Shown: positions 1-64,000 of the stretch, piece by piece
How the letters are laid out: each line of letters opens with the position of its first letter
Numbering within the stretch: position 1 is the first letter of the stretch
Assembly: GCA_026393675.1 (NCBI GenBank)
Contig: JAPKZQ010000045.1
Location: forward strand, 62,001-126,000
Direction: 5' to 3'
From: Acidobacteriota bacterium
GTDB lineage: Bacteria > Acidobacteriota > Vicinamibacteria > Vicinamibacterales > JAKQTR01
Length of the DNA stretch: 64,000 bases
Program-made: the position numbers and the translations under genes
The notes under the pieces: generated by a model
Told to the model about the DNA's origin: nothing
Databases searched by the model: none
The model's input: only the letters and a program-made list of their open reading frames with translations

Positions 1-297
1 GCCTGGTTCGTGGGGTTCACGCCTGAACTGCTGACGGCGGTGTGGGTGGGGTTCGACGACAACCAGCCGCTCGGATTGAGCGGCGCGATCGCCGCGCTCC
101 CGATCTGGACGCGCTTCATGATGGGCGCGCTCGCCGGGCGTCCCAGCACCTCGTTCGCCGTGCCGGGTGGCATCACGTTCGTGGACATCGACCGTGACAC
201 CGGCAAGATCGCCCAGCCGGCCTGCCCCCGTGTGTTCGCCGAAGGATTCCTCATCGGCGCCGAACCGGCCGAGATCTGCACGCTGCACAAGTTCTAG
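1..297 (+). CDS. Class A penicillin-binding protein, C-terminal end (partial)
   Basis: Only the last 98 codons are in the window; the frame is open from base 1 and ends with TAG at 295-297. The first residues, WFVGFTPELLTAVWVGFDD, are the typical end of the transpeptidase domain of PBP1A-type bifunctional peptidoglycan synthases, followed by a cysteine-containing tail (CPRVFAEG, EICTLHKF). By family these act in the periplasm, polymerising and cross-linking peptidoglycan, but the catalytic parts lie upstream of the window. The next gene starts 26 bases later behind its own -10 box, so an operon is not implied. Confidence 0.85.
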   Translation, partial: AWFVGFTPELLTAVWVGFDDNQPLGLSGAIAALPIWTRFMMGALAGRPSTSFAVPGGITFVDIDRDTGKIAQPACPRVFAEGFLIGAEPAEICTLHKF

Positions 298-311
298 GAA
301 CAAGTCCCCTG

Positions 312-317
312 TATAAT
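312..317 (+). promoter_or_regulatory. -10 box (TATAAT) of the xdhC-like gene
   Basis: A perfect TATAAT lies 6 bases before the GTG at 324, so transcription would start at or beside the start codon and give a leaderless mRNA. No convincing -35 hexamer lies 16-18 bases upstream, and no Shine-Dalgarno sequence fits in the gap. Confidence 0.55.
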
Positions 318-323
318 CGCGGC

Positions 324-1154
324 GTGCAGGAAGCCGTGTTTTCCGCCGTGGTCCGCGCACTCGAGCGTGGCGAAGCCGCGGCGCTCGTCACCATCATCGC
401 CACTCGCGGATCCACGCCCCAGCGCGTCGGCGCGAAAATGCTCGTCTGGGACGACGGGCACAGCGTTGGCACCATTGGCGGCGGATGCTATGAGAACGAC
501 GCGGCCGGCAAGGCCCGCGAAATTATCCGCACGCGAAAGGCGCAGGTGGTCCGCTACGACCTGACCGATGATGTGGCCGAAGAACACGGGCTCATCTGCG
601 GAGGGCAGATGGAGGTCTTTATCGAACCGCTCGATCCATCCCCGCACGTGTACCTGATCGGCGCGGGGCACGTCAGCCAACATCTAGCGGCTGTCGCGCA
701 CGATGTCGGCTTCCGCGTCCATGTCGTCGACGATCGGAGCAAGTTCGCCAACACGGCCCGGTTCCCGGACGCCGTCGAGGTCGTCGTCGAACCGATTCCC
801 GAGTGGCTGACGCGAACCGAATTGTCGCCGGCGGCGTTCGTCGTCGTCGTCACGCGCGGACACACGCACGATTTAACCGCCATGCAGGCGTTGGCCGGCC
901 GGCCGTTCCGTTATGTCGGGATGATTGGCAGCCGCGCCAAGACCGTGCGCATCAGGGAGGCCCTGGCGCAGTCGGGTGTGGCCCCTGCGTGGCTCGATAC
1001 GGTCCGCGCCCCGATAGGCCTGCGTATCGGCGCCGTCACTCCCGAGGAGATTGCTGTCAGCATCGTCGCTGAACTGGTGGCTGTCCGGCGTGGCGCGATC
1101 GACCAGCCCGACACCTCGTCATTGTCCATGAAACTGGTCCGCACAGGAGCGTAG
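324..1154 (+). CDS. XdhC/CoxI family protein
   Basis: 276 residues, the full length for the family. The N-terminal XdhC_CoxI domain shows ATRGSTPQRVGAKMLV and the glycine-rich TIGGGCYE; the C-terminal Rossmann part starts at VYLIGAGHVSQHLA (about residue 110) and contains VTRGHTHD and YVGMIGSRAK. Family members help insert or sulfurate the molybdenum cofactor of xanthine dehydrogenase-type hydroxylases in the cytoplasm. No hydroxylase is in the window, but an amidohydrolase of the purine or pterin deaminase type follows 3 bases later, which suggests a purine-related role (inference). The start is GTG, directly behind a TATAAT. Confidence 0.85.
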   Translation: MQEAVFSAVVRALERGEAAALVTIIATRGSTPQRVGAKMLVWDDGHSVGTIGGGCYENDAAGKAREIIRTRKAQVVRYDLTDDVAEEHGLICGGQMEVFIEPLDPSPHVYLIGAGHVSQHLAAVAHDVGFRVHVVDDRSKFANTARFPDAVEVVVEPIPEWLTRTELSPAAFVVVVTRGHTHDLTAMQALAGRPFRYVGMIGSRAKTVRIREALAQSGVAPAWLDTVRAPIGLRIGAVTPEEIAVSIVAELVAVRRGAIDQPDTSSLSMKLVRTGA

Positions 1155-1157
1155 TTC

Positions 1158-2480
1158 GTGTCGAGCATCCTGGTCCGCGGCGGCACCATCCTGACCATGA
1201 ACGACACCGTGGACGTCGTCAGTGGTGACGTGTCGGTGCGCGACGGCCGGATTGCCGCGGTCGGCAGCGGGATTCAAGAGCCGCACGACACCACGATTGA
1301 TGCATCAGGTTCGCTCGTGCTGCCCGGTTTCGTGCAGACGCACCTGCACCTGTGCCAGACGCTGTTCCGCGGATTCGCGGACGATCTCGCGCTGATCGAC
1401 TGGCTGCGCCTGCGCGTGTGGCCGATGGAGGCCGCCCACACTCCCGCGTCGCTGCGAGCCTCGACCCGACTGGCTGCCTGCGAGCTGTTGTCGACCGGCA
1501 CGACGACGGCGCTGACGATGGAAACCGTCCATGACACCGATGTGGTGTTCGAGGCCGTGGCGGCCACGGGCCTGCGGGCGACGATCGGCAAGTGCATGAT
1601 GGACGCCGACGCGCAGGTACCGAAGCGACTACTCGAGAACACGCAGTCGTCGATTGACGAGAGCCTGGATATTCAGCGGCGATGGAACGGCCAGGCCAAC
1701 GGCCGGCTCAGGGCGGCCTTCGCTCCCCGCTTCGCCGTGTCCTGCTCGCAAGGATTGCTCGAAGCCGTGGCGTCGTTGTCGGAACACCAGAAGACCCTGG
1801 TGCATACCCACGCTTCCGAGCAGCAGGCGGAAATTGCCATCGTCGAGCGGCTCACGGGCCGCCGCAACCTGGAGTACTTCGCGGATATCGGTCTCACCTC
1901 CCCGCGACTGTGCCTCGCGCATTGCATCTGGGTCGATGAGCACGAGCAGGCGCTGATGGCCGAATACGACGTGAAAGTGCTCCATTGCCCGGGTTCGAAT
2001 CTGAAACTGGGCAGCGGCCTGGCCCCGATTGCCGAACTTCTGGCCCGCGGCATCTGCGTGTCGCTCGGCGCTGATGGCGCCGCGTGCAACAACCGCCTCG
2101 ACATGTTCGAAGAGATGCGCCTCGCGGCCGTGATGCAGGCGATGCGGAAGGGGCCGGGTGCCTTGCCAGCCCGTGACGTGGTCTGGATGGCCACGCGGGG
2201 AGGCGCCCAGGCATTGGGACTGCAGGCTGATATCGGGTCCATCGAGGTCGGCAAACGAGCCGATCTGATCGTGGTGGACGTGAGCCGACCGCACACCACG
2301 CCCGGGCCCGATCCATACTCCACGCTGACCTACGCGGCACGGGGGACCGACGTCCGCGCCACCATCGTGGATGGCCAGGTTCTGGTGCGCGACTTCGCTC
2401 CGGTGCACCTCGATCCCGCCGAGATTGCCGCAGAGGCCAGAACCGAGGCCAGAGCCCTTGCGGCACGGGCCGGAATCTGA
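1158..2480 (+). CDS. Amidohydrolase (TRZ/ATZ, SAH/guanine-deaminase-like)
   Basis: 440 residues of a metal-dependent hydrolase of the cytosine/guanine/S-adenosylhomocysteine deaminase group. The metal-binding HLHLCQTLFRG (His-x-His) occurs near residue 62, HTHASEQQAE near 217, HCIWVDEHE near 254 and the catalytic GADGAACNNRLDMF near 305. It should deaminate or dechlorinate an N-heterocycle; the substrate cannot be read from sequence. The start is GTG, with GGAG at 1145-1148 nine bases upstream, and the gene follows the XdhC-like gene after 3 bases, so they form one operon. Annotated relatives include 8-oxoguanine deaminase and 5'-deoxyadenosine deaminase. Confidence 0.85.
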   Translation: MSSILVRGGTILTMNDTVDVVSGDVSVRDGRIAAVGSGIQEPHDTTIDASGSLVLPGFVQTHLHLCQTLFRGFADDLALIDWLRLRVWPMEAAHTPASLRASTRLAACELLSTGTTTALTMETVHDTDVVFEAVAATGLRATIGKCMMDADAQVPKRLLENTQSSIDESLDIQRRWNGQANGRLRAAFAPRFAVSCSQGLLEAVASLSEHQKTLVHTHASEQQAEIAIVERLTGRRNLEYFADIGLTSPRLCLAHCIWVDEHEQALMAEYDVKVLHCPGSNLKLGSGLAPIAELLARGICVSLGADGAACNNRLDMFEEMRLAAVMQAMRKGPGALPARDVVWMATRGGAQALGLQADIGSIEVGKRADLIVVDVSRPHTTPGPDPYSTLTYAARGTDVRATIVDGQVLVRDFAPVHLDPAEIAAEARTEARALAARAGI

Positions 2481-2527
2481 GCCTGTCTGCGTCAAGGTTC
2501 GCCCCATCCCGGTCTTCCGCACGACGT

Positions 2528-2536
2528 TGGTATAAT
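2528..2536 (+). promoter_or_regulatory. Extended -10 promoter of hrcA
   Basis: TGGTATAAT fits the extended -10 consensus TGNTATAAT. The 10-mer TTGGTATAAT is identical to the one upstream of ndk on the minus strand. No good -35 hexamer is present, as expected for extended -10 promoters. Confidence 0.65.
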
Positions 2537-2544
2537 GGCTGCAG

Positions 2545-2565
2545 GGCACTCATTGTCTGCGTGCC
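2545..2565 (+). promoter_or_regulatory. Degenerate CIRCE-like inverted repeat
   Basis: GGCAC (2545-2549) and GTGCC (2561-2565) form an inverted repeat just downstream of the hrcA -10 box. The left arm reads GCACTC as in CIRCE (GCACTC-N9-GAGTGC), but the right arm is 2 bases too close and lacks GA. HrcA usually binds CIRCE at its own promoter, so the position is right but the match is weak. Confidence 0.25.
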
Positions 2566-2572
2566 GACGACC

Positions 2573-3661
2573 ATGGCCATTGAAGCGCTGTCTCTTAACG
2601 AACGCTCCCGCCGCATCCTCGCGACGCTGGTGCGTGAGCACATCGACTCGGGCGAACCGGTCGCCTCGCAGGTGCTCGTGCGTCGAGGCGGTTTCGGCCT
2701 GTCGTCGGCGACGATTCGCAACGTCCTCGCACGGCTCGAGAAGCTGGGCTATGTCCGGCAACCCCACACGTCGGCGGGCCGCGTGCCCACCGACGCCGGC
2801 TACCGCATCTATGTGGACAGCCTGCTGACGCGCCCCCGTGCCTCGCGGGCGACGGCATCGGTCGAGGCGCAGGTCCTCGAGCGGATTGGCGGCAGACCGG
2901 ACCTCGACACGATGATCTCGGCTGTGCCGCACATGCTCTCGCAGGCCTCGCATCACATCGCATTCGCCACGACGCCGTCTGCCGGCACGGCGGAGTTCCA
3001 GCGCATTGAGTTCGTGTCGCTCGGCGCTGGTCGCGTGTTCGTTATCGTCGTTGCGCGCAATTCCCAGATTAGCCACAAGGTCATCGAACTCGAAGGCGAA
3101 GTGGCGGCCGGCGAACTCGAGCAGGCGGCCAACTACCTGAACATCGAGTTCTCCGGCATGTCGCTGGCGGCGGTCCGTGACCAGGTCCTGGAGCGCATGT
3201 CGCACGATCGCGTCCTCTACGACCGGCTGATGGCGCGGGCGTTGCGGCTGGCGCGTTCGACGTTTGAAGGGCTGGGGCATCAGGTCTCGCTCTTTGTCGA
3301 CGGCACGTCAGCCCTGGTCGACGAAGTGTCGGCCCCGTACAGCGGCATTACCCTCGCGGCGCTGGGCGTGCTGGTCCGCCTGATCGAAGAAAAACATCGC
3401 CTCGTTCGGCTGCTGAGCGAGTACATCGACACGCCTGGCCTCACCGTCATCATCGGCGCTGAACACTCGGACCCGAACCTGCGTCAGTTCAGCCTGGTCG
3501 CGTCCACGTATTCGGATGGACGGGATACCGGGTCGGTCGGCCTGATCGGTCCCATGCGCATGCACTACGCCAAGGCCATCTCGATGGTGGACGGCGCGGC
3601 GCAGGCGGTCTCCCGTGTGCTGACCGTCTCCTCAGGCCAGAAGACCCCGGCAGGTTCGTAG
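2573..3661 (+). CDS. hrcA: Heat-inducible transcription repressor HrcA
   Basis: About 362 residues. The N-terminal winged helix shows LSSATIRNVLARLEKLGYV and the following HTSAGRVPTDAGYRIYVD is the HrcA hallmark. The rest matches the dimerisation and inserted domains, including GVLVRLIEEKHRLVRLLSEY and ending at IGPMRMHY. HrcA represses chaperone genes by binding CIRCE operators and needs GroEL to fold. I chose ATG 2573 over the in-frame GTG at 2561; neither has a clear Shine-Dalgarno sequence. It is the first gene of hrcA-grpE-dnaJ-prmA. Confidence 0.93.
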   Translation: MAIEALSLNERSRRILATLVREHIDSGEPVASQVLVRRGGFGLSSATIRNVLARLEKLGYVRQPHTSAGRVPTDAGYRIYVDSLLTRPRASRATASVEAQVLERIGGRPDLDTMISAVPHMLSQASHHIAFATTPSAGTAEFQRIEFVSLGAGRVFVIVVARNSQISHKVIELEGEVAAGELEQAANYLNIEFSGMSLAAVRDQVLERMSHDRVLYDRLMARALRLARSTFEGLGHQVSLFVDGTSALVDEVSAPYSGITLAALGVLVRLIEEKHRLVRLLSEYIDTPGLTVIIGAEHSDPNLRQFSLVASTYSDGRDTGSVGLIGPMRMHYAKAISMVDGAAQAVSRVLTVSSGQKTPAGS

Positions 3662-3679
3662 CGCCCAAGATACTGACCC

Positions 3680-4240
3680 ATGACAGACGACATGAGAGAA
3701 CACGATAAGGCTGGCGCGTCGCCTGACGGCGCGCCCACTGCACCGACGGTGAACTCCGACCAGGACGCCGTCGCGGGCAGCGAGACACCAACCCGGGAAC
3801 AGACGCTCGAACAGGAACGCGACCAGTACTACGACCTGCTCCTGCGCAAGTCGGCGGAGTTCGACAACTACCGCAGGCGGGTCGAGCGCGAACGCCGTGA
3901 GCAGGCAGACCGGACCGTCATCAATCTGCTGCTGGAGATGCTGCCGATCGTCGACGACCTCGAGCGCGCGCTGAGGGCCGAGGCGATTGGCGAACAGGCC
4001 GAGGCGTACCGCATGGGCGTCGATCTCATTTACCGACAGATGCTGGAGTTGTTGAAGCGACGCGGCGTCACGCCGTTCGACGCCCTCGGCCAGGATTTCG
4101 ATCCGAACCTGCATCAGGCCGTCGTCTCCGAGGACGCGCCGGACCGGCGCGATGGCGAAGTCGTCGATCAATTCAGCCGCGGCTACATGATCGGCGAACG
4201 CCTGCTTCGACCAGCGATGGTCAAGGTGGCGCGGGCGTGA
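3680..4240 (+). CDS. grpE: Nucleotide exchange factor GrpE
   Basis: 186 residues. A charged, disordered N-terminus is followed by the long dimerisation helix (QERDQYYDLLLRKSAEFDNYRRR) and the beta domain with GVTPFDALGQDFDPNLHQAV and the closing GYMIGERLLRPAMVKVA motif. GrpE releases ADP from DnaK in the cytoplasm. It lies 18 bases after hrcA and overlaps dnaJ (GTGA at 4237-4240), so the two are translationally coupled. DnaK is absent from this cluster. Confidence 0.95.
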   Translation: MTDDMREHDKAGASPDGAPTAPTVNSDQDAVAGSETPTREQTLEQERDQYYDLLLRKSAEFDNYRRRVERERREQADRTVINLLLEMLPIVDDLERALRAEAIGEQAEAYRMGVDLIYRQMLELLKRRGVTPFDALGQDFDPNLHQAVVSEDAPDRRDGEVVDQFSRGYMIGERLLRPAMVKVARA

Positions 4241-5382
4241 GCAAGCGCGACTACTACAAAGTACTCGGTGTCGAGCGGACGGCGTCCGAACAGGAACTCA
4301 AGAGCGCGTACCGCAAGCTCGCGTTGCAGTTCCATCCGGATCGCAACCCGGGCGACAAAACCGCCGAGGAGAAGTTCAAGGAAGCCGCCGAGGCCTACGC
4401 GGTGCTCGCGGATCGGGACAAGCGGTCCGCCTACGATCGTTTCGGCCACTCGGTCGTTGGAGGCGCGACCGGCGGCGGGTTCGATCCGTCGGTGTTCCAG
4501 GGCTTCGAAGACATCTTCGGGGGGTTGGGCGACATCTTCGGATTCGGCGACATATTTGGCGGCGGCCGCCGCCGCAGTGGTCCGCAGCGCGGATCGGACC
4601 TGCGCTACGACCTCGAGATCAGCTTCGAAGAGGCGGCGCGAGGCGTCGAGACTACGATCCAAATTCCCCGGCTCGAACAGTGCGAGAGTTGCCGGGGATC
4701 GGGAGCCGCGGCGGGCAGCGCCCCGACACGCTGTCCACAATGCCAGGGCCGCGGGCAGCTTCGCTACCAGCAGGGCTTCTTCGTCGTCTCCCGGACGTGC
4801 GGGCAATGCAACGGGTCGGGGTCCGTCATCGCGAACCCGTGCAGTTCGTGCCGAGGGACCGGGCATCTCACCAGGGACCGCAAGCTGACGGTCAAGATTC
4901 CGGCAGGCATCTCGAGCGGTCAGCGCCTCCGCCTCTACAGCGAGGGCGAATCGGGGGCCATGGGCGGTCCCGCTGGCGATCTCTACGTCGTCGTGCAGGT
5001 CCAGGAGCACGAGTTCTTCAGGCGGGAGGGCGACGACCTCTACTGCGAGGTGGCCGTCAATTTCTCCACGCTCGCGCTCGGCGGCGAAATCGCGGTCCCG
5101 ACCGTGGACGGTGAAGAATCGCTCCGAATCCCGGACGGCACCGACGCCGGCACCGTCTTCCGCATCCGAGGCAAGGGCGTGCCGAGTGTCAGCGGCCGGG
5201 GTCGCGGCGATCTCAACGTGCTCGTCCAGGCCAAGACGCCGAAGAAGCTGACCAAGGAACAGAAATCGGCGTTGCAACATCTCGCGAAAGTCCTGCCGCC
5301 CGACAAGGTCGAAATTCGCAAGCCGGGACAGGAATCGGACGACCGTAGCGTATTCGGTCGCGTCAAGGATCTGTTCAGTTGA
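4237..5382 (+). CDS. dnaJ: Chaperone protein DnaJ
   Basis: 381 residues with complete type I architecture: J domain at residues 3-70 with HPD at 33-35, a Gly/Phe region at about 75-115, four CxxCxGxG zinc motifs starting near residues 149, 166, 188 and 202, then the substrate-binding C-terminal domains. DnaJ stimulates the ATPase of DnaK and delivers clients. The GTG start overlaps the grpE stop by 4 bases, and the TGA overlaps the ATG of prmA. Confidence 0.96.
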   Translation: MSKRDYYKVLGVERTASEQELKSAYRKLALQFHPDRNPGDKTAEEKFKEAAEAYAVLADRDKRSAYDRFGHSVVGGATGGGFDPSVFQGFEDIFGGLGDIFGFGDIFGGGRRRSGPQRGSDLRYDLEISFEEAARGVETTIQIPRLEQCESCRGSGAAAGSAPTRCPQCQGRGQLRYQQGFFVVSRTCGQCNGSGSVIANPCSSCRGTGHLTRDRKLTVKIPAGISSGQRLRLYSEGESGAMGGPAGDLYVVVQVQEHEFFRREGDDLYCEVAVNFSTLALGGEIAVPTVDGEESLRIPDGTDAGTVFRIRGKGVPSVSGRGRGDLNVLVQAKTPKKLTKEQKSALQHLAKVLPPDKVEIRKPGQESDDRSVFGRVKDLFS

Positions 5383-6401
5383 TGCGATCCTGGCCGGCGC
5401 TGACCCTGACGTTCCCGGCGCACGAGGCGGCTGCCGATCGACTCCACACCGGCCCGGCGGTTGCCGCTCGTGAATCGTTCGTCCCATTACAGGACCAGGT
5501 TTCGGCCTTCCTCGACGGACTCGACGCGGTTGCCGCTCCCGAGTCGTTCCTCCCATTGCAGGACCAGGTCTCGGCCTCCCTCGACGGTTTCGACATCGTC
5601 GCCATCGAGGAGTACTCGGACGACATCTGGCGCGTGTGTTTCCGAGACTCGGCCGTACGCGACCAGGTCGCCGGCGCACTGAACACTCTGGTCGGGGCGG
5701 GTCTGCGCATCGATGAAGTCGACGTCCCGGACGAAGACTGGGCCCGTCGAAGTCAGGCTGCGATTCAGGCAATCCGGGTAGGCGGCGTGGTCGTTGCACC
5801 ACCGTGGGACCGTGCGGCCAGTGCACCCGCGCCGGACACCATCACCATCGTCATCGAGCCTGGCATGGGATTCGGCAGCGGTCACCACGCGACCACGAGG
5901 TTATGCCTGCAGGCCCTGCAACGGGTGAAGGTGCGTGGGCAAGCGGTGCTCGACATTGGTACGGGTTCCGGTGTGCTCGCCATCGCGTCGGCCCTGCTCG
6001 GAGCGTCATCCGTGCTGGCGGTCGACGTCGATCCTGATGCGCTGAACTCGGCGCGCACGAACGCCGGTCTCAACGGCCATCCCGTGGCGCTTGCCTTCCG
6101 TCAGACCGATTTCCGAGCCGAACGACTGCCGCAGGCAGACGTCGTACTGGCCAACCTCACGGGTGCGATGCTGGCTTCCTCTGTCGATGAGGTATTGACA
6201 CTCTGCCGGACGGGTGGCGTTGCGATCTTGAGCGGCATCACCGTTGAGGAAGCGACGGGAGTCGTCGGGGCGTTCGCCAGCCGTGTGGCCATCGAGTGGC
6301 AGGCCGAAGAAGACGGCTGGATTGGCCTCATTGTGGCGCCAGTCGCCGTCGGCTGCAAGCGCTTGCTAGCCCGCGGTGTCCGAGTCGTCGACCGAATCTG
6401 A
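5382..6401 (+). CDS. prmA: Ribosomal protein L11 methyltransferase
   Basis: 339 residues, longer than the usual ~290-300. PrmA hallmarks are present: GMGFGSGHHATT at about 161-172, the SAM-binding LDIGTGSGVLAIA at about 190-202 and the NLTGAML motif near 253. It trimethylates ribosomal protein L11. The extra length is partly an in-frame tandem duplication near the N-terminus: ESFVPLQDQVSAFLDGLD and ESFLPLQDQVSASLDGFD, 23 residues apart. ATG 5382 overlaps the dnaJ stop (TGATG). The 3' end overlaps the convergent gene by 36 bases. Confidence 0.92.
   Translation: MRSWPALTLTFPAHEAAADRLHTGPAVAARESFVPLQDQVSAFLDGLDAVAAPESFLPLQDQVSASLDGFDIVAIEEYSDDIWRVCFRDSAVRDQVAGALNTLVGAGLRIDEVDVPDEDWARRSQAAIQAIRVGGVVVAPPWDRAASAPAPDTITIVIEPGMGFGSGHHATTRLCLQALQRVKVRGQAVLDIGTGSGVLAIASALLGASSVLAVDVDPDALNSARTNAGLNGHPVALAFRQTDFRAERLPQADVVLANLTGAMLASSVDEVLTLCRTGGVAILSGITVEEATGVVGAFASRVAIEWQAEEDGWIGLIVAPVAVGCKRLLARGVRVVDRI
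5460..5597 (+). repeat. 69-bp tandem duplication inside prmA
   Basis: Two adjacent 69-bp units (5460-5528 and 5529-5597), both starting GTTGCCGCTC, share the blocks CCCATT, AGGACCAGGT and TCGGCC. The period is exactly 23 codons, so the frame is kept. Confidence 0.85.
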
Positions 6402-6929
6402 TCCTGGCGCGCCTCGCAGCCGTGACCAGCCACGCACAAGGGCCTCTCGGCCGAACACAAGGAGCGCGCCTGCGACGATTTGTACCGCGGCCTTGACCAT
6501 TGCCTCTCCCTGCCGCGACCACACATATGACCAGGTGCCGGTCTCGTCGAATTTTGGTTTACTGAGCAACACGTATGCGGTTCCGGCCGCATTCTGCAGG
6601 CCAGCCACGAGGACGAACACGCCAGCCAGCGCAAAGCCCAAGACCTGCAATTCAGCACTGCTCGCATCGACTTGAAGCGGGGTGGTGTCAGATTCGAACA
6701 ATGCCACAATACTGTCTGCCCACACCATGACGGCCAAGCCGGCGAGCACCTGAACCGTGAGGCCAACAACGTAGCCGATCCGCGACGCGTGCACGAATGC
6801 GGCTTGAGGATCGCCAGCCGAGACGGCACCGAATATCCACAGAGCCGCCGGGAGCGAGACGAGCGCGCCCACGACGTGAGTGACACCCCAGACCTTCAAC
6901 GCGAGTTCTGCCAGTCTCTTTGCATTCAT
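6366..6929 (-). CDS. Putative integral membrane protein, unknown function
   Basis: 187 residues from ATG 6929; a TTG start at 6953 is possible. It has about four hydrophobic segments, around THVVGALVSLPAALWIFGAV, YVVGLTVQVLAGLAVMVW, LGFALAGVFVLVAGLQ and VKAAVQIVAGALLVF, with a basic C-terminus. I do not recognise a family. It converges on prmA and overlaps its 3' end by 36 bases. The 260 bases between its start and the helicase gene hold no gene I can support. Confidence 0.6.
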   Translation of the reverse strand: MNAKRLAELALKVWGVTHVVGALVSLPAALWIFGAVSAGDPQAAFVHASRIGYVVGLTVQVLAGLAVMVWADSIVALFESDTTPLQVDASSAELQVLGFALAGVFVLVAGLQNAAGTAYVLLSKPKFDETGTWSYVWSRQGEAMVKAAVQIVAGALLVFGREALVRGWSRLRGAPGSDSVDDSDTAG

Positions 6930-7193
6930 GGTTGTGTACTTGGAGCGGGCCAACTTGTAATCAGCCCGCGACGCTCCAGCGCCGCTCTCTCCTTATACGC
7001 TGCAGCCGTCCCAAGCGTAATGGGATGACATGCCGTTCGAAGGGGCGCGTCGGGGGCACGACGAGGCGTGGCCGGATTGTATACGGTCACCGACGCAAGA
7101 GTGCGCAGAATCTACCAACAGCAGAATCTGCCGACCCGGGCGCGATTGCCATGTCGAGCACCACGCCACTGATTCGAAGTACAACTACAAGTG

Positions 7194-9764
7194 ATGTCCG
7201 CACACCTTGGCGACTTTCTGCCTGATGATGGCGATCTGTCCAGCGACGCGCTGCTGGGACGGTTCCTCGACTACACGGCCGACAAGGCCCTGATCCTCTA
7301 TCCCGCGCAGGAAGAGGCGATCCTCGAACTGCTGGGCGAGAAGAACGTCATCCTCAACACGCCCACCGGGTCGGGCAAGTCGCTGGTGGCCTCGGCGCTG
7401 CTCTTTGCATCGCTGGCGCGCGGGCACCGATCGGTCTACACCTGCCCGATCAAGGCGCTGGTCAACGAGAAGTGGATGGGCCTCTGCCGTGAGTTCGGCC
7501 CGGACCAGGTTGGCCTCTGCACCGGGGACGCCACGGTCAATCACGACGCGCCGATTCTCTGCTGCACGGCCGAGGTGCTCGCCAACATCGCGTTGCGTGA
7601 GGGGGCTGACGCCCGGGTCGATGCCGTCGTGATGGACGAGTTTCACTGGTACGCCGACCGCGATCGCGGAGTCGCGTGGCAGACGCCGCTGCTCACCCTG
7701 CCCCAGGCGCGTTTCCTGCTCATGTCGGCCACGCTGGGCGACACTTCGTCTTTCGAGAAGGCCCTCACCACGCTCACCGGTCGGCCCACCGTCACCGTCA
7801 AGTCCATCGACCGCCCCGTGCCGCTCGAATATGCCTATGCCGAAATCCCATTGGCACACACACTCGAGAAGCTCGCGGCGGAAGGCAAGACGCCTGCCTA
7901 TGTCGTGCACTTTACCCAGGCCGATGCTGCCAGCAGCGCCCAGGATTTCACGAGCCTGAAGATCTGCACGCGCGAGGAGAAAAGCGCGATCGCGGACGAG
8001 ATCGCCGGCTTCACATTCACGAGCCCGTACGGCGCCGAGATCCGCAAGTGGCTGAAACACGGCATCGGCCTGCACCACGCCGGCCTGCTGCCCAAGTACC
8101 GCGTGCTGGTTGAACAACTCGCCCAGCGCGGTCTGCTCAAGGTCATCTGCGGTACCGACACCCTGGGCGTCGGCATCAACGTCCCCATCCGCACGGTGCT
8201 GTTCACGCGGCTCTGCAAGTTCGACGGACGGAAGACCGCGCACCTCAGCGCTCGCGACTTCCACCAGATTTCGGGACGCGCCGGCCGCAAGGGTTTTGAT
8301 ACCCAGGGCTTCGTGGTGGTTCAGGCCCCGGAGCACGTCATCGAGAACATCAAGCTCGGCGAAAAGGCGGCCCGGGACGGCAAGAAGGTGACGAAGCGCA
8401 AGCCGCCCGACCACAACTTCGTCAACTGGGACCTCGGCACCTTCAAGCGGCTCATCGGCTCAGCCCCGGAACAGCTCACCTCGCGATTTCACGTCTCGCA
8501 CGGCATGCTGCTCAACGTTCTCAGCCGGCGCGGCGACGGCTGCGGGGCCATGCGTCAGCTGATTCGCGATTGCCACGAATCCAACGACGCGAAGAAGGCG
8601 CACACCCGGCGCGCGTGGCAACTCTTCCGGGCGCTCGTGGCACGGCGCATCGTGGAGTTCATCCCGAGAACAGAGGATGGTTCAACGCTTCGCGTGAACG
8701 TCGATCTGCAGGACGATTTCTCGATGGACCAGACGCTGTCGCTGTACCTGGTCGAGACGATCCCGCTGCTCGATCCCGAATCGCCTGACTACGCACTGGA
8801 CCTGCTCACGCTCGTCGAGGCCATCCTCGAGAATCCCGAGATCGTGCTGCGTCGCCAACTCGACAAGATCAAGGACCAGGCCGTCGCCCAGATGAAGGCC
8901 GACGGAATCGAATACGAGCAGCGCATGGAGGAACTCGAGAAACTGGAGTATCCGAAGCCGCTGCGCGAGTTCGTCTACACGAGTTTCAATACCTTCGCCG
9001 ACAGGCACCCGTGGGTGGGAGAGGAGAATATCCGGCCCAAGTCGATCGCACGGGAGATGTTTGAGCAATTCCGCTCGTTCGACGAGTACGTGCTCGATTA
9101 CGACCTCGAACGCGTCGAGGGCCTGTTGCTGCGACACCTCAACAGTGTCTACAAGGTGCTCAGCCAGACCGTCCCCGACGGCCTGAAGACGGACATGGTG
9201 CGCGAGATGGAACTGTACCTGCGCACGCTGGTCGGCCAGGTGGATTCGAGCCTCGCCGAGGAATGGGAGAAACTGCGGGATCCCGCCTACCGGTCGCTCG
9301 AGGCCACGGCGCCACGGGGAGGCGATCTCCGCCCACCCGGCGCCGAGGCGACCGAGCAGGACATCACACGCGACACGAAGATGTTGACCGCAGCCATCAG
9401 GATCCGCATCTTCTCGTTCCTCCGCGCCTGGTCCATGAACGACCATGGGGCCGCGCTTGCCGCTCTCGATTCGCCACGCGACGCCGATGGTGCGCCCTGG
9501 ACGCCCGAACGCCTGCGCGCAGAGCGTGAGGCCTACCACGTCGAGCACGAGCGCCTGCGCCTTGATCCGGAGGCCCGGAACCTCCGGCACACGTACGTGT
9601 CGCCCTCCGATGATCAGCAGACGTGGCGCGTGGAACAGATGCTGGTCGACCCGGAGATGGTCAACGACTGGGTGGCGGAATTCGAGGTGGACCTGGCCGC
9701 CTCGCGCGAGGCGCACCGACCGGTGCTTCGGCTGCGTCGCCTCGGGCGTCTGGCGCAGTCCTGA
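7194..9764 (+). CDS. Ski2-like DEAD/DEAH helicase (DUF3516 type)
   Basis: About 856 residues. Walker A TPTGSGKS lies at about residues 56-63 and the motif II variant DEFH at about 148-151, followed by [11 protein letters not shown], the helicase C domain ([26 protein letters not shown]) and motif [12 protein letters not shown]. The long C-terminal half matches the DUF3516 region that follows this helicase core in actinobacterial and related proteins. Relatives resemble the RNA helicases Ski2/Mtr4, so RNA unwinding in turnover or ribosome assembly is plausible but unproven. The gene stands alone. ATG 7194 was chosen over GTG 7191; no clear Shine-Dalgarno is visible. Confidence 0.85.
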
Positions 9765-9773
9765 GCCTCCGGT

Positions 9774-9843
9774 GCCGGGTCGGAAGACCCGGCGGACAGC
9801 AACTACGTCTCGAGGCCGGGCTGGAGCCCGGCGATCCCAGGTT
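9774..9843 (+). repeat. Dispersed double-hairpin element, copy 1
   Basis: Two stem-loops: 9774-9793 (GCCGGGTC, loop GGAA, GACCCGGC) and 9815-9832 (GCCGGGCT, GG, AGCCCGGC), the latter followed by GATCCCAGGTTC. The second part recurs identically at 53835 and 62818. It lies between the convergent 3' ends of the helicase and M16 genes and may also act as a bidirectional terminator. Confidence 0.7.
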
Positions 9844-9936
9844 CCCACCCGAATCCCGCCTGCCACGCCGAAGCCGGGATTGCAACGCACCGGCGAAGGC
9901 GGGAACCCCGAATCCCCAATCCCGTCTGAAGCCCCC

Positions 9937-12879
9937 CTATCTGACCGTCTGCCACGCGGGCGTCGCTTGCCAGAACGCCGCCACGAGCGTCTCGATCAGG
10001 CTTTCCTGCGGCACGGTGACCTTCGGCGGCTTCTCCGGATACAGCGTGACCCGGACATAGTTGTTGGTGTCGAGATAGCTGCGCGCCGCGTCCCGAATTG
10101 CGGTGACCGTCAGCTTGTCGAACTCCATGGGCAACTCGAAAAACTCCGCGATGTCCGCTGAGTTCTCGTATCTGGCCGACAATTCACCAACAAGGCGGTT
10201 GTTCACAGCCAGGTCGCTGTCGTGCTTCCTGCGAAGCGCCTCTCGCGCATCGCGGACTTCCTTGTCGGTCGGCCCGCCGGTTTTGAGTGTCTCGATCTCG
10301 CGGAAGAGCGTCTTGACGAGTTCCTCGGTCCGTTCCGGATCGCATCCGAAATCGATGTTGATGCTGTAGCGCGCGTCAGGGATCTTGGAGGCACTGGCTT
10401 CCACTTGAACGCCGTAGGTCCCGCTCAACGCCTCGCGCAAGCTTTCCCGCAGCCTCGTTTCGAGGACCACGGCCAGCGCGTCGAGCACCACCTGGTGCGG
10501 CGAATCGAACGGAAATGATCCGGTAAAGACGATGGCGGCCTGGCTCTTCGGTTCGATGCCCTTCCTGACGGTCTTTTCCACGACGCCTTTCGGTGGCGTG
10601 ATGCCGACGTTCTTCCAGGTTTCTTTCCGGTGCAGCGACGGCAGCGAGCCAAGATACCGCTCGACCAGCGGCTTGATGGCCGCCAGATCGTAGCTGCCGG
10701 CGAAGACGAAGGTGAAATCGCTGGCGTCGGCGAATCGGTCCTTGTAGAACGCCAATGACTTCTGCAGATCCATGTCGGCGACCGACTCGGGAGTGAGGGG
10801 ACGCGCCCGGAAGTGATTCTGGGTCATCGCGGACCGCAACGCTTCCCCGAATGCCCACTCGGGACTCGCCTGTTGGCTTGCCAGCATCACTTTCGCCTGC
10901 GACGTGATGACGCCGAAGACGGTCGCGTCAGCACGGGGCTGCGTGAAGGTGAGGTAGATCAACTGGAACATCGTCTCCAGGTCCTTCGGAGAGCCGCCGC
11001 CGACCATCCCTTCTTCCGTGTCGTCGATAAATGCCCTCACCGCCGCGGCCTTGCCCGACAGGACGTTTCGGAGCTGGATCACGTCGAACTTGCCAACGCC
11101 ACCGGCCCCAATCACCTGGGTCGCCGTCATCGCGGCGACGTAGTCCTTGTCGCTTGCGAGCGACGTGCCGCCAGGGCTGGTGGCGCGGAAGACCACTTCG
11201 TCCTGCTTGAACTCGGTCGGCTTCAGCACCACTTTGACGCCGTTGGAGAGCTCCCATTCCGTCACGCCAAACGCATCCCTCGTCTTCGTTGTGACGACCG
11301 CGCCCGGCTTGGGCAGCTCATCAAGCAGCGACTGGTTTGCCGCGACCTCAACATAGGGCTTGACGTCTTTTTCGGCCGCGCTCTTGATGGCCGCGGCGAG
11401 CCTGGCGGCATCCGGCACGGTCAGGCCAGCCTTCTGCGGGGCGTTTACCAGCACGACCCGACTTCCGCCTGTCCACTCCTTCGCGACCTTGTTCACTTCC
11501 TCCAGCGTGATGTCCGGCACGAAGCGCTGGACCAGCCCGTACTCGTAGGTAATGCCGGGAAGCGGTTCCTGCTGCGTGTAGTTCCGGATGTACTCCGCCG
11601 CCAGGTCCGCGGACTCCTCTTTGTCGCGTTCGGCGAACGCTCCCTCGTACAACCGCATCAGGTCGCGTTTCTCTCTCTCCAATTCCGCCGGGGTGAATCC
11701 GAATCGCGCGGCCCGGGCGGACTCGGTCACCAGAGCACGGACGCCACTTTCGATGCCATCCTCCTTGACCAGCGCCATCAACGTCGCGGCTTCCTTCGAG
11801 CGAACGAACAGGCCGCGTCCAACAGCCGCCCGTATGAACGGCGGATCGGCCTTCACCGTCAACTCTCCCAACCGTTCGTTCAGCATGTTCGTGTAGAGCC
11901 GCTCGACCTGTTGCTGTCGATACGCACCAATGGACGTTTGATCTCGCAGGGGGAGCATGTTGTACACCCCCACGGTGGTCATCGTCGCTTCCTTGTCGGT
12001 GGCCACCGCATAGAGTGTGTCCGGGTGGTCGGGAACCTCGAACGAGGCCCGCGGCCTGGGACGCGCTGGCGCCGGAATCGCTTTGAATTGCGCCTTGATC
12101 AGCGCTTCCACCGCCGACTTGTTGAAGTCGCCGACGGCGATGACCGCCATCAAATCCGGCCGGTACCAATCCGCGTAGAACCGCTTCAGCGCCTCTGGCT
12201 TAAAGCCCTCGATGCTCTCCCGCGTGCCAATGGGCACGCGCTCGCTGTAGCGTGACCCTCTCAACAGCATGGGAAGTTGCTGGTCCCGCATCCTGGCGTC
12301 GGCACCACGTCCCTGCCGCCATTCCTCGACGATCACGCCGCGTTCCTTGTCGATCGCCGTCTGGTCGAACGACAGGCTGTGCGCGACATCAGCGAGGAAC
12401 AGGAACGCCTTGCGCATCGCTTCCGGGTTGTCGGTCGGGACATGGAGCATGTACACCGTCTCGTCGAACCCGGTGTCCGCGTTCACGCCGGGGCCGAGCC
12501 GCATGCCGATCGACTCCATGAACTTGATCAGATCCTGCTTGGGGAAATGCTCGCTGCCGTTGAACGCCATGTGCTCGACGAAGTGCGCCAGGCCGAGCTG
12601 ATCGCTATCCTCGACGACGGACCCGACGTTGACGACCAGCCGGAGTTCGGCGCGTTGAGATGGTCGCTCGTTGGCCCGGATGTAGTACCGGAGTCCATTC
12701 GGCAGGTAGCCGATCGTGATTCGAGCATCGACGGGGACGGCTTGAGTGAGCGGCGCCGACAGGGCCGGCCCCTGGGGAAGCGTCGCCTGTGCACTCGCAA
12801 GGGATCGGCCCGCCGGAGAGAGCCCCGCCAGCGCGATTGACAGAAACAACGCGGTCCCAGCAATTTTCCGAACAGTCAT
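9937..12879 (-). CDS. Secreted M16 family zinc metallopeptidase
   Basis: 980 residues. The N-terminal signal peptide is TALFLSIALAGLSPAG followed by an Ala/Ser-rich cleavage region. The first M16 domain has the inverted zinc motif HFVEH at residues 99-103 (HxxEH) with the downstream glutamate region ERGVIVEEW; further M16 domains follow, including one near FVFAGSYDLAAIKPLVERYL. Length and layout match the pqqL/insulysin-like periplasmic or outer-membrane-associated peptidases. It probably degrades peptides outside the cytoplasm. ATG 12879 opens 185 bases from the divergent protease gene. Confidence 0.9.
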   Translation of the reverse strand: MTVRKIAGTALFLSIALAGLSPAGRSLASAQATLPQGPALSAPLTQAVPVDARITIGYLPNGLRYYIRANERPSQRAELRLVVNVGSVVEDSDQLGLAHFVEHMAFNGSEHFPKQDLIKFMESIGMRLGPGVNADTGFDETVYMLHVPTDNPEAMRKAFLFLADVAHSLSFDQTAIDKERGVIVEEWRQGRGADARMRDQQLPMLLRGSRYSERVPIGTRESIEGFKPEALKRFYADWYRPDLMAVIAVGDFNKSAVEALIKAQFKAIPAPARPRPRASFEVPDHPDTLYAVATDKEATMTTVGVYNMLPLRDQTSIGAYRQQQVERLYTNMLNERLGELTVKADPPFIRAAVGRGLFVRSKEAATLMALVKEDGIESGVRALVTESARAARFGFTPAELEREKRDLMRLYEGAFAERDKEESADLAAEYIRNYTQQEPLPGITYEYGLVQRFVPDITLEEVNKVAKEWTGGSRVVLVNAPQKAGLTVPDAARLAAAIKSAAEKDVKPYVEVAANQSLLDELPKPGAVVTTKTRDAFGVTEWELSNGVKVVLKPTEFKQDEVVFRATSPGGTSLASDKDYVAAMTATQVIGAGGVGKFDVIQLRNVLSGKAAAVRAFIDDTEEGMVGGGSPKDLETMFQLIYLTFTQPRADATVFGVITSQAKVMLASQQASPEWAFGEALRSAMTQNHFRARPLTPESVADMDLQKSLAFYKDRFADASDFTFVFAGSYDLAAIKPLVERYLGSLPSLHRKETWKNVGITPPKGVVEKTVRKGIEPKSQAAIVFTGSFPFDSPHQVVLDALAVVLETRLRESLREALSGTYGVQVEASASKIPDARYSINIDFGCDPERTEELVKTLFREIETLKTGGPTDKEVRDAREALRRKHDSDLAVNNRLVGELSARYENSADIAEFFELPMEFDKLTVTAIRDAARSYLDTNNYVRVTLYPEKPPKVTVPQESLIETLVAAFWQATPAWQTVR

Positions 12880-13064
12880 GGGTATGCCTTCCTATTGATC
12901 CCATTCTGGCGCCTCGCGCCCTGCCACACAACCTTTAACAGCCCGTGGTGCGCCTGCTTGCCGCCCCACTCCTCCGGCACTACACTGATGTCAGTGGGTG
13001 GCACAACGACAGTGAACAGGCTGGCAGCGGTGAAGGCGCCGCGGCCTGGAAGGAGTCCTGCTCG

Positions 13065-13967
13065 ATGCGAGGACGTGTGATGCCCCCCCGGACCGCACTG
13101 ACAATCGCCGCGCTAATGGTCGCGTTGCTGACGGCGACGACATGCGGCGGCGGTTCGTCAAACCCGGTCACACCCACACCCACACCCACGCCCACACCGA
13201 CCCCGACGCCGACGCCGACTCCCACGCCAACGCCCACCCCCGCGCCACCAGCCGCCTTCGTGTGCGGCGCGATTGGCGGGTTTCTGACCACGCCTCAGAG
13301 CATCATCAATGGCCTGGTCTGCTCCGGAGACACTTCGCCCGTCGTCATGGTCCGGATCGATTACGTTAGCGGAAACACCTATGGGCTCTGCTCGGGGACG
13401 GTGATTGCCTCGAATGCCGTCCTCACGGCTGCCCACTGCCTCGACGGTCAGATCAGAAAGGTCACGATCTTACTGGGCGGCTTCGGTGGCAAACAGATTG
13501 TGGCCAACTCGTTCACGCCGATCCCCGAGTACAACAAAGACGTCAGCTCGTCTCCGGATGTTGGCGTGGTCATCGTTGACGACGGGAGCCTCCTCCGAAA
13601 TCCCATCCCGCTGCTCGTCCGCGATGCGGTCCGCGGCGAGCAGGGCGTGATCGCGGGATACGGGGTTGACGCCACCCAGGCCAATGAAGGCATTCTGCGC
13701 GCGGGCACAGTGACCATCGTCAGATCGCTCGGAAACTTCATTGACTCCGACTTCGCTGGCGACGTCAGTAACACGTGCAGCGGCGACTCGGGCGGGCCGC
13801 TGCTGCTACAGCTGCGGCAAGGCGGCCCGTGGGGCATCGCGGGCGTGACGTCAGCCGGGGAAATCAAAGACTGCCTGAGCGGCCTCAGCGACTACGCCCG
13901 CCTCAGCGACGCCACGATATGGTCGTTCATCTTCAGTCTCGTGCCAACCGCCAAGCCCCTGCAGTGA
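13065..13967 (+). CDS. Trypsin-like serine protease with (TP)12 linker
   Basis: 300 residues from ATG 13065, with GGAAGGAG at 13048-13055 nine bases upstream. A hydrophobic N-terminal segment ends in [10 protein letters not shown]; Cys27 could be a lipidation site, but ATTC is a poor lipobox. Twelve Thr-Pro repeats (36-59) form a rigid spacer, then an S1 domain with the full triad: His124 (TAAHC), Asp165 (DVGVV) and Ser242 (GDSGGPL). By family it is an extracytoplasmic endopeptidase; the spacer would hold it off the membrane. The repeat DNA at about 13168-13242 is a slippage-prone microsatellite. Confidence 0.85.
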
Positions 13968-13977
13968 TCGCCACGCG

Positions 13978-14691
13978 ATGATTCCGCCGCCTGCCATCCT
14001 TCATGCCGGCCAGACCGTCGTCGCCGCCAACAAGCCCGCTGGCCTGCCCGTCGTCCCCGCCCCGCCTCCGTCGGCGCCAGGCGACAGCCTGAGGGCCCTT
14101 CTCGAGCAGGAACTCGGATGCCCGCTCTGGGTCGTGCACCGACTCGATCGCGACGCGTCAGGAGTGGTGGTGTTCGCGCGAACGGCCGACGTACACCGCG
14201 CGCTGTGTCTGGCCTTCGAGAACCGCGCGGTGGAGAAGTCGTACGTGGCGCTTACAGCGGGCGTTCCAGATCCGCCAGAAAGCACGATCGACATTCCGCT
14301 GCATGCGGCGCGTCGCGGCAAGACCCGCCCGGCAAGGCCCGGAGAACCTGGGTTGCGGGACGCGGTGACCGCCTACGCCATCGAGGATCGCTGGCATCGA
14401 GGGGACGCGCGGGTCGCACTGGTCAGGGCGCGGCCACGCACCGGGCGCCACCATCAACTGCGCGTGCATTTTCGCGCGATTGGAACGCCGCTGCTGTTCG
14501 ATCCGTTGTATGGGCGGCGAGTCGATCTGACCGATCTGGCCGACGCGCCGTGTCAGCGCCTCGCGCTGCACGCCACGCGCCTCATCGTGCCCGCGACGGT
14601 GCTCGGGACGCGGTTCGAATTCGATGCGCCGCTGGCCCCAGACCTTGCAGCAACCGTCAGCTGGTTCGATCGCGAGTGGACCGCCGGCTGA
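13978..14691 (+). CDS. RluA-type RNA pseudouridine synthase
   Basis: 237 residues without an S4 domain. It begins IPPPAILHAGQTVVAANKPAGL and carries the catalytic HRLDRDASGVVVFA (Asp in the RLD triad) and the closing RPRTGRHHQLRVHF ... LLFDPLYG motif. Such enzymes isomerise uridine in rRNA or tRNA; the target cannot be told from sequence. It starts 10 bases after the protease gene on the same strand and ends directly against the convergent gene (14691/14692). Confidence 0.9.
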   Translation: MIPPPAILHAGQTVVAANKPAGLPVVPAPPPSAPGDSLRALLEQELGCPLWVVHRLDRDASGVVVFARTADVHRALCLAFENRAVEKSYVALTAGVPDPPESTIDIPLHAARRGKTRPARPGEPGLRDAVTAYAIEDRWHRGDARVALVRARPRTGRHHQLRVHFRAIGTPLLFDPLYGRRVDLTDLADAPCQRLALHATRLIVPATVLGTRFEFDAPLAPDLAATVSWFDREWTAG

Positions 14692-15243
14692 TTACTTCCT
14701 GGCTTCGGCGATCAGCGCGGTCAGCAGACGACAATAGAGCTTGTCGGCATCAGTAAACAGTTTCTGATAGTCGGCGTCCGACAGCTTCTGCTCCTTCTTC
14801 CAGTCCTCATCGAATCTCGTCTGCTTGCCGCCCTGGTCCAGCGAATCGGGGGCCTTGTTGTTCTCGTGGTCGGGCTTGAGCCCGTCGGCTCCGGCATCCT
14901 CCACGAACACTTTGGTGCCGGCCTTCGCGGCGCTGTTCAGGTCGATGTAGACATCCTGGTACTCGCGCTTCAGGAGTTTCCCGTCAAGCAGCACCGCCGG
15001 CAAATACTTGGCGCCGACGACGAGCAACTGGCTGCCGGTGAAGTACATCGCCGCGACATAGAAATCGGGCTCAGTGGTGTCTCTCGCCGCAATGGCCGAG
15101 AGCTTCTTTGCGTCCAGCAACTGGCCGAGTTCCTTCGCCAACGCCACGGACTTCACGTCCTGGGCGTAGGCCGCGCTGCTCATTGCCACCATTACCAGCA
15201 AGCCGATCAAGAGGTAGGAAGTACGGCGCAGGCTCGTAGTCAT
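14692..15243 (-). CDS. Secreted protein of unknown function
   Basis: 183 residues from ATG 15243, with GAAGG 8 bases upstream (an in-frame GTG at 15252 is less likely). A clear signal peptide, YLLIGLLVMVAMSSAAYAQ, is followed by a soluble, Lys/Asp-rich domain without recognised motifs. It is probably periplasmic. Its 5' flank is interrupted 35 bases upstream by the left boundary repeat of the phage-like island, so its native promoter region was probably separated from it by the insertion (inference). Confidence 0.7.
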   Translation of the reverse strand: MTTSLRRTSYLLIGLLVMVAMSSAAYAQDVKSVALAKELGQLLDAKKLSAIAARDTTEPDFYVAAMYFTGSQLLVVGAKYLPAVLLDGKLLKREYQDVYIDLNSAAKAGTKVFVEDAGADGLKPDHENNKAPDSLDQGGKQTRFDEDWKKEQKLSDADYQKLFTDADKLYCRLLTALIAEARK

Positions 15244-15277
15244 GAGAGTCACCTTCGTGAGGAGGGCCGGTACGATG

Positions 15278-15290
15278 GGGACTTTCTATC
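15278..15290 (+). repeat. Candidate attL core (13-bp direct repeat)
   Basis: GGGACTTTCTATC, repeated exactly in the same orientation at 27760-27772, 60 bases past the integrase gene. The two copies enclose all phage-type genes of the window. Confidence 0.7.
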
Positions 15291-15409
15291 CGACGGTCAT
15301 CGGGCAGATAGTAGCCGAAAACAGGTGCAAACGCCACAGGGACCGCCGGTTGCCGGATCGCGCTCGAATACGGCGAGTGCGCCGAAATACGAGGAATACG
15401 GACGCGGCA

Positions 15410-15427
15410 GGGACAGCAAAAGGGACA
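15410..15427 (+). repeat. Candidate integrase arm-type sites, left
   Basis: GGGACA at 15410 and 15422, 12 bp apart, in the non-coding left end. The same pair with the same 12-bp spacing occurs at 27638 and 27650 near the right end. Confidence 0.35.
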
Positions 15428-15526
15428 AGGACTGTTCCTGTTGGCGTCCCCACCGGGAGAGGGCCCCGGGATTGGGTTAGCAAGATCCACACCGACACGC
15501 GCGAAGCGGCGTAGACTGAGGGCAAC

Positions 15527-16108
15527 ATGGCTCGCCGTAAGATCCCGATAAAGGGCGGCCCACCACACGTCGTTCCGACTAGGCCCGAGATCGAACGCTC
15601 CAGGGCATTCGTCGCGAGGTTCCGCGAGGACCTCGAGGCGCGGTGCCAGGTTCTCTCGCCTCTCGAAATCAAAGACCTGATTGCCGCCGACTGCGCACAC
15701 AAGAGACGCCGGGACGTACGCCGCGCGGACGGGATTGAAGAGGCGCTAGCTGGTGCCCGTGAGCTCTACGACGGGGATCCCTCTGCTCCGTGGCGCCAGA
15801 AGGTTCACGCGCCCGGTGTTGTCGACGCCTGGTGGAACGCTTTCAGTGAGCCCCGGCTGTATGTCTATGACGAGACCGGCCGGCTTCTAGGGCGTCTTGT
15901 CGGGCGTGCCATCATACGCACCACTACGCGAAAGCGCCGCGACAACAAAGACGTTGCCAGGGCGATTACCTGCTACTTCAGACACGCTGCCGGTGAGACC
16001 TACGCGAAGCTGGCAAACGGCAGCGCGCCGATCGTCGCCAAACGGGCCGCCGACTGGTTGAGCCGCAACATTGATTCATGGCTCGCAAGCCGGCTTCGTC
16101 AGAGCTGA
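15527..16108 (+). CDS. Island protein of unknown function
   Basis: 193 residues, basic and Arg-rich, no membrane segment or signal peptide. A central part reads WWNAFSEPRLYVYDETGRLLGRLVGRA and the C-terminus has ADWLSRNIDSWLASRLRQ. I recognise no family. It is the first gene inside the left boundary, starts at ATG 15527 and is separated from the XRE-like gene by 115 bases. Confidence 0.55.
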   Translation: MARRKIPIKGGPPHVVPTRPEIERSRAFVARFREDLEARCQVLSPLEIKDLIAADCAHKRRRDVRRADGIEEALAGARELYDGDPSAPWRQKVHAPGVVDAWWNAFSEPRLYVYDETGRLLGRLVGRAIIRTTTRKRRDNKDVARAITCYFRHAAGETYAKLANGSAPIVAKRAADWLSRNIDSWLASRLRQS

Positions 16109-16181
16109 ACCCGGCCACTATAACCAGCAAGACACGCCCGTATCGGTTATTTTCAAATTCACCCCATGGCGGCATCCTAAG

Positions 16182-16203
16182 TGCGCTTGCGCAACAAAGC
16201 GCA
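16182..16203 (+). promoter_or_regulatory. Inverted repeat upstream of the XRE-like gene
   Basis: TGCGCTT (16182-16188) and AAGCGCA (16197-16203) form a 7-bp inverted repeat with an 8-bp spacer, 20 bases before the start codon. Position and symmetry suit an operator for the regulator itself; no promoter hexamers are obvious. Confidence 0.35.
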
Positions 16204-16223
16204 GCGTTCCATAAGGCGCCGCC

Positions 16224-16655
16224 ATGAACCCTAGCGAAGTCACGAAACTGGTCGACCGCGTCGCGAGCCCGGTCAGGCTTGCGCTCGTCGCGGCGGGAAT
16301 CACCAACCGCGCCGCGGCCAAAGATGTCGGGATCACTGAGGGCCGCGTTTCCGAAATCTGCCGCGGCGCGAGACGCGCGCCGGATCCGGACGAGAAGGCC
16401 GCGCTCGCGGCGCTCGTCGGCAAGTCCGTCGCCGTGCTCTTCCCCGACGCCGGGCTCGAAGTCGCCAAGGCGATGTATCGGGAGTCCGACCTAGTCAAGG
16501 CGTCTGACGCTCCAGAAGTGGCGCTCGCGATCCAGGTCAGCATCGAGATCCTTGATCGCGTGCTCACCTCGGTCGGCGTGTCAGGCTCCGCGCGACGCGC
16601 GACGCTGCAGAAGGCCGCCGGATTCGTGCGCAGGAAACACCAGGCGCGCGGGTGA
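16224..16655 (+). CDS. XRE-like helix-turn-helix protein
   Basis: 143 residues. The segment ITNRAAAKDVGITEGRVSEICRGARRAP (about 25-52) reads as a helix-turn-helix of the Cro/C1 type, followed by a mostly helical domain (DAPEVALAIQVSIEILDRVL). It may be the regulator of the island's early genes. The 5' flank has an inverted repeat that could be its operator. The next gene begins 4 bases after its stop, so they are cotranscribed. Confidence 0.6.
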   Translation: MNPSEVTKLVDRVASPVRLALVAAGITNRAAAKDVGITEGRVSEICRGARRAPDPDEKAALAALVGKSVAVLFPDAGLEVAKAMYRESDLVKASDAPEVALAIQVSIEILDRVLTSVGVSGSARRATLQKAAGFVRRKHQARG

Positions 16656-16659
16656 GGTC

Positions 16660-16923
16660 ATGGCGGCGAGTATATCCCTCCCACCGGAGGCGGCGACGGA
16701 TCTGACGATCCGCGAGCTGGCAGCCATTGAGGCGTCCCTGACTGATGAGGTGCGCGAACTGACCGCCGATGCGCGGGCGTACCGGGAGCTGGCCCTTGCG
16801 GCGTGCGCCGCGCTGAACAGCCTCACCCAAACATTTGACCAAGCCAAGGTGACGATTCTTGCCCAGCGCGAGGAATTGCGGCGGTACACGGCGGCGCACG
16901 CCGCACCAGGGCGGGCGGTATGA
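16660..16923 (+). CDS. Small island protein, unknown
   Basis: 87 residues from ATG 16660, with GGTGAGG just upstream. It is largely helical with coiled-coil character (IRELAAIEASLTDEVRELTADARAY; TFDQAKVTILAQREELRRY). It overlaps the primase gene by the ATGA at 16920-16923. A role next to the primase is suggested only by position. Confidence 0.6.
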   Translation: MAASISLPPEAATDLTIRELAAIEASLTDEVRELTADARAYRELALAACAALNSLTQTFDQAKVTILAQREELRRYTAAHAAPGRAV

Positions 16924-18314
16924 GCGGCCGCGGAAAAGTCCTGACGGCCGATCAAATTGGGTGGGGGGTGGCCGCGACAGCCTCTGATGGTTTCCCTCCG
17001 ACCGAAGCCGGCGCCGCGCAATCCTTTACTGAAGCGGTCCAGGACCGTCTGCGTTTCGATCATTGCCGGAACCGCTGGCTCATCAGATCAGAACACCACT
17101 GGAAGCCTGATGCCGATGGCGCCGTGATCCGACTCGCGCTCGATCATGCGCGGCGCCAGCAACGCCAGGCGCTCGACATCAAGGACACCTTTGAGCGAGG
17201 AAAGGCGATCGAGCACTGGTTGAAATTCGACCGTCGCGCGGCGCTCGACAACTTGCTGAGTCTCGCGAAGAACCTGCCACCGCTCGCGGACGATGGCACC
17301 AATTGGGATCACAACCGCGGGTTGATCGCTTTCGAAAACGGCGTCGTGTCCCTCGAGACCGGGACGCTACGGCCAGGCAAACCCGAAGACAAGATCACGC
17401 TCAGCACGGGCTTCAGCTTCGACCCGGACGCGTCGTGCCCGCGTTGGGAGCGGTTCATCAAGGAGGTCATTCCGGATCCAGCCGTCGCCGATTTCATGTG
17501 GCGGGCGTTTGGCTACGCCATCACCGGCGACATGCGCGAACAGGTGTTCTTTCTGCTCTTCGGCCGCGGGTGCAACGGCAAGAGCACGCTGATGGACGTG
17601 ATCGAGAGCGTCCTGGGCGACTACGCGTTAACTGTGCCCTTCTCGGCGTTCGAGCAAGACCGCGCGGGAAGCGTGCCGGCCGACGTGGCCAGTCTCGACG
17701 GTAAGCGTCTCGTCAAAGCCTCTGAGGGCACACCTGGCCGCTGGCTCCATTCGTCGCGCCTCAAGGACATCACGGGCGGCGAACGTGTGTCTGCCCGGCA
17801 CCTCTACGGGAACCCATTCACGTTCCGTCCGGTTTGTAAGGTGTTCCTCAGCACGAACGAACTGCCCAAGGTGGGCGACGACTCAGACGGCCTCTGGCGC
17901 CGACTACGACAGGTGCCGTTTACACAACGCTTCGAAGGCACAGCGGACGATCGATCACTGAAAGACACGCTCCTGGCCGAAGCGCCAGGGATTCTCGCCT
18001 GGCTCGTGCGCGGTTGCTTGGAATGGCAGACGCGCGGGCTTGGCGTGCCGGCGGCTGTTGCCGATGCGACTGCTGAGTACCGTGCCGACTGTGATCCACT
18101 CGCCCGCTTCTTCGATGAGGCGTGTCGTCTCGAGCTTGGCGTGGACGTCGGCGCCTCTGACCTGTTTCGGCATTACCGACAGTGGGCTGAACGCGCCGGC
18201 CTGAGCGAGAAGGAACGACTCTCCGCGACGGCGTTTGGACGGAAGTGCGTCGACCGCTTCATGCGATCCAAAACACGCGGCGGAATGGTCTATCAGGGGG
18301 TGTCCTGTGCATAA
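16920..18314 (+). CDS. D5/P4-type primase-helicase
   Basis: 464 residues. After a D5_N-like region (GLIAFENGVVSLETGTLRPGKPEDK; WERFIKEVIPDPAVADFMWRAFGYAITG), a superfamily 3 helicase has Walker A GRGCNGKST at about 215-223 and the later motif KVFLSTNELPKVGDDSDGLWRRL. A C-terminal DNA-binding tail follows (SDLFRHYRQWAERAGL). Proteins of this type start replication of phages, satellites such as P4, and plasmids. No N-terminal primase (Toprim/AEP) motif is seen, so the priming activity is uncertain. Iteron-like repeats lie directly after its stop. Confidence 0.88.
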   Translation: MSGRGKVLTADQIGWGVAATASDGFPPTEAGAAQSFTEAVQDRLRFDHCRNRWLIRSEHHWKPDADGAVIRLALDHARRQQRQALDIKDTFERGKAIEHWLKFDRRAALDNLLSLAKNLPPLADDGTNWDHNRGLIAFENGVVSLETGTLRPGKPEDKITLSTGFSFDPDASCPRWERFIKEVIPDPAVADFMWRAFGYAITGDMREQVFFLLFGRGCNGKSTLMDVIESVLGDYALTVPFSAFEQDRAGSVPADVASLDGKRLVKASEGTPGRWLHSSRLKDITGGERVSARHLYGNPFTFRPVCKVFLSTNELPKVGDDSDGLWRRLRQVPFTQRFEGTADDRSLKDTLLAEAPGILAWLVRGCLEWQTRGLGVPAAVADATAEYRADCDPLARFFDEACRLELGVDVGASDLFRHYRQWAERAGLSEKERLSATAFGRKCVDRFMRSKTRGGMVYQGVSCA

Positions 18315-18317
18315 GTG

Positions 18318-18420
18318 TGCAGGGTTTTCCCCAATGAATGCAGGGTTTGGACCTGTTTTCGTAACTTCTCTATATGTGTGCTCACGTAGGGAAGTTACAG
18401 AAAGAGCCTCAAACCCTGCA
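18318..18420 (+). repeat. Iteron-like and nested inverted repeats; candidate replication origin
   Basis: TGCAGGGTTT occurs at 18318-18327 and 18339-18348, 21 bp (two helical turns) apart, and inverted at 18411-18420. TGCAGGGTTTG (18339-18349) and CAAACCCTGCA (18410-18420) form an 11-bp inverted repeat that encloses a second one, GTAACTTC (18361-18368) and GAAGTTAC (18391-18398). The block is AT-rich for this window and lies between the helicase and the excisionase-like gene. Alternatives are an operator or an excisionase binding region. Confidence 0.5.
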
Positions 18421-18458
18421 CAACCCTTCACGGTTGGGCTGAGAACGGGGCGTCAGAT

Positions 18459-18689
18459 ATGAGCCTCCAAGCCCTCGCCGCCAGCCCGGATCGAGTTCGC
18501 ACAAACGGCAGACCGCGCCTCCAAAGCGCGAAGGACGCCGCCCGGGATCTTGGACTGCCGTACACGAGCCTCCGAGATGCAGCCTTCAGGGGCGAAATTG
18601 CGGTTATTCGAATCGGCCGGCGTTGGTTCTTCGAGTCGGGCGACTTGGATCGGTTTGTCGAAAGTCATCGGGAAACGTTCACGACATGA
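18459..18689 (+). CDS. Excisionase-like small DNA-binding protein
   Basis: 76 residues. AKDAARDLGLPYTSLRDAAFRGEIAV with RRWFFESGDLDRFVESH is the winged helix of the excisionase/AlpA-like (MerR-related) family. In mobile elements such proteins direct excision or activate the integrase. ATG 18459; the stop overlaps the next small ORF (ATGA at 18686-18689). Confidence 0.7.
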   Translation: MSLQALAASPDRVRTNGRPRLQSAKDAARDLGLPYTSLRDAAFRGEIAVIRIGRRWFFESGDLDRFVESHRETFTT

Positions 18690-18805
18690 GCCACACACCC
18701 GCACGGGATTCCATATCCCACGGCCGTCAGAATCAGGCCGATAATCCGGGCCTGTTCGCGTCGACTGTCCCCGGACTGTCCCCAAATTGGAGGGCAGGCG
18801 CATGA
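18686..18805 (+). CDS. 39-aa small protein, doubly coupled
   Basis: A short frame (MSHTPARDSISHGRQ... ending NWRAGA) that overlaps both neighbours by ATGA: its ATG sits in the stop of the excisionase-like gene and its TGA in the ATG of the next gene. No domain is recognisable. The double 4-base overlap, as elsewhere in the island, is the only argument that it is translated. Confidence 0.4.
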   Translation: MSHTPARDSISHGRQNQADNPGLFASTVPGLSPNWRAGA

Positions 18806-19260
18806 GCGACGACCAGGCAGCCGGCGCTCCGCTTGGCACGGTTGGACCCGACGCGGGCCGGAGTGCGCTCAATGGTCAATTCCTACCCGGGAACACGGCC
18901 GCGATGGTCGTGGGTGATCGTAGCGCGCAGTTCTGGCGGGCACAGGACGCCACCAGGCGCGAGATTGTCGGCGCCGTGATTGCTGACAGCGGGCACACGC
19001 CCGACGACGCGCCACGCGCCCTACAAATCGCGGCAGAGGGCATCGCACAGGCCGCCCTCGTGCGTGATGCCGCCTTCGACCGGATGGTGGAGAGCGGCGG
19101 GCCGCTCACGTCGAAGGACCGGGGCAGGCGCTCGTTGACGGTGTGGCTGGCCGCCAGCGATCGGCTCTTGCGTCACCTGCAGGTCGTCGGGTTGCGGCGC
19201 GTGCCGCGGTCGGCGCGGGGCATCGTGGATGCCATCACGCAGGAGGCGCCGCATGTCTGA
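18802..19260 (+). CDS. Putative terminase small subunit
   Basis: 152 residues from ATG 18802. It begins with a disordered stretch, then SALNGQFLPGNTAAMVVGDRSAQF and a helical core (RREIVGAVIADSGHTPDD; AALVRDAAFDRMVESGG; SLTVWLAASDRLLRHLQ). The call rests on position directly before the large terminase (8-base overlap) and on size; the sequence itself is not diagnostic. Small subunits recognise the packaging site on the DNA. Confidence 0.5.
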   Translation: MSDDQAAGAPLGTVGPDAGRSALNGQFLPGNTAAMVVGDRSAQFWRAQDATRREIVGAVIADSGHTPDDAPRALQIAAEGIAQAALVRDAAFDRMVESGGPLTSKDRGRRSLTVWLAASDRLLRHLQVVGLRRVPRSARGIVDAITQEAPHV

Positions 19261-20662
19261 GGCGGCCTTGACGGCGATCGGCTTCTTGCGGCGGTTGAAG
19301 TGGATCGACCGCGCGCCGCTCTTCCCGCGCATCGAACCGTATCGGCTGCGCTTGTTCGAGCTGGCGCTCGACACGTTCGACGCGGACGGGCGCCCGCGGT
19401 TCAACCTGATCCTGAGTGGCCGGGCCAAGAAGAACTGGAAGACCGCTGACTTGGTGTTCGCTGCGCTCTACGCCCTGGTGGCCCCAGGACCTGCGGGGTA
19501 CGAGTGCTACCTGCTCGCGAACGATGAGGACCAGGCGGGTGACGATCTGTCGCTCGCTAAGAAGTTGGTCGACGTCAACCCGATGCTCGCGGATTGGCTG
19601 ACCGTGCGCGCGAAGATGATTGAGCGGAACGATGGGAAAGGGTTCCTTGAGATTCTTCCCGCGGGCGACGTGGTCGGGAGTCACGGGAAGACGTTCCGGT
19701 TTGCCGGCTTCGATGAGATCCATGGGTTTAGGTCGTGGGACATCCTCGAGGCCATGCAACTTGACCCGACGCGGCTCGACGCGCAGCAGTGGATCACGAG
19801 CTACGCGTCCATCTACCACCGGCCCGGCGTGCCCCTGTTCGACCTGACGCTCCAGGGCCGCAAAGGGCTGGACCCGCGGATGCTCTTCTCGTGGTATGCG
19901 GCCGACTACACGACGGACCCGAACTTCAGCGAGGCGGATCCCGAGACGCGCGCCAACCCGTCTCGGGGCTCCTGGCCGGACCAGGGCTATCTGGAGCAGC
20001 AGCGACGCCGGCTGCCGGCCCACAAGTACCGCCGGTTGCATCTGAACTTGCCGGGCCTGCCTGAAGGCTCCGCGTTTCAGCCCGAGCCGGTCATGGACGC
20101 CTTCACGCGGGGCGAGCGGGTGCGTCCGCCGCAGGCAGGCGTCGAGTATCGGGCCGCCGTCGATATGTCGGGCGGGTCGAATGACGACGCCGTGCTGGCG
20201 ATTGGGCATGAGGACGTGGATGGGCGTACCGTCGTCGACCTCGTCATCAACCAGGGCCCGCCTCCGCCGTTCGATCCGCGGAAGGCCGTTGAGCGGTTCG
20301 CGCGGGTGCTGGCTGAGTACCGCGTCGCACACGTGGTCGGCGATCGATATGCTGGCCGCACATTCGTCGAGGACTTTTCCAGTCACAACGTCAGCTACAC
20401 GCCGACCGAACTGTCGGCGAGCGAAGCGTACGAAGCGCTCGAGCCGCGTCTGAACAGCCATCAAGTGATCCTCGTAGACGAGCCGACGCTTGAACAGCAG
20501 CTCCTGGGCCTCGTGTGGCGCGGCGGGAAGATTGATCACATGAACGGCGAACATGACGACTACGCGGCCGCGGTGGCGGCCCTCGTGGCGCTCACCGGCG
20601 CGGAAAACGGGTGGATTAGCTATATGAAAAACGAGGCGCGGAAAGCACAGATGAGCGCCTAG
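19253..20662 (+). CDS. Phage terminase large subunit
   Basis: 469 residues from ATG 19253, with AGGAGG at 19241-19246. ATPase part: SGRAKKNWKT at residues 55-64 in the Walker A position (unusual, lacking the normal GK(T/S)) and Walker B FAGFDEIHG near 151-158. Nuclease part: AAVDMSGGSNDDAV near 300, VVGDRYAGRTFVEDF near 361 and DDYAAAVAAL near 436 give the acidic residues of the RNase H-like fold. The protein should cut and pump DNA into a procapsid. No portal gene follows, which is abnormal for a phage. Confidence 0.8.
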   Translation: MSEAALTAIGFLRRLKWIDRAPLFPRIEPYRLRLFELALDTFDADGRPRFNLILSGRAKKNWKTADLVFAALYALVAPGPAGYECYLLANDEDQAGDDLSLAKKLVDVNPMLADWLTVRAKMIERNDGKGFLEILPAGDVVGSHGKTFRFAGFDEIHGFRSWDILEAMQLDPTRLDAQQWITSYASIYHRPGVPLFDLTLQGRKGLDPRMLFSWYAADYTTDPNFSEADPETRANPSRGSWPDQGYLEQQRRRLPAHKYRRLHLNLPGLPEGSAFQPEPVMDAFTRGERVRPPQAGVEYRAAVDMSGGSNDDAVLAIGHEDVDGRTVVDLVINQGPPPPFDPRKAVERFARVLAEYRVAHVVGDRYAGRTFVEDFSSHNVSYTPTELSASEAYEALEPRLNSHQVILVDEPTLEQQLLGLVWRGGKIDHMNGEHDDYAAAVAALVALTGAENGWISYMKNEARKAQMSA

Positions 20663-20667
20663 AGACC

Positions 20668-20702
20668 CGCGCATCCCTGTCTTCATGCTCCAGGGATGCG
20701 CG
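20668..20702 (+). terminator. Strong stem-loop after the large terminase
   Basis: CGCGCATCCCTG (20668-20679) and CAGGGATGCGCG (20691-20702) form a perfect 12-bp stem with an 11-base loop, 5 bases after the terminase stop. No T-run follows. A weaker inverted repeat, GGGCCGG (20705-20711) and CCGGCCC (20738-20744), comes next. It may terminate or stabilise the early transcript, or be part of a packaging signal. Confidence 0.5.
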
Positions 20703-20801
20703 GCGGGCCGGTTCTCGGGACATAGGCCACCCCGGGTCCGGCCCACCCTTAACGCACGATGACGGACAACAACGGACACCAGACGCAGGGAGAGACACGC
20801 G

Positions 20802-21308
20802 ATGGAACCAGCGAAGACGCAGACGATTGAGATCACGGGCGGCGCCCACGGGAAACCCGTGCACACGCAGACGTTCACCCTCCCGGTGCCGGTCGGCGGT
20901 GAAGGATTCCGCGGATTGCTGACTACGGGTTGCCAGGAATTTGGCGCGACCGGAACGCTGCTGTTGGGTCGGTGCGGAAACGTCGACTTCGATGAGGAGC
21001 CGGCGACGGACTTGCTGCCGCGCTGTCGGCGCGGAGTGCTGACCGTCGCCACGAGCAACGGCAAGTTCATCACCACGCCCATCGTGCTCGACCACGAGGC
21101 GCTCGCCGTGATCGGGCTCGAGGCGCCGTCCGAACCGCAGGCGGCCGCGCCACCCGCGGCGATCGCGGTCACGTTCACGTACACGCCGGCGCCAGGCGCT
21201 CCAGGTTGCGGCGTGCTGCACCTGCGGGTCGGCAACGTGCTGGGCTTTGACATCACCCTGCCGCTCAACCCGACCGCGCTGGAACAGGCCGGTCTTCTGA
21301 AGAGGTAA
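20802..21308 (+). CDS. Island protein, unknown (possible structural protein)
   Basis: 168 residues, rich in Thr, Pro and beta-type sequence (TFTLPVPVGGEGFRGLL; AIAVTFTYTPAPGAPGCGVL; LGFDITLPLNPTALEQAGLLKR), with four or five cysteines. No family recognised. It begins the block before the tail genes, where major tail proteins often lie, but the sequence does not prove that role. AGGGAGA stands about 10 bases before ATG 20802. Confidence 0.5.
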   Translation: MEPAKTQTIEITGGAHGKPVHTQTFTLPVPVGGEGFRGLLTTGCQEFGATGTLLLGRCGNVDFDEEPATDLLPRCRRGVLTVATSNGKFITTPIVLDHEALAVIGLEAPSEPQAAAPPAAIAVTFTYTPAPGAPGCGVLHLRVGNVLGFDITLPLNPTALEQAGLLKR

Positions 21309-21313
21309 ATCCG

Positions 21314-21595
21314 ATGGTAGAAATCCCTTGTTCGGTGACGCTGCCACCCGCCGGCCCGGCGAGTCGGCCCATTGTGGTGGACGTCGGCGCGATTGGCGAC
21401 GTCCGCGAGTCGCAGCTTCTCGCCGCGATGCTGGTCGCGGTCGTTCTCATGGAGGGCGGCGAGATCACGGTCACGCCGCATCCGGACGCGCCGACCGCCA
21501 CAGTGACGATCACGATGAGCGGCGGCAGGCAGGCCGACTTGGGGCCGATCAAGCTCTCCAAGAACGTGCTGCAGGCTCTCGGCGTCTTCGCGTGA
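21314..21595 (+). CDS. Island protein, unknown
   Basis: 93 residues, 5 bases after the previous stop. It reads as a small mixed alpha/beta protein (VVDVGAIGDVRESQLLAAMLVAVVLM; ATVTITMSGGRQADLGPIKLSKN). Its ending, NVLQALGVFA, resembles the ending of the preceding protein (ALEQAGLLKR) only loosely. Function unknown. Confidence 0.5.
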   Translation: MVEIPCSVTLPPAGPASRPIVVDVGAIGDVRESQLLAAMLVAVVLMEGGEITVTPHPDAPTATVTITMSGGRQADLGPIKLSKNVLQALGVFA

Positions 21596-21599
21596 CGCC

Positions 21600-21821
21600 A
21601 TGATCCCGGGTCAACTACTGGCCGCCGCGCACGACATTTCACGCGTCTGCCTGGCGTGCCAGCATCCGTTCGTGATCGCCGCCCAGGAGGCCGCCTGGTT
21701 CGATCGGATGGCGTATCACTACCCGAAGCGGTGCGTCTCGTGCCGCCGGGCGAAGCGAGCGCTCCAGGTCCAGCAGCAGTACGAGGCTGAGCAGGCGAAG
21801 GCGAACGGGAACGACTCATGA
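21600..21821 (+). CDS. Small zinc-ribbon-like protein
   Basis: 73 residues with two cysteine pairs, CLACQHPF and KRCVSCRRAK, spaced as in a zinc ribbon, followed by a charged helix (QVQQQYEAEQAKANGND). It could bind nucleic acid or protein. Its stop overlaps the next small gene by ATGA (21818-21821). Confidence 0.55.
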   Translation: MIPGQLLAAAHDISRVCLACQHPFVIAAQEAAWFDRMAYHYPKRCVSCRRAKRALQVQQQYEAEQAKANGNDS

Positions 21822-21988
21822 GAACCGACGACCAGGTGTCCCAGATCACGAAGCTCGCGGCGGCGGTACGCGACTCGGTCAGCAAGCAACAGGCGACGCT
21901 CGCTGCTCAGCAGGAGACGATCACGAAGCTGGCTGCACGGCTCGCGGTGGTCGAACGGACCTTCGATCCGCCGCCGCGCGGGCGCTGA
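21818..21988 (+). CDS. 56-aa coiled-coil protein
   Basis: Starts MRTDDQVSQITKLAAAV and continues as one amphipathic helix with heptad-like spacing, in which ITKLAA occurs twice (residues 10-15 and 35-40), ending TFDPPPRGR with TGA at 21986-21988. The ATGA overlap with the zinc-ribbon gene supports translation. Function unknown. Confidence 0.5.
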   Translation: MRTDDQVSQITKLAAAVRDSVSKQQATLAAQQETITKLAARLAVVERTFDPPPRGR

Positions 21989-22086
21989 GTCGCGGAGTGG
22001 CGGGCGTACGGGACGATGAGTTGGTGATTCGTGCGGGGGACGGCCCCTGCTTGTGTGTTTCGTTCTCACTGAAGGAGTGTTCCATC

Positions 22087-22614
22087 ATGGCGTGGCGAGG
22101 CAAACCCTATCACGAGGCGACCGTGCAGCTCGACGCCGAGACCGTCGACGTGCATATCCGGCGGCAGACGATCCATGAATCCACGGAGTTTCGGGAGGCG
22201 TTCGCGCGGCTCTGGACCGGCGATGCGCCGAAACCCGAGGACCCGGCCGCGCTGGCCACGTTCAAGCGTGAGCAGACCGCGTTTCTCATCGCGACGATCG
22301 AGCGTGATGTCACGTTCGGGCCTGGCCAGGTTTTCGTCGGCGAGCGTGAAATCCTCAGCGGATCCGACATCCTTGAGGTGTTCGGCGATCGGCTCTTCCT
22401 GCTCGGCCAGCTCCTAGGGCTGGCGTGGCGGGAGACCGTCATGGGAGACCTGGCAAAAAACGTCTTATCGTCGGGGCGTTCTTCCGCGCCTGGCTCGCCG
22501 GCGTCGACCAGCGCAGCAAGTGGGGACGCATCGGCGACAATTGCCGAGCCTGTCGAGCCGCTGGACTCGACGGCGAGCGCGGCTGCGATCGACCCGACGG
22601 GGACGATCCAGTAA
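22087..22614 (+). CDS. Tail assembly chaperone, zero-frame product (gpG-like)
   Basis: 175 residues from ATG 22087, with GAAGGAG about 10 bases upstream. The first ~120 residues form an alpha/beta domain (HEATVQLDAETVDVHIRRQT; ILEVFGDRLFLLGQLLGLAW). After the slippery site at 22455 the zero frame yields only a low-complexity Ser/Ala/Pro tail, ending at 22612-22614. Position directly before the tape measure gene and the frameshift signal match lambda gpG and its many analogues, which chaperone the tape measure during tail assembly. The family assignment is by context. Confidence 0.65.
   Translation: MAWRGKPYHEATVQLDAETVDVHIRRQTIHESTEFREAFARLWTGDAPKPEDPAALATFKREQTAFLIATIERDVTFGPGQVFVGEREILSGSDILEVFGDRLFLLGQLLGLAWRETVMGDLAKNVLSSGRSSAPGSPASTSAASGDASATIAEPVEPLDSTASAAAIDPTGTIQ
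22455..22461 (+). other. Programmed -1 frameshift site A AAA AAC
   Basis: The zero frame reads gcA AAA AAC, an ideal X XXY YYZ heptamer. A Shine-Dalgarno-like GGGAG lies at 22443-22447, 7 bases upstream, comparable to the stimulator in dnaX. Downstream, GGCG (22476-22479) can pair with CGCC a few bases later, a weak stem. A shift moves ribosomes into a frame that stays open to 22745. Confidence 0.7.
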
Positions 22615-22745
22615 TCGGTTCGATTGTCTGGCACGCCGGGCCCGTGGCCTTGAGGCATTGCCCAGTCCTGGATTTGACCCCGAAGGTGCGCGCGACACTC
22701 GATTGGTTCGAGCGCACGCACGAGGAGCAAGCTGATGTCGGATAA
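22461..22745 (+). CDS. Tail assembly chaperone, -1 frame extension (gpT-like)
   Basis: A 94-codon extension read after slippage (RLIVGAFFRAWLAGV ... LDWFERTHEEQADVG), giving a 219-residue G-T-like fusion. It has CRAC, a well-formed C-terminal helix and a TAA at 22743-22745 that overlaps the tape measure start by 11 bases. The frame could instead start at GTG 22425, but that has no ribosome binding site. In lambda the T domain recruits the major tail protein. Confidence 0.6.
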   Translation, partial: RLIVGAFFRAWLAGVDQRSKWGRIGDNCRACRAAGLDGERGCDRPDGDDPVIGSIVWHAGPVALRHCPVLDLTPKVRATLDWFERTHEEQADVG

Positions 22746-25626
22746 CGTTGCAGACATCCTCATCACGGTGACCCCGCAAGGCCTTGACGCGTCCTTCGAG
22801 AAGATCCTCGCGGGTCTCGACAAGGTCAAAGACGGCGTGGCTGGCGTCACGAATGTCGCGCAAGGCGCCACCGCCGCCAACGCCTCCTGGACCGACAGCG
22901 TCAAGTCGGCCGCGATGGGGTACATCGCGGGCATGGCGACATTCGAAGGCGCGAAACGCGTCGTCGGCGAGCTGGCCGACTTCGTGAAGTCCTGCGTCTC
23001 GGCCTACGCCGAAGCGGAGGCCGGGCAGAAGCGGTTGACGGTAGCCCTGGTCTCGGCGGGTCAGGGTGGCACGGGCGCGATTGCGATCTATAAGGGACTC
23101 GCCGATGCGATTGCCTCGAACACCGCCTTTGAGCGTGACGCGATCGTGGCCACCGAGGCGTTGCTGGTGCAGGTCGGCCAAGCCACCCCAGAGAATATGG
23201 AGTTGGCGCTCCGGGCCGTGACCGACCTCGCGGCCGGGCTCGGGATCGACCTGCACGCCGCCACGATGATGGTGGCCAAGGCGATGGAGGGCAACACTAC
23301 TGCCCTCAAGAAGGCCGGAGTCCAGGTCGATGAAACCGCGCTTCAGACGCGTGGGCTCGACGCGGTGATGGAAGCGATCGAGGGTCGGTTTGGCGGTCAG
23401 GCGCAGGCGCAGTTGGACACCTATGCGGGTCGCGTGGCGTATCTCGGCAATCAGTGGAAAGAAACCAAGGAATCCCTGGGCGGGGCGGTCGTGCAGAGCG
23501 GGCCGGCGGATCTGGCGCTGGCGATGCTCTCGACGGCCGTGATGAAAACCCGGGACGGAGTGGAGCAAGCCTCGGGATCCTGGCTGGCGTTGGCTGGTCG
23601 CCTCAATCTCTTCGGCATTCAGGGCGCCCAGACGCTGATCCTGTTGGACGAAATGGCTAGGTATTTCGCGGTCCTCGAAGGCGGGGTCGGGCGCTTGCCG
23701 GCGGTCACGGAGCCCGCGAAAGTCGGCATCGATCGGGTGGCGCTGTCGATGGAGCAGGCCGACAAGGTCGCCGAGATACTCGACGACACAGTCAAGCAGC
23801 AAATCGAGACCAACAAGAAGGCGGCGGAGGAGTGGAAGAAGCTCAACGACCAGATGGACGCGATGTCGGGGCGGAAGCTCATCACTGACACCAATACGCT
23901 GGTCGCCACCTACGACCGCCTGGCCAAGCAAGGGCTGAAGCCGACCTACGACGAACAGATCAAACTGAACGACGCCATCACGAAGGCAACGGCAGCGGCT
24001 GAAGAGAACGGCCGTGCGATCCCGGCCGCGTGGGCGCAGGTCACGCTGGCATCGAGCAGCACGCGAGCGGGCATCAAGGGTGTGGTGACCGAGTTCGGCA
24101 GTTACGCCCTCGCCGTCCCGCCGGCGGTAGACCAGACCGACGCGATCAACGAGGCCCTGAGCGTGCTGGAGTCGCGCGCCTATGCGGCGGCCCCGGCGAT
24201 GAATGCCGCGCAGGTGGCACTCAGCCACATGGCCGGGCTGATGCCGGAGGTGAAGAACCAGACCGACGAAATCAACCAAGGGTTCGACGCCCTCGCCAAA
24301 GACAAGGCCGTCGCGACGGAAAAGGCGCTCGGAAACGTGGCGACCGGCCTCGACGGCCTCTCCCGTGTGGCCGAGATGTCCGGCCACACGACCACCGCAG
24401 CCGTGATGAGCATCGCGTCGACGACGATCAAAGCGTTTGCCACTGGTGGCCCGTGGGCGGCGGCGATGGCTGGCGCGATGGCGATCTTCACCGCCTTCAG
24501 CGATCAGATTTTCAAAACCCAAGGCAAGGCGGTCAACAATCTGCGCGACGCCTTCTTCGCGACCCAGGGTGGGTACGAGAAGCTCCACGCGGCCATGATT
24601 GCGGCCGGCACTGAAGGGGCGTTCTACGAGGCCTGGAACGCCAAGACGACGGCCGATTGGGACAAAGCCCTCAAGGACATCAATGCCTCCCTCGATACGC
24701 AGAACAAGAAGCTCGCCGACGAACAGACGCTCCGCGCCGGGATCAACAGCCAGATCGTCGATGCACAGACACAACTGGAGACGTTGCGGGCGGGCGGCGT
24801 GGCGTCGTGGTCGGACATCTCGACGGCCGCCACGAAGTACGGGATCAACCTGGGCGGGATCGGCGTGCAGGTCCAGCAGCTCCAGACGAACGATCTGGCA
24901 ACCCAGTACCTGAACGACTGGAACATGATGGCCAAGGCCGGCGCCGATATGACGCCGGTGCTTCAGGGGATGGCGGACGAATTCTCGAAGCTCGTCGTCG
25001 ATGCGGAAGGCTACGGCACGCAGGTCCCCGGGAACATGAAGCCAGTGCTCGAGTCGCTCATCGCCCAGGGCCTCCTACTCGACAACACCGGAAGCAAGAT
25101 CACCGACATCAACAGCATTCCGTTCGGGCCGGACATCAAGACCGCGGCCGACATTCTCAACACCTCCATCCAGACGCTGGTCGACAAGATCAGCGCCCTC
25201 GTCGACCAACTGAGCCACGTCGGGGAAGTGGCGGCGCCGGCCGCCGCGGCCGTGCAGACTGCGTTCAAGGGCATGGATCTGGGCGTACCCTCGCCCTGGT
25301 CAAAGTGGGGCAACCCGCCCGACTATGCCGGCGCCGGCGTTGACTCGACGTCTCGCGAGGACGGCGTGCCGGCCTTCGCGAGTGGTGGCATCGTCAGGTC
25401 GCGCACGCTGGCGATTGTCGGAGACAAGGGACCGGAAGCCATCATCCCGCTCGCGCAACTCCCCCGGGTCGCCGCGGCGACGGTGGCGGCGGGCGGTGGG
25501 GGCGCGGATCTGATGGCTGAGCTCCTAAGACAGAACGCGAAGATACACATGGCCATCCTCCAACTACCGCAACAGATCACGCGGGGTTGGCGCGATGCGC
25601 AGCTCCTCAGCGCGAGGGCGTTCTAA
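22735..25626 (+). CDS. Phage tail tape measure protein
   Basis: 963 residues, mostly helical. The N-terminus (DNVADILITVTPQGLDASFEKILAGLDKVKD) is typical for tape measures, the middle has long heptad stretches (KQQIETNKKAAEEWKKLNDQM) and a moderately hydrophobic segment (GPWAAAMAGAMAIFTAF, about 575), and the C-terminal part has the recurrent GGIVRSRTLAIVGDKGPEAI motif near 881-900. By the usual 1.5 angstrom per residue it would set a tail of about 140 nm. It overlaps the chaperone extension. It requires tail-tube and tip proteins not found in the island. Confidence 0.85.
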   Translation: MSDNVADILITVTPQGLDASFEKILAGLDKVKDGVAGVTNVAQGATAANASWTDSVKSAAMGYIAGMATFEGAKRVVGELADFVKSCVSAYAEAEAGQKRLTVALVSAGQGGTGAIAIYKGLADAIASNTAFERDAIVATEALLVQVGQATPENMELALRAVTDLAAGLGIDLHAATMMVAKAMEGNTTALKKAGVQVDETALQTRGLDAVMEAIEGRFGGQAQAQLDTYAGRVAYLGNQWKETKESLGGAVVQSGPADLALAMLSTAVMKTRDGVEQASGSWLALAGRLNLFGIQGAQTLILLDEMARYFAVLEGGVGRLPAVTEPAKVGIDRVALSMEQADKVAEILDDTVKQQIETNKKAAEEWKKLNDQMDAMSGRKLITDTNTLVATYDRLAKQGLKPTYDEQIKLNDAITKATAAAEENGRAIPAAWAQVTLASSSTRAGIKGVVTEFGSYALAVPPAVDQTDAINEALSVLESRAYAAAPAMNAAQVALSHMAGLMPEVKNQTDEINQGFDALAKDKAVATEKALGNVATGLDGLSRVAEMSGHTTTAAVMSIASTTIKAFATGGPWAAAMAGAMAIFTAFSDQIFKTQGKAVNNLRDAFFATQGGYEKLHAAMIAAGTEGAFYEAWNAKTTADWDKALKDINASLDTQNKKLADEQTLRAGINSQIVDAQTQLETLRAGGVASWSDISTAATKYGINLGGIGVQVQQLQTNDLATQYLNDWNMMAKAGADMTPVLQGMADEFSKLVVDAEGYGTQVPGNMKPVLESLIAQGLLLDNTGSKITDINSIPFGPDIKTAADILNTSIQTLVDKISALVDQLSHVGEVAAPAAAAVQTAFKGMDLGVPSPWSKWGNPPDYAGAGVDSTSREDGVPAFASGGIVRSRTLAIVGDKGPEAIIPLAQLPRVAAATVAAGGGGADLMAELLRQNAKIHMAILQLPQQITRGWRDAQLLSARAF

Positions 25627-25650
25627 TGGGCACGATGACCGGCGACGACG

Positions 25651-25866
25651 ATGCGTGACACCACGCGGGCGGATTTCACGCGGCGCGTCGTGGGGCGCTG
25701 GGCGCTCGAGCGGTCGATCCGGCTCCTGCTCAGGCGCGTCGAACGCTTCGGGACGCACCGCGCCCGGGATCGGGCGGATCTAGACTGGGCGCTCCGGGTG
25801 AGCACCGCGCTAGACGCGTTGCTCCCGCCGCGGCCGCCAGCCGGACCGCGAGAGACGCGAAGTTAA
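25651..25866 (+). CDS. Small basic protein, unknown
   Basis: 71 residues, very Arg-rich (about one in four), with a helical centre (ALERSIRLLLRRVERFG; DRADLDWALRVSTALDALL). It lies 24 bases after the tape measure gene. A 10-codon frame starting at the TAATG junction (25626) runs into it. Coding is plausible from position, but a high-GC spurious frame cannot be excluded. Confidence 0.4.
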   Translation: MRDTTRADFTRRVVGRWALERSIRLLLRRVERFGTHRARDRADLDWALRVSTALDALLPPRPPAGPRETRS

Positions 25867-25927
25867 GGCAGTTGGAATCCTTGATCGCCGACCTCGTGCG
25901 GGTGTTGAGACGGTCCGATCATAGTAG

Positions 25928-25956
25928 TTGACATTGTAGAAACATGTAGATACGAT
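25928..25956 (+). promoter_or_regulatory. Sigma70-type promoter with direct repeats
   Basis: TTGACA at 25928-25933, a 17-bp spacer and TACGAT at 25951-25956. The start codon at 25968 is 11 bases past the -10 box, so the leader would be about 5 bases. The spacer contains TGTAGA twice (25935 and 25945), 10 bp apart, a likely operator for the ribbon-helix-helix protein it drives. Confidence 0.7.
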
Positions 25957-25967
25957 AGGGGCTGTCT

Positions 25968-26156
25968 ATGTCACCGAAGGAACTCACCGCGTTTCGTGTC
26001 GCTCCGGACATCATGGCCGGGCTTCGTGCGATCAAAGAGCGGGATGGGGTTCCGTTGTCGGTCCAACTCGATCGCGCGCTGCGCGCCTGGCTGGATGCGA
26101 AGGGGATGCAGACAAAGACGGCCTCCCGACGTGTGCAACCACGCCGGAAGGCCTAA
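25968..26156 (+). CDS. Ribbon-helix-helix (CopG-like) regulator
   Basis: 62 residues. KELTAFRVAPDIMAGLRAIK followed by DGVPLSVQLDRALRAWLDAKG fits the beta-strand, helix, helix pattern of RHH repressors, with a basic tail (RRVQPRRKA). It has its own promoter, in which spaced TGTAGA repeats could be bound by the protein itself. It probably controls the integrase-side genes (inference). Confidence 0.6.
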   Translation: MSPKELTAFRVAPDIMAGLRAIKERDGVPLSVQLDRALRAWLDAKGMQTKTASRRVQPRRKA

Positions 26157-26191
26157 ACCGTCACCCTGTCGTAACCAGGCCGACGATCTGG

Positions 26192-26206
26192 CTGGTATTC
26201 TACCAG
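26192..26206 (+). promoter_or_regulatory. Short perfect palindrome before the 117-aa gene
   Basis: CTGGTA-TTC-TACCAG, 34 bases upstream of ATG 26240. It may be an operator or a small stem-loop between the RHH gene and the next; no promoter elements are evident. Confidence 0.3.
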
Positions 26207-26239
26207 TCCGGCCCGCCGGCCTCCGATCTGGAGGCACCG

Positions 26240-26593
26240 ATGAAGCAGAAGACACCTACCCACAACGCTCGGACGCCGATTACTTTCGACGTGGATGATC
26301 CCGCTCAGTTCTTCTCGGACCTGAAGATACTGCGCGGCGCCGTGTCCATGCTCAACGGCGTCGTGGTCGCAATGGAGCGATCGGACGAGGAAGACGGGGC
26401 CGGCGCGTTCTATGGCGCCAGCGAACTCACCGACCACCTCTGCGGCTTCGTGAAGCTGGACGACATGGACCGGTTGTATGAAGCCGCGAAAGAGGCCTTT
26501 GATCGGCAGTTCAAGCAGTCGGTCCAGGCCTATCGCGCGGCCCAGGCGGCGCCCGTGGTGAAGCCGAAGCGGGCCAGGGCGAAGAGGCGGTGA
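26240..26593 (+). CDS. Island protein of unknown function
   Basis: 117 residues, with an acidic middle (AMERSDEEDGAGAFYGASELTDHLCGFVKLDD) and a basic end (KPKRARAKRR). It ends 3 bases before the integrase start, so the two are coexpressed. No family recognised; small acidic/basic partners of integrases are common, but nothing here shows such a role. Confidence 0.55.
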   Translation: MKQKTPTHNARTPITFDVDDPAQFFSDLKILRGAVSMLNGVVVAMERSDEEDGAGAFYGASELTDHLCGFVKLDDMDRLYEAAKEAFDRQFKQSVQAYRAAQAAPVVKPKRARAKRR

Positions 26594-26596
26594 CGT

Positions 26597-27700
26597 ATGG
26601 GCCAGATCCGACAACGCGGCGCCGTCTACTGGATTCGCTACTACCGCGACGGCAAGCGGTACGAGGAAAGCACGCGCAGCAAGAAAGAAGGCGAGGCTAA
26701 GCGACAGCTCCGGCTCGCCGAAGGCGCGATCGAACAGGGCATCCCGGTCACGCCGAAGATCGGACGCCTGAAGTTCGACGACGCTGCAGCGGACCTCATC
26801 ACTGACTACAAGGTGAACGGTAAACGATCGCTCGCGCACGTCGAACGCCGCGTTGGTCAGCATCTCAAGCCGACGTTTGGCGGGCGACGCATGGCCGGGG
26901 TCACGACGACAGACGTGCGAACCTACGTCGACAAACGCCAGAAGGAAGGCGCGGCGAACGCCAGCATCAACCGGGAACTGGCCGCACTCAAGCGCATGTT
27001 CTCGCTGGCGATCCAAGCGGGGAAGTTACTCCACCGTCCCCATATTCCGATGCTGCGGGAAGACAACACGCGACAAGGGTTCTTCGAGCGCTCCGCTTTC
27101 GAGTCCATGCGGGCGCATCTGTCGGCCGACCTGCAGCCCGTCGTCACGTTCGCCTACCTGACGGGCTGGCGCGTCCACAGTGAGATTCTGCCGATCACTT
27201 GGGGACAGGTCGACCGGCAAGCCGGGATCGTCCGTCTCGAACCCGGCACGACGAAGAACGGCGACGGCCGGGTGTTCGACTACTCGGGACTGCCTGACCT
27301 GGTCGATCTGTTCAATGACCTCTGGACGGCGCATGAGACGCTGGCGAGGACGAAGTGCACGATCTGCCCATGGGTGTTCAACCGGGCGGGCGAGCGGATT
27401 CGGAACTTCTGGCACGCGTGGCAGTCCGCGACGAAGGCGGCCGGATGCCCGGGGCGCATCCCGCACGACCTCCGGCGGACGGCCGTTCGGAACTTCGTCC
27501 GCGCTGGCGTGCCGGAGCGCGTGGCAATGAAATTGACGGGCCACAAGACGCGATCGGTGTTTGATCGTTACGACATCACGAGCCCGGGTGATTTGCGCGA
27601 AGCCGGGGCCAAGTTACACGAGGCCCGAAACGCGACAGGGACAATCACGGGGACAGTGGACCGATCCGGGGCGAAAACGGGAACCGGGACAGGCGGCTAA
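26597..27700 (+). CDS. int: Tyrosine recombinase (phage integrase)
   Basis: 367 residues. The N-terminal part has an AP2/arm-binding-like start (GQIRQRGAVYWIRYYRDGKRY), then a SAM-like core-binding domain (NASINRELAALKRMFSLAIQAG). The catalytic domain carries Arg in YLTGWRVHSE (near 192), HDLRRT (near 290-295), GHKT (near 315) and Tyr in FDRYD (near 324). The C-terminal 20 residues are low-complexity Thr/Gly. It should integrate and excise the island; the attR candidate lies 60 bases past its stop. Confidence 0.93.
   Translation: MGQIRQRGAVYWIRYYRDGKRYEESTRSKKEGEAKRQLRLAEGAIEQGIPVTPKIGRLKFDDAAADLITDYKVNGKRSLAHVERRVGQHLKPTFGGRRMAGVTTTDVRTYVDKRQKEGAANASINRELAALKRMFSLAIQAGKLLHRPHIPMLREDNTRQGFFERSAFESMRAHLSADLQPVVTFAYLTGWRVHSEILPITWGQVDRQAGIVRLEPGTTKNGDGRVFDYSGLPDLVDLFNDLWTAHETLARTKCTICPWVFNRAGERIRNFWHAWQSATKAAGCPGRIPHDLRRTAVRNFVRAGVPERVAMKLTGHKTRSVFDRYDITSPGDLREAGAKLHEARNATGTITGTVDRSGAKTGTGTGG
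27638..27691 (+). repeat. Candidate integrase arm-type sites, right
   Basis: GGGACA at 27638, 27650 and 27686, in steps of 12 and 36 bp, inside the 3' end of int. The 12-bp pair mirrors the one at 15410. The Thr/Gly-rich coding here may also produce such repeats by chance. Confidence 0.35.
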
Positions 27701-27759
27701 GGTATTCATTCTACACGCCGGAGTGACGGGACGGCTTTCGCAAGAGGGGCGATCCGTGC

Positions 27760-27772
27760 GGGACTTTCTATC
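27760..27772 (+). repeat. Candidate attR core (13-bp direct repeat)
   Basis: GGGACTTTCTATC, identical to 15278-15290 and in the same orientation; flanking bases differ on both sides. It marks the right end of the island. Confidence 0.7.
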
Positions 27773-27870
27773 ACCGCGTGGTGCCCCCGGTCAATGTCGG
27801 GATGCGCCGACGCCGCTCTTACGCGTGGCGGCGCGGGAAATCGCCGCCCGCTGACCGCCGGGGTCGGCCG

Positions 27871-28305
27871 TCAGCCAATAAACAGCGGGTCCTCGTCGTC
27901 GAAACGGCTTGCCCCGCGCTTGCCAGCGCCGCCCCGGAACGACCGGAACGCGGACACGATGCCCCGCAGGGCCGCGACCACCGCCACCCCCTCGCGCATC
28001 GGGCCCACAATTACGCCCTGGACCACGGCCATGGTCTCTTCGGCGCGTTTGGTGGCGCTCGAGAGCAGCCGGTCCACGCGCTCAATCTGCACGGCCGCAA
28101 GGCTGGTCGCCTGCTGCATGTTGTCGGCCACGCGTCTCAGCCGATCGGCCAGCGGTCCGATCTCCTGCTGGACCTGACCGGACAACTGGTCCACCCGCCG
28201 GGCCAGCCGGGCAATCACGATGATGGCGCCCACCTGGACCAGGGCCATCACCACCGCGGCGATGGCAATGATGCCCAGGAAGAGGTTGGTGTTCTCGCCG
28301 GTCAA
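27871..28305 (-). CDS. DUF948-like membrane-anchored protein
   Basis: 144 residues from TTG 28305; no upstream ATG exists in frame. One N-terminal membrane helix (LGIIAIAAVVMALVQVGAII) is followed by a long coiled coil (RLARRVDQLSGQVQQEIGPL ... NMQQATSLAAVQIERVDRLL) and a Gly/Arg tail. It starts 7 bases after the YtxH-like gene and is cotranscribed with it; such pairs occur in many bacteria and may relate to stress or envelope organisation. Confidence 0.7.
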   Translation of the reverse strand: MTGENTNLFLGIIAIAAVVMALVQVGAIIVIARLARRVDQLSGQVQQEIGPLADRLRRVADNMQQATSLAAVQIERVDRLLSSATKRAEETMAVVQGVIVGPMREGVAVVAALRGIVSAFRSFRGGAGKRGASRFDDEDPLFIG

Positions 28306-28312
28306 GTTAGCC

Positions 28313-28564
28313 CTACCCCTTCTCGCCGCGGGCGGTCTGATAGGCCTCGCGTCCGCGCTCGACGGCTGTCGCGAGATTCTCGCGCTGCTGCTTGAGGAAT
28401 TCGCGCGTCTTCTCCGCCTGTTCGCGCGCCTTCTCGCTGATCATCTCCCGGGTCTCCTCACCCTTCGCCGGCGCGAAGAGCAGCGCGAGGACGGCCCCGA
28501 CCAGGGCCCCCAGCGTGAAGGCGACCACGACTCCACCGGCTCCATTGTGTCGATCGTCTGACAT
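28313..28564 (-). CDS. YtxH-like protein
   Basis: 83 residues. A Gly/Ala-rich membrane segment (GGVVVAFTLGALVGAVLALLFAP), then AKGEETREMISEKAREQAEK, a charged helix as in YtxH/general stress proteins. First gene of a two-gene unit with the DUF948-like protein. ATG 28564. Confidence 0.75.
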   Translation of the reverse strand: MSDDRHNGAGGVVVAFTLGALVGAVLALLFAPAKGEETREMISEKAREQAEKTREFLKQQRENLATAVERGREAYQTARGEKG

Positions 28565-28723
28565 GGTTCAGATTCCCTCGCGTGTTCGGTCGGCAGACAG
28601 GCATCCAACGGTACCGCGCCGCCGCCGGAGCCCGAGGGCTTGGGCCGAACCCGATCTCCGGCCCGTCCCGACCATCATACAACTGTCTGGCGCCGGCGCC
28701 GCCGGGAATGGCACGCCCGCTCA

Positions 28724-30766
28724 CTAAATTAAGTCGACCGTCCCGCCAGACAGCAAGGCTGGGTCGTCCACGCCGAGGCTTCTGGCCCGGAACCGTTTGA
28801 TCTGATCCCGCATCGACGCCGCCTTCTCGAACTCCAGGTTGGCCGCGGCGGTCTTCATCTCCCGCCCCAGTTCCGCGATTCTCGCGTCAATCTGGGCCTG
28901 GGTCATGTACGGTTCGCCTCCATCGCCAACGGACGGCACGCCCATGTAGTCGCGTTCGTAGACGCTGGTCAGGCCGCCGTCAATCGCCTTCACAATCGAG
29001 GCGGGCGTGATCCCGTGCTCTTCGTTATACGCCTCCTGCAGTTGCCGACGCCGCCCGGTTTCGCTGATGGCGGTCTTCATCGAATCGGTGACCCTGTTGG
29101 CGTACATGATGACCCGGCCATGCACGTTGCGCGAGGCACGGCCGGAGGTCTGAATCAGCGATCCGGCTGAACGAAGGAACCCCTCCTTGTCGGCGTCGAG
29201 GATGGCCACCAACGACACCTCCGGGAGGTCGAGCCCTTCGCGCAAGAGGTTGATGCCGATCAGCACGTCGAATGCGCCACGCCGCAAGTCGCGAAGAATC
29301 TCCACCCGTTCGAGCGTTTCGATGTCTGAATGCAGGTAGCGCACACGAACGCCGAGCTCGTGGTAATACTGGGTCAGGTCCTCCGCCATGCGTTTGGTGA
29401 GCGTCGTCACCAGCACCCGTTCGCCCGCGGCGGCGCGCGCTCGGATCTCGGCCAGCAGATCATCCACCTGTCCGCCGACCGGCCTGACCTCGATCGGGGG
29501 ATCGACCAGGCCCGTGGGACGGATGATCTGCTCGACCACCACGCCACCCGCCTTGCGAAGCTCGTGGGGCCCCGGCGTCGCGGACACAAAGACGACCTGC
29601 TGTGCCCGCGCCTCCCATTCGTCAAAGGTCAGCGGGCGGTTGTCGAGCGCCGAGGGCAGCCTGAATCCGTAATTGACGAGCACTTCTTTGCGAGACCGAT
29701 CCCCGTGATACATGCCTCGAATCTGCGGCACGGTCTGGTGGCTCTCGTCGACGACCACCAGCGCATCTGACGGCAGATAGTCCAGCAGCGTCGGCGGCGG
29801 TTCGCCCGGGCGCCGACCGGTCAGGTGGCGCGAGTAGTTCTCGATTCCGTGGCAGTACCCGATCTCGCGCATCATCTCGAGGTCGAACATGGTGCGCTGG
29901 TGCAGGCGCTGCGACTCCAGGAGCTTCCCGTCGGCCTGCAGCGTCGCCAGCCGTTCCGTCAGCTCGGCCTTGATGGATTCAACGGCCTGTCGCGTGCGAT
30001 CGCGCGGCGTGACGAAATGGGTCTTGGGATAGACCGCCAGGCGGTCGAAACGGCGACGGACCTTGCCCGTCAGCGGGTCGAATGACGCGAGCGCGTCGAC
30101 TTCGTCGCCGAAGAGCTCGATCCGGATGGCCGACTCGTCGTACGACGGAAACACCTCGACGATATCGCCGCGGACGCGGAAGGTGCCGCGCGTGAACTCG
30201 TAGTCGTTGCGCTCGTACTGGATCTCGACGAGCTTCCGCAGGATCTCGTCGCGGCCGATGCGCTGGCCGCGCTCGATCGGGAGCAACATGCCGTAGTAGG
30301 CCTCCGGCGAACCCAGGCCATAGATGCACGACACGCTGGCCACAATCAGCACGTCCCGGCGCTCCATAAGCGATCGGGTCGCCGAGAGGCGCATCCGGTC
30401 GATCTCGTCGTTGGTGGTCGCTTCCTTCTCGATGTACGTATCGGTTGCCGGCATGTACGCTTCCGGCTGGTAGTAGTCGTAGTAGCTGACGAAGTACTCG
30501 ACGGCATTGTGCGGAAAGAAGCGGCGGAACTCCTGGAACAACTGGGCCGCCAGCGTCTTGTTGTGGACCATCACGAGGGTGGGCCGATTCACCCGCGCCA
30601 CCACCTGGGCCATGCTGAACGTCTTACCCGATCCCGTCACGCCAAGCAGAACCTGGTACGGATCGCCGCGTCGCAGGCCGGCCTCAAGTTCGTCGATGGC
30701 GCGGGCCTGATCGCCCTTCAGTTCGAAGTCGGAGACGAGCGCGAATCGGTCAGTCGAGGATTCCAT
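28724..30766 (-). CDS. uvrB: Excinuclease ABC subunit B
   Basis: 680 residues, full length. Walker A GVTGSGKT lies near residues 39-46, followed by the beta-hairpin region [20 protein letters not shown], the DEAD-like VVDESHQT motif, the helicase C part ([17 protein letters not shown]) and a C-terminal UVR motif ([16 protein letters not shown]) that binds UvrC. UvrB verifies DNA lesions in nucleotide excision repair. ATG 30766; the gene stands alone. Confidence 0.97.
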
Positions 30767-30903
30767 GCGCCCTTCGACTCAGTTGAGTTCCCCACTACAC
30801 GGCGTCATCGCTGCCGTGAAACAAGGACCCACAGTTCTGCCACCGTCCTCCACCCGAGTGAGCTCAGGGCTTCGGAGACTCAAGGCGGGGGTGGGACAAA
30901 CGG

Positions 30904-31806
30904 TCACGGGCGTCTCCGGTATGGCGCGAAATATCCCTGACGCGATCGCGTCTTGAGATCCGGGCGCGTGATCTTGATCTCGACCTTCCGCCACTTGCCG
31001 TCCGTGCGGGCGTTGGTCGACAGGTATCCAACGGTGTACTGCGCCTTGATTTCGGCGAGCACCTTCTCGTACGCCGATTCGATGTCCTTGACCGACGAGG
31101 GGAAGAACGCCTGGCCACCGGTGGGTTCCGTCAGCCGCTGAATCCGCGATCGGGCCTCGAACTGGTACGACGATCCCTGATGGTCCAGAAACCCGATCAT
31201 GTACATCGTCACGTCTGACGCTTTGAGCAGATCGATGACGCCCCCGTAGTTGATCGAGCTTGTGTTGTCGCCGCCGTCGCTGTAGGCGACCAGGATCTTC
31301 CGCCCCTCCTGGGATCCTGCGCCGTGAAGATAGACGCCCAGCGCATCGTACAGCGCCGTCATCCCATCCGGTTTTCGAAGGCGAATCCGCTCAATCAGCC
31401 GAGCGAAGTCGTTCTGACCATACCGGGCCACTCGCACTTCGGTGTCGAAATCCACCAGCGTGACGTCGACCGCCTCGGACAGGGCGTTCAGGAACTTCAC
31501 CGCCGCCGTCCGCGACAGCGCGATATCCTCGTCCATGCTGCCGCTCGTGTCGAACAGCAGGCCGAGGTGGAGTTCGGCCGACGCGGTCGATTCCCCGCCG
31601 CGCGAGAAGAACTTCAGCTCTTGCCGCTTGCCGTCCTCGTAGACCTCGAAGTCGGGCTCGGCCAAGTCGGTGACCAGCGTGCCGCGCTTGTCAACGACGG
31701 TGACGCCGAGGCTTACCAGATCGACATTCGATCTGAATACCTGTGCGCCCGGGCGCCCGGCCGCCGCCAGCACGAGCAGACCAACCGCTGTCACCGCGAG
31801 CTTCAC
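30904..31806 (-). CDS. Secreted VWFA-domain protein
   Basis: 300 residues from GTG 31806, which has GGGGA about 8 bases upstream and gives a compact signal peptide (VKLAVTAVGLLVLAAAGRPG). ATG 31845 adds 13 residues, but it lies 1 base behind a TATAAG -10-like box, so it would hardly be in the mRNA. The domain LVTDLAEPDFEVYEDGKRQEL precedes a VWFA fold with the MIDAS motif DTSGSMDE. Such 'VWFA-related' proteins are numerous in Acidobacteriota; their function is unknown, probably extracytoplasmic adhesion or scaffolding. Confidence 0.8.
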   Translation of the reverse strand: MKLAVTAVGLLVLAAAGRPGAQVFRSNVDLVSLGVTVVDKRGTLVTDLAEPDFEVYEDGKRQELKFFSRGGESTASAELHLGLLFDTSGSMDEDIALSRTAAVKFLNALSEAVDVTLVDFDTEVRVARYGQNDFARLIERIRLRKPDGMTALYDALGVYLHGAGSQEGRKILVAYSDGGDNTSSINYGGVIDLLKASDVTMYMIGFLDHQGSSYQFEARSRIQRLTEPTGGQAFFPSSVKDIESAYEKVLAEIKAQYTVGYLSTNARTDGKWRKVEIKITRPDLKTRSRQGYFAPYRRRP

Positions 31807-31845
31807 GCACGTCCCCACGCTGTCAAGGTCTTGCCCATGCCACAT

Positions 31846-31851
31846 CTTATA
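31846..31851 (-). promoter_or_regulatory. -10 box of the VWFA gene
   Basis: TATAAG on the minus strand, about 40 bases before GTG 31806. It faces away from the TATAAT at 31888, so the 110-bp region has divergent promoters. Confidence 0.4.
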
Positions 31852-31887
31852 CCGGGTACGCGCCTCCCCCCTTACCAGCCGCCGACG

Positions 31888-31893
31888 TATAAT
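31888..31893 (+). promoter_or_regulatory. -10 box (TATAAT) of the DHH gene
   Basis: A perfect TATAAT on +, about 24 bases before GTG 31917 and 53 before ATG 31947. No clear -35 element. Confidence 0.5.
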
Positions 31894-31946
31894 TGACAGG
31901 TTCTCGTGATAATCCGGTGCGCACCCGTTCGGCAGGACTCGGCAAG

Positions 31947-33377
31947 ATGAAGTGCCTGTCCGTCTGCCACAGCGAACTGGTGATCAGGACACTCGAGCAG
32001 GTTCTGCCACCGCAGTTCGATGTTGAATTTCTCGTCGACAGCCGCCCGCTGGCGCGACGGCTCCACGAGGCTGGCGTCGCCATCAGCGCCGGGGATCTTC
32101 GCAAGACCGACACCTATCTCAAAGCCGATCTGTCCCCGCACACCTGCGTCATCGTCGAAGACAACGGCCGGCAGAGTCTCAAGCGGGTGCTGCAGGCGAT
32201 CACCGGCGCGGGTGGCACGCTCATCTATGTGTTGGCGACGCCGATGGGCGGCGCCGACGGAAGCGCGGCGAAGCGCGAAGAACAGCTGCGGGCCCAGTTT
32301 CCGGAGCTGGGATTCCTGTCACTCGCCGAACTGGTCGGCGGACCGCTGGTCACCGAAGTCAGCCGCTCGCTGACCCGCGCCCGGGTGCAGCAATACCAGC
32401 GCTACTTCAATGACGCGGACCGCATCCTGATCCTGCTCCACAACGATCCCGACCCCGACGCGATGGCCTCAGGGCTGGCGCTGCGCAACGTGCTGCGGCG
32501 CACCAAGACGACGGCCATCATCGGGGCGCTCCAGGGCGTGACTCGCCCCGAAAATCAGCGCATGGTCAACCTGCTCGACATCCAGGTCGAGACGCTGACG
32601 GAACACTCGGTCAAGGAATTCGAGCGCATCGCGATGGTGGACGTGCAACCCCACTACTTCGGCGGCCTGCTCGACAGAGTCGACCTCGTGATCGACCACC
32701 ATCCACCGCAAGCCGGATACGGCGCGCTTTTCAAGGACATCCGGCCCAACTACGGCTCGACCAGCACGATCCTGACCGAGCACCTGCGTGCTGTCGACGT
32801 GAACATCTCCGAGCGCACGGCGACGGCGATGTTGTACGCCATCAAGTCGGATACGCTGTTTTTCAACCGCCAGGCCAACCGCGTCGATATTGAGGCGTTC
32901 TCCTATCTCTACCCGCTGGCGGATGCCGCGATGATTCGGAAGATGGAGGGCGCGGAAATCACGTTCGAACGGCTGGCGTACGTCACGCGTGCCCAGCAGA
33001 CCGGGCTCGCAGGCGACCAGGTCTTCTCAGCATTCCTCGGGACGATTCCCCGCGAGGATTTCATCCCGTACGTCGCCGACTTCTTCCTCCAGCTTGAGGA
33101 CGTCAAATGGACGGTGATCTCCGGCATCGTCAACGACACGCTCGTCCTCTCGGTGAGAAATCTCGGCTACACCCGCAACGCGGGTGAGATGGTGCGGAGA
33201 CTCTTTGGGGATATCGGCAATGCGGGCGGCCATCGGGCAATGGCCAAGGCCGTCGTCCCCCTGCAGGCGTTTGTCGAGCGCCACGGTCAGCTGACGCCCG
33301 AACAGATCAACGTCACGATCAGGGAACTCGCCCTGCAGTTTCTCCGCGACCACAATCCGGCTGATAAGAAGAAATAG
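31947..33377 (+). CDS. DHH family phosphoesterase
   Basis: 476 residues from ATG 31947 (GTG 31917 would add 10). An N-terminal Rossmann-like domain (KCLSVCHSELVIRTLEQVLP; CVIVEDNGRQSLKRVL) precedes a DHH domain with LLHNDPDPDAMASGLAL, the DHH motif in VIDHHPPQAG, and a DHHA1 end with GNAGGHRAMAKAVV. It resembles NrnA-type enzymes that hydrolyse nanoRNA, pAp or cyclic dinucleotides with manganese. The N-terminal domain suggests ligand sensing (inference). It stands alone, divergent from the VWFA gene. Confidence 0.87.
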   Translation: MKCLSVCHSELVIRTLEQVLPPQFDVEFLVDSRPLARRLHEAGVAISAGDLRKTDTYLKADLSPHTCVIVEDNGRQSLKRVLQAITGAGGTLIYVLATPMGGADGSAAKREEQLRAQFPELGFLSLAELVGGPLVTEVSRSLTRARVQQYQRYFNDADRILILLHNDPDPDAMASGLALRNVLRRTKTTAIIGALQGVTRPENQRMVNLLDIQVETLTEHSVKEFERIAMVDVQPHYFGGLLDRVDLVIDHHPPQAGYGALFKDIRPNYGSTSTILTEHLRAVDVNISERTATAMLYAIKSDTLFFNRQANRVDIEAFSYLYPLADAAMIRKMEGAEITFERLAYVTRAQQTGLAGDQVFSAFLGTIPREDFIPYVADFFLQLEDVKWTVISGIVNDTLVLSVRNLGYTRNAGEMVRRLFGDIGNAGGHRAMAKAVVPLQAFVERHGQLTPEQINVTIRELALQFLRDHNPADKKK

Positions 33378-33382
33378 CAGAA

Positions 33383-34780
33383 CTACGGTGTGACATCGGC
33401 CGCGCCCACCACCGGCTCCACGAACTGCCGGTAGGCGTCGGCGTACCCCATATCAATCAGTTCGGTCAGTTGCGCCATCCGGTCGGATCGACCGTCGTAC
33501 GCCCCGCCAAAATCGAGCGGCCCGACGGGATTGTGTTCCGGTCTGATGAGATGGAGGTTTCTGAACTGGTCCATCCGCGCCGCCAACGCGTCTCTCATCG
33601 TCGCGGTATCGCGCGACAGCAGCCACTGGCCGAGCCTGCCGCGCCCGTCGACGCGCGGATCCGTGAGCGCATGCGGCTCGTCCGGTGCCGGCGTCGCCGA
33701 CACGATGATCACCTGTTCGGCGCCAGCCGCGACCACCTCTTCGAGGAGCCTGATGGTCGCATCCGGGCGATCGCACAGCCGGTGAGTCTCGCCGCACCAG
33801 TAGCTCTCGGCCGCGAACGTCACCGGCCAGGGCGGCGTGACGACGGGAAGCGACAGCGCCGCGGCCAGGACATCGACCACGTGGTCACGGTCCGCGCCGG
33901 CCAGGTCCAGCGTTTCGTTCGCCCGGTCGGACCATCCCGACGTCCGGCGGCGGCGGCCAAAGAAGGCGGCTCGATGCGGCTCGCCCAGCACGGCCGCGAT
34001 CAGATCGCGCCTGGCATCGACATCGTGCACGAGCGCGATGACTTCCCTGAATCCCGGCTGGCCGACGTTATCCGAGAGCAGCTCCGAGTACCGGCGTGAG
34101 AGCTGCACCGGGTCTGGCTGCGGCACCCTGGCACCACCGGAAATCAGGCGCCACAGCGCCAGGCGCCAATGGTCAATCGCCTCCCGCGCGCTCACAGGGG
34201 CGCCAAACGCGCGCCACCAGAAGCGGCCTCGCTCACGGTGGCGCCCGCGCAAACGACCGCGGGCCGCCGCCACGGCCACGACACCCACGCCGATGATGGC
34301 CAGGACCAGTGCGATCTGGGCCAGCCAGGACGGCAGGCGGTTCGGCAGGAAGGCCTCGTGCACCAGCGACGCGTATCCGTCAGCCAACGCGTTGCTGGCG
34401 TTCAACTGCACCAGGCGCAGCAGAAACGCGAGTGGGTAGACGATGAGGCCCAGCGCCAGCAGGCCGAGGGGAACGGCGAGCAGGCCGGCCACCGCTCCAC
34501 ACAACCACCCAAGCACACGCAGGATGCGCCGCCACGGGTAGAGCCGCCGCACGCCAGCCTCGCGCCAGAATCCATCGGCTTTCCACAGCGGTTCGGCCCC
34601 ATCAATCGCGGCGAAGCACGCGCCGACGACGCCAACGCCGTGACCGGCGACCAGATCAATGCGGACGCCCGCCTCGCCCAGTGCCTTGAGCACGCCGGCG
34701 TGGTACGCCCCGGCCGTTCCGGTGCCCGTCAGCACCAGCGCGGTCCGGGTTTTCGATGAGTAGGGCTCGCGCCCGGCCAT
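33383..34780 (-). CDS. Patatin-like membrane protein lacking the catalytic serine
   Basis: 465 residues. The oxyanion-hole motif GTGTAGAYHAG and the closing DFGGAYDG resemble patatin-like phospholipases, but the nucleophile elbow GxSxG reads GHGVG (near residue 49), without Ser. Two or three membrane segments are inserted (VLGWLCGAVAGLLAVPLGLL; IALVLAIIGVGVVAVAAA). It is therefore probably a catalytically dead relative with a binding or regulatory role, or uses another residue. ATG 34780 overlaps the greA stop (TGATG), so the genes are coupled. Confidence 0.7.
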   Translation of the reverse strand: MAGREPYSSKTRTALVLTGTGTAGAYHAGVLKALGEAGVRIDLVAGHGVGVVGACFAAIDGAEPLWKADGFWREAGVRRLYPWRRILRVLGWLCGAVAGLLAVPLGLLALGLIVYPLAFLLRLVQLNASNALADGYASLVHEAFLPNRLPSWLAQIALVLAIIGVGVVAVAAARGRLRGRHRERGRFWWRAFGAPVSAREAIDHWRLALWRLISGGARVPQPDPVQLSRRYSELLSDNVGQPGFREVIALVHDVDARRDLIAAVLGEPHRAAFFGRRRRTSGWSDRANETLDLAGADRDHVVDVLAAALSLPVVTPPWPVTFAAESYWCGETHRLCDRPDATIRLLEEVVAAGAEQVIIVSATPAPDEPHALTDPRVDGRGRLGQWLLSRDTATMRDALAARMDQFRNLHLIRPEHNPVGPLDFGGAYDGRSDRMAQLTELIDMGYADAYRQFVEPVVGAADVTP

Positions 34781-35292
34781 CAAGCCTCGTCGTGAACGGT
34801 GGTGAGTTTGAGGATCTCGAAGCGACGTTCGCCGGTTGGTGTGGCCACGACGGCCTCGTCGCCCGCCTGCTTGTTGACCAGCGCCTTCCCAATCGGCGAA
34901 CTGGTTGAAACCAGTCCCTTGGTCGCGTCCGCGTCTTCTGGCATCACAAGTTGATACGTCACGGTCCCGTCGTTGCCGTCCTCGCGCAGGACGACCGTCG
35001 ACCCGAACCCGGCGCGGTCGTGCGGAAGGCGATCGAAGTTCATCAGCGAAATCTCGGCCATCCGTTTTCGCAGCATGCCCATCCGCGCCTGCACGAACGT
35101 CTGGCGCTCCTTGGCGGCCTGGTACTCGGCGTTCTCGCTGAGATCACCCAGTTCACGGGCCCGCTGGATCTCTTTCGGGAGTTCGGTCCGCAGTTCCCGG
35201 TCGAGATCCCCGGCTTCGTCTTCGAGACGCTTCAGAATCCGAGCCTTCATGTCGTCTTCTCGACGTGGCCGATCGCTGGTATTTCCCGACAT
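34780..35292 (-). CDS. greA: Transcription elongation factor GreA
   Basis: 170 residues from ATG 35292 (GGGAG 8 bases upstream); an internal ATG at 35250 would give the usual 156-residue length. The coiled coil has RARELGDLSENAEYQAAKERQ with the acidic tip, and the C-terminal FKBP-like domain has LVSTSSPIGKALVNKQAGDEAV. GreA rescues backtracked RNA polymerase by stimulating transcript cleavage. It is the first gene of a pair with the patatin-like protein. Confidence 0.93.
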   Translation of the reverse strand: MSGNTSDRPRREDDMKARILKRLEDEAGDLDRELRTELPKEIQRARELGDLSENAEYQAAKERQTFVQARMGMLRKRMAEISLMNFDRLPHDRAGFGSTVVLREDGNDGTVTYQLVMPEDADATKGLVSTSSPIGKALVNKQAGDEAVVATPTGERRFEILKLTTVHDEA

Positions 35293-35433
35293 CACGGCTC
35301 CCGTCCGCCATCCGCCCTGCCCGGATGGCGCTCCTGCACGATTGGACCCGTGAAGACGGGCCTAAACTTTGAGTGTAGCATATCTGTTATCCTCTTCCTG
35401 GGCCGGGGAGCGGCCTGATCCTCACGTGACGTT

Positions 35434-35485
35434 AGGACCCGGGAGGAAATAGCTATGCCAACACACTTATTTCCTTCCGGGTCCT
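35434..35485 (+). promoter_or_regulatory. mRNA hairpin hiding the RBS of the SpoU methyltransferase
   Basis: AGGACCCGGGAGGAAATA (35434-35451) pairs with TATTTCCTTCCGGGTCCT (35468-35485): 18 pairs, 17 Watson-Crick and one G-U. The Shine-Dalgarno GGAGG (35442-35446) lies in the 5' arm, the ATG (35455) in the 16-base loop, and codons 5-11 form the 3' arm. The RBS would be closed unless the stem is opened. Confidence 0.75.
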
Positions 35486-36288
35486 TAATCCGAAGCCGCC
35501 AACATCGGTTCGTCCAACGCTGCCGGGAGCTTGCCAGGGGACACGACCCCGAGAACGGCGAGATTCTGCTCGACGGCGCGCACCTGGTGCAGGAAGCGCT
35601 CTCCGCCGGGTTGAGCGGACTCACGGTGGCCGTTCGCCCCGACGTTCGGGAGCAGCCGGACGTCGCGCCGCTTCTGGACCAGTTGATGACGGCGGGGGCC
35701 GTCATTCTGGACGCGAGCGCCGAGGTCATCGCCGCCGCCAGTCCCGCACGGACGCCGTCCGGCATCGTCGCAGTTGCGACATTCAAGCTCAAGCCCCTTG
35801 GAGAGGTCTTCCGGCGGACACCATCGCTGGTCGTTGCGGCCATCGACGTTCAGGACCCGGGCAATGTCGGCGCCATCGTACGGGCCGCCGAAGCCGCAGG
35901 CGCGACCGGTGTCGTCGTCGCGGGTCAGTCGGCCGATCCGCTCGGATGGAAGGCCATCCGCGGATCGATGGGCAGCGTGTTTCGGACGCCTGTTGCCTGC
36001 GCCGCGACGATCGAGGCGGTGCTCGACGCGGCACGGGCGCGGGGGCTCCTCATCGTCGCCACGACGCCGTCGGGAGGCCGTGGTCTGTTCGACATGGACC
36101 TGACACGGCCCACGCTGGTGCTGGTCGGAGGGGAAGGCGGCGGCTTGCCACCGACGCTGGTTGAAGCGGCCGATGCCCGGATGCGGATTCCGATGGACCC
36201 ACCCGTCGAATCACTCAACGTGGCGGTCGCCACGGGCGTCATCCTGTTCGAGGCGCGCCGTCAGCGCCTGGCCGCGAGGCGATTGTGA
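35455..36288 (+). CDS. SpoU/TrmH family RNA 2'-O-methyltransferase
   Basis: 277 residues. The N-terminal substrate-binding domain (LLDGAHLVQEALSAGLSGLTV) precedes the SPOUT fold with VAAIDVQDPGNVGAIVRAAEAAG, VLVGGEGGGLP and IPMDPPVESLNVAVATGVILFEARRQ, the three hallmarks of TrmH/RlmB. It methylates a ribose in rRNA or tRNA using SAM; the target nucleotide is unknown. The ribosome binding site is locked in a long hairpin that includes the first codons, which suggests translational control. It overlaps rarA (GTGA). Confidence 0.92.
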   Translation: MPTHLFPSGSLIRSRQHRFVQRCRELARGHDPENGEILLDGAHLVQEALSAGLSGLTVAVRPDVREQPDVAPLLDQLMTAGAVILDASAEVIAAASPARTPSGIVAVATFKLKPLGEVFRRTPSLVVAAIDVQDPGNVGAIVRAAEAAGATGVVVAGQSADPLGWKAIRGSMGSVFRTPVACAATIEAVLDAARARGLLIVATTPSGGRGLFDMDLTRPTLVLVGGEGGGLPPTLVEAADARMRIPMDPPVESLNVAVATGVILFEARRQRLAARRL

Positions 36289-37628
36289 CTACCGACGATC
36301 TGTTCGACGGCGAACATCCGCCTTCGCAGGCTGGCCGTGCGCCGCTGGCCGACCGGATGCGGCCCCGCTCGTTCGAAGAGTATGTCGGGCAGGACGCGCT
36401 GATGGGACCCGGCCGGCCCTTGCGCGAAGCCATCGAACGTGACCTGCTGCAGTCGGTCATTCTGTGGGGCCCGCCGGGCACGGGCAAGACGAGCCTCGCT
36501 CGGCTGATTGCCGAATCGACCCAGGCGCACTTCATCGCCTTCTCGGCCGTGCTCGCCGGCATCAAGGAGATCAAGGAGGTGATGGCCGAAGCCGAGCGGG
36601 CGCGTCACGCGCGGGGCCGCCGCACCATCCTGTTTATCGACGAGATCCACCGATTCAACAAGGCGCAACAGGACGCGTTCCTGCCGCGCGTCGAAGGCGG
36701 CGACATCGTGCTCATCGGCGCGACGACGGAGAATCCGTCTTTCGAGGTGAATGCCCCGCTGCTGTCGCGATCGCAGGTGTTCGTCCTCCAGCCACTGAGC
36801 GAATCCGACCTGCTGACGGTGCTGGCGCGGGCGACGAGCGATGCGGAGCGGGGTCTGGGTGCCGACCCGGTTGACGTCGAACCCACGGCCCTCTCTGCCA
36901 TTGCCCGCTATGCCAATGGCGACGCCAGGGTCGCCCTGAATCTGCTCGAATTCGCGGCCGCATCCGCGCCTGTCGTCAATGGCCGCGGGTTTGTTGACGA
37001 GGCGTTTCTGCGATCGTCGGTGGCCCGCCGGGCGCTCATCTACGACAAGGCCGGCGAAGAGCACTACAACCTGATCTCCGCGCTGCACAAGTCCATGCGC
37101 AATAGTGATCCGGATGCGGCGGTGTACTGGCTGGCGCGTATGTTGGAGGGTGGCGAGGACCCGTTGTATATCGCGCGCCGGCTCGTGCGGTTCGCGTCGG
37201 AAGATGTCGGTAACGCTGATCCGCAGGCGCTCGCCATCACCGTGGCCGCCAAGGACGCGGTCCACTTCATCGGGATGCCGGAGGCCAACACCGCGCTGAC
37301 TCAGGCCGTCACGTACCTGTCGACGGCGCCAAAGAGCAATGCCGTCTACCGCGCGTACCTCCGCGCCGCCGCAGACGCGCACACCGACCGCGCCGAACCG
37401 GTCCCGCTGCATCTGCGGAACGCCCCGACCAAGCTGATGAAAACGCTCGAGTACGGCAAGGGCTACGAGTACGCCCATGACGAGGCCGACGCCGTGACTG
37501 GTATGGACTGCCTGCCGCCGAACCTCGCCGGCAGAAAGTACTACGAGCCCACCGACCGCGGATTCGAGAAGGAACTAAAACGACGGCTGGACAGTTGGGC
37601 GGAACTCAAGCGCAGACGCCGCCAGTAG
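36285..37628 (+). CDS. rarA: Replication-associated recombination protein A (MgsA/RarA)
   Basis: 447 residues. It starts with ADRMRPRSFEEYVGQDALMG, Walker A GPPGTGKTSLARLIA near 62-76, Walker B FIDEIHRFN, sensor I GATTENPSFEVN, and the C-terminal tetramerisation part (MPEANTALTQAVTYLS; KYYEPTDRGFEKELKRRL). RarA is a clamp-loader-like AAA+ ATPase acting at stalled replication forks. GTG start within the stop of the previous gene; the 3' end overlaps the convergent kinase gene by 23 bases. Confidence 0.95.
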   Translation: MTTDDLFDGEHPPSQAGRAPLADRMRPRSFEEYVGQDALMGPGRPLREAIERDLLQSVILWGPPGTGKTSLARLIAESTQAHFIAFSAVLAGIKEIKEVMAEAERARHARGRRTILFIDEIHRFNKAQQDAFLPRVEGGDIVLIGATTENPSFEVNAPLLSRSQVFVLQPLSESDLLTVLARATSDAERGLGADPVDVEPTALSAIARYANGDARVALNLLEFAAASAPVVNGRGFVDEAFLRSSVARRALIYDKAGEEHYNLISALHKSMRNSDPDAAVYWLARMLEGGEDPLYIARRLVRFASEDVGNADPQALAITVAAKDAVHFIGMPEANTALTQAVTYLSTAPKSNAVYRAYLRAAADAHTDRAEPVPLHLRNAPTKLMKTLEYGKGYEYAHDEADAVTGMDCLPPNLAGRKYYEPTDRGFEKELKRRLDSWAELKRRRRQ

Positions 37629-40602
37629 CGTCCAGCACCTCGCGCACTTTTGCGCCGAGCGCCTCGGCCGAGAACGGTTTCGGAATGAGCGTCGCCCCTT
37701 CCTCCAGAACGCCGTGGTGTGAGATGGCATCGTCGGTGTACCCCGACATATAGAGAACCCTGATGGCGGGCCGAGTCGTCTGCACTCGCCTCACCACGTC
37801 GGGTCCAGCCATGCCAGGCATGATCACGTCGGTGAGGATCAGTTGGATCGGCTCCAGGAAGGTGTCGGCGATTCTGAGCGCCTCAGCTCCGCTGGACGCC
37901 TCCAGCACCCGGTACCCGGAGCGCTCGAGCAACGTCCGCGCAAGGACACGCACCGCGCCTTCATCTTCGACCAGGAGAATCGTCTCCGAGCCGCGGCCAG
38001 GCTCGGGTCTGCGCACCCCGGGGCTCGAATCCGTCAACGCTTCTTCGACAGCCGGGAGAAACACCTGAAAGGTCGTGCCCCCGTCCACCTGGCTCGTGAA
38101 GGTCACATGTCCACCACTTTGCCGCACGATACCGTAGACGGTGGACAGCCCGAGCCCGGTTCCCTTGCCCCGTGTCTTGGTCGTAAAGAACGGCTCGAAG
38201 ATCCTGGCCTGCACGGCCTCTGACATCCCGGTTCCCGTGTCGCTGACGACGAGCATCGCGTGTGGCCCGGCGAGCAGATTCCCGTGCTGCGCGACGTCGG
38301 CCTCGCGAATCTCGACGTTCGCCGTCCTGAGTGTCAGCCTGCCTCCGTGCGGCATGGCGTCGCGGGCGTTCACCGCCAGATTGAGCACGACCTGCTGGAG
38401 CAGGTTCGGGTCAGCCCTCACTCTCCCGAGGCCAGCCGCGAGCACCGTCGTCAGTTCGATGTCCTCGCCAATCAGACGACGCAGCATCGATTCCACGTCG
38501 GCGATGACGGTATTGAGATCGCACACGACGGGAGCCATCACCTGTTTCCTGCTGAAGACCAGCAACCGTCCGGTAAGCTCCGTGGCCCGTTCGGCGGCCT
38601 TCCTGACTTCTTCCAGCGGCTCACGGTCAGCGCTCGCCTTGGGCATCGCGTCGAGTGCCAGTTCCGTGAATCCCCTGATCACCTGCAGCAGGTTGTTGAA
38701 GTCGTGTGCGATGCCGCCGGCAAGCCGTCCCACGGCTTCCATCTTCTGGGCTTGGCGCAGTTCCGTCTCAAGGTCGATCTGTCTGGCTTCGAGTTCCATC
38801 GATTCCAGGCCGAACGAGATGGTCGCACCGAGTTGTTCGAGCAGCTGTGCCTCGACGGGATCGAAAAAACCGGGTTCTGCTGCATACATGCTGAAGGCGC
38901 CGAACACGCGTCCTTCGATCATCAGGGGAACCGACGCAGCAGCCAGAAAACCAGATGCCAGGGCTTCTGTCCGCCATGACGCCGAGGACTTCAGTAACTG
39001 GATGTCGTTCACCACCACGAGGCGATCGCGGCAGGTCAACGTCCCGCTCGGATTGCCCTCGTCGGGAGGCGGATCAGGCGGTCCCGTCCTGTCGCGAAGA
39101 TAGCCGATCGCTGGCCCGCTCGCGGCGACCACCTCGAACGGGCCATCAGGTTGGCCTATGACGCCGATCCACGCCAATCGGAAGAGCCCGACCTCCACGG
39201 CGATCCGGCACACCTCGGAGAACATCTGCTCGCGACTCCGAACGCGCACGACTGTCTGGCTCGTCTCACTCAGCATCGCGTACAGCCGGTTCAGGCGCAG
39301 GATCTGCTGCTCGGCCTTCTTGCGTTCCGTCACGTCTCGAACGACCGCCAGTAACACGGGGTCGCCCCCGACCATCATGCCGCGCGAACTGACTTCGACG
39401 GGAAACGTCGTCCCGTCGCTGCGCCGGTGGACCGACTCGAACCGCACGCGGTTGTCCATGGCGCGTTGCGCGCGAGCGGCCAGCCCGGGCTGCGCCTCCG
39501 GGGCCACAATGTCCAGGACCGACCGCCCCGTAAGGTCGTCGGGTGCGAATCCGTACGCGACTGCGGCTGCGGCATTGACCTCGAGGAGCGCGAGGTCGTC
39601 ACCGCGAAAGACGAACATGATGTCGGTGGCATGCTCCGACAGCAGATGGTACCGCTCGATACTGGCCTGTGCCCGCTTCTGCTCCGCCACGACCGCCGCC
39701 GTCAGAAGCGACAACAGCACCGCGATACAGACGAAGCTCTGCAGCATCAGCACCTGACCGCTCACGGTTCGGGCATCCGCGACAAACGGGCCAGCGCCGT
39801 GGACCGTGCTCCACACCGCGAAGCCCGTCACGATGATCGAGGCAACCGTGGCGACGAACGGACCGGTTCGCAGGGCTGCCCACATCAGCCAGGGAAACAC
39901 CAGATAGAGCGGCAACCCGGGCCCGGTATGGGGATCGGCAAACGGCTGAAACACCATCACGCTGACCGCTGCCAGCGTGGTGAGCAGCGCACCGATCTCG
40001 ATACCGCCCATCAGGCCCTTGTCCTTCATGTGGCGCACGCCGTCGCGCCAGGCCAGAATGAGCGGTGCCACCTGGAGCATGCCGACGCCATTCGACATCC
40101 ACCAGCTGAACCAGGTGGGCCAGAACGGCAGCCCACGGTTGAATGCGGTCACGGCGGCTCCCATCACGGCGGTGATGGCGTTGCTCCCGACAGCCGCCAC
40201 CAGCACCAGCGCGACGACTTCCTTCAGTCGGCCGAGGGTGACCGGTGTACCGACCGCGCGCACCAGCAGCATCGCGGCCAGGCCCTCTTCGATGATGTCG
40301 GCCGTCGAGTACGCGACCGCCACGAGCGAGGGCAAGCCGCCGGCCAGTCCAAGGGCAGCGTTGGTCAGCCACGTGACCGCCAGCCAGAGCGGCCATCTGC
40401 GCCTGGGGCTGAGCGTCAAGACCGCCAGGACCAGGCCACTCGCCGGCCAGATGGCAGTGACGCTATTGGGACCGGCCTGAGACAGCTGCGCAAGGGTGAC
40501 TGCCAGGTAGTAGGCCGCGACAAACAGGCACACGCGGAGGGTCGTCGACTCGGACACACGTCGGCGCGTCGGAGAGAGAACGCGTTCGCCGACAGCATCC
40601 AT
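37606..40602 (-). CDS. MASE1-PAS-GAF hybrid histidine kinase
   Basis: 998 residues from ATG 40602, with AGGGAG 8 bases upstream (GTG 40656 possible). An N-terminal MASE1 membrane domain (about eight helices, SVTAIWPASGLVLAVLTLSP) is followed by a PAS domain (DLALLEVNAAAAVAYGFAPDD), a GAF domain (LYAMLSETSQTVVRVRSREQ), HisKA with the phospho-accepting His in GGIAHDFNNLLQVI, HATPase (VLNLAVNARDAMPHGG; SDTGTGM) and a receiver (ILLVEDEGAV; LILTDVIMPG). It senses an unknown signal at the membrane; no output regulator is adjacent, so it may act on a distant partner. Confidence 0.93.
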   Translation of the reverse strand: MDAVGERVLSPTRRRVSESTTLRVCLFVAAYYLAVTLAQLSQAGPNSVTAIWPASGLVLAVLTLSPRRRWPLWLAVTWLTNAALGLAGGLPSLVAVAYSTADIIEEGLAAMLLVRAVGTPVTLGRLKEVVALVLVAAVGSNAITAVMGAAVTAFNRGLPFWPTWFSWWMSNGVGMLQVAPLILAWRDGVRHMKDKGLMGGIEIGALLTTLAAVSVMVFQPFADPHTGPGLPLYLVFPWLMWAALRTGPFVATVASIIVTGFAVWSTVHGAGPFVADARTVSGQVLMLQSFVCIAVLLSLLTAAVVAEQKRAQASIERYHLLSEHATDIMFVFRGDDLALLEVNAAAAVAYGFAPDDLTGRSVLDIVAPEAQPGLAARAQRAMDNRVRFESVHRRSDGTTFPVEVSSRGMMVGGDPVLLAVVRDVTERKKAEQQILRLNRLYAMLSETSQTVVRVRSREQMFSEVCRIAVEVGLFRLAWIGVIGQPDGPFEVVAASGPAIGYLRDRTGPPDPPPDEGNPSGTLTCRDRLVVVNDIQLLKSSASWRTEALASGFLAAASVPLMIEGRVFGAFSMYAAEPGFFDPVEAQLLEQLGATISFGLESMELEARQIDLETELRQAQKMEAVGRLAGGIAHDFNNLLQVIRGFTELALDAMPKASADREPLEEVRKAAERATELTGRLLVFSRKQVMAPVVCDLNTVIADVESMLRRLIGEDIELTTVLAAGLGRVRADPNLLQQVVLNLAVNARDAMPHGGRLTLRTANVEIREADVAQHGNLLAGPHAMLVVSDTGTGMSEAVQARIFEPFFTTKTRGKGTGLGLSTVYGIVRQSGGHVTFTSQVDGGTTFQVFLPAVEEALTDSSPGVRRPEPGRGSETILLVEDEGAVRVLARTLLERSGYRVLEASSGAEALRIADTFLEPIQLILTDVIMPGMAGPDVVRRVQTTRPAIRVLYMSGYTDDAISHHGVLEEGATLIPKPFSAEALGAKVREVLDATGGVCA

Positions 40603-40922
40603 GCGTCGCTCCCTGCATCCCGTGGCCGTCAGAGACGGATCGGCGGATGATATCACCGGGCCGACTGCGGCCCATGACCCGCCATACGGCGGACCAGCAC
40701 CTTCCTGTTCATCTCACGGTCTTCAACGAACAGGATTGGGAGGGGTTGAACTCAGCGGCTGGCGGGCCGATGCTCGGTCGAGACCCCTGGCGCGGGCGCA
40801 TCAAGGAGAGAATCGACATCGGACGGTCGCCCATGAGCCGTGAAGCGGCCACCGACAAGGTCGGGCGTGATAAGTCACGCCAATGGATGCCGGCGTTCGC
40901 CGGAATGACGAGATCTGCTTTT
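40603..40922 (+). other. Intergenic region with a palindromic repeat
   Basis: 320 bases between divergently oriented ends (kinase start, mutL stop). I see no gene I can support; a 104-codon + frame here has no family resemblance. Near 40884-40908 lies a REP-like palindrome (CCGGCG-TT-CGCCGG within GGATG...GAATGACG), a type of dispersed element common in many bacteria. Confidence 0.5.
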
Positions 40923-42719
40923 TCAAATGCGCTGAAAGTTCTTCTCGATCTCGCGGCGTGAGAGCCTGAGCATCACGGGCCGGCCGTGCGGGCACACGGT
41001 CGAATAGGCGGTCAGCCGCAACTCCTCGAGGATGTGCAGCATCTTGTCCTGGGTGAGCGGATCGTTCGCCTTCACAGCCGCATGGCACGCCATCGTCGCC
41101 GCGATCTGGCGCAGATGCTCGTTGACCGGCACCGACCCTCCCAGACCTTCGAGATCCTGCGCGAGCGCCTGGAGCGATGCGGTACCCTGCTCGCGCCCGA
41201 GGATGGCCGGCATCGCCGTCACGCGCACGCTGGTCGGACCGAACTCCTCGACTTCGAACCCGCACTGGTGCAGCTCGACGGCGTGAGACAGGAGCGCGGA
41301 CCGCGTATCAGGCGGCAGGTCCATGAGAATCGGCGTCAGCAGGCGCTGGCTCTCGAGTGGTCCGTCCGTCAGCCTCGCCATGATGCGTTCGTAGAGCACG
41401 CGCTCGTGCGCGACGTGTTGGTCAATGACGGCGACCCCGTCGTCATCAACGGCGATGATGAACGTGTGGCGGAACTGGCCGAGCGGAACGAGCGGCTTGA
41501 TGGTCACCGCCCCGGGAGCAGCCGGCTGGTCTGGCCCAACGCCCGCCGACTGAAACGTCTGACCGCCCACCGCCGGCAACGTGCCGGTGAGCATCTCGCC
41601 CGACGGCTGCCCGGGCACCATCGACGTTCCGGTCCCCCCGGCCGTGGTGCGTTGCAGGTCCGTCATCAGGCTCGGCAGTGACAGGTTGACGGCCTGCACC
41701 ACGCCGGTCTCCGACGAGAGCCTCAACTCCGGCGTCGGGCCTGAACCCAGCGATTCCTGGACAGCTCGACGCACGATTTCGTGCACCATCGACTGCTGGT
41801 GGAAGCGCACCTCGGCTTTGGTCGGATGCACGTTGACATCCACGGACTCGGCGGGCATTTCGATAAACAGGTGCGCCTCTGGGCTCCGCTCTTTCGCGGT
41901 TGCCGAGGCATACGCGTCAATCACGGCGTGCGCGATGGTGCGGTCCTTGACGATCCGCTGATTGACGAAGAACTGCTGGGCGCCGCGCGTCGGCCCCTGC
42001 TCCGCCAGCGCCGCAATGTAGCCACGGATGCTCAGGCCGCCAGCCTCCTTCTGCACCAGCACCAGATCGGGGCGCTCGCCGTAGAGCTGGTAGAATCGAT
42101 CCTCCATACGGCCGGCGGGTGGGCACCTCAGCAGCACGCGCGGACCGCTTGTCAGCGTGAACCCGACGGTGGGGTTGGCCAGCGCCAACTGGGTGACCAT
42201 CCGCGACACCTGCGTTGATTCGGCCACGTCCGACTTGAGAAACTTCCGACGGGCCGGCAGGTTGTAGAACAGATCGCTCACCTCGACGATCGTGCCGGGC
42301 GCCATGCCGACTTCGGTCACCGAGGCAAGCGCGCCGCCATTGACGCGAAGCTCGGTCCCGGCCTCCGCGTCACGCGTTCGCGTCCTGAGCACCAGATGGG
42401 ACACCGAACTGATGCTCGGCAGCGCTTCGCCGCGGAACCCCATCGTGTGAATGGCTTCGAGATCCTCGGCGCGGGCGATCTTGCTCGTCGCGTGCCGCTC
42501 GAGCGACAACCGGGCGTCGTCGGGCTCCATTCCCTCCCCGTCGTCTTCGACACGGATGAGCTTCTTTCCCCCCATCTCAATGGCGACGGTGATACGGGAT
42601 GCGCCGGCGTCGATGGCGTTCTCGACCAGCTCCTTGACGACAGACGCGGGGCGTTCCACGACTTCGCCGGCGGCGATCTGGTTGGCGAGTTCCGGCCGGA
42701 GCTGGTGGATCTTGGCCAT
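40923..42719 (-). CDS. mutL: DNA mismatch repair protein MutL
   Basis: 598 residues from ATG 42719. The N-terminal GHKL ATPase has ELVENAIDAGA, VEDDGEGM and GFRGEALPSI; a Pro/Gly-rich linker follows. The C-terminal domain carries DQHVAHERVLYE, a variant of the endonuclease motif DQHA(x)2E(x)4E, and CPHGRP near the end, so this MutL should nick DNA itself, as in species without MutH. Last gene of the long minus-strand run, 7 bases after ppdK. Confidence 0.95.
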   Translation of the reverse strand: MAKIHQLRPELANQIAAGEVVERPASVVKELVENAIDAGASRITVAIEMGGKKLIRVEDDGEGMEPDDARLSLERHATSKIARAEDLEAIHTMGFRGEALPSISSVSHLVLRTRTRDAEAGTELRVNGGALASVTEVGMAPGTIVEVSDLFYNLPARRKFLKSDVAESTQVSRMVTQLALANPTVGFTLTSGPRVLLRCPPAGRMEDRFYQLYGERPDLVLVQKEAGGLSIRGYIAALAEQGPTRGAQQFFVNQRIVKDRTIAHAVIDAYASATAKERSPEAHLFIEMPAESVDVNVHPTKAEVRFHQQSMVHEIVRRAVQESLGSGPTPELRLSSETGVVQAVNLSLPSLMTDLQRTTAGGTGTSMVPGQPSGEMLTGTLPAVGGQTFQSAGVGPDQPAAPGAVTIKPLVPLGQFRHTFIIAVDDDGVAVIDQHVAHERVLYERIMARLTDGPLESQRLLTPILMDLPPDTRSALLSHAVELHQCGFEVEEFGPTSVRVTAMPAILGREQGTASLQALAQDLEGLGGSVPVNEHLRQIAATMACHAAVKANDPLTQDKMLHILEELRLTAYSTVCPHGRPVMLRLSRREIEKNFQRI

Positions 42720-42726
42720 CGACGAC

Positions 42727-45537
<2,811 letters not shown>

Positions 45538-45559
45538 GATCGCAGTGACTCCATCCAGG

Positions 45560-47782
45560 TTATGACACAGACTTGGGGACAATCTCGGAAATGTCGGCCA
45601 GTTCCAGCAGCAACTCGTGCAGCTTGCACAGCAGGCTCAATCGCTGGTCGCGCAACTCGGCGTCCTCCACCATCACGAAGATATCGGTGAAGAACCGATC
45701 TATGGCGGCCCTGAACCCGGCGGCCACGCGGAATGCCTGTCCGTATTGCCTGGCCTTGAGCGCCTCGCGAATCTGCACTGAGCGCTGCGCGTAGTCGGTC
45801 ACGAGCGCCGATTCGGCCGGCTCCGTCAACCGATCCAGACAATCGACCGGCTCGCGCTTCAACTCGCGCGAGAGGTTCTTGACGCGCTTGAACGCCACGG
45901 CGAGCGCCCCGAAATCCTCCGAATCGCGCGTCGCGCGAAGCGCCTCGAGGCGCCGGCGCATGTCGAGCGGATCGGGAACGCTCGTCCGCCCGCCCAGGAC
46001 GGCATTGAGCTCGTCGTACGCGAAGCCGCGCTGCTCGAAGATGTACCGCAGCCGGTCCAGCAGGAACGTCGTGACGGCCTTGTGCCAGGCCTGTGGATCG
46101 TCGTTTCGCTGGTCGATTGTTCCCACGCCGGCGCGCGTCTCAGCGATGAGCCGATCCATGGGAATCGGCAGTTCGAGGCCCGTCAGTTCCGGCAGGTCGA
46201 TGATCGTCCGCAGCAGTCCCTGTGATTGGCGGCGCAGGCCGTACGGATCGCGCGTCCCGGTCGGACGCTCACCCGCAGCAATCAGACCCACGACCGTGTC
46301 GAGCTTGTCCGCCACCGAGACGGCCGCCCACGTGACGGCGGCCGACCGCAGGTCCGCCCGGGCTGGCGGCGCGTCCGCTTCGACGCCAACCGGCAGGTAG
46401 TGATAGTAGATGGCGCGCCAGACGTCCTCGCTCAGCCCTTCCTCGCGCGCATAGACCCCACCCATCGTGCCCTGCAGCTCGGTCAACTCACGGACCATAT
46501 CGGTGGCGAGATCGACTTTGGCCAGTCGACCGGCCTGACGCGCCGTCGCGACAGCCGATGGCACCGAGAACACCTCGCCAGCGATCCATCCCGCCAGCTT
46601 CTCCAGCCGTTCCGCCTTGGCGCGATAGCTGCCCAGCCGCTTGTGGAAGAGAATCGTGTCGAGCCTGGGCAAGCGCGATTCGAGCGGCATCCGGCGATCC
46701 GCATCCCAGAAGAACCTGGCGTCGCGCAACCGCGCGACCAGCACGCGTTCGAGATTCCTCGCGATGGTCCGGTCGTCGTCTGGTTCCGTGTTGACGACCG
46801 CCAGAAACGCCGGCAGCAGGCGACCGTGATCATTGACCACCGGGAAGAAATGCTGATGATGAATCATCGTGGTGGTCAGCACCTCCTCCGGCAGCTGCAG
46901 GAACTCCGCCGCGAAGCTGCCCGCCACCACCGAGGGGTACTCGACCAGGTCCGGCACCTCGTGCAGCAACCGGGACCCGGTCGCGGCGGCCTGGCTCACG
47001 TGGCCGCCGAGCCGCCTGGCGTGGGCATCGAGTTCGCGGCCAATCTTCGCGTGCCGCTCTTCCCGCTCGAGGATCACGAAGTTCTCAGCGAGCTTGCTCT
47101 TGTACTCGTCAAACGAGCGAACCTTGATGGCGCGTCCGGCCCTGCCGCTGGTCGCCAGGAATCTGTGGCCGTAGGTCACTGCGCCGGAGCGGATTTCCTG
47201 CACGAGCCCGCACTGCGCGGCGTCGAGACGGCCAATCGCAAACGGCACCACCCGACCGCCGTAGAGATACAGGATCCAGCGGATCGGACGGCCAAACAGC
47301 AGCTCACCGCGCCCATCGTCCAGCATGGCATCCCAGTGCATCTGCTTTGGGAACGTCAGGTCGCGCAGCACGCCGGTGAGCACGTCGGGCAACACGTCGA
47401 TCGCGGCTTTTCCTCGCACGTGCCTTCTGAACGCCAGGTAGACGCCTTTGGGCGTCTCCACCCGTTCGAGGCCGGTCACCTCGACACCCTGTTTCCGCGC
47501 GAAGCCTGCCGCGGCCGGCGTCGGCTGGCCATCCTTCCCGAACGACGCGGTCACCGGCGGCCCCATCAACACCTCTTCGAGGTCGGTCTGACGCTCGGCA
47601 ATCCGGCCCACGCGCACCGTCAGCCGGCGCGGTGTGCTGTAGGTCTCGACCGGCGCTTCGGGAAGAAGCCGCAACTCGGTCAGGCGGGCGGATGTGCGTT
47701 CGCCCAGTTGTTCGGTCAACGGAGGCAGCCAGCTCGCCGGAATCTCCTCGCAACCCAGTTCGATCAACAGCTCACGATCCAT
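45560..47782 (-). CDS. glyS: Glycyl-tRNA synthetase beta subunit
   Basis: 740 residues from ATG 47782. It starts ELLIELGCEEIPASWLPP and contains TYSTPRRLTVRV, GRPIRWILYLYGG and VEYPSVVAGSF, with the C-terminal anticodon-binding region (KRVKNLSRELKREPVD). The beta subunit binds tRNA and works with GlyQ as an alpha2beta2-type enzyme. It starts 7 bases after glyQ. Confidence 0.96.
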   Translation of the reverse strand: MDRELLIELGCEEIPASWLPPLTEQLGERTSARLTELRLLPEAPVETYSTPRRLTVRVGRIAERQTDLEEVLMGPPVTASFGKDGQPTPAAAGFARKQGVEVTGLERVETPKGVYLAFRRHVRGKAAIDVLPDVLTGVLRDLTFPKQMHWDAMLDDGRGELLFGRPIRWILYLYGGRVVPFAIGRLDAAQCGLVQEIRSGAVTYGHRFLATSGRAGRAIKVRSFDEYKSKLAENFVILEREERHAKIGRELDAHARRLGGHVSQAAATGSRLLHEVPDLVEYPSVVAGSFAAEFLQLPEEVLTTTMIHHQHFFPVVNDHGRLLPAFLAVVNTEPDDDRTIARNLERVLVARLRDARFFWDADRRMPLESRLPRLDTILFHKRLGSYRAKAERLEKLAGWIAGEVFSVPSAVATARQAGRLAKVDLATDMVRELTELQGTMGGVYAREEGLSEDVWRAIYYHYLPVGVEADAPPARADLRSAAVTWAAVSVADKLDTVVGLIAAGERPTGTRDPYGLRRQSQGLLRTIIDLPELTGLELPIPMDRLIAETRAGVGTIDQRNDDPQAWHKAVTTFLLDRLRYIFEQRGFAYDELNAVLGGRTSVPDPLDMRRRLEALRATRDSEDFGALAVAFKRVKNLSRELKREPVDCLDRLTEPAESALVTDYAQRSVQIREALKARQYGQAFRVAAGFRAAIDRFFTDIFVMVEDAELRDQRLSLLCKLHELLLELADISEIVPKSVS

Positions 47783-47789
47783 ACACCTC

Positions 47790-48683
47790 TCACACGGCGC
47801 CGGATGCGGCGACCTCAGGCTTCCTGGTTTCACCGTCGGCGTACGCCCTGGCGATCGCCACCGCCAACTGCCGCACGCGAAGGATATAGGCCGTGCGCTC
47901 GGTGACGCCGATCCCGCCGCTCGCGTCCAGCACATTGAACAGGTGCGAACACTTCAGGCAATGTTCCAGCGCCGGCAGCACCAGCCCTGATCGCAGCAGG
48001 ACTTCCGAGAGCCCGTAGTACTTATCGAACAAGTCCCGGTGCAGCGCGACGAACGCGTCCTGCGGCATGTCCACCTGACCGAACGCGTATTTCGACTGTT
48101 CGATCTCGTCGCGCAGGCGCACCTCGCCGTAGCTCACGCCTGGCGCCCACTGCAGGTCGTAGACGTTGTCGACGCGCTGGAGGAACATCGCGATGCGCTC
48201 GAGGCCGTACGTGATCTCGACCGACACCGGAGCGAGATCGATGCCCCCGACCTGCTGGAAGTACGTGAACTGGGTGATCTCGAGGCCGTCGAGCATCACC
48301 TGCCAGCCAATGCCCCACGCCCCAAGCGTCGGCGACTCCCAGTTGTCTTCCTCGAACCTGATGTCGTGGTGGCGCGGCTCGATGCCGCAGGCCTCGAGGC
48401 TCTGCAGGTAGAGATGCTGAATCTCGTCAGGAGCCGGCTTCATGATCACCTGGAACTGGTGGTGCTTGAACAGCCGGTTCGGATTCTCGCCGAAGCGCCC
48501 GTCATCGGGGCGCCGCGACGGCTGCACGTACGCCACGTTCCAGTGTTTCGGCCCGAGCACGCGCAGCGTCGTTTCCGGATGCGAGGTCCCCGCGCCGACC
48601 TCGAGGTCGAGCGGTTGCTGGATCAGGCAGCCTTGCGACGCCCAGAACTGGGAGAGTGTGGAGATGAGGTCTTGGAAGGTCAC
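47790..48683 (-). CDS. glyQ: Glycyl-tRNA synthetase alpha subunit
   Basis: 297 residues from GTG 48683, the normal length. [20 protein letters not shown] starts the protein, followed by class II motifs ([55 protein letters not shown]). It catalyses glycine activation. Frames reaching further upstream run into recO and lack similarity. It lies 26 bases after recO. Confidence 0.96.
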
Positions 48684-48709
48684 AGGATTGTTGTCGCCAA
48701 TATGAGCAC

Positions 48710-49477
48710 CTACCCGCGCCCGCGGATTTCGCGCAGCACGCGCACGGACTTGATCTCTTTCTCCAGGTGCGTCGCGATCAAGGCCCGATGCACCGCCTCG
48801 AGTTCCCTGAGCGCCCGCTCTGACACCGTGGCCGCGCCAATCCGCCCGGGCGACATCGTGCCCGAGGCCCGGAGAAACGCGACCGATTCGCCCGACAGCG
48901 CCACGGCGCTTCCCGCCGATCCCCGGGCGCATCCTGCGCACAGGTACTGGTGGTCACCCGGCATCAGCACGGCCGCCGTGGCCTCGTCTCGTCCAAGCGT
49001 GTCGCCGCACGTCCCACAGGCCAGCACCGACGGGTAGACACCCTGCAGCCGCAGCAACCAGTACTCGAAATACCGCGCCAGCGGCTCGACCGAAGCGCCC
49101 GCCACCAGCGCATCGACCACCGCACTGCCGAGGCGATACAACGTTTCGTTGGGATCGGCCTCGGGCGCCCACTCGTCGATCAACTCGGCAAAGTACCCGG
49201 CGTAGCCCAGCGCGTCGCTTCCGCTCCACATGAGCGGCGAACTGATCGGCTCCGCGTAGTTCAGGGAGACGAGATCTCGGCTCTCTTTCTCGAAGTACGT
49301 CACGCCGACGCGGGTCAGCGGCTCGAGCGCCCCGCCGAAGCGGGAGCGCATGCGCCTGGCACCCTGGGCGACTCCCCTGCGCTTGCCGCGATCCCGCGTC
49401 AGAAAGACGACGATGCGATCGACCTCGCCGAGCTTGTAGGTGCGAAGGATGATCGCTTCGGTCGTATAGAGCGGCAT
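48710..49477 (-). CDS. recO: DNA repair protein RecO
   Basis: 255 residues. The N-terminal OB fold ([37 protein letters not shown]) precedes a helical domain with a zinc-binding cysteine set (CGTCGD and CAGC). RecO loads RecA with RecR in gap repair. It lies 100 bases after era and 26 before glyQ, within the minus-strand run. Confidence 0.93.
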
Positions 49478-49577
49478 CGCCGGAGGCTACTGCGTGGACG
49501 CGGAATGCGCTCCTCGTATTCTATCCTGCTTTGATCGCCGCCTTGACAGACAAGCGGCACCAGTGTCGGCGGGGCCT

Positions 49578-50471
49578 TCAGTCGTCGTCGATGACGCCCA
49601 ACTGGTCCAGGACGCGGGAATCCTCCCGCCAGCCGGCCCGCGTTTTGACGCGGAGATCGAGGAAGACCTTCGTGGCGAAGAACGACTCGAGTTCGACGCG
49701 CGCTTCGGTCCCAATCTGCTTGATCATGCTGCCGGCACGGCCGATGATAATCGGCTTCTGGGATTCGCGGTCGACGACAATCGTGCAGTAGAGGCGGATG
49801 ATGCCACGGTCGTCCGCCTCTTCGAAGTGGTCGACCAGGACCGCGCTCGTGAACGGCAGTTCGTCGCGCGTGTGCTGCAGCAGTTTCTCCCGGACGATTT
49901 CCGCCACGTAGACCCGCTCGGGTTGGTCGGTGACGAAGTCGGCAGGATAGAGCGGATCCCCCTCGGGCAGATGCTGGAGGAATACCTGGCCAAGCCGGTC
50001 GACGTTGTCGCCGGTGAGCGCCGAAACGGGCACGATGTCCGCAAAGCGCGACAGCCGTCCCCACCGCTGCATCTGCGGCAGGAGCGCCGTCTTCTCGACC
50101 AGATCCATCTTGTTGAGGGCGAGCACCAGCGGCACGGTCACCTTGCCAAGGAGGCCAGCCAGGTACTCGTCTCCGCCGCCAATGGGTTGGCTGGCGTCCG
50201 CGACTGCGCACACCAGGTCGGCGTGGTTCATGCTCTGTACCGCCACGTCGACCATGCGGACGTTCATCCGATGGAGTGGCCGGTGGATGCCGGGCGTGTC
50301 GACGAAGACCACCTGCCCCTCTGGCAGATTGCGCACCCCCACGATGCGGGTGCGCGTGGTTTGCGGCTTGTCGGACACGATCGCGATCTTGGTGCCGACC
50401 AGGGCATTGAGCAACGTGGACTTTCCGGCGTTGGGACGGCCCACGAGCGCCACCAATCCGGCCTTGCTCAT
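49578..50471 (-). CDS. era: GTPase Era
   Basis: 297 residues from ATG 50471. G1 GRPNAGKS lies at about 11-18, the switch TTRTRIVG, G3 DTPG, G4 NKMD and the C-terminal KH domain with IGRAGSMIKQIGTEAR. Era binds 16S rRNA and matures the 30S subunit. The start overlaps the ybeY stop (ATGA), an arrangement that links two 16S rRNA maturation factors. Confidence 0.96.
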   Translation of the reverse strand: MSKAGLVALVGRPNAGKSTLLNALVGTKIAIVSDKPQTTRTRIVGVRNLPEGQVVFVDTPGIHRPLHRMNVRMVDVAVQSMNHADLVCAVADASQPIGGGDEYLAGLLGKVTVPLVLALNKMDLVEKTALLPQMQRWGRLSRFADIVPVSALTGDNVDRLGQVFLQHLPEGDPLYPADFVTDQPERVYVAEIVREKLLQHTRDELPFTSAVLVDHFEEADDRGIIRLYCTIVVDRESQKPIIIGRAGSMIKQIGTEARVELESFFATKVFLDLRVKTRAGWREDSRVLDQLGVIDDD

Positions 50472-51049
50472 GAGCGGCGCCCCTTTCGCGCCGATCCAGT
50501 GGCCCGGGCGCGCTCGATGAGGCCGGTCCGAAGCCCGCCCCGCCCACGCAACCGTGCTTCGAGCATCGCCATCTCTCCCTGGTCCTGTTCGTGGTCGTAC
50601 CCGATCAGATGAAGCAACCCGTGCAGCGCCAACACCCGAAGCTCGGTGCCAAATGCGTGACCGAACGCAGCCGCCTGCCGCGCAGCGACACCAACGGCAA
50701 TGACGATGTCCCCCAGAAAGGGCGCCCAGCACTGCCCGCCTTCGTAGGAACCGGGCGCCAGGGGCGTCGGCATGGCTCGCCGCAGGTCAGCCGAGACGCC
50801 CGGGTTCGGGCCGACGTCAGCGGCGGGAAACGACAGCACATCGGTCGCGTAGTCGAGTCCGCGGTAGGCGCGATTGAGTGCCTTTACCCTCGCATCGCTC
50901 ACGAGGGCCACCGAGACCTCGCCTCGGACGCTCGCCGGAGCCACGCGCGACAACCACGACGCCAGGCCAACGGCCCGGATGGGGCGACGAGTATGGCACG
51001 TCACCTCGACCTTAAGTGCCCCGCGGCGCGCCTGTGCTGGTCGGGCCAT
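50468..51049 (-). CDS. ybeY: Endoribonuclease YbeY
   Basis: 193 residues. The zinc motif HGLLHLIGYDHE (His-x3-His-x5-His) follows a domain with SDARVKALNRAYRGLDYATD and VLSFPA. YbeY matures 16S rRNA ends and takes part in ribosome quality control. The first ~15 residues before VEVTCH may not be translated. It lies 6 bases after phoH and overlaps era. Confidence 0.93.
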   Translation of the reverse strand: MARPAQARRGALKVEVTCHTRRPIRAVGLASWLSRVAPASVRGEVSVALVSDARVKALNRAYRGLDYATDVLSFPAADVGPNPGVSADLRRAMPTPLAPGSYEGGQCWAPFLGDIVIAVGVAARQAAAFGHAFGTELRVLALHGLLHLIGYDHEQDQGEMAMLEARLRGRGGLRTGLIERARATGSARKGRRS

Positions 51050-51055
51050 TCGTCG

Positions 51056-52035
<980 letters not shown>

Positions 52036-52036
<1 letters not shown>

Positions 52037-53802
52037 CACGCGTCCGATCGCAACCGCAGTTCACGCAGCTGGCGGGCGTCGACCGTTGATGGCGCCCCCG
52101 ACATCAGGTCTACCGCCTGCGCGGTCTTCGGGAACGCCATCACATCGCGGATGGACGGCTCTCCCGCAAGAATCGCGATGATGCGATCGACGCCGAGCGC
52201 AATCCCGCCGTGCGGCGGCGTGCCGTACTCCAGGGCCTCGAGAAAGAATCCGAACCGGAGCTTCGCGTCCTCGTCGCTGATGCCGAGCGTTCTGAACATC
52301 CGCTGCTGGAGCGCGCTGTCGTGGATGCGGATGCTGCCGCCGCCAATCTCGCTCCCATTGATCACAAGGTCGTACGCCTGGGCGAGCACGTGGCCGGGAT
52401 CCTGCTCCATCTGATCCATGTGCGCTTCGATCGGCGAGGTGAACGGATGGTGCATCGCGGCCCACCGCTTCTCTTCGTCATCCCACTCGAAGAGCGGGAA
52501 GTCGACGACCCACGTGAACGCGAAGTCGTCGATCTTGAGCCAGCCCTGATCGCGGGCGACGTTCAGCCGCAGGTGCCCGAGCATCTTCGAGGTCGCGTCG
52601 GCCTGGCCGCAGCCCATCAGCAACAGGTCGGCGGCACCTGCGCCGGCGAGATCGAGCGCGGCGCGGATCGCGGATTCGCCGGCCGCCTTGAGTGCCGAAC
52701 TCTGCACCGTGTCGCCGCTTCGCCTCGCCCACACGAGCCCGCCCGCGCCGAGGGCCTTCGCCTGCTCACCGAGCGCGTCGAGTTGCTTGCGCGAATACGC
52801 GGCCCCGCCCGGCACCACGAATCCCCGGACCACGCCTCCGCCAGCCATCGCGTCCCGGAAGACGCTGAAGCTGGTGTCGGCAAACGCGGGTGCGAGATCG
52901 GCAATCGCCATCCCCACCCGCAGGTCTGGCTTGTCCGATCCGTACCTGGCGATGGCCTCCGCGTACGGCATCCGCGGAAACGGCGTCGTGATGTCTCGCC
53001 CGATCACTTTGAGCACCTCGGCGATAAGCGGCTCAATGACGCTGAACACCAGGTCGCGCGTCGCAAACGACATCTCCACGTCAATCTGGGTGAACTCGGG
53101 CTGCCGATCGGCGCGCAGGTCCTCGTCGCGGAAGCACTTCACGATCTGGAAGTAGCGATCCGTGCCCGCGATCATCAGGATCTGCTTGAAGATCTGCGGC
53201 GATTGCGGCAACGCGTAGAACTCACCGGGATGAATCCGGCTGGGAACCAGATAGTCGCGTGCCCCCTCGGGGGTCGACTTGGTCAGAACGGGCGTCTCAA
53301 TCTCCCAGAATCCCTGGCTGTCGAAGTACTTCCGCACCGCCATGGTCACCTTGTGCCGCAGGCCGAGGTTGGCCTGGAGCTTCGGGCGCCGCAAGTCGAG
53401 GTAGCGGTACCGCAGCCGCAATTCCTCGGAGGCGGCCACGTCGTCGGCGATCACAAACGGCGGAACAGCGGCCTCGCTCAGCACCTTGATTTCGGCCGCG
53501 TGCACCTCGATCTCGCCGGTCGGCATCTTCGCGTTCAGCGCGTCGGCGGCGCGCGAGCGGACCCGGCCCTTCACACCGATGACGAACTCAGCGCGCAGGT
53601 GCTTCGCCTTCTCGAGCACGTCGGTCGAGTCGACCACGACCTGCGTCAGACCGTGGCGATCCCTGACGTCGATGAACACCAGTGCCCCGAGGTCGCGCGC
53701 GCGGTGCACCCATCCCAGCAGGAGCACCTCCTGACCGATATCGGCCGCACGAAGCTCCCCGCACGTATGTGTCCGAGCCCAGTTCCCGAGTTTGTCGACC
53801 AC
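52036..53802 (-). CDS. aspS: Aspartyl-tRNA synthetase
   Basis: 588 residues from GTG 53802, with GAGGAG about 10 bases upstream. The OB-fold anticodon domain starts RTHTCGELRAADIGQEVLLL, and the class II core shows FWEIETPVLTKSTPEGARDY, QSPQIFKQILM, FRDEDLRADRQPEFTQID and GIALGVDRIIAILAG, with the GAD insert of bacterial enzymes. The frame stays open upstream through the 57-bp repeats (as AIPGGADRTRERPGPDESL units), but family comparison puts the start after them. Whether it is a discriminating or non-discriminating AspRS cannot be decided here. Confidence 0.95.
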
Positions 53803-53834
53803 GTCAGAACCGCTCCTCTTCAACTTCGCCGCCT

Positions 53835-54244
53835 GCCGGGCTGGAGCCCGGCGATCCCAGGTTCGAACCGCGCCCTGTGGGCTCGCCAGATTCTCGTCTG
53901 GCCCCGGACGTTCCCGGGTTCGATCTGCTCCCCCTGGGATCGCCAGGCTCTCGTCTGGCCCCGGACGTTCCCGGGTTCGATCTGCTCCCCCTGGGCTCGC
54001 CAAGCTCTCGTCTGGCCCTGGACGTTCCCGGGTTCGATCTGCTCCCCCTGGGATCGCCAGGCTCTCGTCTGGCCCCGGACGTTCCCGGATTCGATCTGCT
54101 CCCCCTGGGATCGCCAAGCTCTCGTCTGGCCCTGGACGTTCCCGGGTTCGATCTGCTCCCCCTGGGATCGCCAGGCTCTCGTCTGGCCCCGGACGTTCCC
54201 GGGCTCGATCTGCTCCCCCTGGGATCGCCAGGCTCCAGCCTGGC
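53835..54244 (+). repeat. 57-bp minisatellite bounded by inverted hairpins
   Basis: Six full tandem units of exactly 57 bp run from 53883 to 54224 (TCGCCA at 53883, 53940, 53997, 54054, 54111, 54168 and 54225), each containing CTCGTCTGGCCC and TTCGATCTGCTCCCCCTGGG with few substitutions. On the left is the dispersed hairpin GCCGGGCTGGAGCCCGGC (53835-53852), on the right an inverted variant GCCAGGCTCCAGCCTGGC (54227-54244). The unit itself contains CCTGGGATCG, the complement of the hairpin's CGATCCCAGG flank. It fills the 456-base gap between hisS and aspS. Confidence 0.85.
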
Positions 54245-54258
54245 CCCAGGCCGCAGCT

Positions 54259-55518
54259 TCAGGCGCGTGCCTTGAGACGCCCGGCGACGTGCGCCATCAC
54301 GCCGTCACGCGGCACCCGGATCTGCTCGCTCGTCTTCATATCCTTGGCCGTCACCACGCCCGCCGCGAGTTCATCGTCTCCGATGATGAGCGTGAGGACC
54401 GCCTTGAGCCGATCCGCGCGCTTCATCTGCGATTTGATGCTGCGGCCTTCGTATTCCATGTGCGCTTCGAAGCCGGCACGCCTCAGGTCCCGAAGCAGGC
54501 CAATGGCTGCGTCACGCGCCGCCTCGCCCATCGCGGCCACGAACACCGGCGACCGGTTGGCGGCACCAGCGCCTTCGGGCATCGCGAGCACGAGGCGTTC
54601 GATGCCGGCCGCAAAACCAATCCCCACACGGTCCGGCCCGCCGAGCTGTTTCACGAGGCCGTCGTAGCGGCCGCCGCCCAGGATCGCGTTCTGCGCGCCG
54701 ATATTGCCGCCCAGAATCTCGAACGTCGTACGGGTGTAGTAGTCGAGACCCCGCACGAGCCGATGTGAGATGCGGTACGGAATGCCGTAGACGCCAAGGT
54801 GGCGAACCACAGCATCGAAGTGCTGACGGCACGACTCGCAGAGATAGTCGGTCGAGTGCGGCAGCCGGTCGATGATCGGCTGATCGTGTGGCACCTTGCA
54901 GTCGAAAATGCGCAGTGGATTGGTCGTCGCGCGCCGCTGGCAGTCGGCACAGAGCATCGCGACGTCGTCGCCGAGCGCCTTGACCAGCGCCTCGCCAAAG
55001 GCCGGCCGGCACGCCGGGCAGCCCACCGAATTGATGACGAGTTCGATGTTGGCGATCCCCAGTTCGGTCACCAGCGTCCAGGCCAGGTCGAGCACCTCGG
55101 CGTCGACGGCCGGGTCGCTGACGCCAAACACCTCCACATCGAGCTGGTGAAACTGACGGTATCGTCCCTTCTGGGGCCGTTCATACCGGAACATCGGCCC
55201 CATCAGGTAGATCTTCGGCACCGCCATCGCCTGTTCCAGGCTGTGCTCGACGAAGGCACGCACCAGGCTGGGCGTCGCCTCCGGCCTCAGCGTGATGCGC
55301 TCACCACCCTTGTCGGTGAAGGCGTACATCTCCTTCTGCACGATATCGGTGGTCTCGCCCGTCCCTTTCGCGAACAACTCCTCGCGTTCGATGATGGGGG
55401 TGCGCACTTCGGCATAGCCGTAGCGCTCGAAAATCTGGCGCGCGACGGTCTCGACGTGCTGCCAGCGCTCCACCTCTCCGGGCAGAATGTCGTGGGTTCC
55501 GCGAATGGCTGGAATCAT
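54259..55518 (-). CDS. hisS: Histidyl-tRNA synthetase
   Basis: 419 residues from ATG 55518. Begins IPAIRGTHDILP; class II motifs are FRYERPQKGRYRQFHQLDVE and GGGRYDGLVKQLGGP, with the histidine-specific LVRGLDYYTRTTFEI, and a C-terminal anticodon domain (GRSIKSQMKRADRLKA). Four cysteines (CPAC, CADC, CKV, CESC) form an uncommon zinc-like insert. It starts 7 bases after dcd. Confidence 0.95.
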   Translation of the reverse strand: MIPAIRGTHDILPGEVERWQHVETVARQIFERYGYAEVRTPIIEREELFAKGTGETTDIVQKEMYAFTDKGGERITLRPEATPSLVRAFVEHSLEQAMAVPKIYLMGPMFRYERPQKGRYRQFHQLDVEVFGVSDPAVDAEVLDLAWTLVTELGIANIELVINSVGCPACRPAFGEALVKALGDDVAMLCADCQRRATTNPLRIFDCKVPHDQPIIDRLPHSTDYLCESCRQHFDAVVRHLGVYGIPYRISHRLVRGLDYYTRTTFEILGGNIGAQNAILGGGRYDGLVKQLGGPDRVGIGFAAGIERLVLAMPEGAGAANRSPVFVAAMGEAARDAAIGLLRDLRRAGFEAHMEYEGRSIKSQMKRADRLKAVLTLIIGDDELAAGVVTAKDMKTSEQIRVPRDGVMAHVAGRLKARA

Positions 55519-55525
55519 GACGGCT

Positions 55526-56095
55526 TCAGCGGGCGTTGGGGTCAATGCGCGGCAGCGTCACTTCGCGCTGCGCCTGGTACTTGCCCTTCTTGTCGCCGTA
55601 GGAGATCTGGCACGCCTCATCGCTTTCGAAGAACAGCACCTGGGCGATGCCTTCGTTGGCGTAGATCTTGGCGGGCAGCGGCGTCGTGTTCGAGATCTCG
55701 AGCGTGGCCGTCCCCTCCCATTCGGGTTCAAACGGCGTGACATTCACGATGATGCCGCACCGCGCGTAGGTGGACTTGCCGACGCACACCGTGAGCACGT
55801 TGCGGGGGATCCTGAAGTACTCCACCGTGCGCGCCAGGGCGAACGAATTCGGCGGAATGATGCAGACGTCGGCCTTGACATCGACGAACGACCGGGGATC
55901 GAACTGCTTCGGATCGATCACCGTCGAGTTGATATTGGTGAACACCTTGAACTGGTCGGCCACGCGGACGTCGTACCCGTACGACGACACGCCATATGAG
56001 ATCACGCCCTCGCGCACCTGGCCCTGGACGAACGGATCGATCATCCGGTGCTCGTTGGCCATCCGCGTGATCCACCGATCCGATTTGATGCTCAT
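55526..56095 (-). CDS. dcd: dCTP deaminase
   Basis: 189 residues from ATG 56095. [18 protein letters not shown], the nucleotide-binding [21 protein letters not shown] and [14 protein letters not shown] are typical. It deaminates dCTP to dUTP on the route to dTTP; bifunctional Dcd/Dut forms exist and cannot be excluded. It lies between the DUF2905 gene and hisS. Confidence 0.94.
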
Positions 56096-56154
56096 CCCGC
56101 GCTCACCTCTTCCCGGCAACTGTACTCCGGATCGATCACCCCAACCCTCCAGGT

Positions 56155-56355
56155 TTATCGCCGGAACAGCGCCCACAACACCGTCAGGACGACGCTCGCG
56201 ATGATCGACGTCGTGACGGGGATGTAGAACGAGAAACCGCCGCGGCGCACCAGGATGTCCCCCGGGAGCCTCCCGATGGGGACACCAAGCCAGATGAGCA
56301 GCCCGGCCGCCGCCACCAGCAGACCGAAAAACACCAGCAGCCGTCCCACCGCCAT
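56155..56355 (-). CDS. DUF2905 small membrane protein
   Basis: 66 residues from ATG 56355 with two membrane helices: [20 protein letters not shown] and, after the conserved [36 protein letters not shown]. That central motif defines the DUF2905 family. Function unknown. It lies 23 bases after ndk. Confidence 0.88.
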
Positions 56356-56378
56356 CGCGTGGCCCTCGCCGGCGAGCG

Positions 56379-56792
56379 TCAAACCGTCTCGACGCCCGCG
56401 AAGAAGTAGCTCGACTCGAACGCGGCCGTCTCGGGGGCATCCGACCCGTGTGTCGCGTTGTACTGGATGCTGGTGCCGAACTCCGCGCGCAGCGTGCCTG
56501 GCGCCGCCTTCGACGGGTCGGTCACGCCCATCAGGTCGCGCCATTTCCTGATGGCGCCCTCGGCCTCGAGCAGCATCACGATGGCCGGCCCGGACGACAT
56601 GAAGTCGGTCAGACTCGGGAAGAACGGACGTTCGCGGTGGACGGCATAGAATCCTTCCGCCTGGGTCTTGGTGAGGCTGACCTGGCGCAATCCACGAATG
56701 CGGAACCCCGCCTCTTCGATGCGCTGGATGATCTGGCCGGCGAGTCGCCGCTCGACGGCATCGGGCTTGATGATGGCAAATGTTCGTTCCAT
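56379..56792 (-). CDS. ndk: Nucleoside diphosphate kinase
   Basis: 137 residues. [18 protein letters not shown] at the start, the active-site His115 in NATHGSD, and [11 protein letters not shown]. It transfers phosphate among NTPs. It is the first gene of the minus-strand run ndk-DUF2905-dcd-hisS-aspS-phoH-ybeY-era-recO-glyQ-glyS-ppdK-mutL. An extended -10 promoter lies 9 bases before its ATG. Confidence 0.96.
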
Positions 56793-57123
56793 ATTCGTTC
56801 GATTATACCAACTGTGGCGGGGCGCGCCGGCGGGACGACGGTTCCTCCGCGTCCCCGCTCACGCAAGCCGGCAAAACCCGTTTCCGGCCGGAGGCGGGCC
56901 GCTCGACGCCGGCTGCCGCTCCGCGGTCGAAAACGCCGGCTGATCCCTTTGGCCTGCAACGCGTTTTGCAGACTGACGCCCTTCGACTTCGCTCAGGACT
57001 TCGCCGTCGGCTTGGTTCGAGGGGCCGCTTCGGAAGCCGCCCTCCCACCGACACGAGGGCCCGCGCCTGCGGACTCGCTAATCCCGAATCCCAAGTCCCT
57101 AGTCCCTACTGGCGCCTGCCCAA
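56793..57123 (-). other. Intergenic region, korB to ndk
   Basis: 331 bases, with the ndk promoter at its left end. The rest holds repeat-like sequence: ACGACGGTTCCTCCGC (again near 62778), CCCTTCGACTTCGCTCAGGA, and AATCCCGAATCCCAAGTCCC, similar to pieces near 9905 and 62870. No gene is supported. Confidence 0.5.
56802..56810 (-). promoter_or_regulatory. Extended -10 promoter of ndk
   Basis: TGGTATAAT on the minus strand, the same as upstream of hrcA. The start codon lies 9 bases past the -10 box, so the mRNA would be nearly leaderless. Confidence 0.65.
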
Positions 57124-58176
57124 CTACCGCAGCCGCTCCATGATCTGATCGAGGGCCTCCCTCGACGGTCGCACTATTTCTTCCGGCAGCATGGATAGCG
57201 GTGTGTCGACCAGATTCAGCAAGTCCGTGAAACTCTCGCGGTCGGGCTCGATGTACAGGAGGCCTGTGGCGAATTCGCCCTTCCTGGCGGTTTCGTGGAG
57301 CAAGCTCAGCGCCGCCACTTTGTCGCGCGGGTTGTAGCCCTCCTCGATCTTCTTGAGGTACACCCTGGACCCGTCGTGCATCTTGACTTCCTGCGTGGTG
57401 CCGGGTTCGTAGTCCACGACGATGTCGTCGAAGAACGGCACGAACGTCATCTCGCCAAGCGGGTCGTCGTGATCCTTCACGTACGCGTAGCTCTTGGTCG
57501 ACCCTTCGTGATCGTTGAACGTCACGCACGGAGAGATGACATCGAGCAGCACGGCGCCGCGGTGAGCAATCGCGGCCTTCAGGAGCGAGGCCAGTTGTTT
57601 CTTGTCGCCGGAGAACGATCGCGCCACAAACGTCGCACCCAGCTGAATCGCCAGCGCGCACAGGTCGATTGGCGGCAGGTCGTTGACGACACCGTTCTTG
57701 AGCCTGGACCCGATATCGGCCGTGGGCGACAACTGCCCTTTCGTCAGGCCGTAGCAGCCGTTGTTCTCGACGATGTAGATGATCGGGACATTGCGGCGCA
57801 TCAGGTGGACGAACTGGCCCGTCCCGATGGCGCTCGTGTCGCCGTCGCCGCTGACTCCGATCGGACACAGATGCTTGTTGGCGAGCACCGCGCCGGTCGC
57901 CACCGCCGGCATGCGCCCGTGCACCGCGTTGAACCCGTGCGAGGTGCCGAGGAAGTACGCCGGGCTCTTGCTCGAGCAGCCAATCCCGGAGAGCTTGATG
58001 ACCCGCTGCGGGTCGACGCCCATCTCGAAGTAGGCCTCGATGATGCGCTCGGTAATGGCGTTGTGGCCGCAGCCGGCGCAAAGCGTGGTCTTGCTTCCGC
58101 GATACGTCTGGAGGTCGAGATTGATGCGGTTGACTTTCTTGCCCGGAGCCGGTGCAGCTGGTGTCTCTGTGGCCAT
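57124..58176 (-). CDS. korB: 2-oxoglutarate:ferredoxin oxidoreductase, beta subunit
   Basis: 350 residues. LCAGCGHNAITERIIEAYFE carries the CxxC of the cluster/thiamine site, GVSGDGDTSAIGTGQFVHLM and NNGCYGLTKGQLSPT form the thiamine diphosphate pocket, and HGRMPAVATGAVLAN the conserved substrate-side loop. With KorA it oxidatively decarboxylates a 2-oxoacid using ferredoxin; proximity to sucCD makes 2-oxoglutarate the likely substrate (inference). It lies 20 bases after korA. Confidence 0.92.
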   Translation of the reverse strand: MATETPAAPAPGKKVNRINLDLQTYRGSKTTLCAGCGHNAITERIIEAYFEMGVDPQRVIKLSGIGCSSKSPAYFLGTSHGFNAVHGRMPAVATGAVLANKHLCPIGVSGDGDTSAIGTGQFVHLMRRNVPIIYIVENNGCYGLTKGQLSPTADIGSRLKNGVVNDLPPIDLCALAIQLGATFVARSFSGDKKQLASLLKAAIAHRGAVLLDVISPCVTFNDHEGSTKSYAYVKDHDDPLGEMTFVPFFDDIVVDYEPGTTQEVKMHDGSRVYLKKIEEGYNPRDKVAALSLLHETARKGEFATGLLYIEPDRESFTDLLNLVDTPLSMLPEEIVRPSREALDQIMERLR

Positions 58177-58196
58177 GATCGAGTCCCTGGTTTCCG

Positions 58197-60032
58197 CTAT
58201 TCCCGTTCTTGGGCGAGGACCTCATCGGACACGGACCGTGCATCGATCGGCAGGCCCGTGTAATAGAGCACGCTCCGCAACTTGCCCACCTGTCCCGGCG
58301 CGAGATCGAGCTTCAACAGGCTGAGCATCTGTGCGTCGCGATTCTGCTCGACGACGTACACGCGCTTGTGGCGGTCGATGAACTGCTCGACCTCCGTGGT
58401 GAAGGGATACGCCCTGAGGCGCATGTACGAGGTCTTTACGCCCGCCTCCTGCCGAAGTTGGTCGCGCGCTTCCTCGACCGCCCAGTGGCTGGAGCCGTAG
58501 GCGATAAAGGCGACCTCTGCCTCGGGATCCAGATCCACCAGCTCTTTCGGCACCCACTGTCGCGCCGTCTCGAACTTACGGGCGAGCCGATCCACGTTGT
58601 TCTTGTAGTCGTCGGCGCGCTCGCTGTACTGCCCGCGGGCGTTATGGCCCGATCCACGATTGAAGTAGGCTGGCATGCCATCGCCGGGCACGGAGCGGTA
58701 CGGGATGCCATCGCCGTCCACATCCTCGTATCGGCCCCACCCTCCCAGTCGCTTCAACGTCTCGGCATCCAGCCGCTTGCCGCGGTCGAGGGGCTTGTCG
58801 GGGTACTTGAAGGCGTCGGCCATCCAGGTGTTCATCCCGAGATCGAGATCGGTCATCACGAAGACCGGCGTCTGGAACCGCTCCGCCAGATCAAACGCCG
58901 TCATCGTCAGCTCGTAGCACTCTTCGGCCGAGTTGGGGATGAGCAGGATGTGCTTGGTGTCCCCGTGCGACAGCACCGCCGTCGACAGGATGTCGCCCTG
59001 CGCCGTGCGGGTCGGCAGCCCGGTGGATGGGCCCACGCGCTGCACGTCGATGATGACGGCCGGCACCTCGGTGTAGTAGCCGAGGCCCGTGAACTCGGAC
59101 ATCAGCGAGATGCCCGGCCCGGATGTCGCCGTCATCGATCGCGCGCCGGCCCAGCCCGCGCCAAGCGCCATGCCAATCGACGCCAACTCGTCTTCGGCCT
59201 GCACGATGGCGAAGGTCGCCTTCCCGGACTCCTTGTCGACGCGGTACAGCTTCATGTAGTCGATGAGCGTCTCGCACACCGTCGAAGACGGCGTGATCGG
59301 GTACCAGGTGACGACTGTCACGCCCGCCATCATCGCGCCGATCGCCACAGCGGCGTTTGCCTCGACGAGGATCTTCCCCTGTGTGGCGTTCATCCGCTCG
59401 ACGCGGAACGGATCGCGCTTCGGCAGGTTCGTGTCGGCGAAGTCGTACCCTACTTTGAGGGCGACCTGGTTGAGGGCCACAGCCTTGGCCTTCTTCCCGA
59501 GTTGTTTCCCGAGCGCTCTCTCCATCTCGGCCATCTCGATGCCGAGCAATCTCGAGAGTATGCCGTCGTAAATCATGTTGCGGACGAGGCGCCGCAGCTT
59601 CGCGTCCGGGCACACGGGAGCGACCAGCTTATCGAACGGCACAGGATAGAAGACCAGGTCGCTGCGGAGGTCCTGCAACTTCAGCGGCTCGTCGTAGACG
59701 ACCGCCGCGCCCGCATCGAGCGCCAGCACGTCTTCCTTCGCGGTCTCCGCGTTCATCGCCACGAGCAGGTCGATCTCCTTCTTGCGACCGACGTAGCCGT
59801 GCTTGTTGGCGCGGATCGTGTACCAGGTGGGCAATCCCGCGATGTTCGACGGGAACAGGTTCTTGCCAGAGACCGGGATGCCCATCTGGAAGAGCGACCG
59901 GATGAGCACCAGATTGGCGGTCTGACTGCCTGATCCGTTGACGGTGGCCACCTGGATGCTGAAGTCGTTGACGACCTCGGCGGCGGCGTTGGGGCTTGCC
60001 GATAGATCCTGAACGGCGGGTTCGGAAGACAT
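58197..60032 (-). CDS. korA: 2-oxoglutarate:ferredoxin oxidoreductase, fused gamma-alpha subunit
   Basis: 611 residues. The N-terminal gamma domain (VATVNGSGSQTANLVLIRSL; GYVGRKKEIDLLVAMNAETA) is fused to the alpha part with AIGAMMAGVTVVTWYPITPS, AEDELASIGMALGAGWAGAR and SGPGISLMSEFTGLGYYTEV. The fusion is the usual form in aerobic and microaerophilic lineages. KorAB supplies succinyl-CoA and reduced ferredoxin. An extended -10 promoter with a palindrome at the start site lies about 100 bases upstream. Confidence 0.93.
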   Translation of the reverse strand: MSSEPAVQDLSASPNAAAEVVNDFSIQVATVNGSGSQTANLVLIRSLFQMGIPVSGKNLFPSNIAGLPTWYTIRANKHGYVGRKKEIDLLVAMNAETAKEDVLALDAGAAVVYDEPLKLQDLRSDLVFYPVPFDKLVAPVCPDAKLRRLVRNMIYDGILSRLLGIEMAEMERALGKQLGKKAKAVALNQVALKVGYDFADTNLPKRDPFRVERMNATQGKILVEANAAVAIGAMMAGVTVVTWYPITPSSTVCETLIDYMKLYRVDKESGKATFAIVQAEDELASIGMALGAGWAGARSMTATSGPGISLMSEFTGLGYYTEVPAVIIDVQRVGPSTGLPTRTAQGDILSTAVLSHGDTKHILLIPNSAEECYELTMTAFDLAERFQTPVFVMTDLDLGMNTWMADAFKYPDKPLDRGKRLDAETLKRLGGWGRYEDVDGDGIPYRSVPGDGMPAYFNRGSGHNARGQYSERADDYKNNVDRLARKFETARQWVPKELVDLDPEAEVAFIAYGSSHWAVEEARDQLRQEAGVKTSYMRLRAYPFTTEVEQFIDRHKRVYVVEQNRDAQMLSLLKLDLAPGQVGKLRSVLYYTGLPIDARSVSDEVLAQERE

Positions 60033-60124
60033 GCGATCGATCCCGATTGATGGCAGGCAGGCGCTACGCCCTGGCGGAGGCTCGGCCGCCAGCGGCCACC
60101 TACGGTTAACTTATGGAAACACCC

Positions 60125-60146
60125 ACTAAATTAGTGATTATATCAC
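60125..60146 (-). promoter_or_regulatory. korA promoter with palindromic operator
   Basis: On the minus strand, TGATATAAT (60146-60138) is an extended -10 box, directly followed by CACTAAATTAGTG (60137-60125), a perfect 13-base palindrome covering the expected start of transcription, so a repressor bound there would block korAB. The palindrome shape resembles sites of iron-sulfur Rrf2 regulators, but that is only a guess. Confidence 0.6.
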
Positions 60147-60200
60147 GCGGAGTTGAGTGGCTGGGCGGACGGAGAGCTGGGAAAAGGAAGCAAGGAATGC

Positions 60201-60230
60201 TGTAGGGGCGCGATTGATCGCGCCCCTACA
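60201..60230. terminator. Perfect 14-bp hairpin between sucD and korA
   Basis: TGTAGGGGCGCGAT and its complement are separated by two bases. It lies 5 bases past the sucD stop and can end or attenuate the sucCD transcript; no T-run follows on the minus strand, and A/T-rich bases follow on +. The GTAGGGGCG...CGCCCCTAC shape is also known as a dispersed repeat in unrelated bacteria. Confidence 0.6.
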
Positions 60231-60235
60231 CGATT

Positions 60236-61108
60236 TTACTTCTTGAGCGACGCCACCATCGCCTGGCCGATGTCGGCCGGACTCTTCACGACGCGCACGC
60301 CCGCAGCGGTGAGCGCGACCATCTTCTCGGCCGCCGTACCCTTGCCGCCCGCGATGATGGCGCCGGCGTGGCCCATGCGGCGTCCCGGGGGCGCCGTCTG
60401 ACCGCAGATGAAACTCACAACCGGCTTGGTCACGTGCTTCTTGACGAACGCGGCCGCTTCCTCTTCAGCCGTGCCGCCGATCTCGCCAATCATCACGATG
60501 CCTTCGGTCTCCTTGTCAGCCTGGAACAGCGTGAGCGCATCAATGAAGTTGGTGCCAATCAGCGGGTCGCCGCCAATCCCGATGCAGGTGGTCTGCCCGA
60601 GCTTGAGGCGCGTCAACTGGTGGATGGCCTCATAGGTCAACGTCCCACTGCGCGAGACGATGCCAATGCGGCCTTCCTGGCAGATCTGGCCGGGGATGAT
60701 ACCCGCCTTGGCCTTGCCCGGCGAAATCAGCCCTGGGCAATTCGGCCCGATGAGCCGCGTGTTCGTCTCCTTGAGCACCGCCATCACGCGCATCATGTCG
60801 AGCGTCGGGATGCCCTCGGTGATGCACACCACCAGCGCGAGGCCGGCGTCGGCACACTCGAGAATTGCATCCGCCGAGTAGGGCGGCGGCACAAAGATGA
60901 CGCTGACGTTGGCGCCGGTTTTGGCGACGGCGTCGGCCACCGTGTTGAAGATCGGCCAGCCTTCGTGCGTCGTGCCCCCCTTGCCGGGCGTGACGCCGCC
61001 GACCACCGTGGTTCCGTACTGCGCCGCCTGCTTCGCGTGGAAGGTCCCCTCGCGTCCGGTCAGGCCCTGCACAAGCAGGCGCGTCGATTTGTCAATCAGG
61101 ACTGCCAT
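60236..61108 (-). CDS. sucD: Succinyl-CoA synthetase alpha subunit
   Basis: 290 residues. The CoA-binding Rossmann domain begins [20 protein letters not shown], with [20 protein letters not shown] and the phosphohistidine in [10 protein letters not shown]. It forms ATP or GTP from succinyl-CoA together with SucC. It starts 9 bases after sucC. Confidence 0.97.
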
Positions 61109-61117
61109 GTTTCCTCC

Positions 61118-62278
61118 TCACCCGCGCGCGAGCGCAACGACCTTGCTGGCGCCTTCGTCCATGGCGTCGGCAGTCGTGAAATTGAGCCCGCTCTCGCGAA
61201 GCATCTTCTTGCCGGTCTCGACGTTGGTGCCTTCCATGCGGATGACGATGGGCACCTTGACCGACAGTTCCTTGACCGCCGCAATCACGCCCTCCGAGAG
61301 CACATCGCAGCGCAGGATGCCGCCGAAGATGTTGATGAAGACGGCTTTCACATTGGCGTCTGACATCAGGATCTTGAACGCATTCCGGATCTGCTCGGCC
61401 GTGGCGCCGCCGCCCACGTCGAGGAAGTTGGCCGGCTCACCGCCCGCCAGCTTGATGATGTCCATGGTAGCCATCGCGAGGCCGGCGCCATTGACCATGC
61501 AGCCGATGGTGCCGTCGAGCCGGATGTAGTTCAGCGAGAACTTCGAGGCTTCGCTCTCGAGCGGGTCCTCCTCGCTCAGGTCGCGCAGTTCGCGCAGTTC
61601 GGGATGGCGATAGAGCGCGTTGTCGTCGAAGGTCATCTTGGCGTCGAGCGCGAGCAGGCCGCCCTCGGCCGTGACGATGAGCGGGTTGATCTCGATCAGC
61701 GACGCGTCGGTTGCCTTGAACGCCTCGTAGAGCGCCGGGATCAATTTGCCGGCCTGCGCCACCGCCGGGCCTTCGAGCCCGAGCGCGAAGGCGAGCTTCT
61801 TGGCCTGGAACGCCTCGAAGCCGGCCGTCGGATGGATGTACTCCTTGAAGATGAGTTCGGGTGTATCGGCCGCCACCTTCTCGATCTCCATGCCGCCAGC
61901 CGAACTGGCCATCACCACCGGACGCCCGGCGGCGCGGTCGAGCACGAGCCCGAGATACAGTTCGCGCGCGATCTGCAGCCCCTGCTCGATGAGCACGCGC
62001 TGAACGACCTTGCCCTCGGGGCCGGTCTGATGCGTGACCAGCTTCATGCCGATCATGGTTGCCGTAAACCGCTCGACGTCTGCGATCGTCTTGGCGAGCT
62101 TGACGCCTCCGCCTTTGCCGCGCCCACCAGCGTGGATCTGCGCCTTGACGACGACGGGCAGGCCGAGCCGCTGACTGATGGCGACGGCCTCGTCGGCATT
62201 GTACGCCACCTCGCCGCGCGGCACGGGCACACCGTACCTGGCGAGTACCGCCTTTGCCTGGTATTCGTGAATTTTCAC
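61118..62278 (-). CDS. sucC: Succinyl-CoA synthetase beta subunit
   Basis: 386 residues. [20 protein letters not shown] at the start, ATP-grasp elements [20 protein letters not shown] and [10 protein letters not shown], then [20 protein letters not shown] and [20 protein letters not shown]. First gene of sucC-sucD. It is divergent from sdhC, with 775 bases between. Confidence 0.97.
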
Positions 62279-62801
62279 GGGATTCTTGGGTGTGACGGGC
62301 CCTCAGGGAAAGGTGACGCCGCAAGAGCGAAGGGGCCCGCCGTCCACTTCGCCTCGACGCTTGGGGACCAAGCTCACCCCGGATGCTATCGGGCTGGGCG
62401 CCTGAGGTCAAGGCCGCCTACGCCCTGAACTCGTCGAAGGGCTACGGCGGCCAGGCCCGCCACGCGCCCTTGGGACGCCGAAGCTGGCGCATTCCACGAA
62501 GGCGGCCAACGGGCGCCGAAGCTGCCAAGGGCAGCGAAGGCGGCTCATGCTATCGGCGGCGATGCCGATAACAACAGTAACAGGTGGCGTGGCGCTCGCT
62601 GAGGTGCTCGAACCAAAGACTGGATGCTTCTCAGCCAGACACACCCAACACGGGGAGCCGACGAGTACTTCCGACCGCCCCGCCACCGTCTTCGGCTCTG
62701 CGCCAGTTGCCGGGTCTCAAGACCCGGTTTCCAGTTCATACTTCTTGCTTCGTACCCGCAGCACTATGGCTCGGAACGACGGTTCCTCCGCCCCCGGGGT
62801 C

Positions 62802-62844
62802 GCCACGCTCCAGCGTGGCCGGGCTGGAGCCCGGCGATCCCAGG
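62802..62844 (+). repeat. Dispersed hairpin element, copy 3
   Basis: GCCACGCT-CC-AGCGTGGC (62802-62819) overlaps GCCGGGCT-GG-AGCCCGGC (62818-62835), followed by GATCCCAGG. The second hairpin and its flank match 9815-9841 and 53835-53861 exactly. Confidence 0.75.
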
Positions 62845-62941
62845 AAATCGCCAATCACTCGGCCCTCCCGAATCCCGAACCCTGACTACTGACTACTGAC
62901 TACTGGCAACCGGCTACTGGCAACATTAATTTCCGCCCGGG

Positions 62942-62970
62942 TTGCCTGAATCGAAGTGTCCACATACAAT
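62942..62970 (+). promoter_or_regulatory. Sigma70-type promoter of sdhC
   Basis: TTGCCT (62942-62947), a 17-bp spacer and TACAAT (62965-62970). The predicted start near 62977 gives a leader of about 77 bases before sdhC. Confidence 0.55.
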
Positions 62971-63053
62971 CTCAGGTCGGACTCGACGCTCAGTCCCCTC
63001 CGAGTCCCTCACGTCTCGCGTCCTGGGTCTCTTGTCCCGGGCTGGAGTCGCTC

Positions 63054-63734
63054 ATGGCATCGCGCCAGTCATCATTGTTCTCAACGGTCGCCACGAAAAT
63101 CCTCGTCGCGTTGACGGGCCTGAGTCTCGTGGGGTTCCTGTGCGTGCACCTGGCCGGGAATCTCCTGCTCTACATCGGGCCGGCCAAGTTCAACGCGTAC
63201 TCCCACGCACTCATCACCAACCCGTTTGTCATCCCGGCCGAAGTCGGCCTCACGTTGATCTTCGTGATCCACGTGCTGGAGACCGTCACGCTCTGGTGGA
63301 CCAACCGCGACGCGCGGCCGATCCCGTACCAGTCGAACGCCTGGGCCGGGGGCAAGAGCCGCAAGTCGCTGGCGTCGACCACTATGATCTGGACCGGGCC
63401 GGTGATGTTCGTGTTCCTCGCCGTCCACGTCGCGACGATGAAGTACGGCGCGTGGTACACGACCAGCATCCACGGCGTGGAAGGCCGTGATCTCTACCGG
63501 CTCGTGCGCGAGGTGTTCAGCAACCCGCGCTGGGTGGTCTTCTACGTCCCGTGCGTCGCGGTGACGGGCTTCCATCTGTGGCACGGGTTCTCGAGCGCCT
63601 TTGAATCGCTGGGCCTCAACCATCCGAACCTCACGCCGCGCGTCCTGAAGATCGGCAGAGTCCTCGCCGTGATCGTCGGCGCCGGATTCCTGTCCATTCC
63701 TCTCGTGCTGTTTTTCATGAGGAGCCGATCATGA
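63054..63734 (+). CDS. sdhC: Succinate dehydrogenase cytochrome b subunit (b558 type)
   Basis: 226 residues with about five membrane helices ([95 protein letters not shown]). Conserved haem-ligand histidines lie in these helices. The length matches the one-subunit cytochrome b of the succinate:quinone reductases found with Bacteroidetes- or Bacillus-like SdhAB. It overlaps sdhA (ATGA). Confidence 0.92.
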
Positions 63735-64000
63735 GCGGCGCACCGCAGATTGCCCCGGCAGGCACACGGACGCTCGACGCGCGATTGCCGTCTGGCCCGC
63801 TGCCGGAGAAATGGGATAAGTACCGCTTCGACGCGAAGCTGGTGAATCCCACCAACCGCCGCAAGTTCACGGTGATTGTCGTCGGGACCGGCCTGGCCGG
63901 CGGCGCGGCAGCCGCGACCCTGGGTGAAGCCGGCTACAACGTGCTCAGCTTCTGCATCCAGGACAGCCCGAGGCGCGCGCACAGCATAGCGGCACAGGGC
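63731..64000 (+). CDS. sdhA: Succinate dehydrogenase flavoprotein subunit (partial)
   Basis: Only the first 90 codons are present, open to the window edge. The FAD-binding [20 protein letters not shown] and the following [16 protein letters not shown], which holds the flavin-proximal residues, identify the protein. It oxidises succinate to fumarate at the membrane face, continuing the path 2-oxoglutarate to succinyl-CoA to succinate encoded next door. It overlaps sdhC by 4 bases. Confidence 0.93.

Follow-up and report, generated by a model that had tools for sequence, protein, structure and literature searches.

PLEs of Vibrio cholerae put their own tape measure protein (TMP), chaperone and hub protein into the tails of ICP1 (PMC12987554, Nature 2026), and deletion of the PLE tmp lowers transduction by 96–99.9% (PMC12987554). 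An earlier note on the DNA analysed here, written from the sequence alone, had stated that phage satellites usually lack tape measure genes; this is outdated by PLEs, which carry TMP and chaperone genes, and by some cf-PICIs, which carry a putative tmp (PMC12987554).

The island described here lies in a window of 64,000 nucleotides (the whole stretch that was analysed) from an Acidobacteriota bacterium. As in PLEs, it contains genes for a TMP and a tail-assembly chaperone; PLEs take the capsid and most of the tail from a helper (PMC12987554), and the same is presumed for the island. The helper of PLEs, however, is a contractile-tailed phage, whereas the island resembles siphophages in its frameshifted G/GT chaperone and encodes a TerL of its own. 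PLEs also carry a baseplate hub protein (BhuB, PLE11), whereas no BhuB-like gene was found between the island TMP and integrase, where only ORFs of 62–117 aa are present. PLEs have a Vibrio host and ICP1 as helper, whereas relatives of the island occur in Acidobacteriota-type genomes with no match in Vibrio. The island and PLEs share a plan only and are different satellite lineages. Like cf-PICIs, a sampling of which has a putative tmp (PMC12987554), the island is integrated and has its own TerS and TerL, but cf-PICIs have their own genes for the major capsid protein, protease, portal and connectors and require a helper for tails alone (PMC10690885); no major capsid protein, portal or protease gene is recognised in the island. 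Classical PICIs/SaPIs and P4 are likewise 10–15 kb in size, have an integrase, excisionase or regulator and primase, and use the capsid and tail of a helper. The island has the integrase, excisionase/AlpA-like regulator and primase of a PICI, but also its own TerL and TMP, whereas SaPIs have at most TerS and no TMP or TerL, and P4 uses the terminase of its helper and has no TMP or TerL (PMC10690885). PICIs redirect packaging without a TerL, and P4 also has a size-redirection scaffold, Sid. The Streptomyces satellites MulchRoom and MiniFlayer also carry terminase genes, but show the opposite pattern to the island, with a complete set of capsid genes and without a primase (PMC10690885).

Limits and gene content of the island

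Repeat counts and an empty site place the exact limits of the island at 15278–27772 (12.5 kb). The 3.25-Mb genome has exactly two copies of the 13-bp core GGGACTTTCTATC (chance expectation for such a repeat in the window, 0.04), and a genome of the same genus (G001) contains the empty site GGGACGTTCTATC, in which the flanks to 15290 and from 27760 adjoin and overlap by exactly 13 bases. On the strength of the repeat count and the empty site, the island is a genuine insertion upstream of a host gene rather than a chimera created by assembly. Like a satellite, it forms a discrete integrated element flanked by att repeats and encodes its own integrase. Islands with related integrases are inserted in tRNA-Leu, and the att core is similar to the tRNA-Leu anticodon region GGGACTTAAAATC; given this likeness, the insertion may occupy a secondary site. 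Scans of the window for tRNAs and Rfam families gave no matches. Outside the island, the window also contains a tandem array at 53847–54247 (57-bp unit, 7.1 copies, 92% matches).

All island genes are on the plus strand and include a repressor, D5 primase, excisionase, TerS, TerL, chaperone, TMP and tyrosine integrase (Table 1). Pfam and PHROG matches (PHROG labels being annotations) confirmed the same-strand block of integrase, excisionase-like protein, D5 primase and TerL given in the earlier note, the inventory of which was correct except for its sole omission, the likely TerS. That note had also found no portal, capsid, baseplate or lysis gene, and no such family was matched here; the Pfam and PHROG search of the island recognised no head, portal, capsid, tube, baseplate or lysis gene. 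The longest island protein without an assignment has 193 aa, and by these matches and by ORF size capsid genes are absent, as in satellites, although a divergent head gene could be hidden among the small proteins. By eye, the products of 20802–21308 and 21314–21595 resemble repeats of a single short domain.

Table 1. Features of the island, with positions as numbered in the window
Feature	Position	Strand	Evidence or remark
attL core GGGACTTTCTATC	15278..15290	+	2 copies genome-wide; empty site in G001
193-aa protein	15527..16108	+	No Pfam/PHROG match
HTH_3 repressor-like regulator	16224..16655	+	PF01381 6e-6
87-aa protein	16660..16923	+	ATGA overlap with primase
D5-type primase/helicase	16920..18314	+	phrog_6088 5e-115; PF08706 1.3e-24
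Excisionase-like HTH_17 protein	18459..18689	+	1.6e-6; 65% identity to L030 and 51% to L025 homologue
Likely TerS	18802..19260	+	No profile match; homologue precedes TerL in L025, L026, L032, L036, L059
TerL	19253..20662	+	phrog_9 9.6e-27; start may be 19229
168-aa protein	20802..21308	+	Weak relative (E 0.004) adjoining L019 TerL
93-aa protein	21314..21595	+	Homologue adjoining L019 TerL, 35% identity
Treble-clef zinc protein	21600..21821	+	PF13451 3e-8
56-aa protein	21818..21988	+	Called on coding score alone
Tail-assembly chaperone, short G-type product	22087..22614	+	29–31% identity to protein directly upstream of L147 TMP
Slippery heptamer A AAA AAC, -1 phase	22455..22461	+	Coding score switches frame there
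-1-frame extension (T-type domain)	22462..22745	+	Overlaps TMP start; L147 homology
TMP, 963 aa	22735..25626	+	47% over 169 aa to phage TMP L050; aligns with L053, L055
71-aa protein	25651..25866	+	Gene call
Ribbon-helix-helix-like (RHH) protein	25968..26156	+	Recurs near integrase; homologues in L025, L030, L036, L080
117-aa protein	26240..26593	+	No profile match
Tyrosine integrase	26597..27700	+	PF00589; phrog_1 1.6e-43; 86% identity to L030 integrase
attR core GGGACTTTCTATC	27760..27772	+	Second of only 2 genomic copies; empty site in G001

Terminase lineage and related islands

A TerL model of moderate confidence (pLDDT 68), built on ten relatives, matched the HK97 large terminase 6z6d along its full length in a fold search (E 2e-14); searches of PDB sequences with the TerL profile gave no match. 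The Walker B and nuclease aspartates are conserved. The P-loop reads GRAKKNWKT, and TerLs of clade 1 have W/A/D/F/N, not Gly, preceding the Walker A Lys, as does the TerL of phage L077 (also non-Gly). This TerL lineage is missing from 50,697 phage records, where the best match is 24%, and is, as judged from sequence, satellite-specific. In the TerL tree, some deep branches of which are long, both island clades stand apart from the TerLs of full phages; the clade of this island contains 13 islands from several phyla and the second contains further Acidobacteriota islands. TerL relatives with 50–72% identity were found in Acidobacteriota, Gemmatimonadota, Elusimicrobiota, Myxococcota and Pseudomonadota, with the isolate Mesorhizobium carmichaelinearum ICMP 18942 among the hosts.

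About 34 related islands from several phyla, with genes called by a simple codon-score caller trained on the window, show the order primase–TerS–TerL–(part)–integrase, and a major capsid gene was found in none of them. PF05065 and PF04860, which mark HK97-type heads only, were never seen beside an island TerL in 24 island-bearing genomes. The part is a TMP in the present island, L025, L028, L057, L064, L118, L123, L124 and L051 (the last without TerL), a portal in L035 and L065, a protease in L060, L062, L066, L051 and L118, and a scaffold in L063, with no recognised part in some islands. Gene order is alike in nine TMP islands, several of which have tRNA-derived end repeats (13.6–15.4 kb); tRNA-derived or other end repeats lie 12.7–15.4 kb apart in L064, L028, L123, L124, L118, L025 and L030. 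In L064, the island of M. carmichaelinearum ICMP 18942, the ends are marked by a 54-bp tRNA-Gln repeat. TMP carriers are scattered across the TerL tree and their TMPs are mutually diverse, and TMPs were therefore gained more than once.

The portal genes (phrog_145) of L035 (5407–6687) and L065 (12031–13404) lie beside TerL in short islands in which no major capsid gene was recognised. The IMG/VR contig L021 contains 2 different TerL genes and 2 integrases at 8847–19880, probably 2 tandem satellites. L051 (G043:C75, 5558–18594) encodes a primase, a TerS-like protein, a prohead protease and a TMP, and its genome carries 2 further TMP islands, L028 and L052. The protein preceding the TMP in L118 (7611–8147) has an HEAKH-like metalloprotease motif. 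In L058/L080 (G091:C440), a TMP gene adjoins an HK97-gp10-like gene, an integrase gene and an RHH gene lie upstream, and no capsid was recognised; this is possibly a further TMP satellite and not a phage.

Tail module and co-resident prophages

The frame-0 coding score of the chaperone gene reaches +65.7 up to 22458 and is lost past the heptamer at 22455, after which the -1 frame scores best until the start of the TMP. L147, from its PHROGs a complete siphophage prophage with portal, capsid, decoration, neck and TMP, has a -1-frame extension downstream of an A9 run in the equivalent position, and the -1-frame product of the island shares 46% identity with this extension over 72 aa (E 5e-18). 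The preserved frameshift site proposed earlier is borne out by this frame-specific score and homology, and sequence comparison indicates that the -1 frameshift is real and that a siphophage-type G/GT arrangement is maintained in the island. A stem-loop 3′ of the slippery site was no stronger than in shuffled sequence (z -0.28), and in L028 a -1-frame ORF is present without a clear canonical heptamer. Chaperone relatives were found in neither phage records nor IMG/VR, with one found in order-level genomes, and the single-sequence fold of the chaperone was poor (pLDDT 42). The TMP had no direct profile match; its earlier identification is upheld by alignment to the phage proteins L050, L053 and L055, of which L050 and L055 match TMP profiles, and by its place directly after the chaperone.

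Two genomes, G009 and G488, are the only ones with a TMP island in the examined set that contain an HK97-type prophage, a small sample, and in both the TMPs of island and prophage are related. In G009, the TMP of the one HK97-type prophage (L054/L055: portal, protease, capsid, tail and TMP) has 37% identity over 522 aa to that of island L025 (prophage TMP in L055). In G488, the TMP of the one HK97-type prophage (L149) has 33% identity to that of island L118, collinear over 654 aa, and the prohead proteases of this prophage and L118 have 58% identity over 146 aa. Relative to the TMP of the co-resident prophage, one satellite TMP is 3.6% longer and the other 10% shorter. Redirection of tail length, the purpose suggested earlier, was rejected as a general purpose, being unsupported by lengths that differ in both directions. 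No HK97-type capsid or portal was found in the genome of the window, so no HK97-type resident helper was seen.

A probable helper-dependent satellite and alternative readings

The island is probably a satellite that depends on a siphophage as helper, packages its own DNA and builds hybrid particles with chimeric tails; dependence on a helper, packaging of the island and chimeric tails are what we infer. Such an island would integrate via its tyrosine integrase and replicate with its D5 primase, and its TerS–TerL would recognise and package island DNA. Capsid, portal, connectors, tail tube, tail tip and lysis proteins would be supplied by the helper, and the satellite would contribute its own TMP and chaperone, the latter in two forms through -1 frameshifting. 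If it acts like gpG/gpGT of phage lambda, the chaperone would attach to the satellite TMP and draw tube protein of the helper onto it, so that satellite particles would have chimeric tails. Replacement of the TMP might allow escape from a TMP-targeted block or exclusion, alter host-entry specificity or interfere with the helper. Counting against the satellite reading, TerL must work with a helper portal that has evolved separately. Also against it are the absence of an HK97-type capsid and portal from the genome of the window, the small proteins that could conceal a divergent head gene, and the non-Gly Walker A residue of clade 1, although phage L077 shares this last feature.

It is unlikely that the element is an integrated anti-phage island, with TMP and chaperone as dominant-negative decoys against incoming phage tails and transfer as a secondary matter. 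Tail assembly is a known target of defence (Tai in PICIs, PMC11364771; Rta of PLE11, PMC12987554), and the kinship of TMPs with those of co-resident prophages suits interference too, but with TerS–TerL, primase, integrase and att repeats the island is equipped as a mobile element, and a PLE satellite needs its tmp genes for its own transfer (PMC12987554).

The earlier note had weighed a satellite against a prophage that lost its head module. A decayed prophage, in which the head module and the bulk of the tail and lysis genes have gone and the remaining genes happen to be intact, would fit the siphophage order of TerL, chaperone and TMP and the 139-bp gap at 20663–20801, where head genes would begin. 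This is nevertheless quite improbable, as none of the roughly 34 relatives has a capsid gene and their parts at this place differ, the TerL is satellite-specific, and TMP carriers are dispersed over the TerL tree. Relatives with portal and capsid between terminase and tail genes were sought and none found, the two relatives with a portal both being without a major capsid gene. Moreover, the att ends are precise, no frames are broken, and dN/dS (Nei-Gojobori method, few pairs) is about 0.15 for the integrase (against that of L030) and about 0.3 for TerL; TMP, chaperone and TerL look maintained, in line with the earlier view of selection rather than decay. The satellite alternative is instead favoured by relatives without a head module that carry differing single parts there, and by the absence of the TerL lineage from phage records. 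A reduced cf-PICI with capsid genes too divergent for recognition is very improbable: cf-PICIs do have TerS–TerL and some a putative tmp (PMC12987554 Extended Data Fig. 10), and the 168-aa and 93-aa proteins have no assigned identity, but the unassigned proteins, at 193 aa or less, fall short of the size of an HK97-type major capsid protein, which is also missing from related bounded islands.

For the satellite lineage as a whole, the chances are about even that this is a multi-phylum group with its own TerS–TerL, in which members swap in one or two assembly-control parts of the helper (TMP with chaperone, prohead protease, scaffold or portal), never a capsid gene, and in which parts captured again and again from helper-like phages serve to re-program the assembly of heads and tails one part at a time. 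Satellite-coded TMPs were first reported in 2026, in PLEs, with hints in cf-PICIs. The choice of a satellite TMP over that of the helper is directly testable with matched satellite–prophage pairs and the cultured M. carmichaelinearum isolate. The finding of TMP and chaperone in unrelated TerL-bearing satellites, with several captures and a match to co-resident prophages, points to tail piracy as a recurrent strategy.
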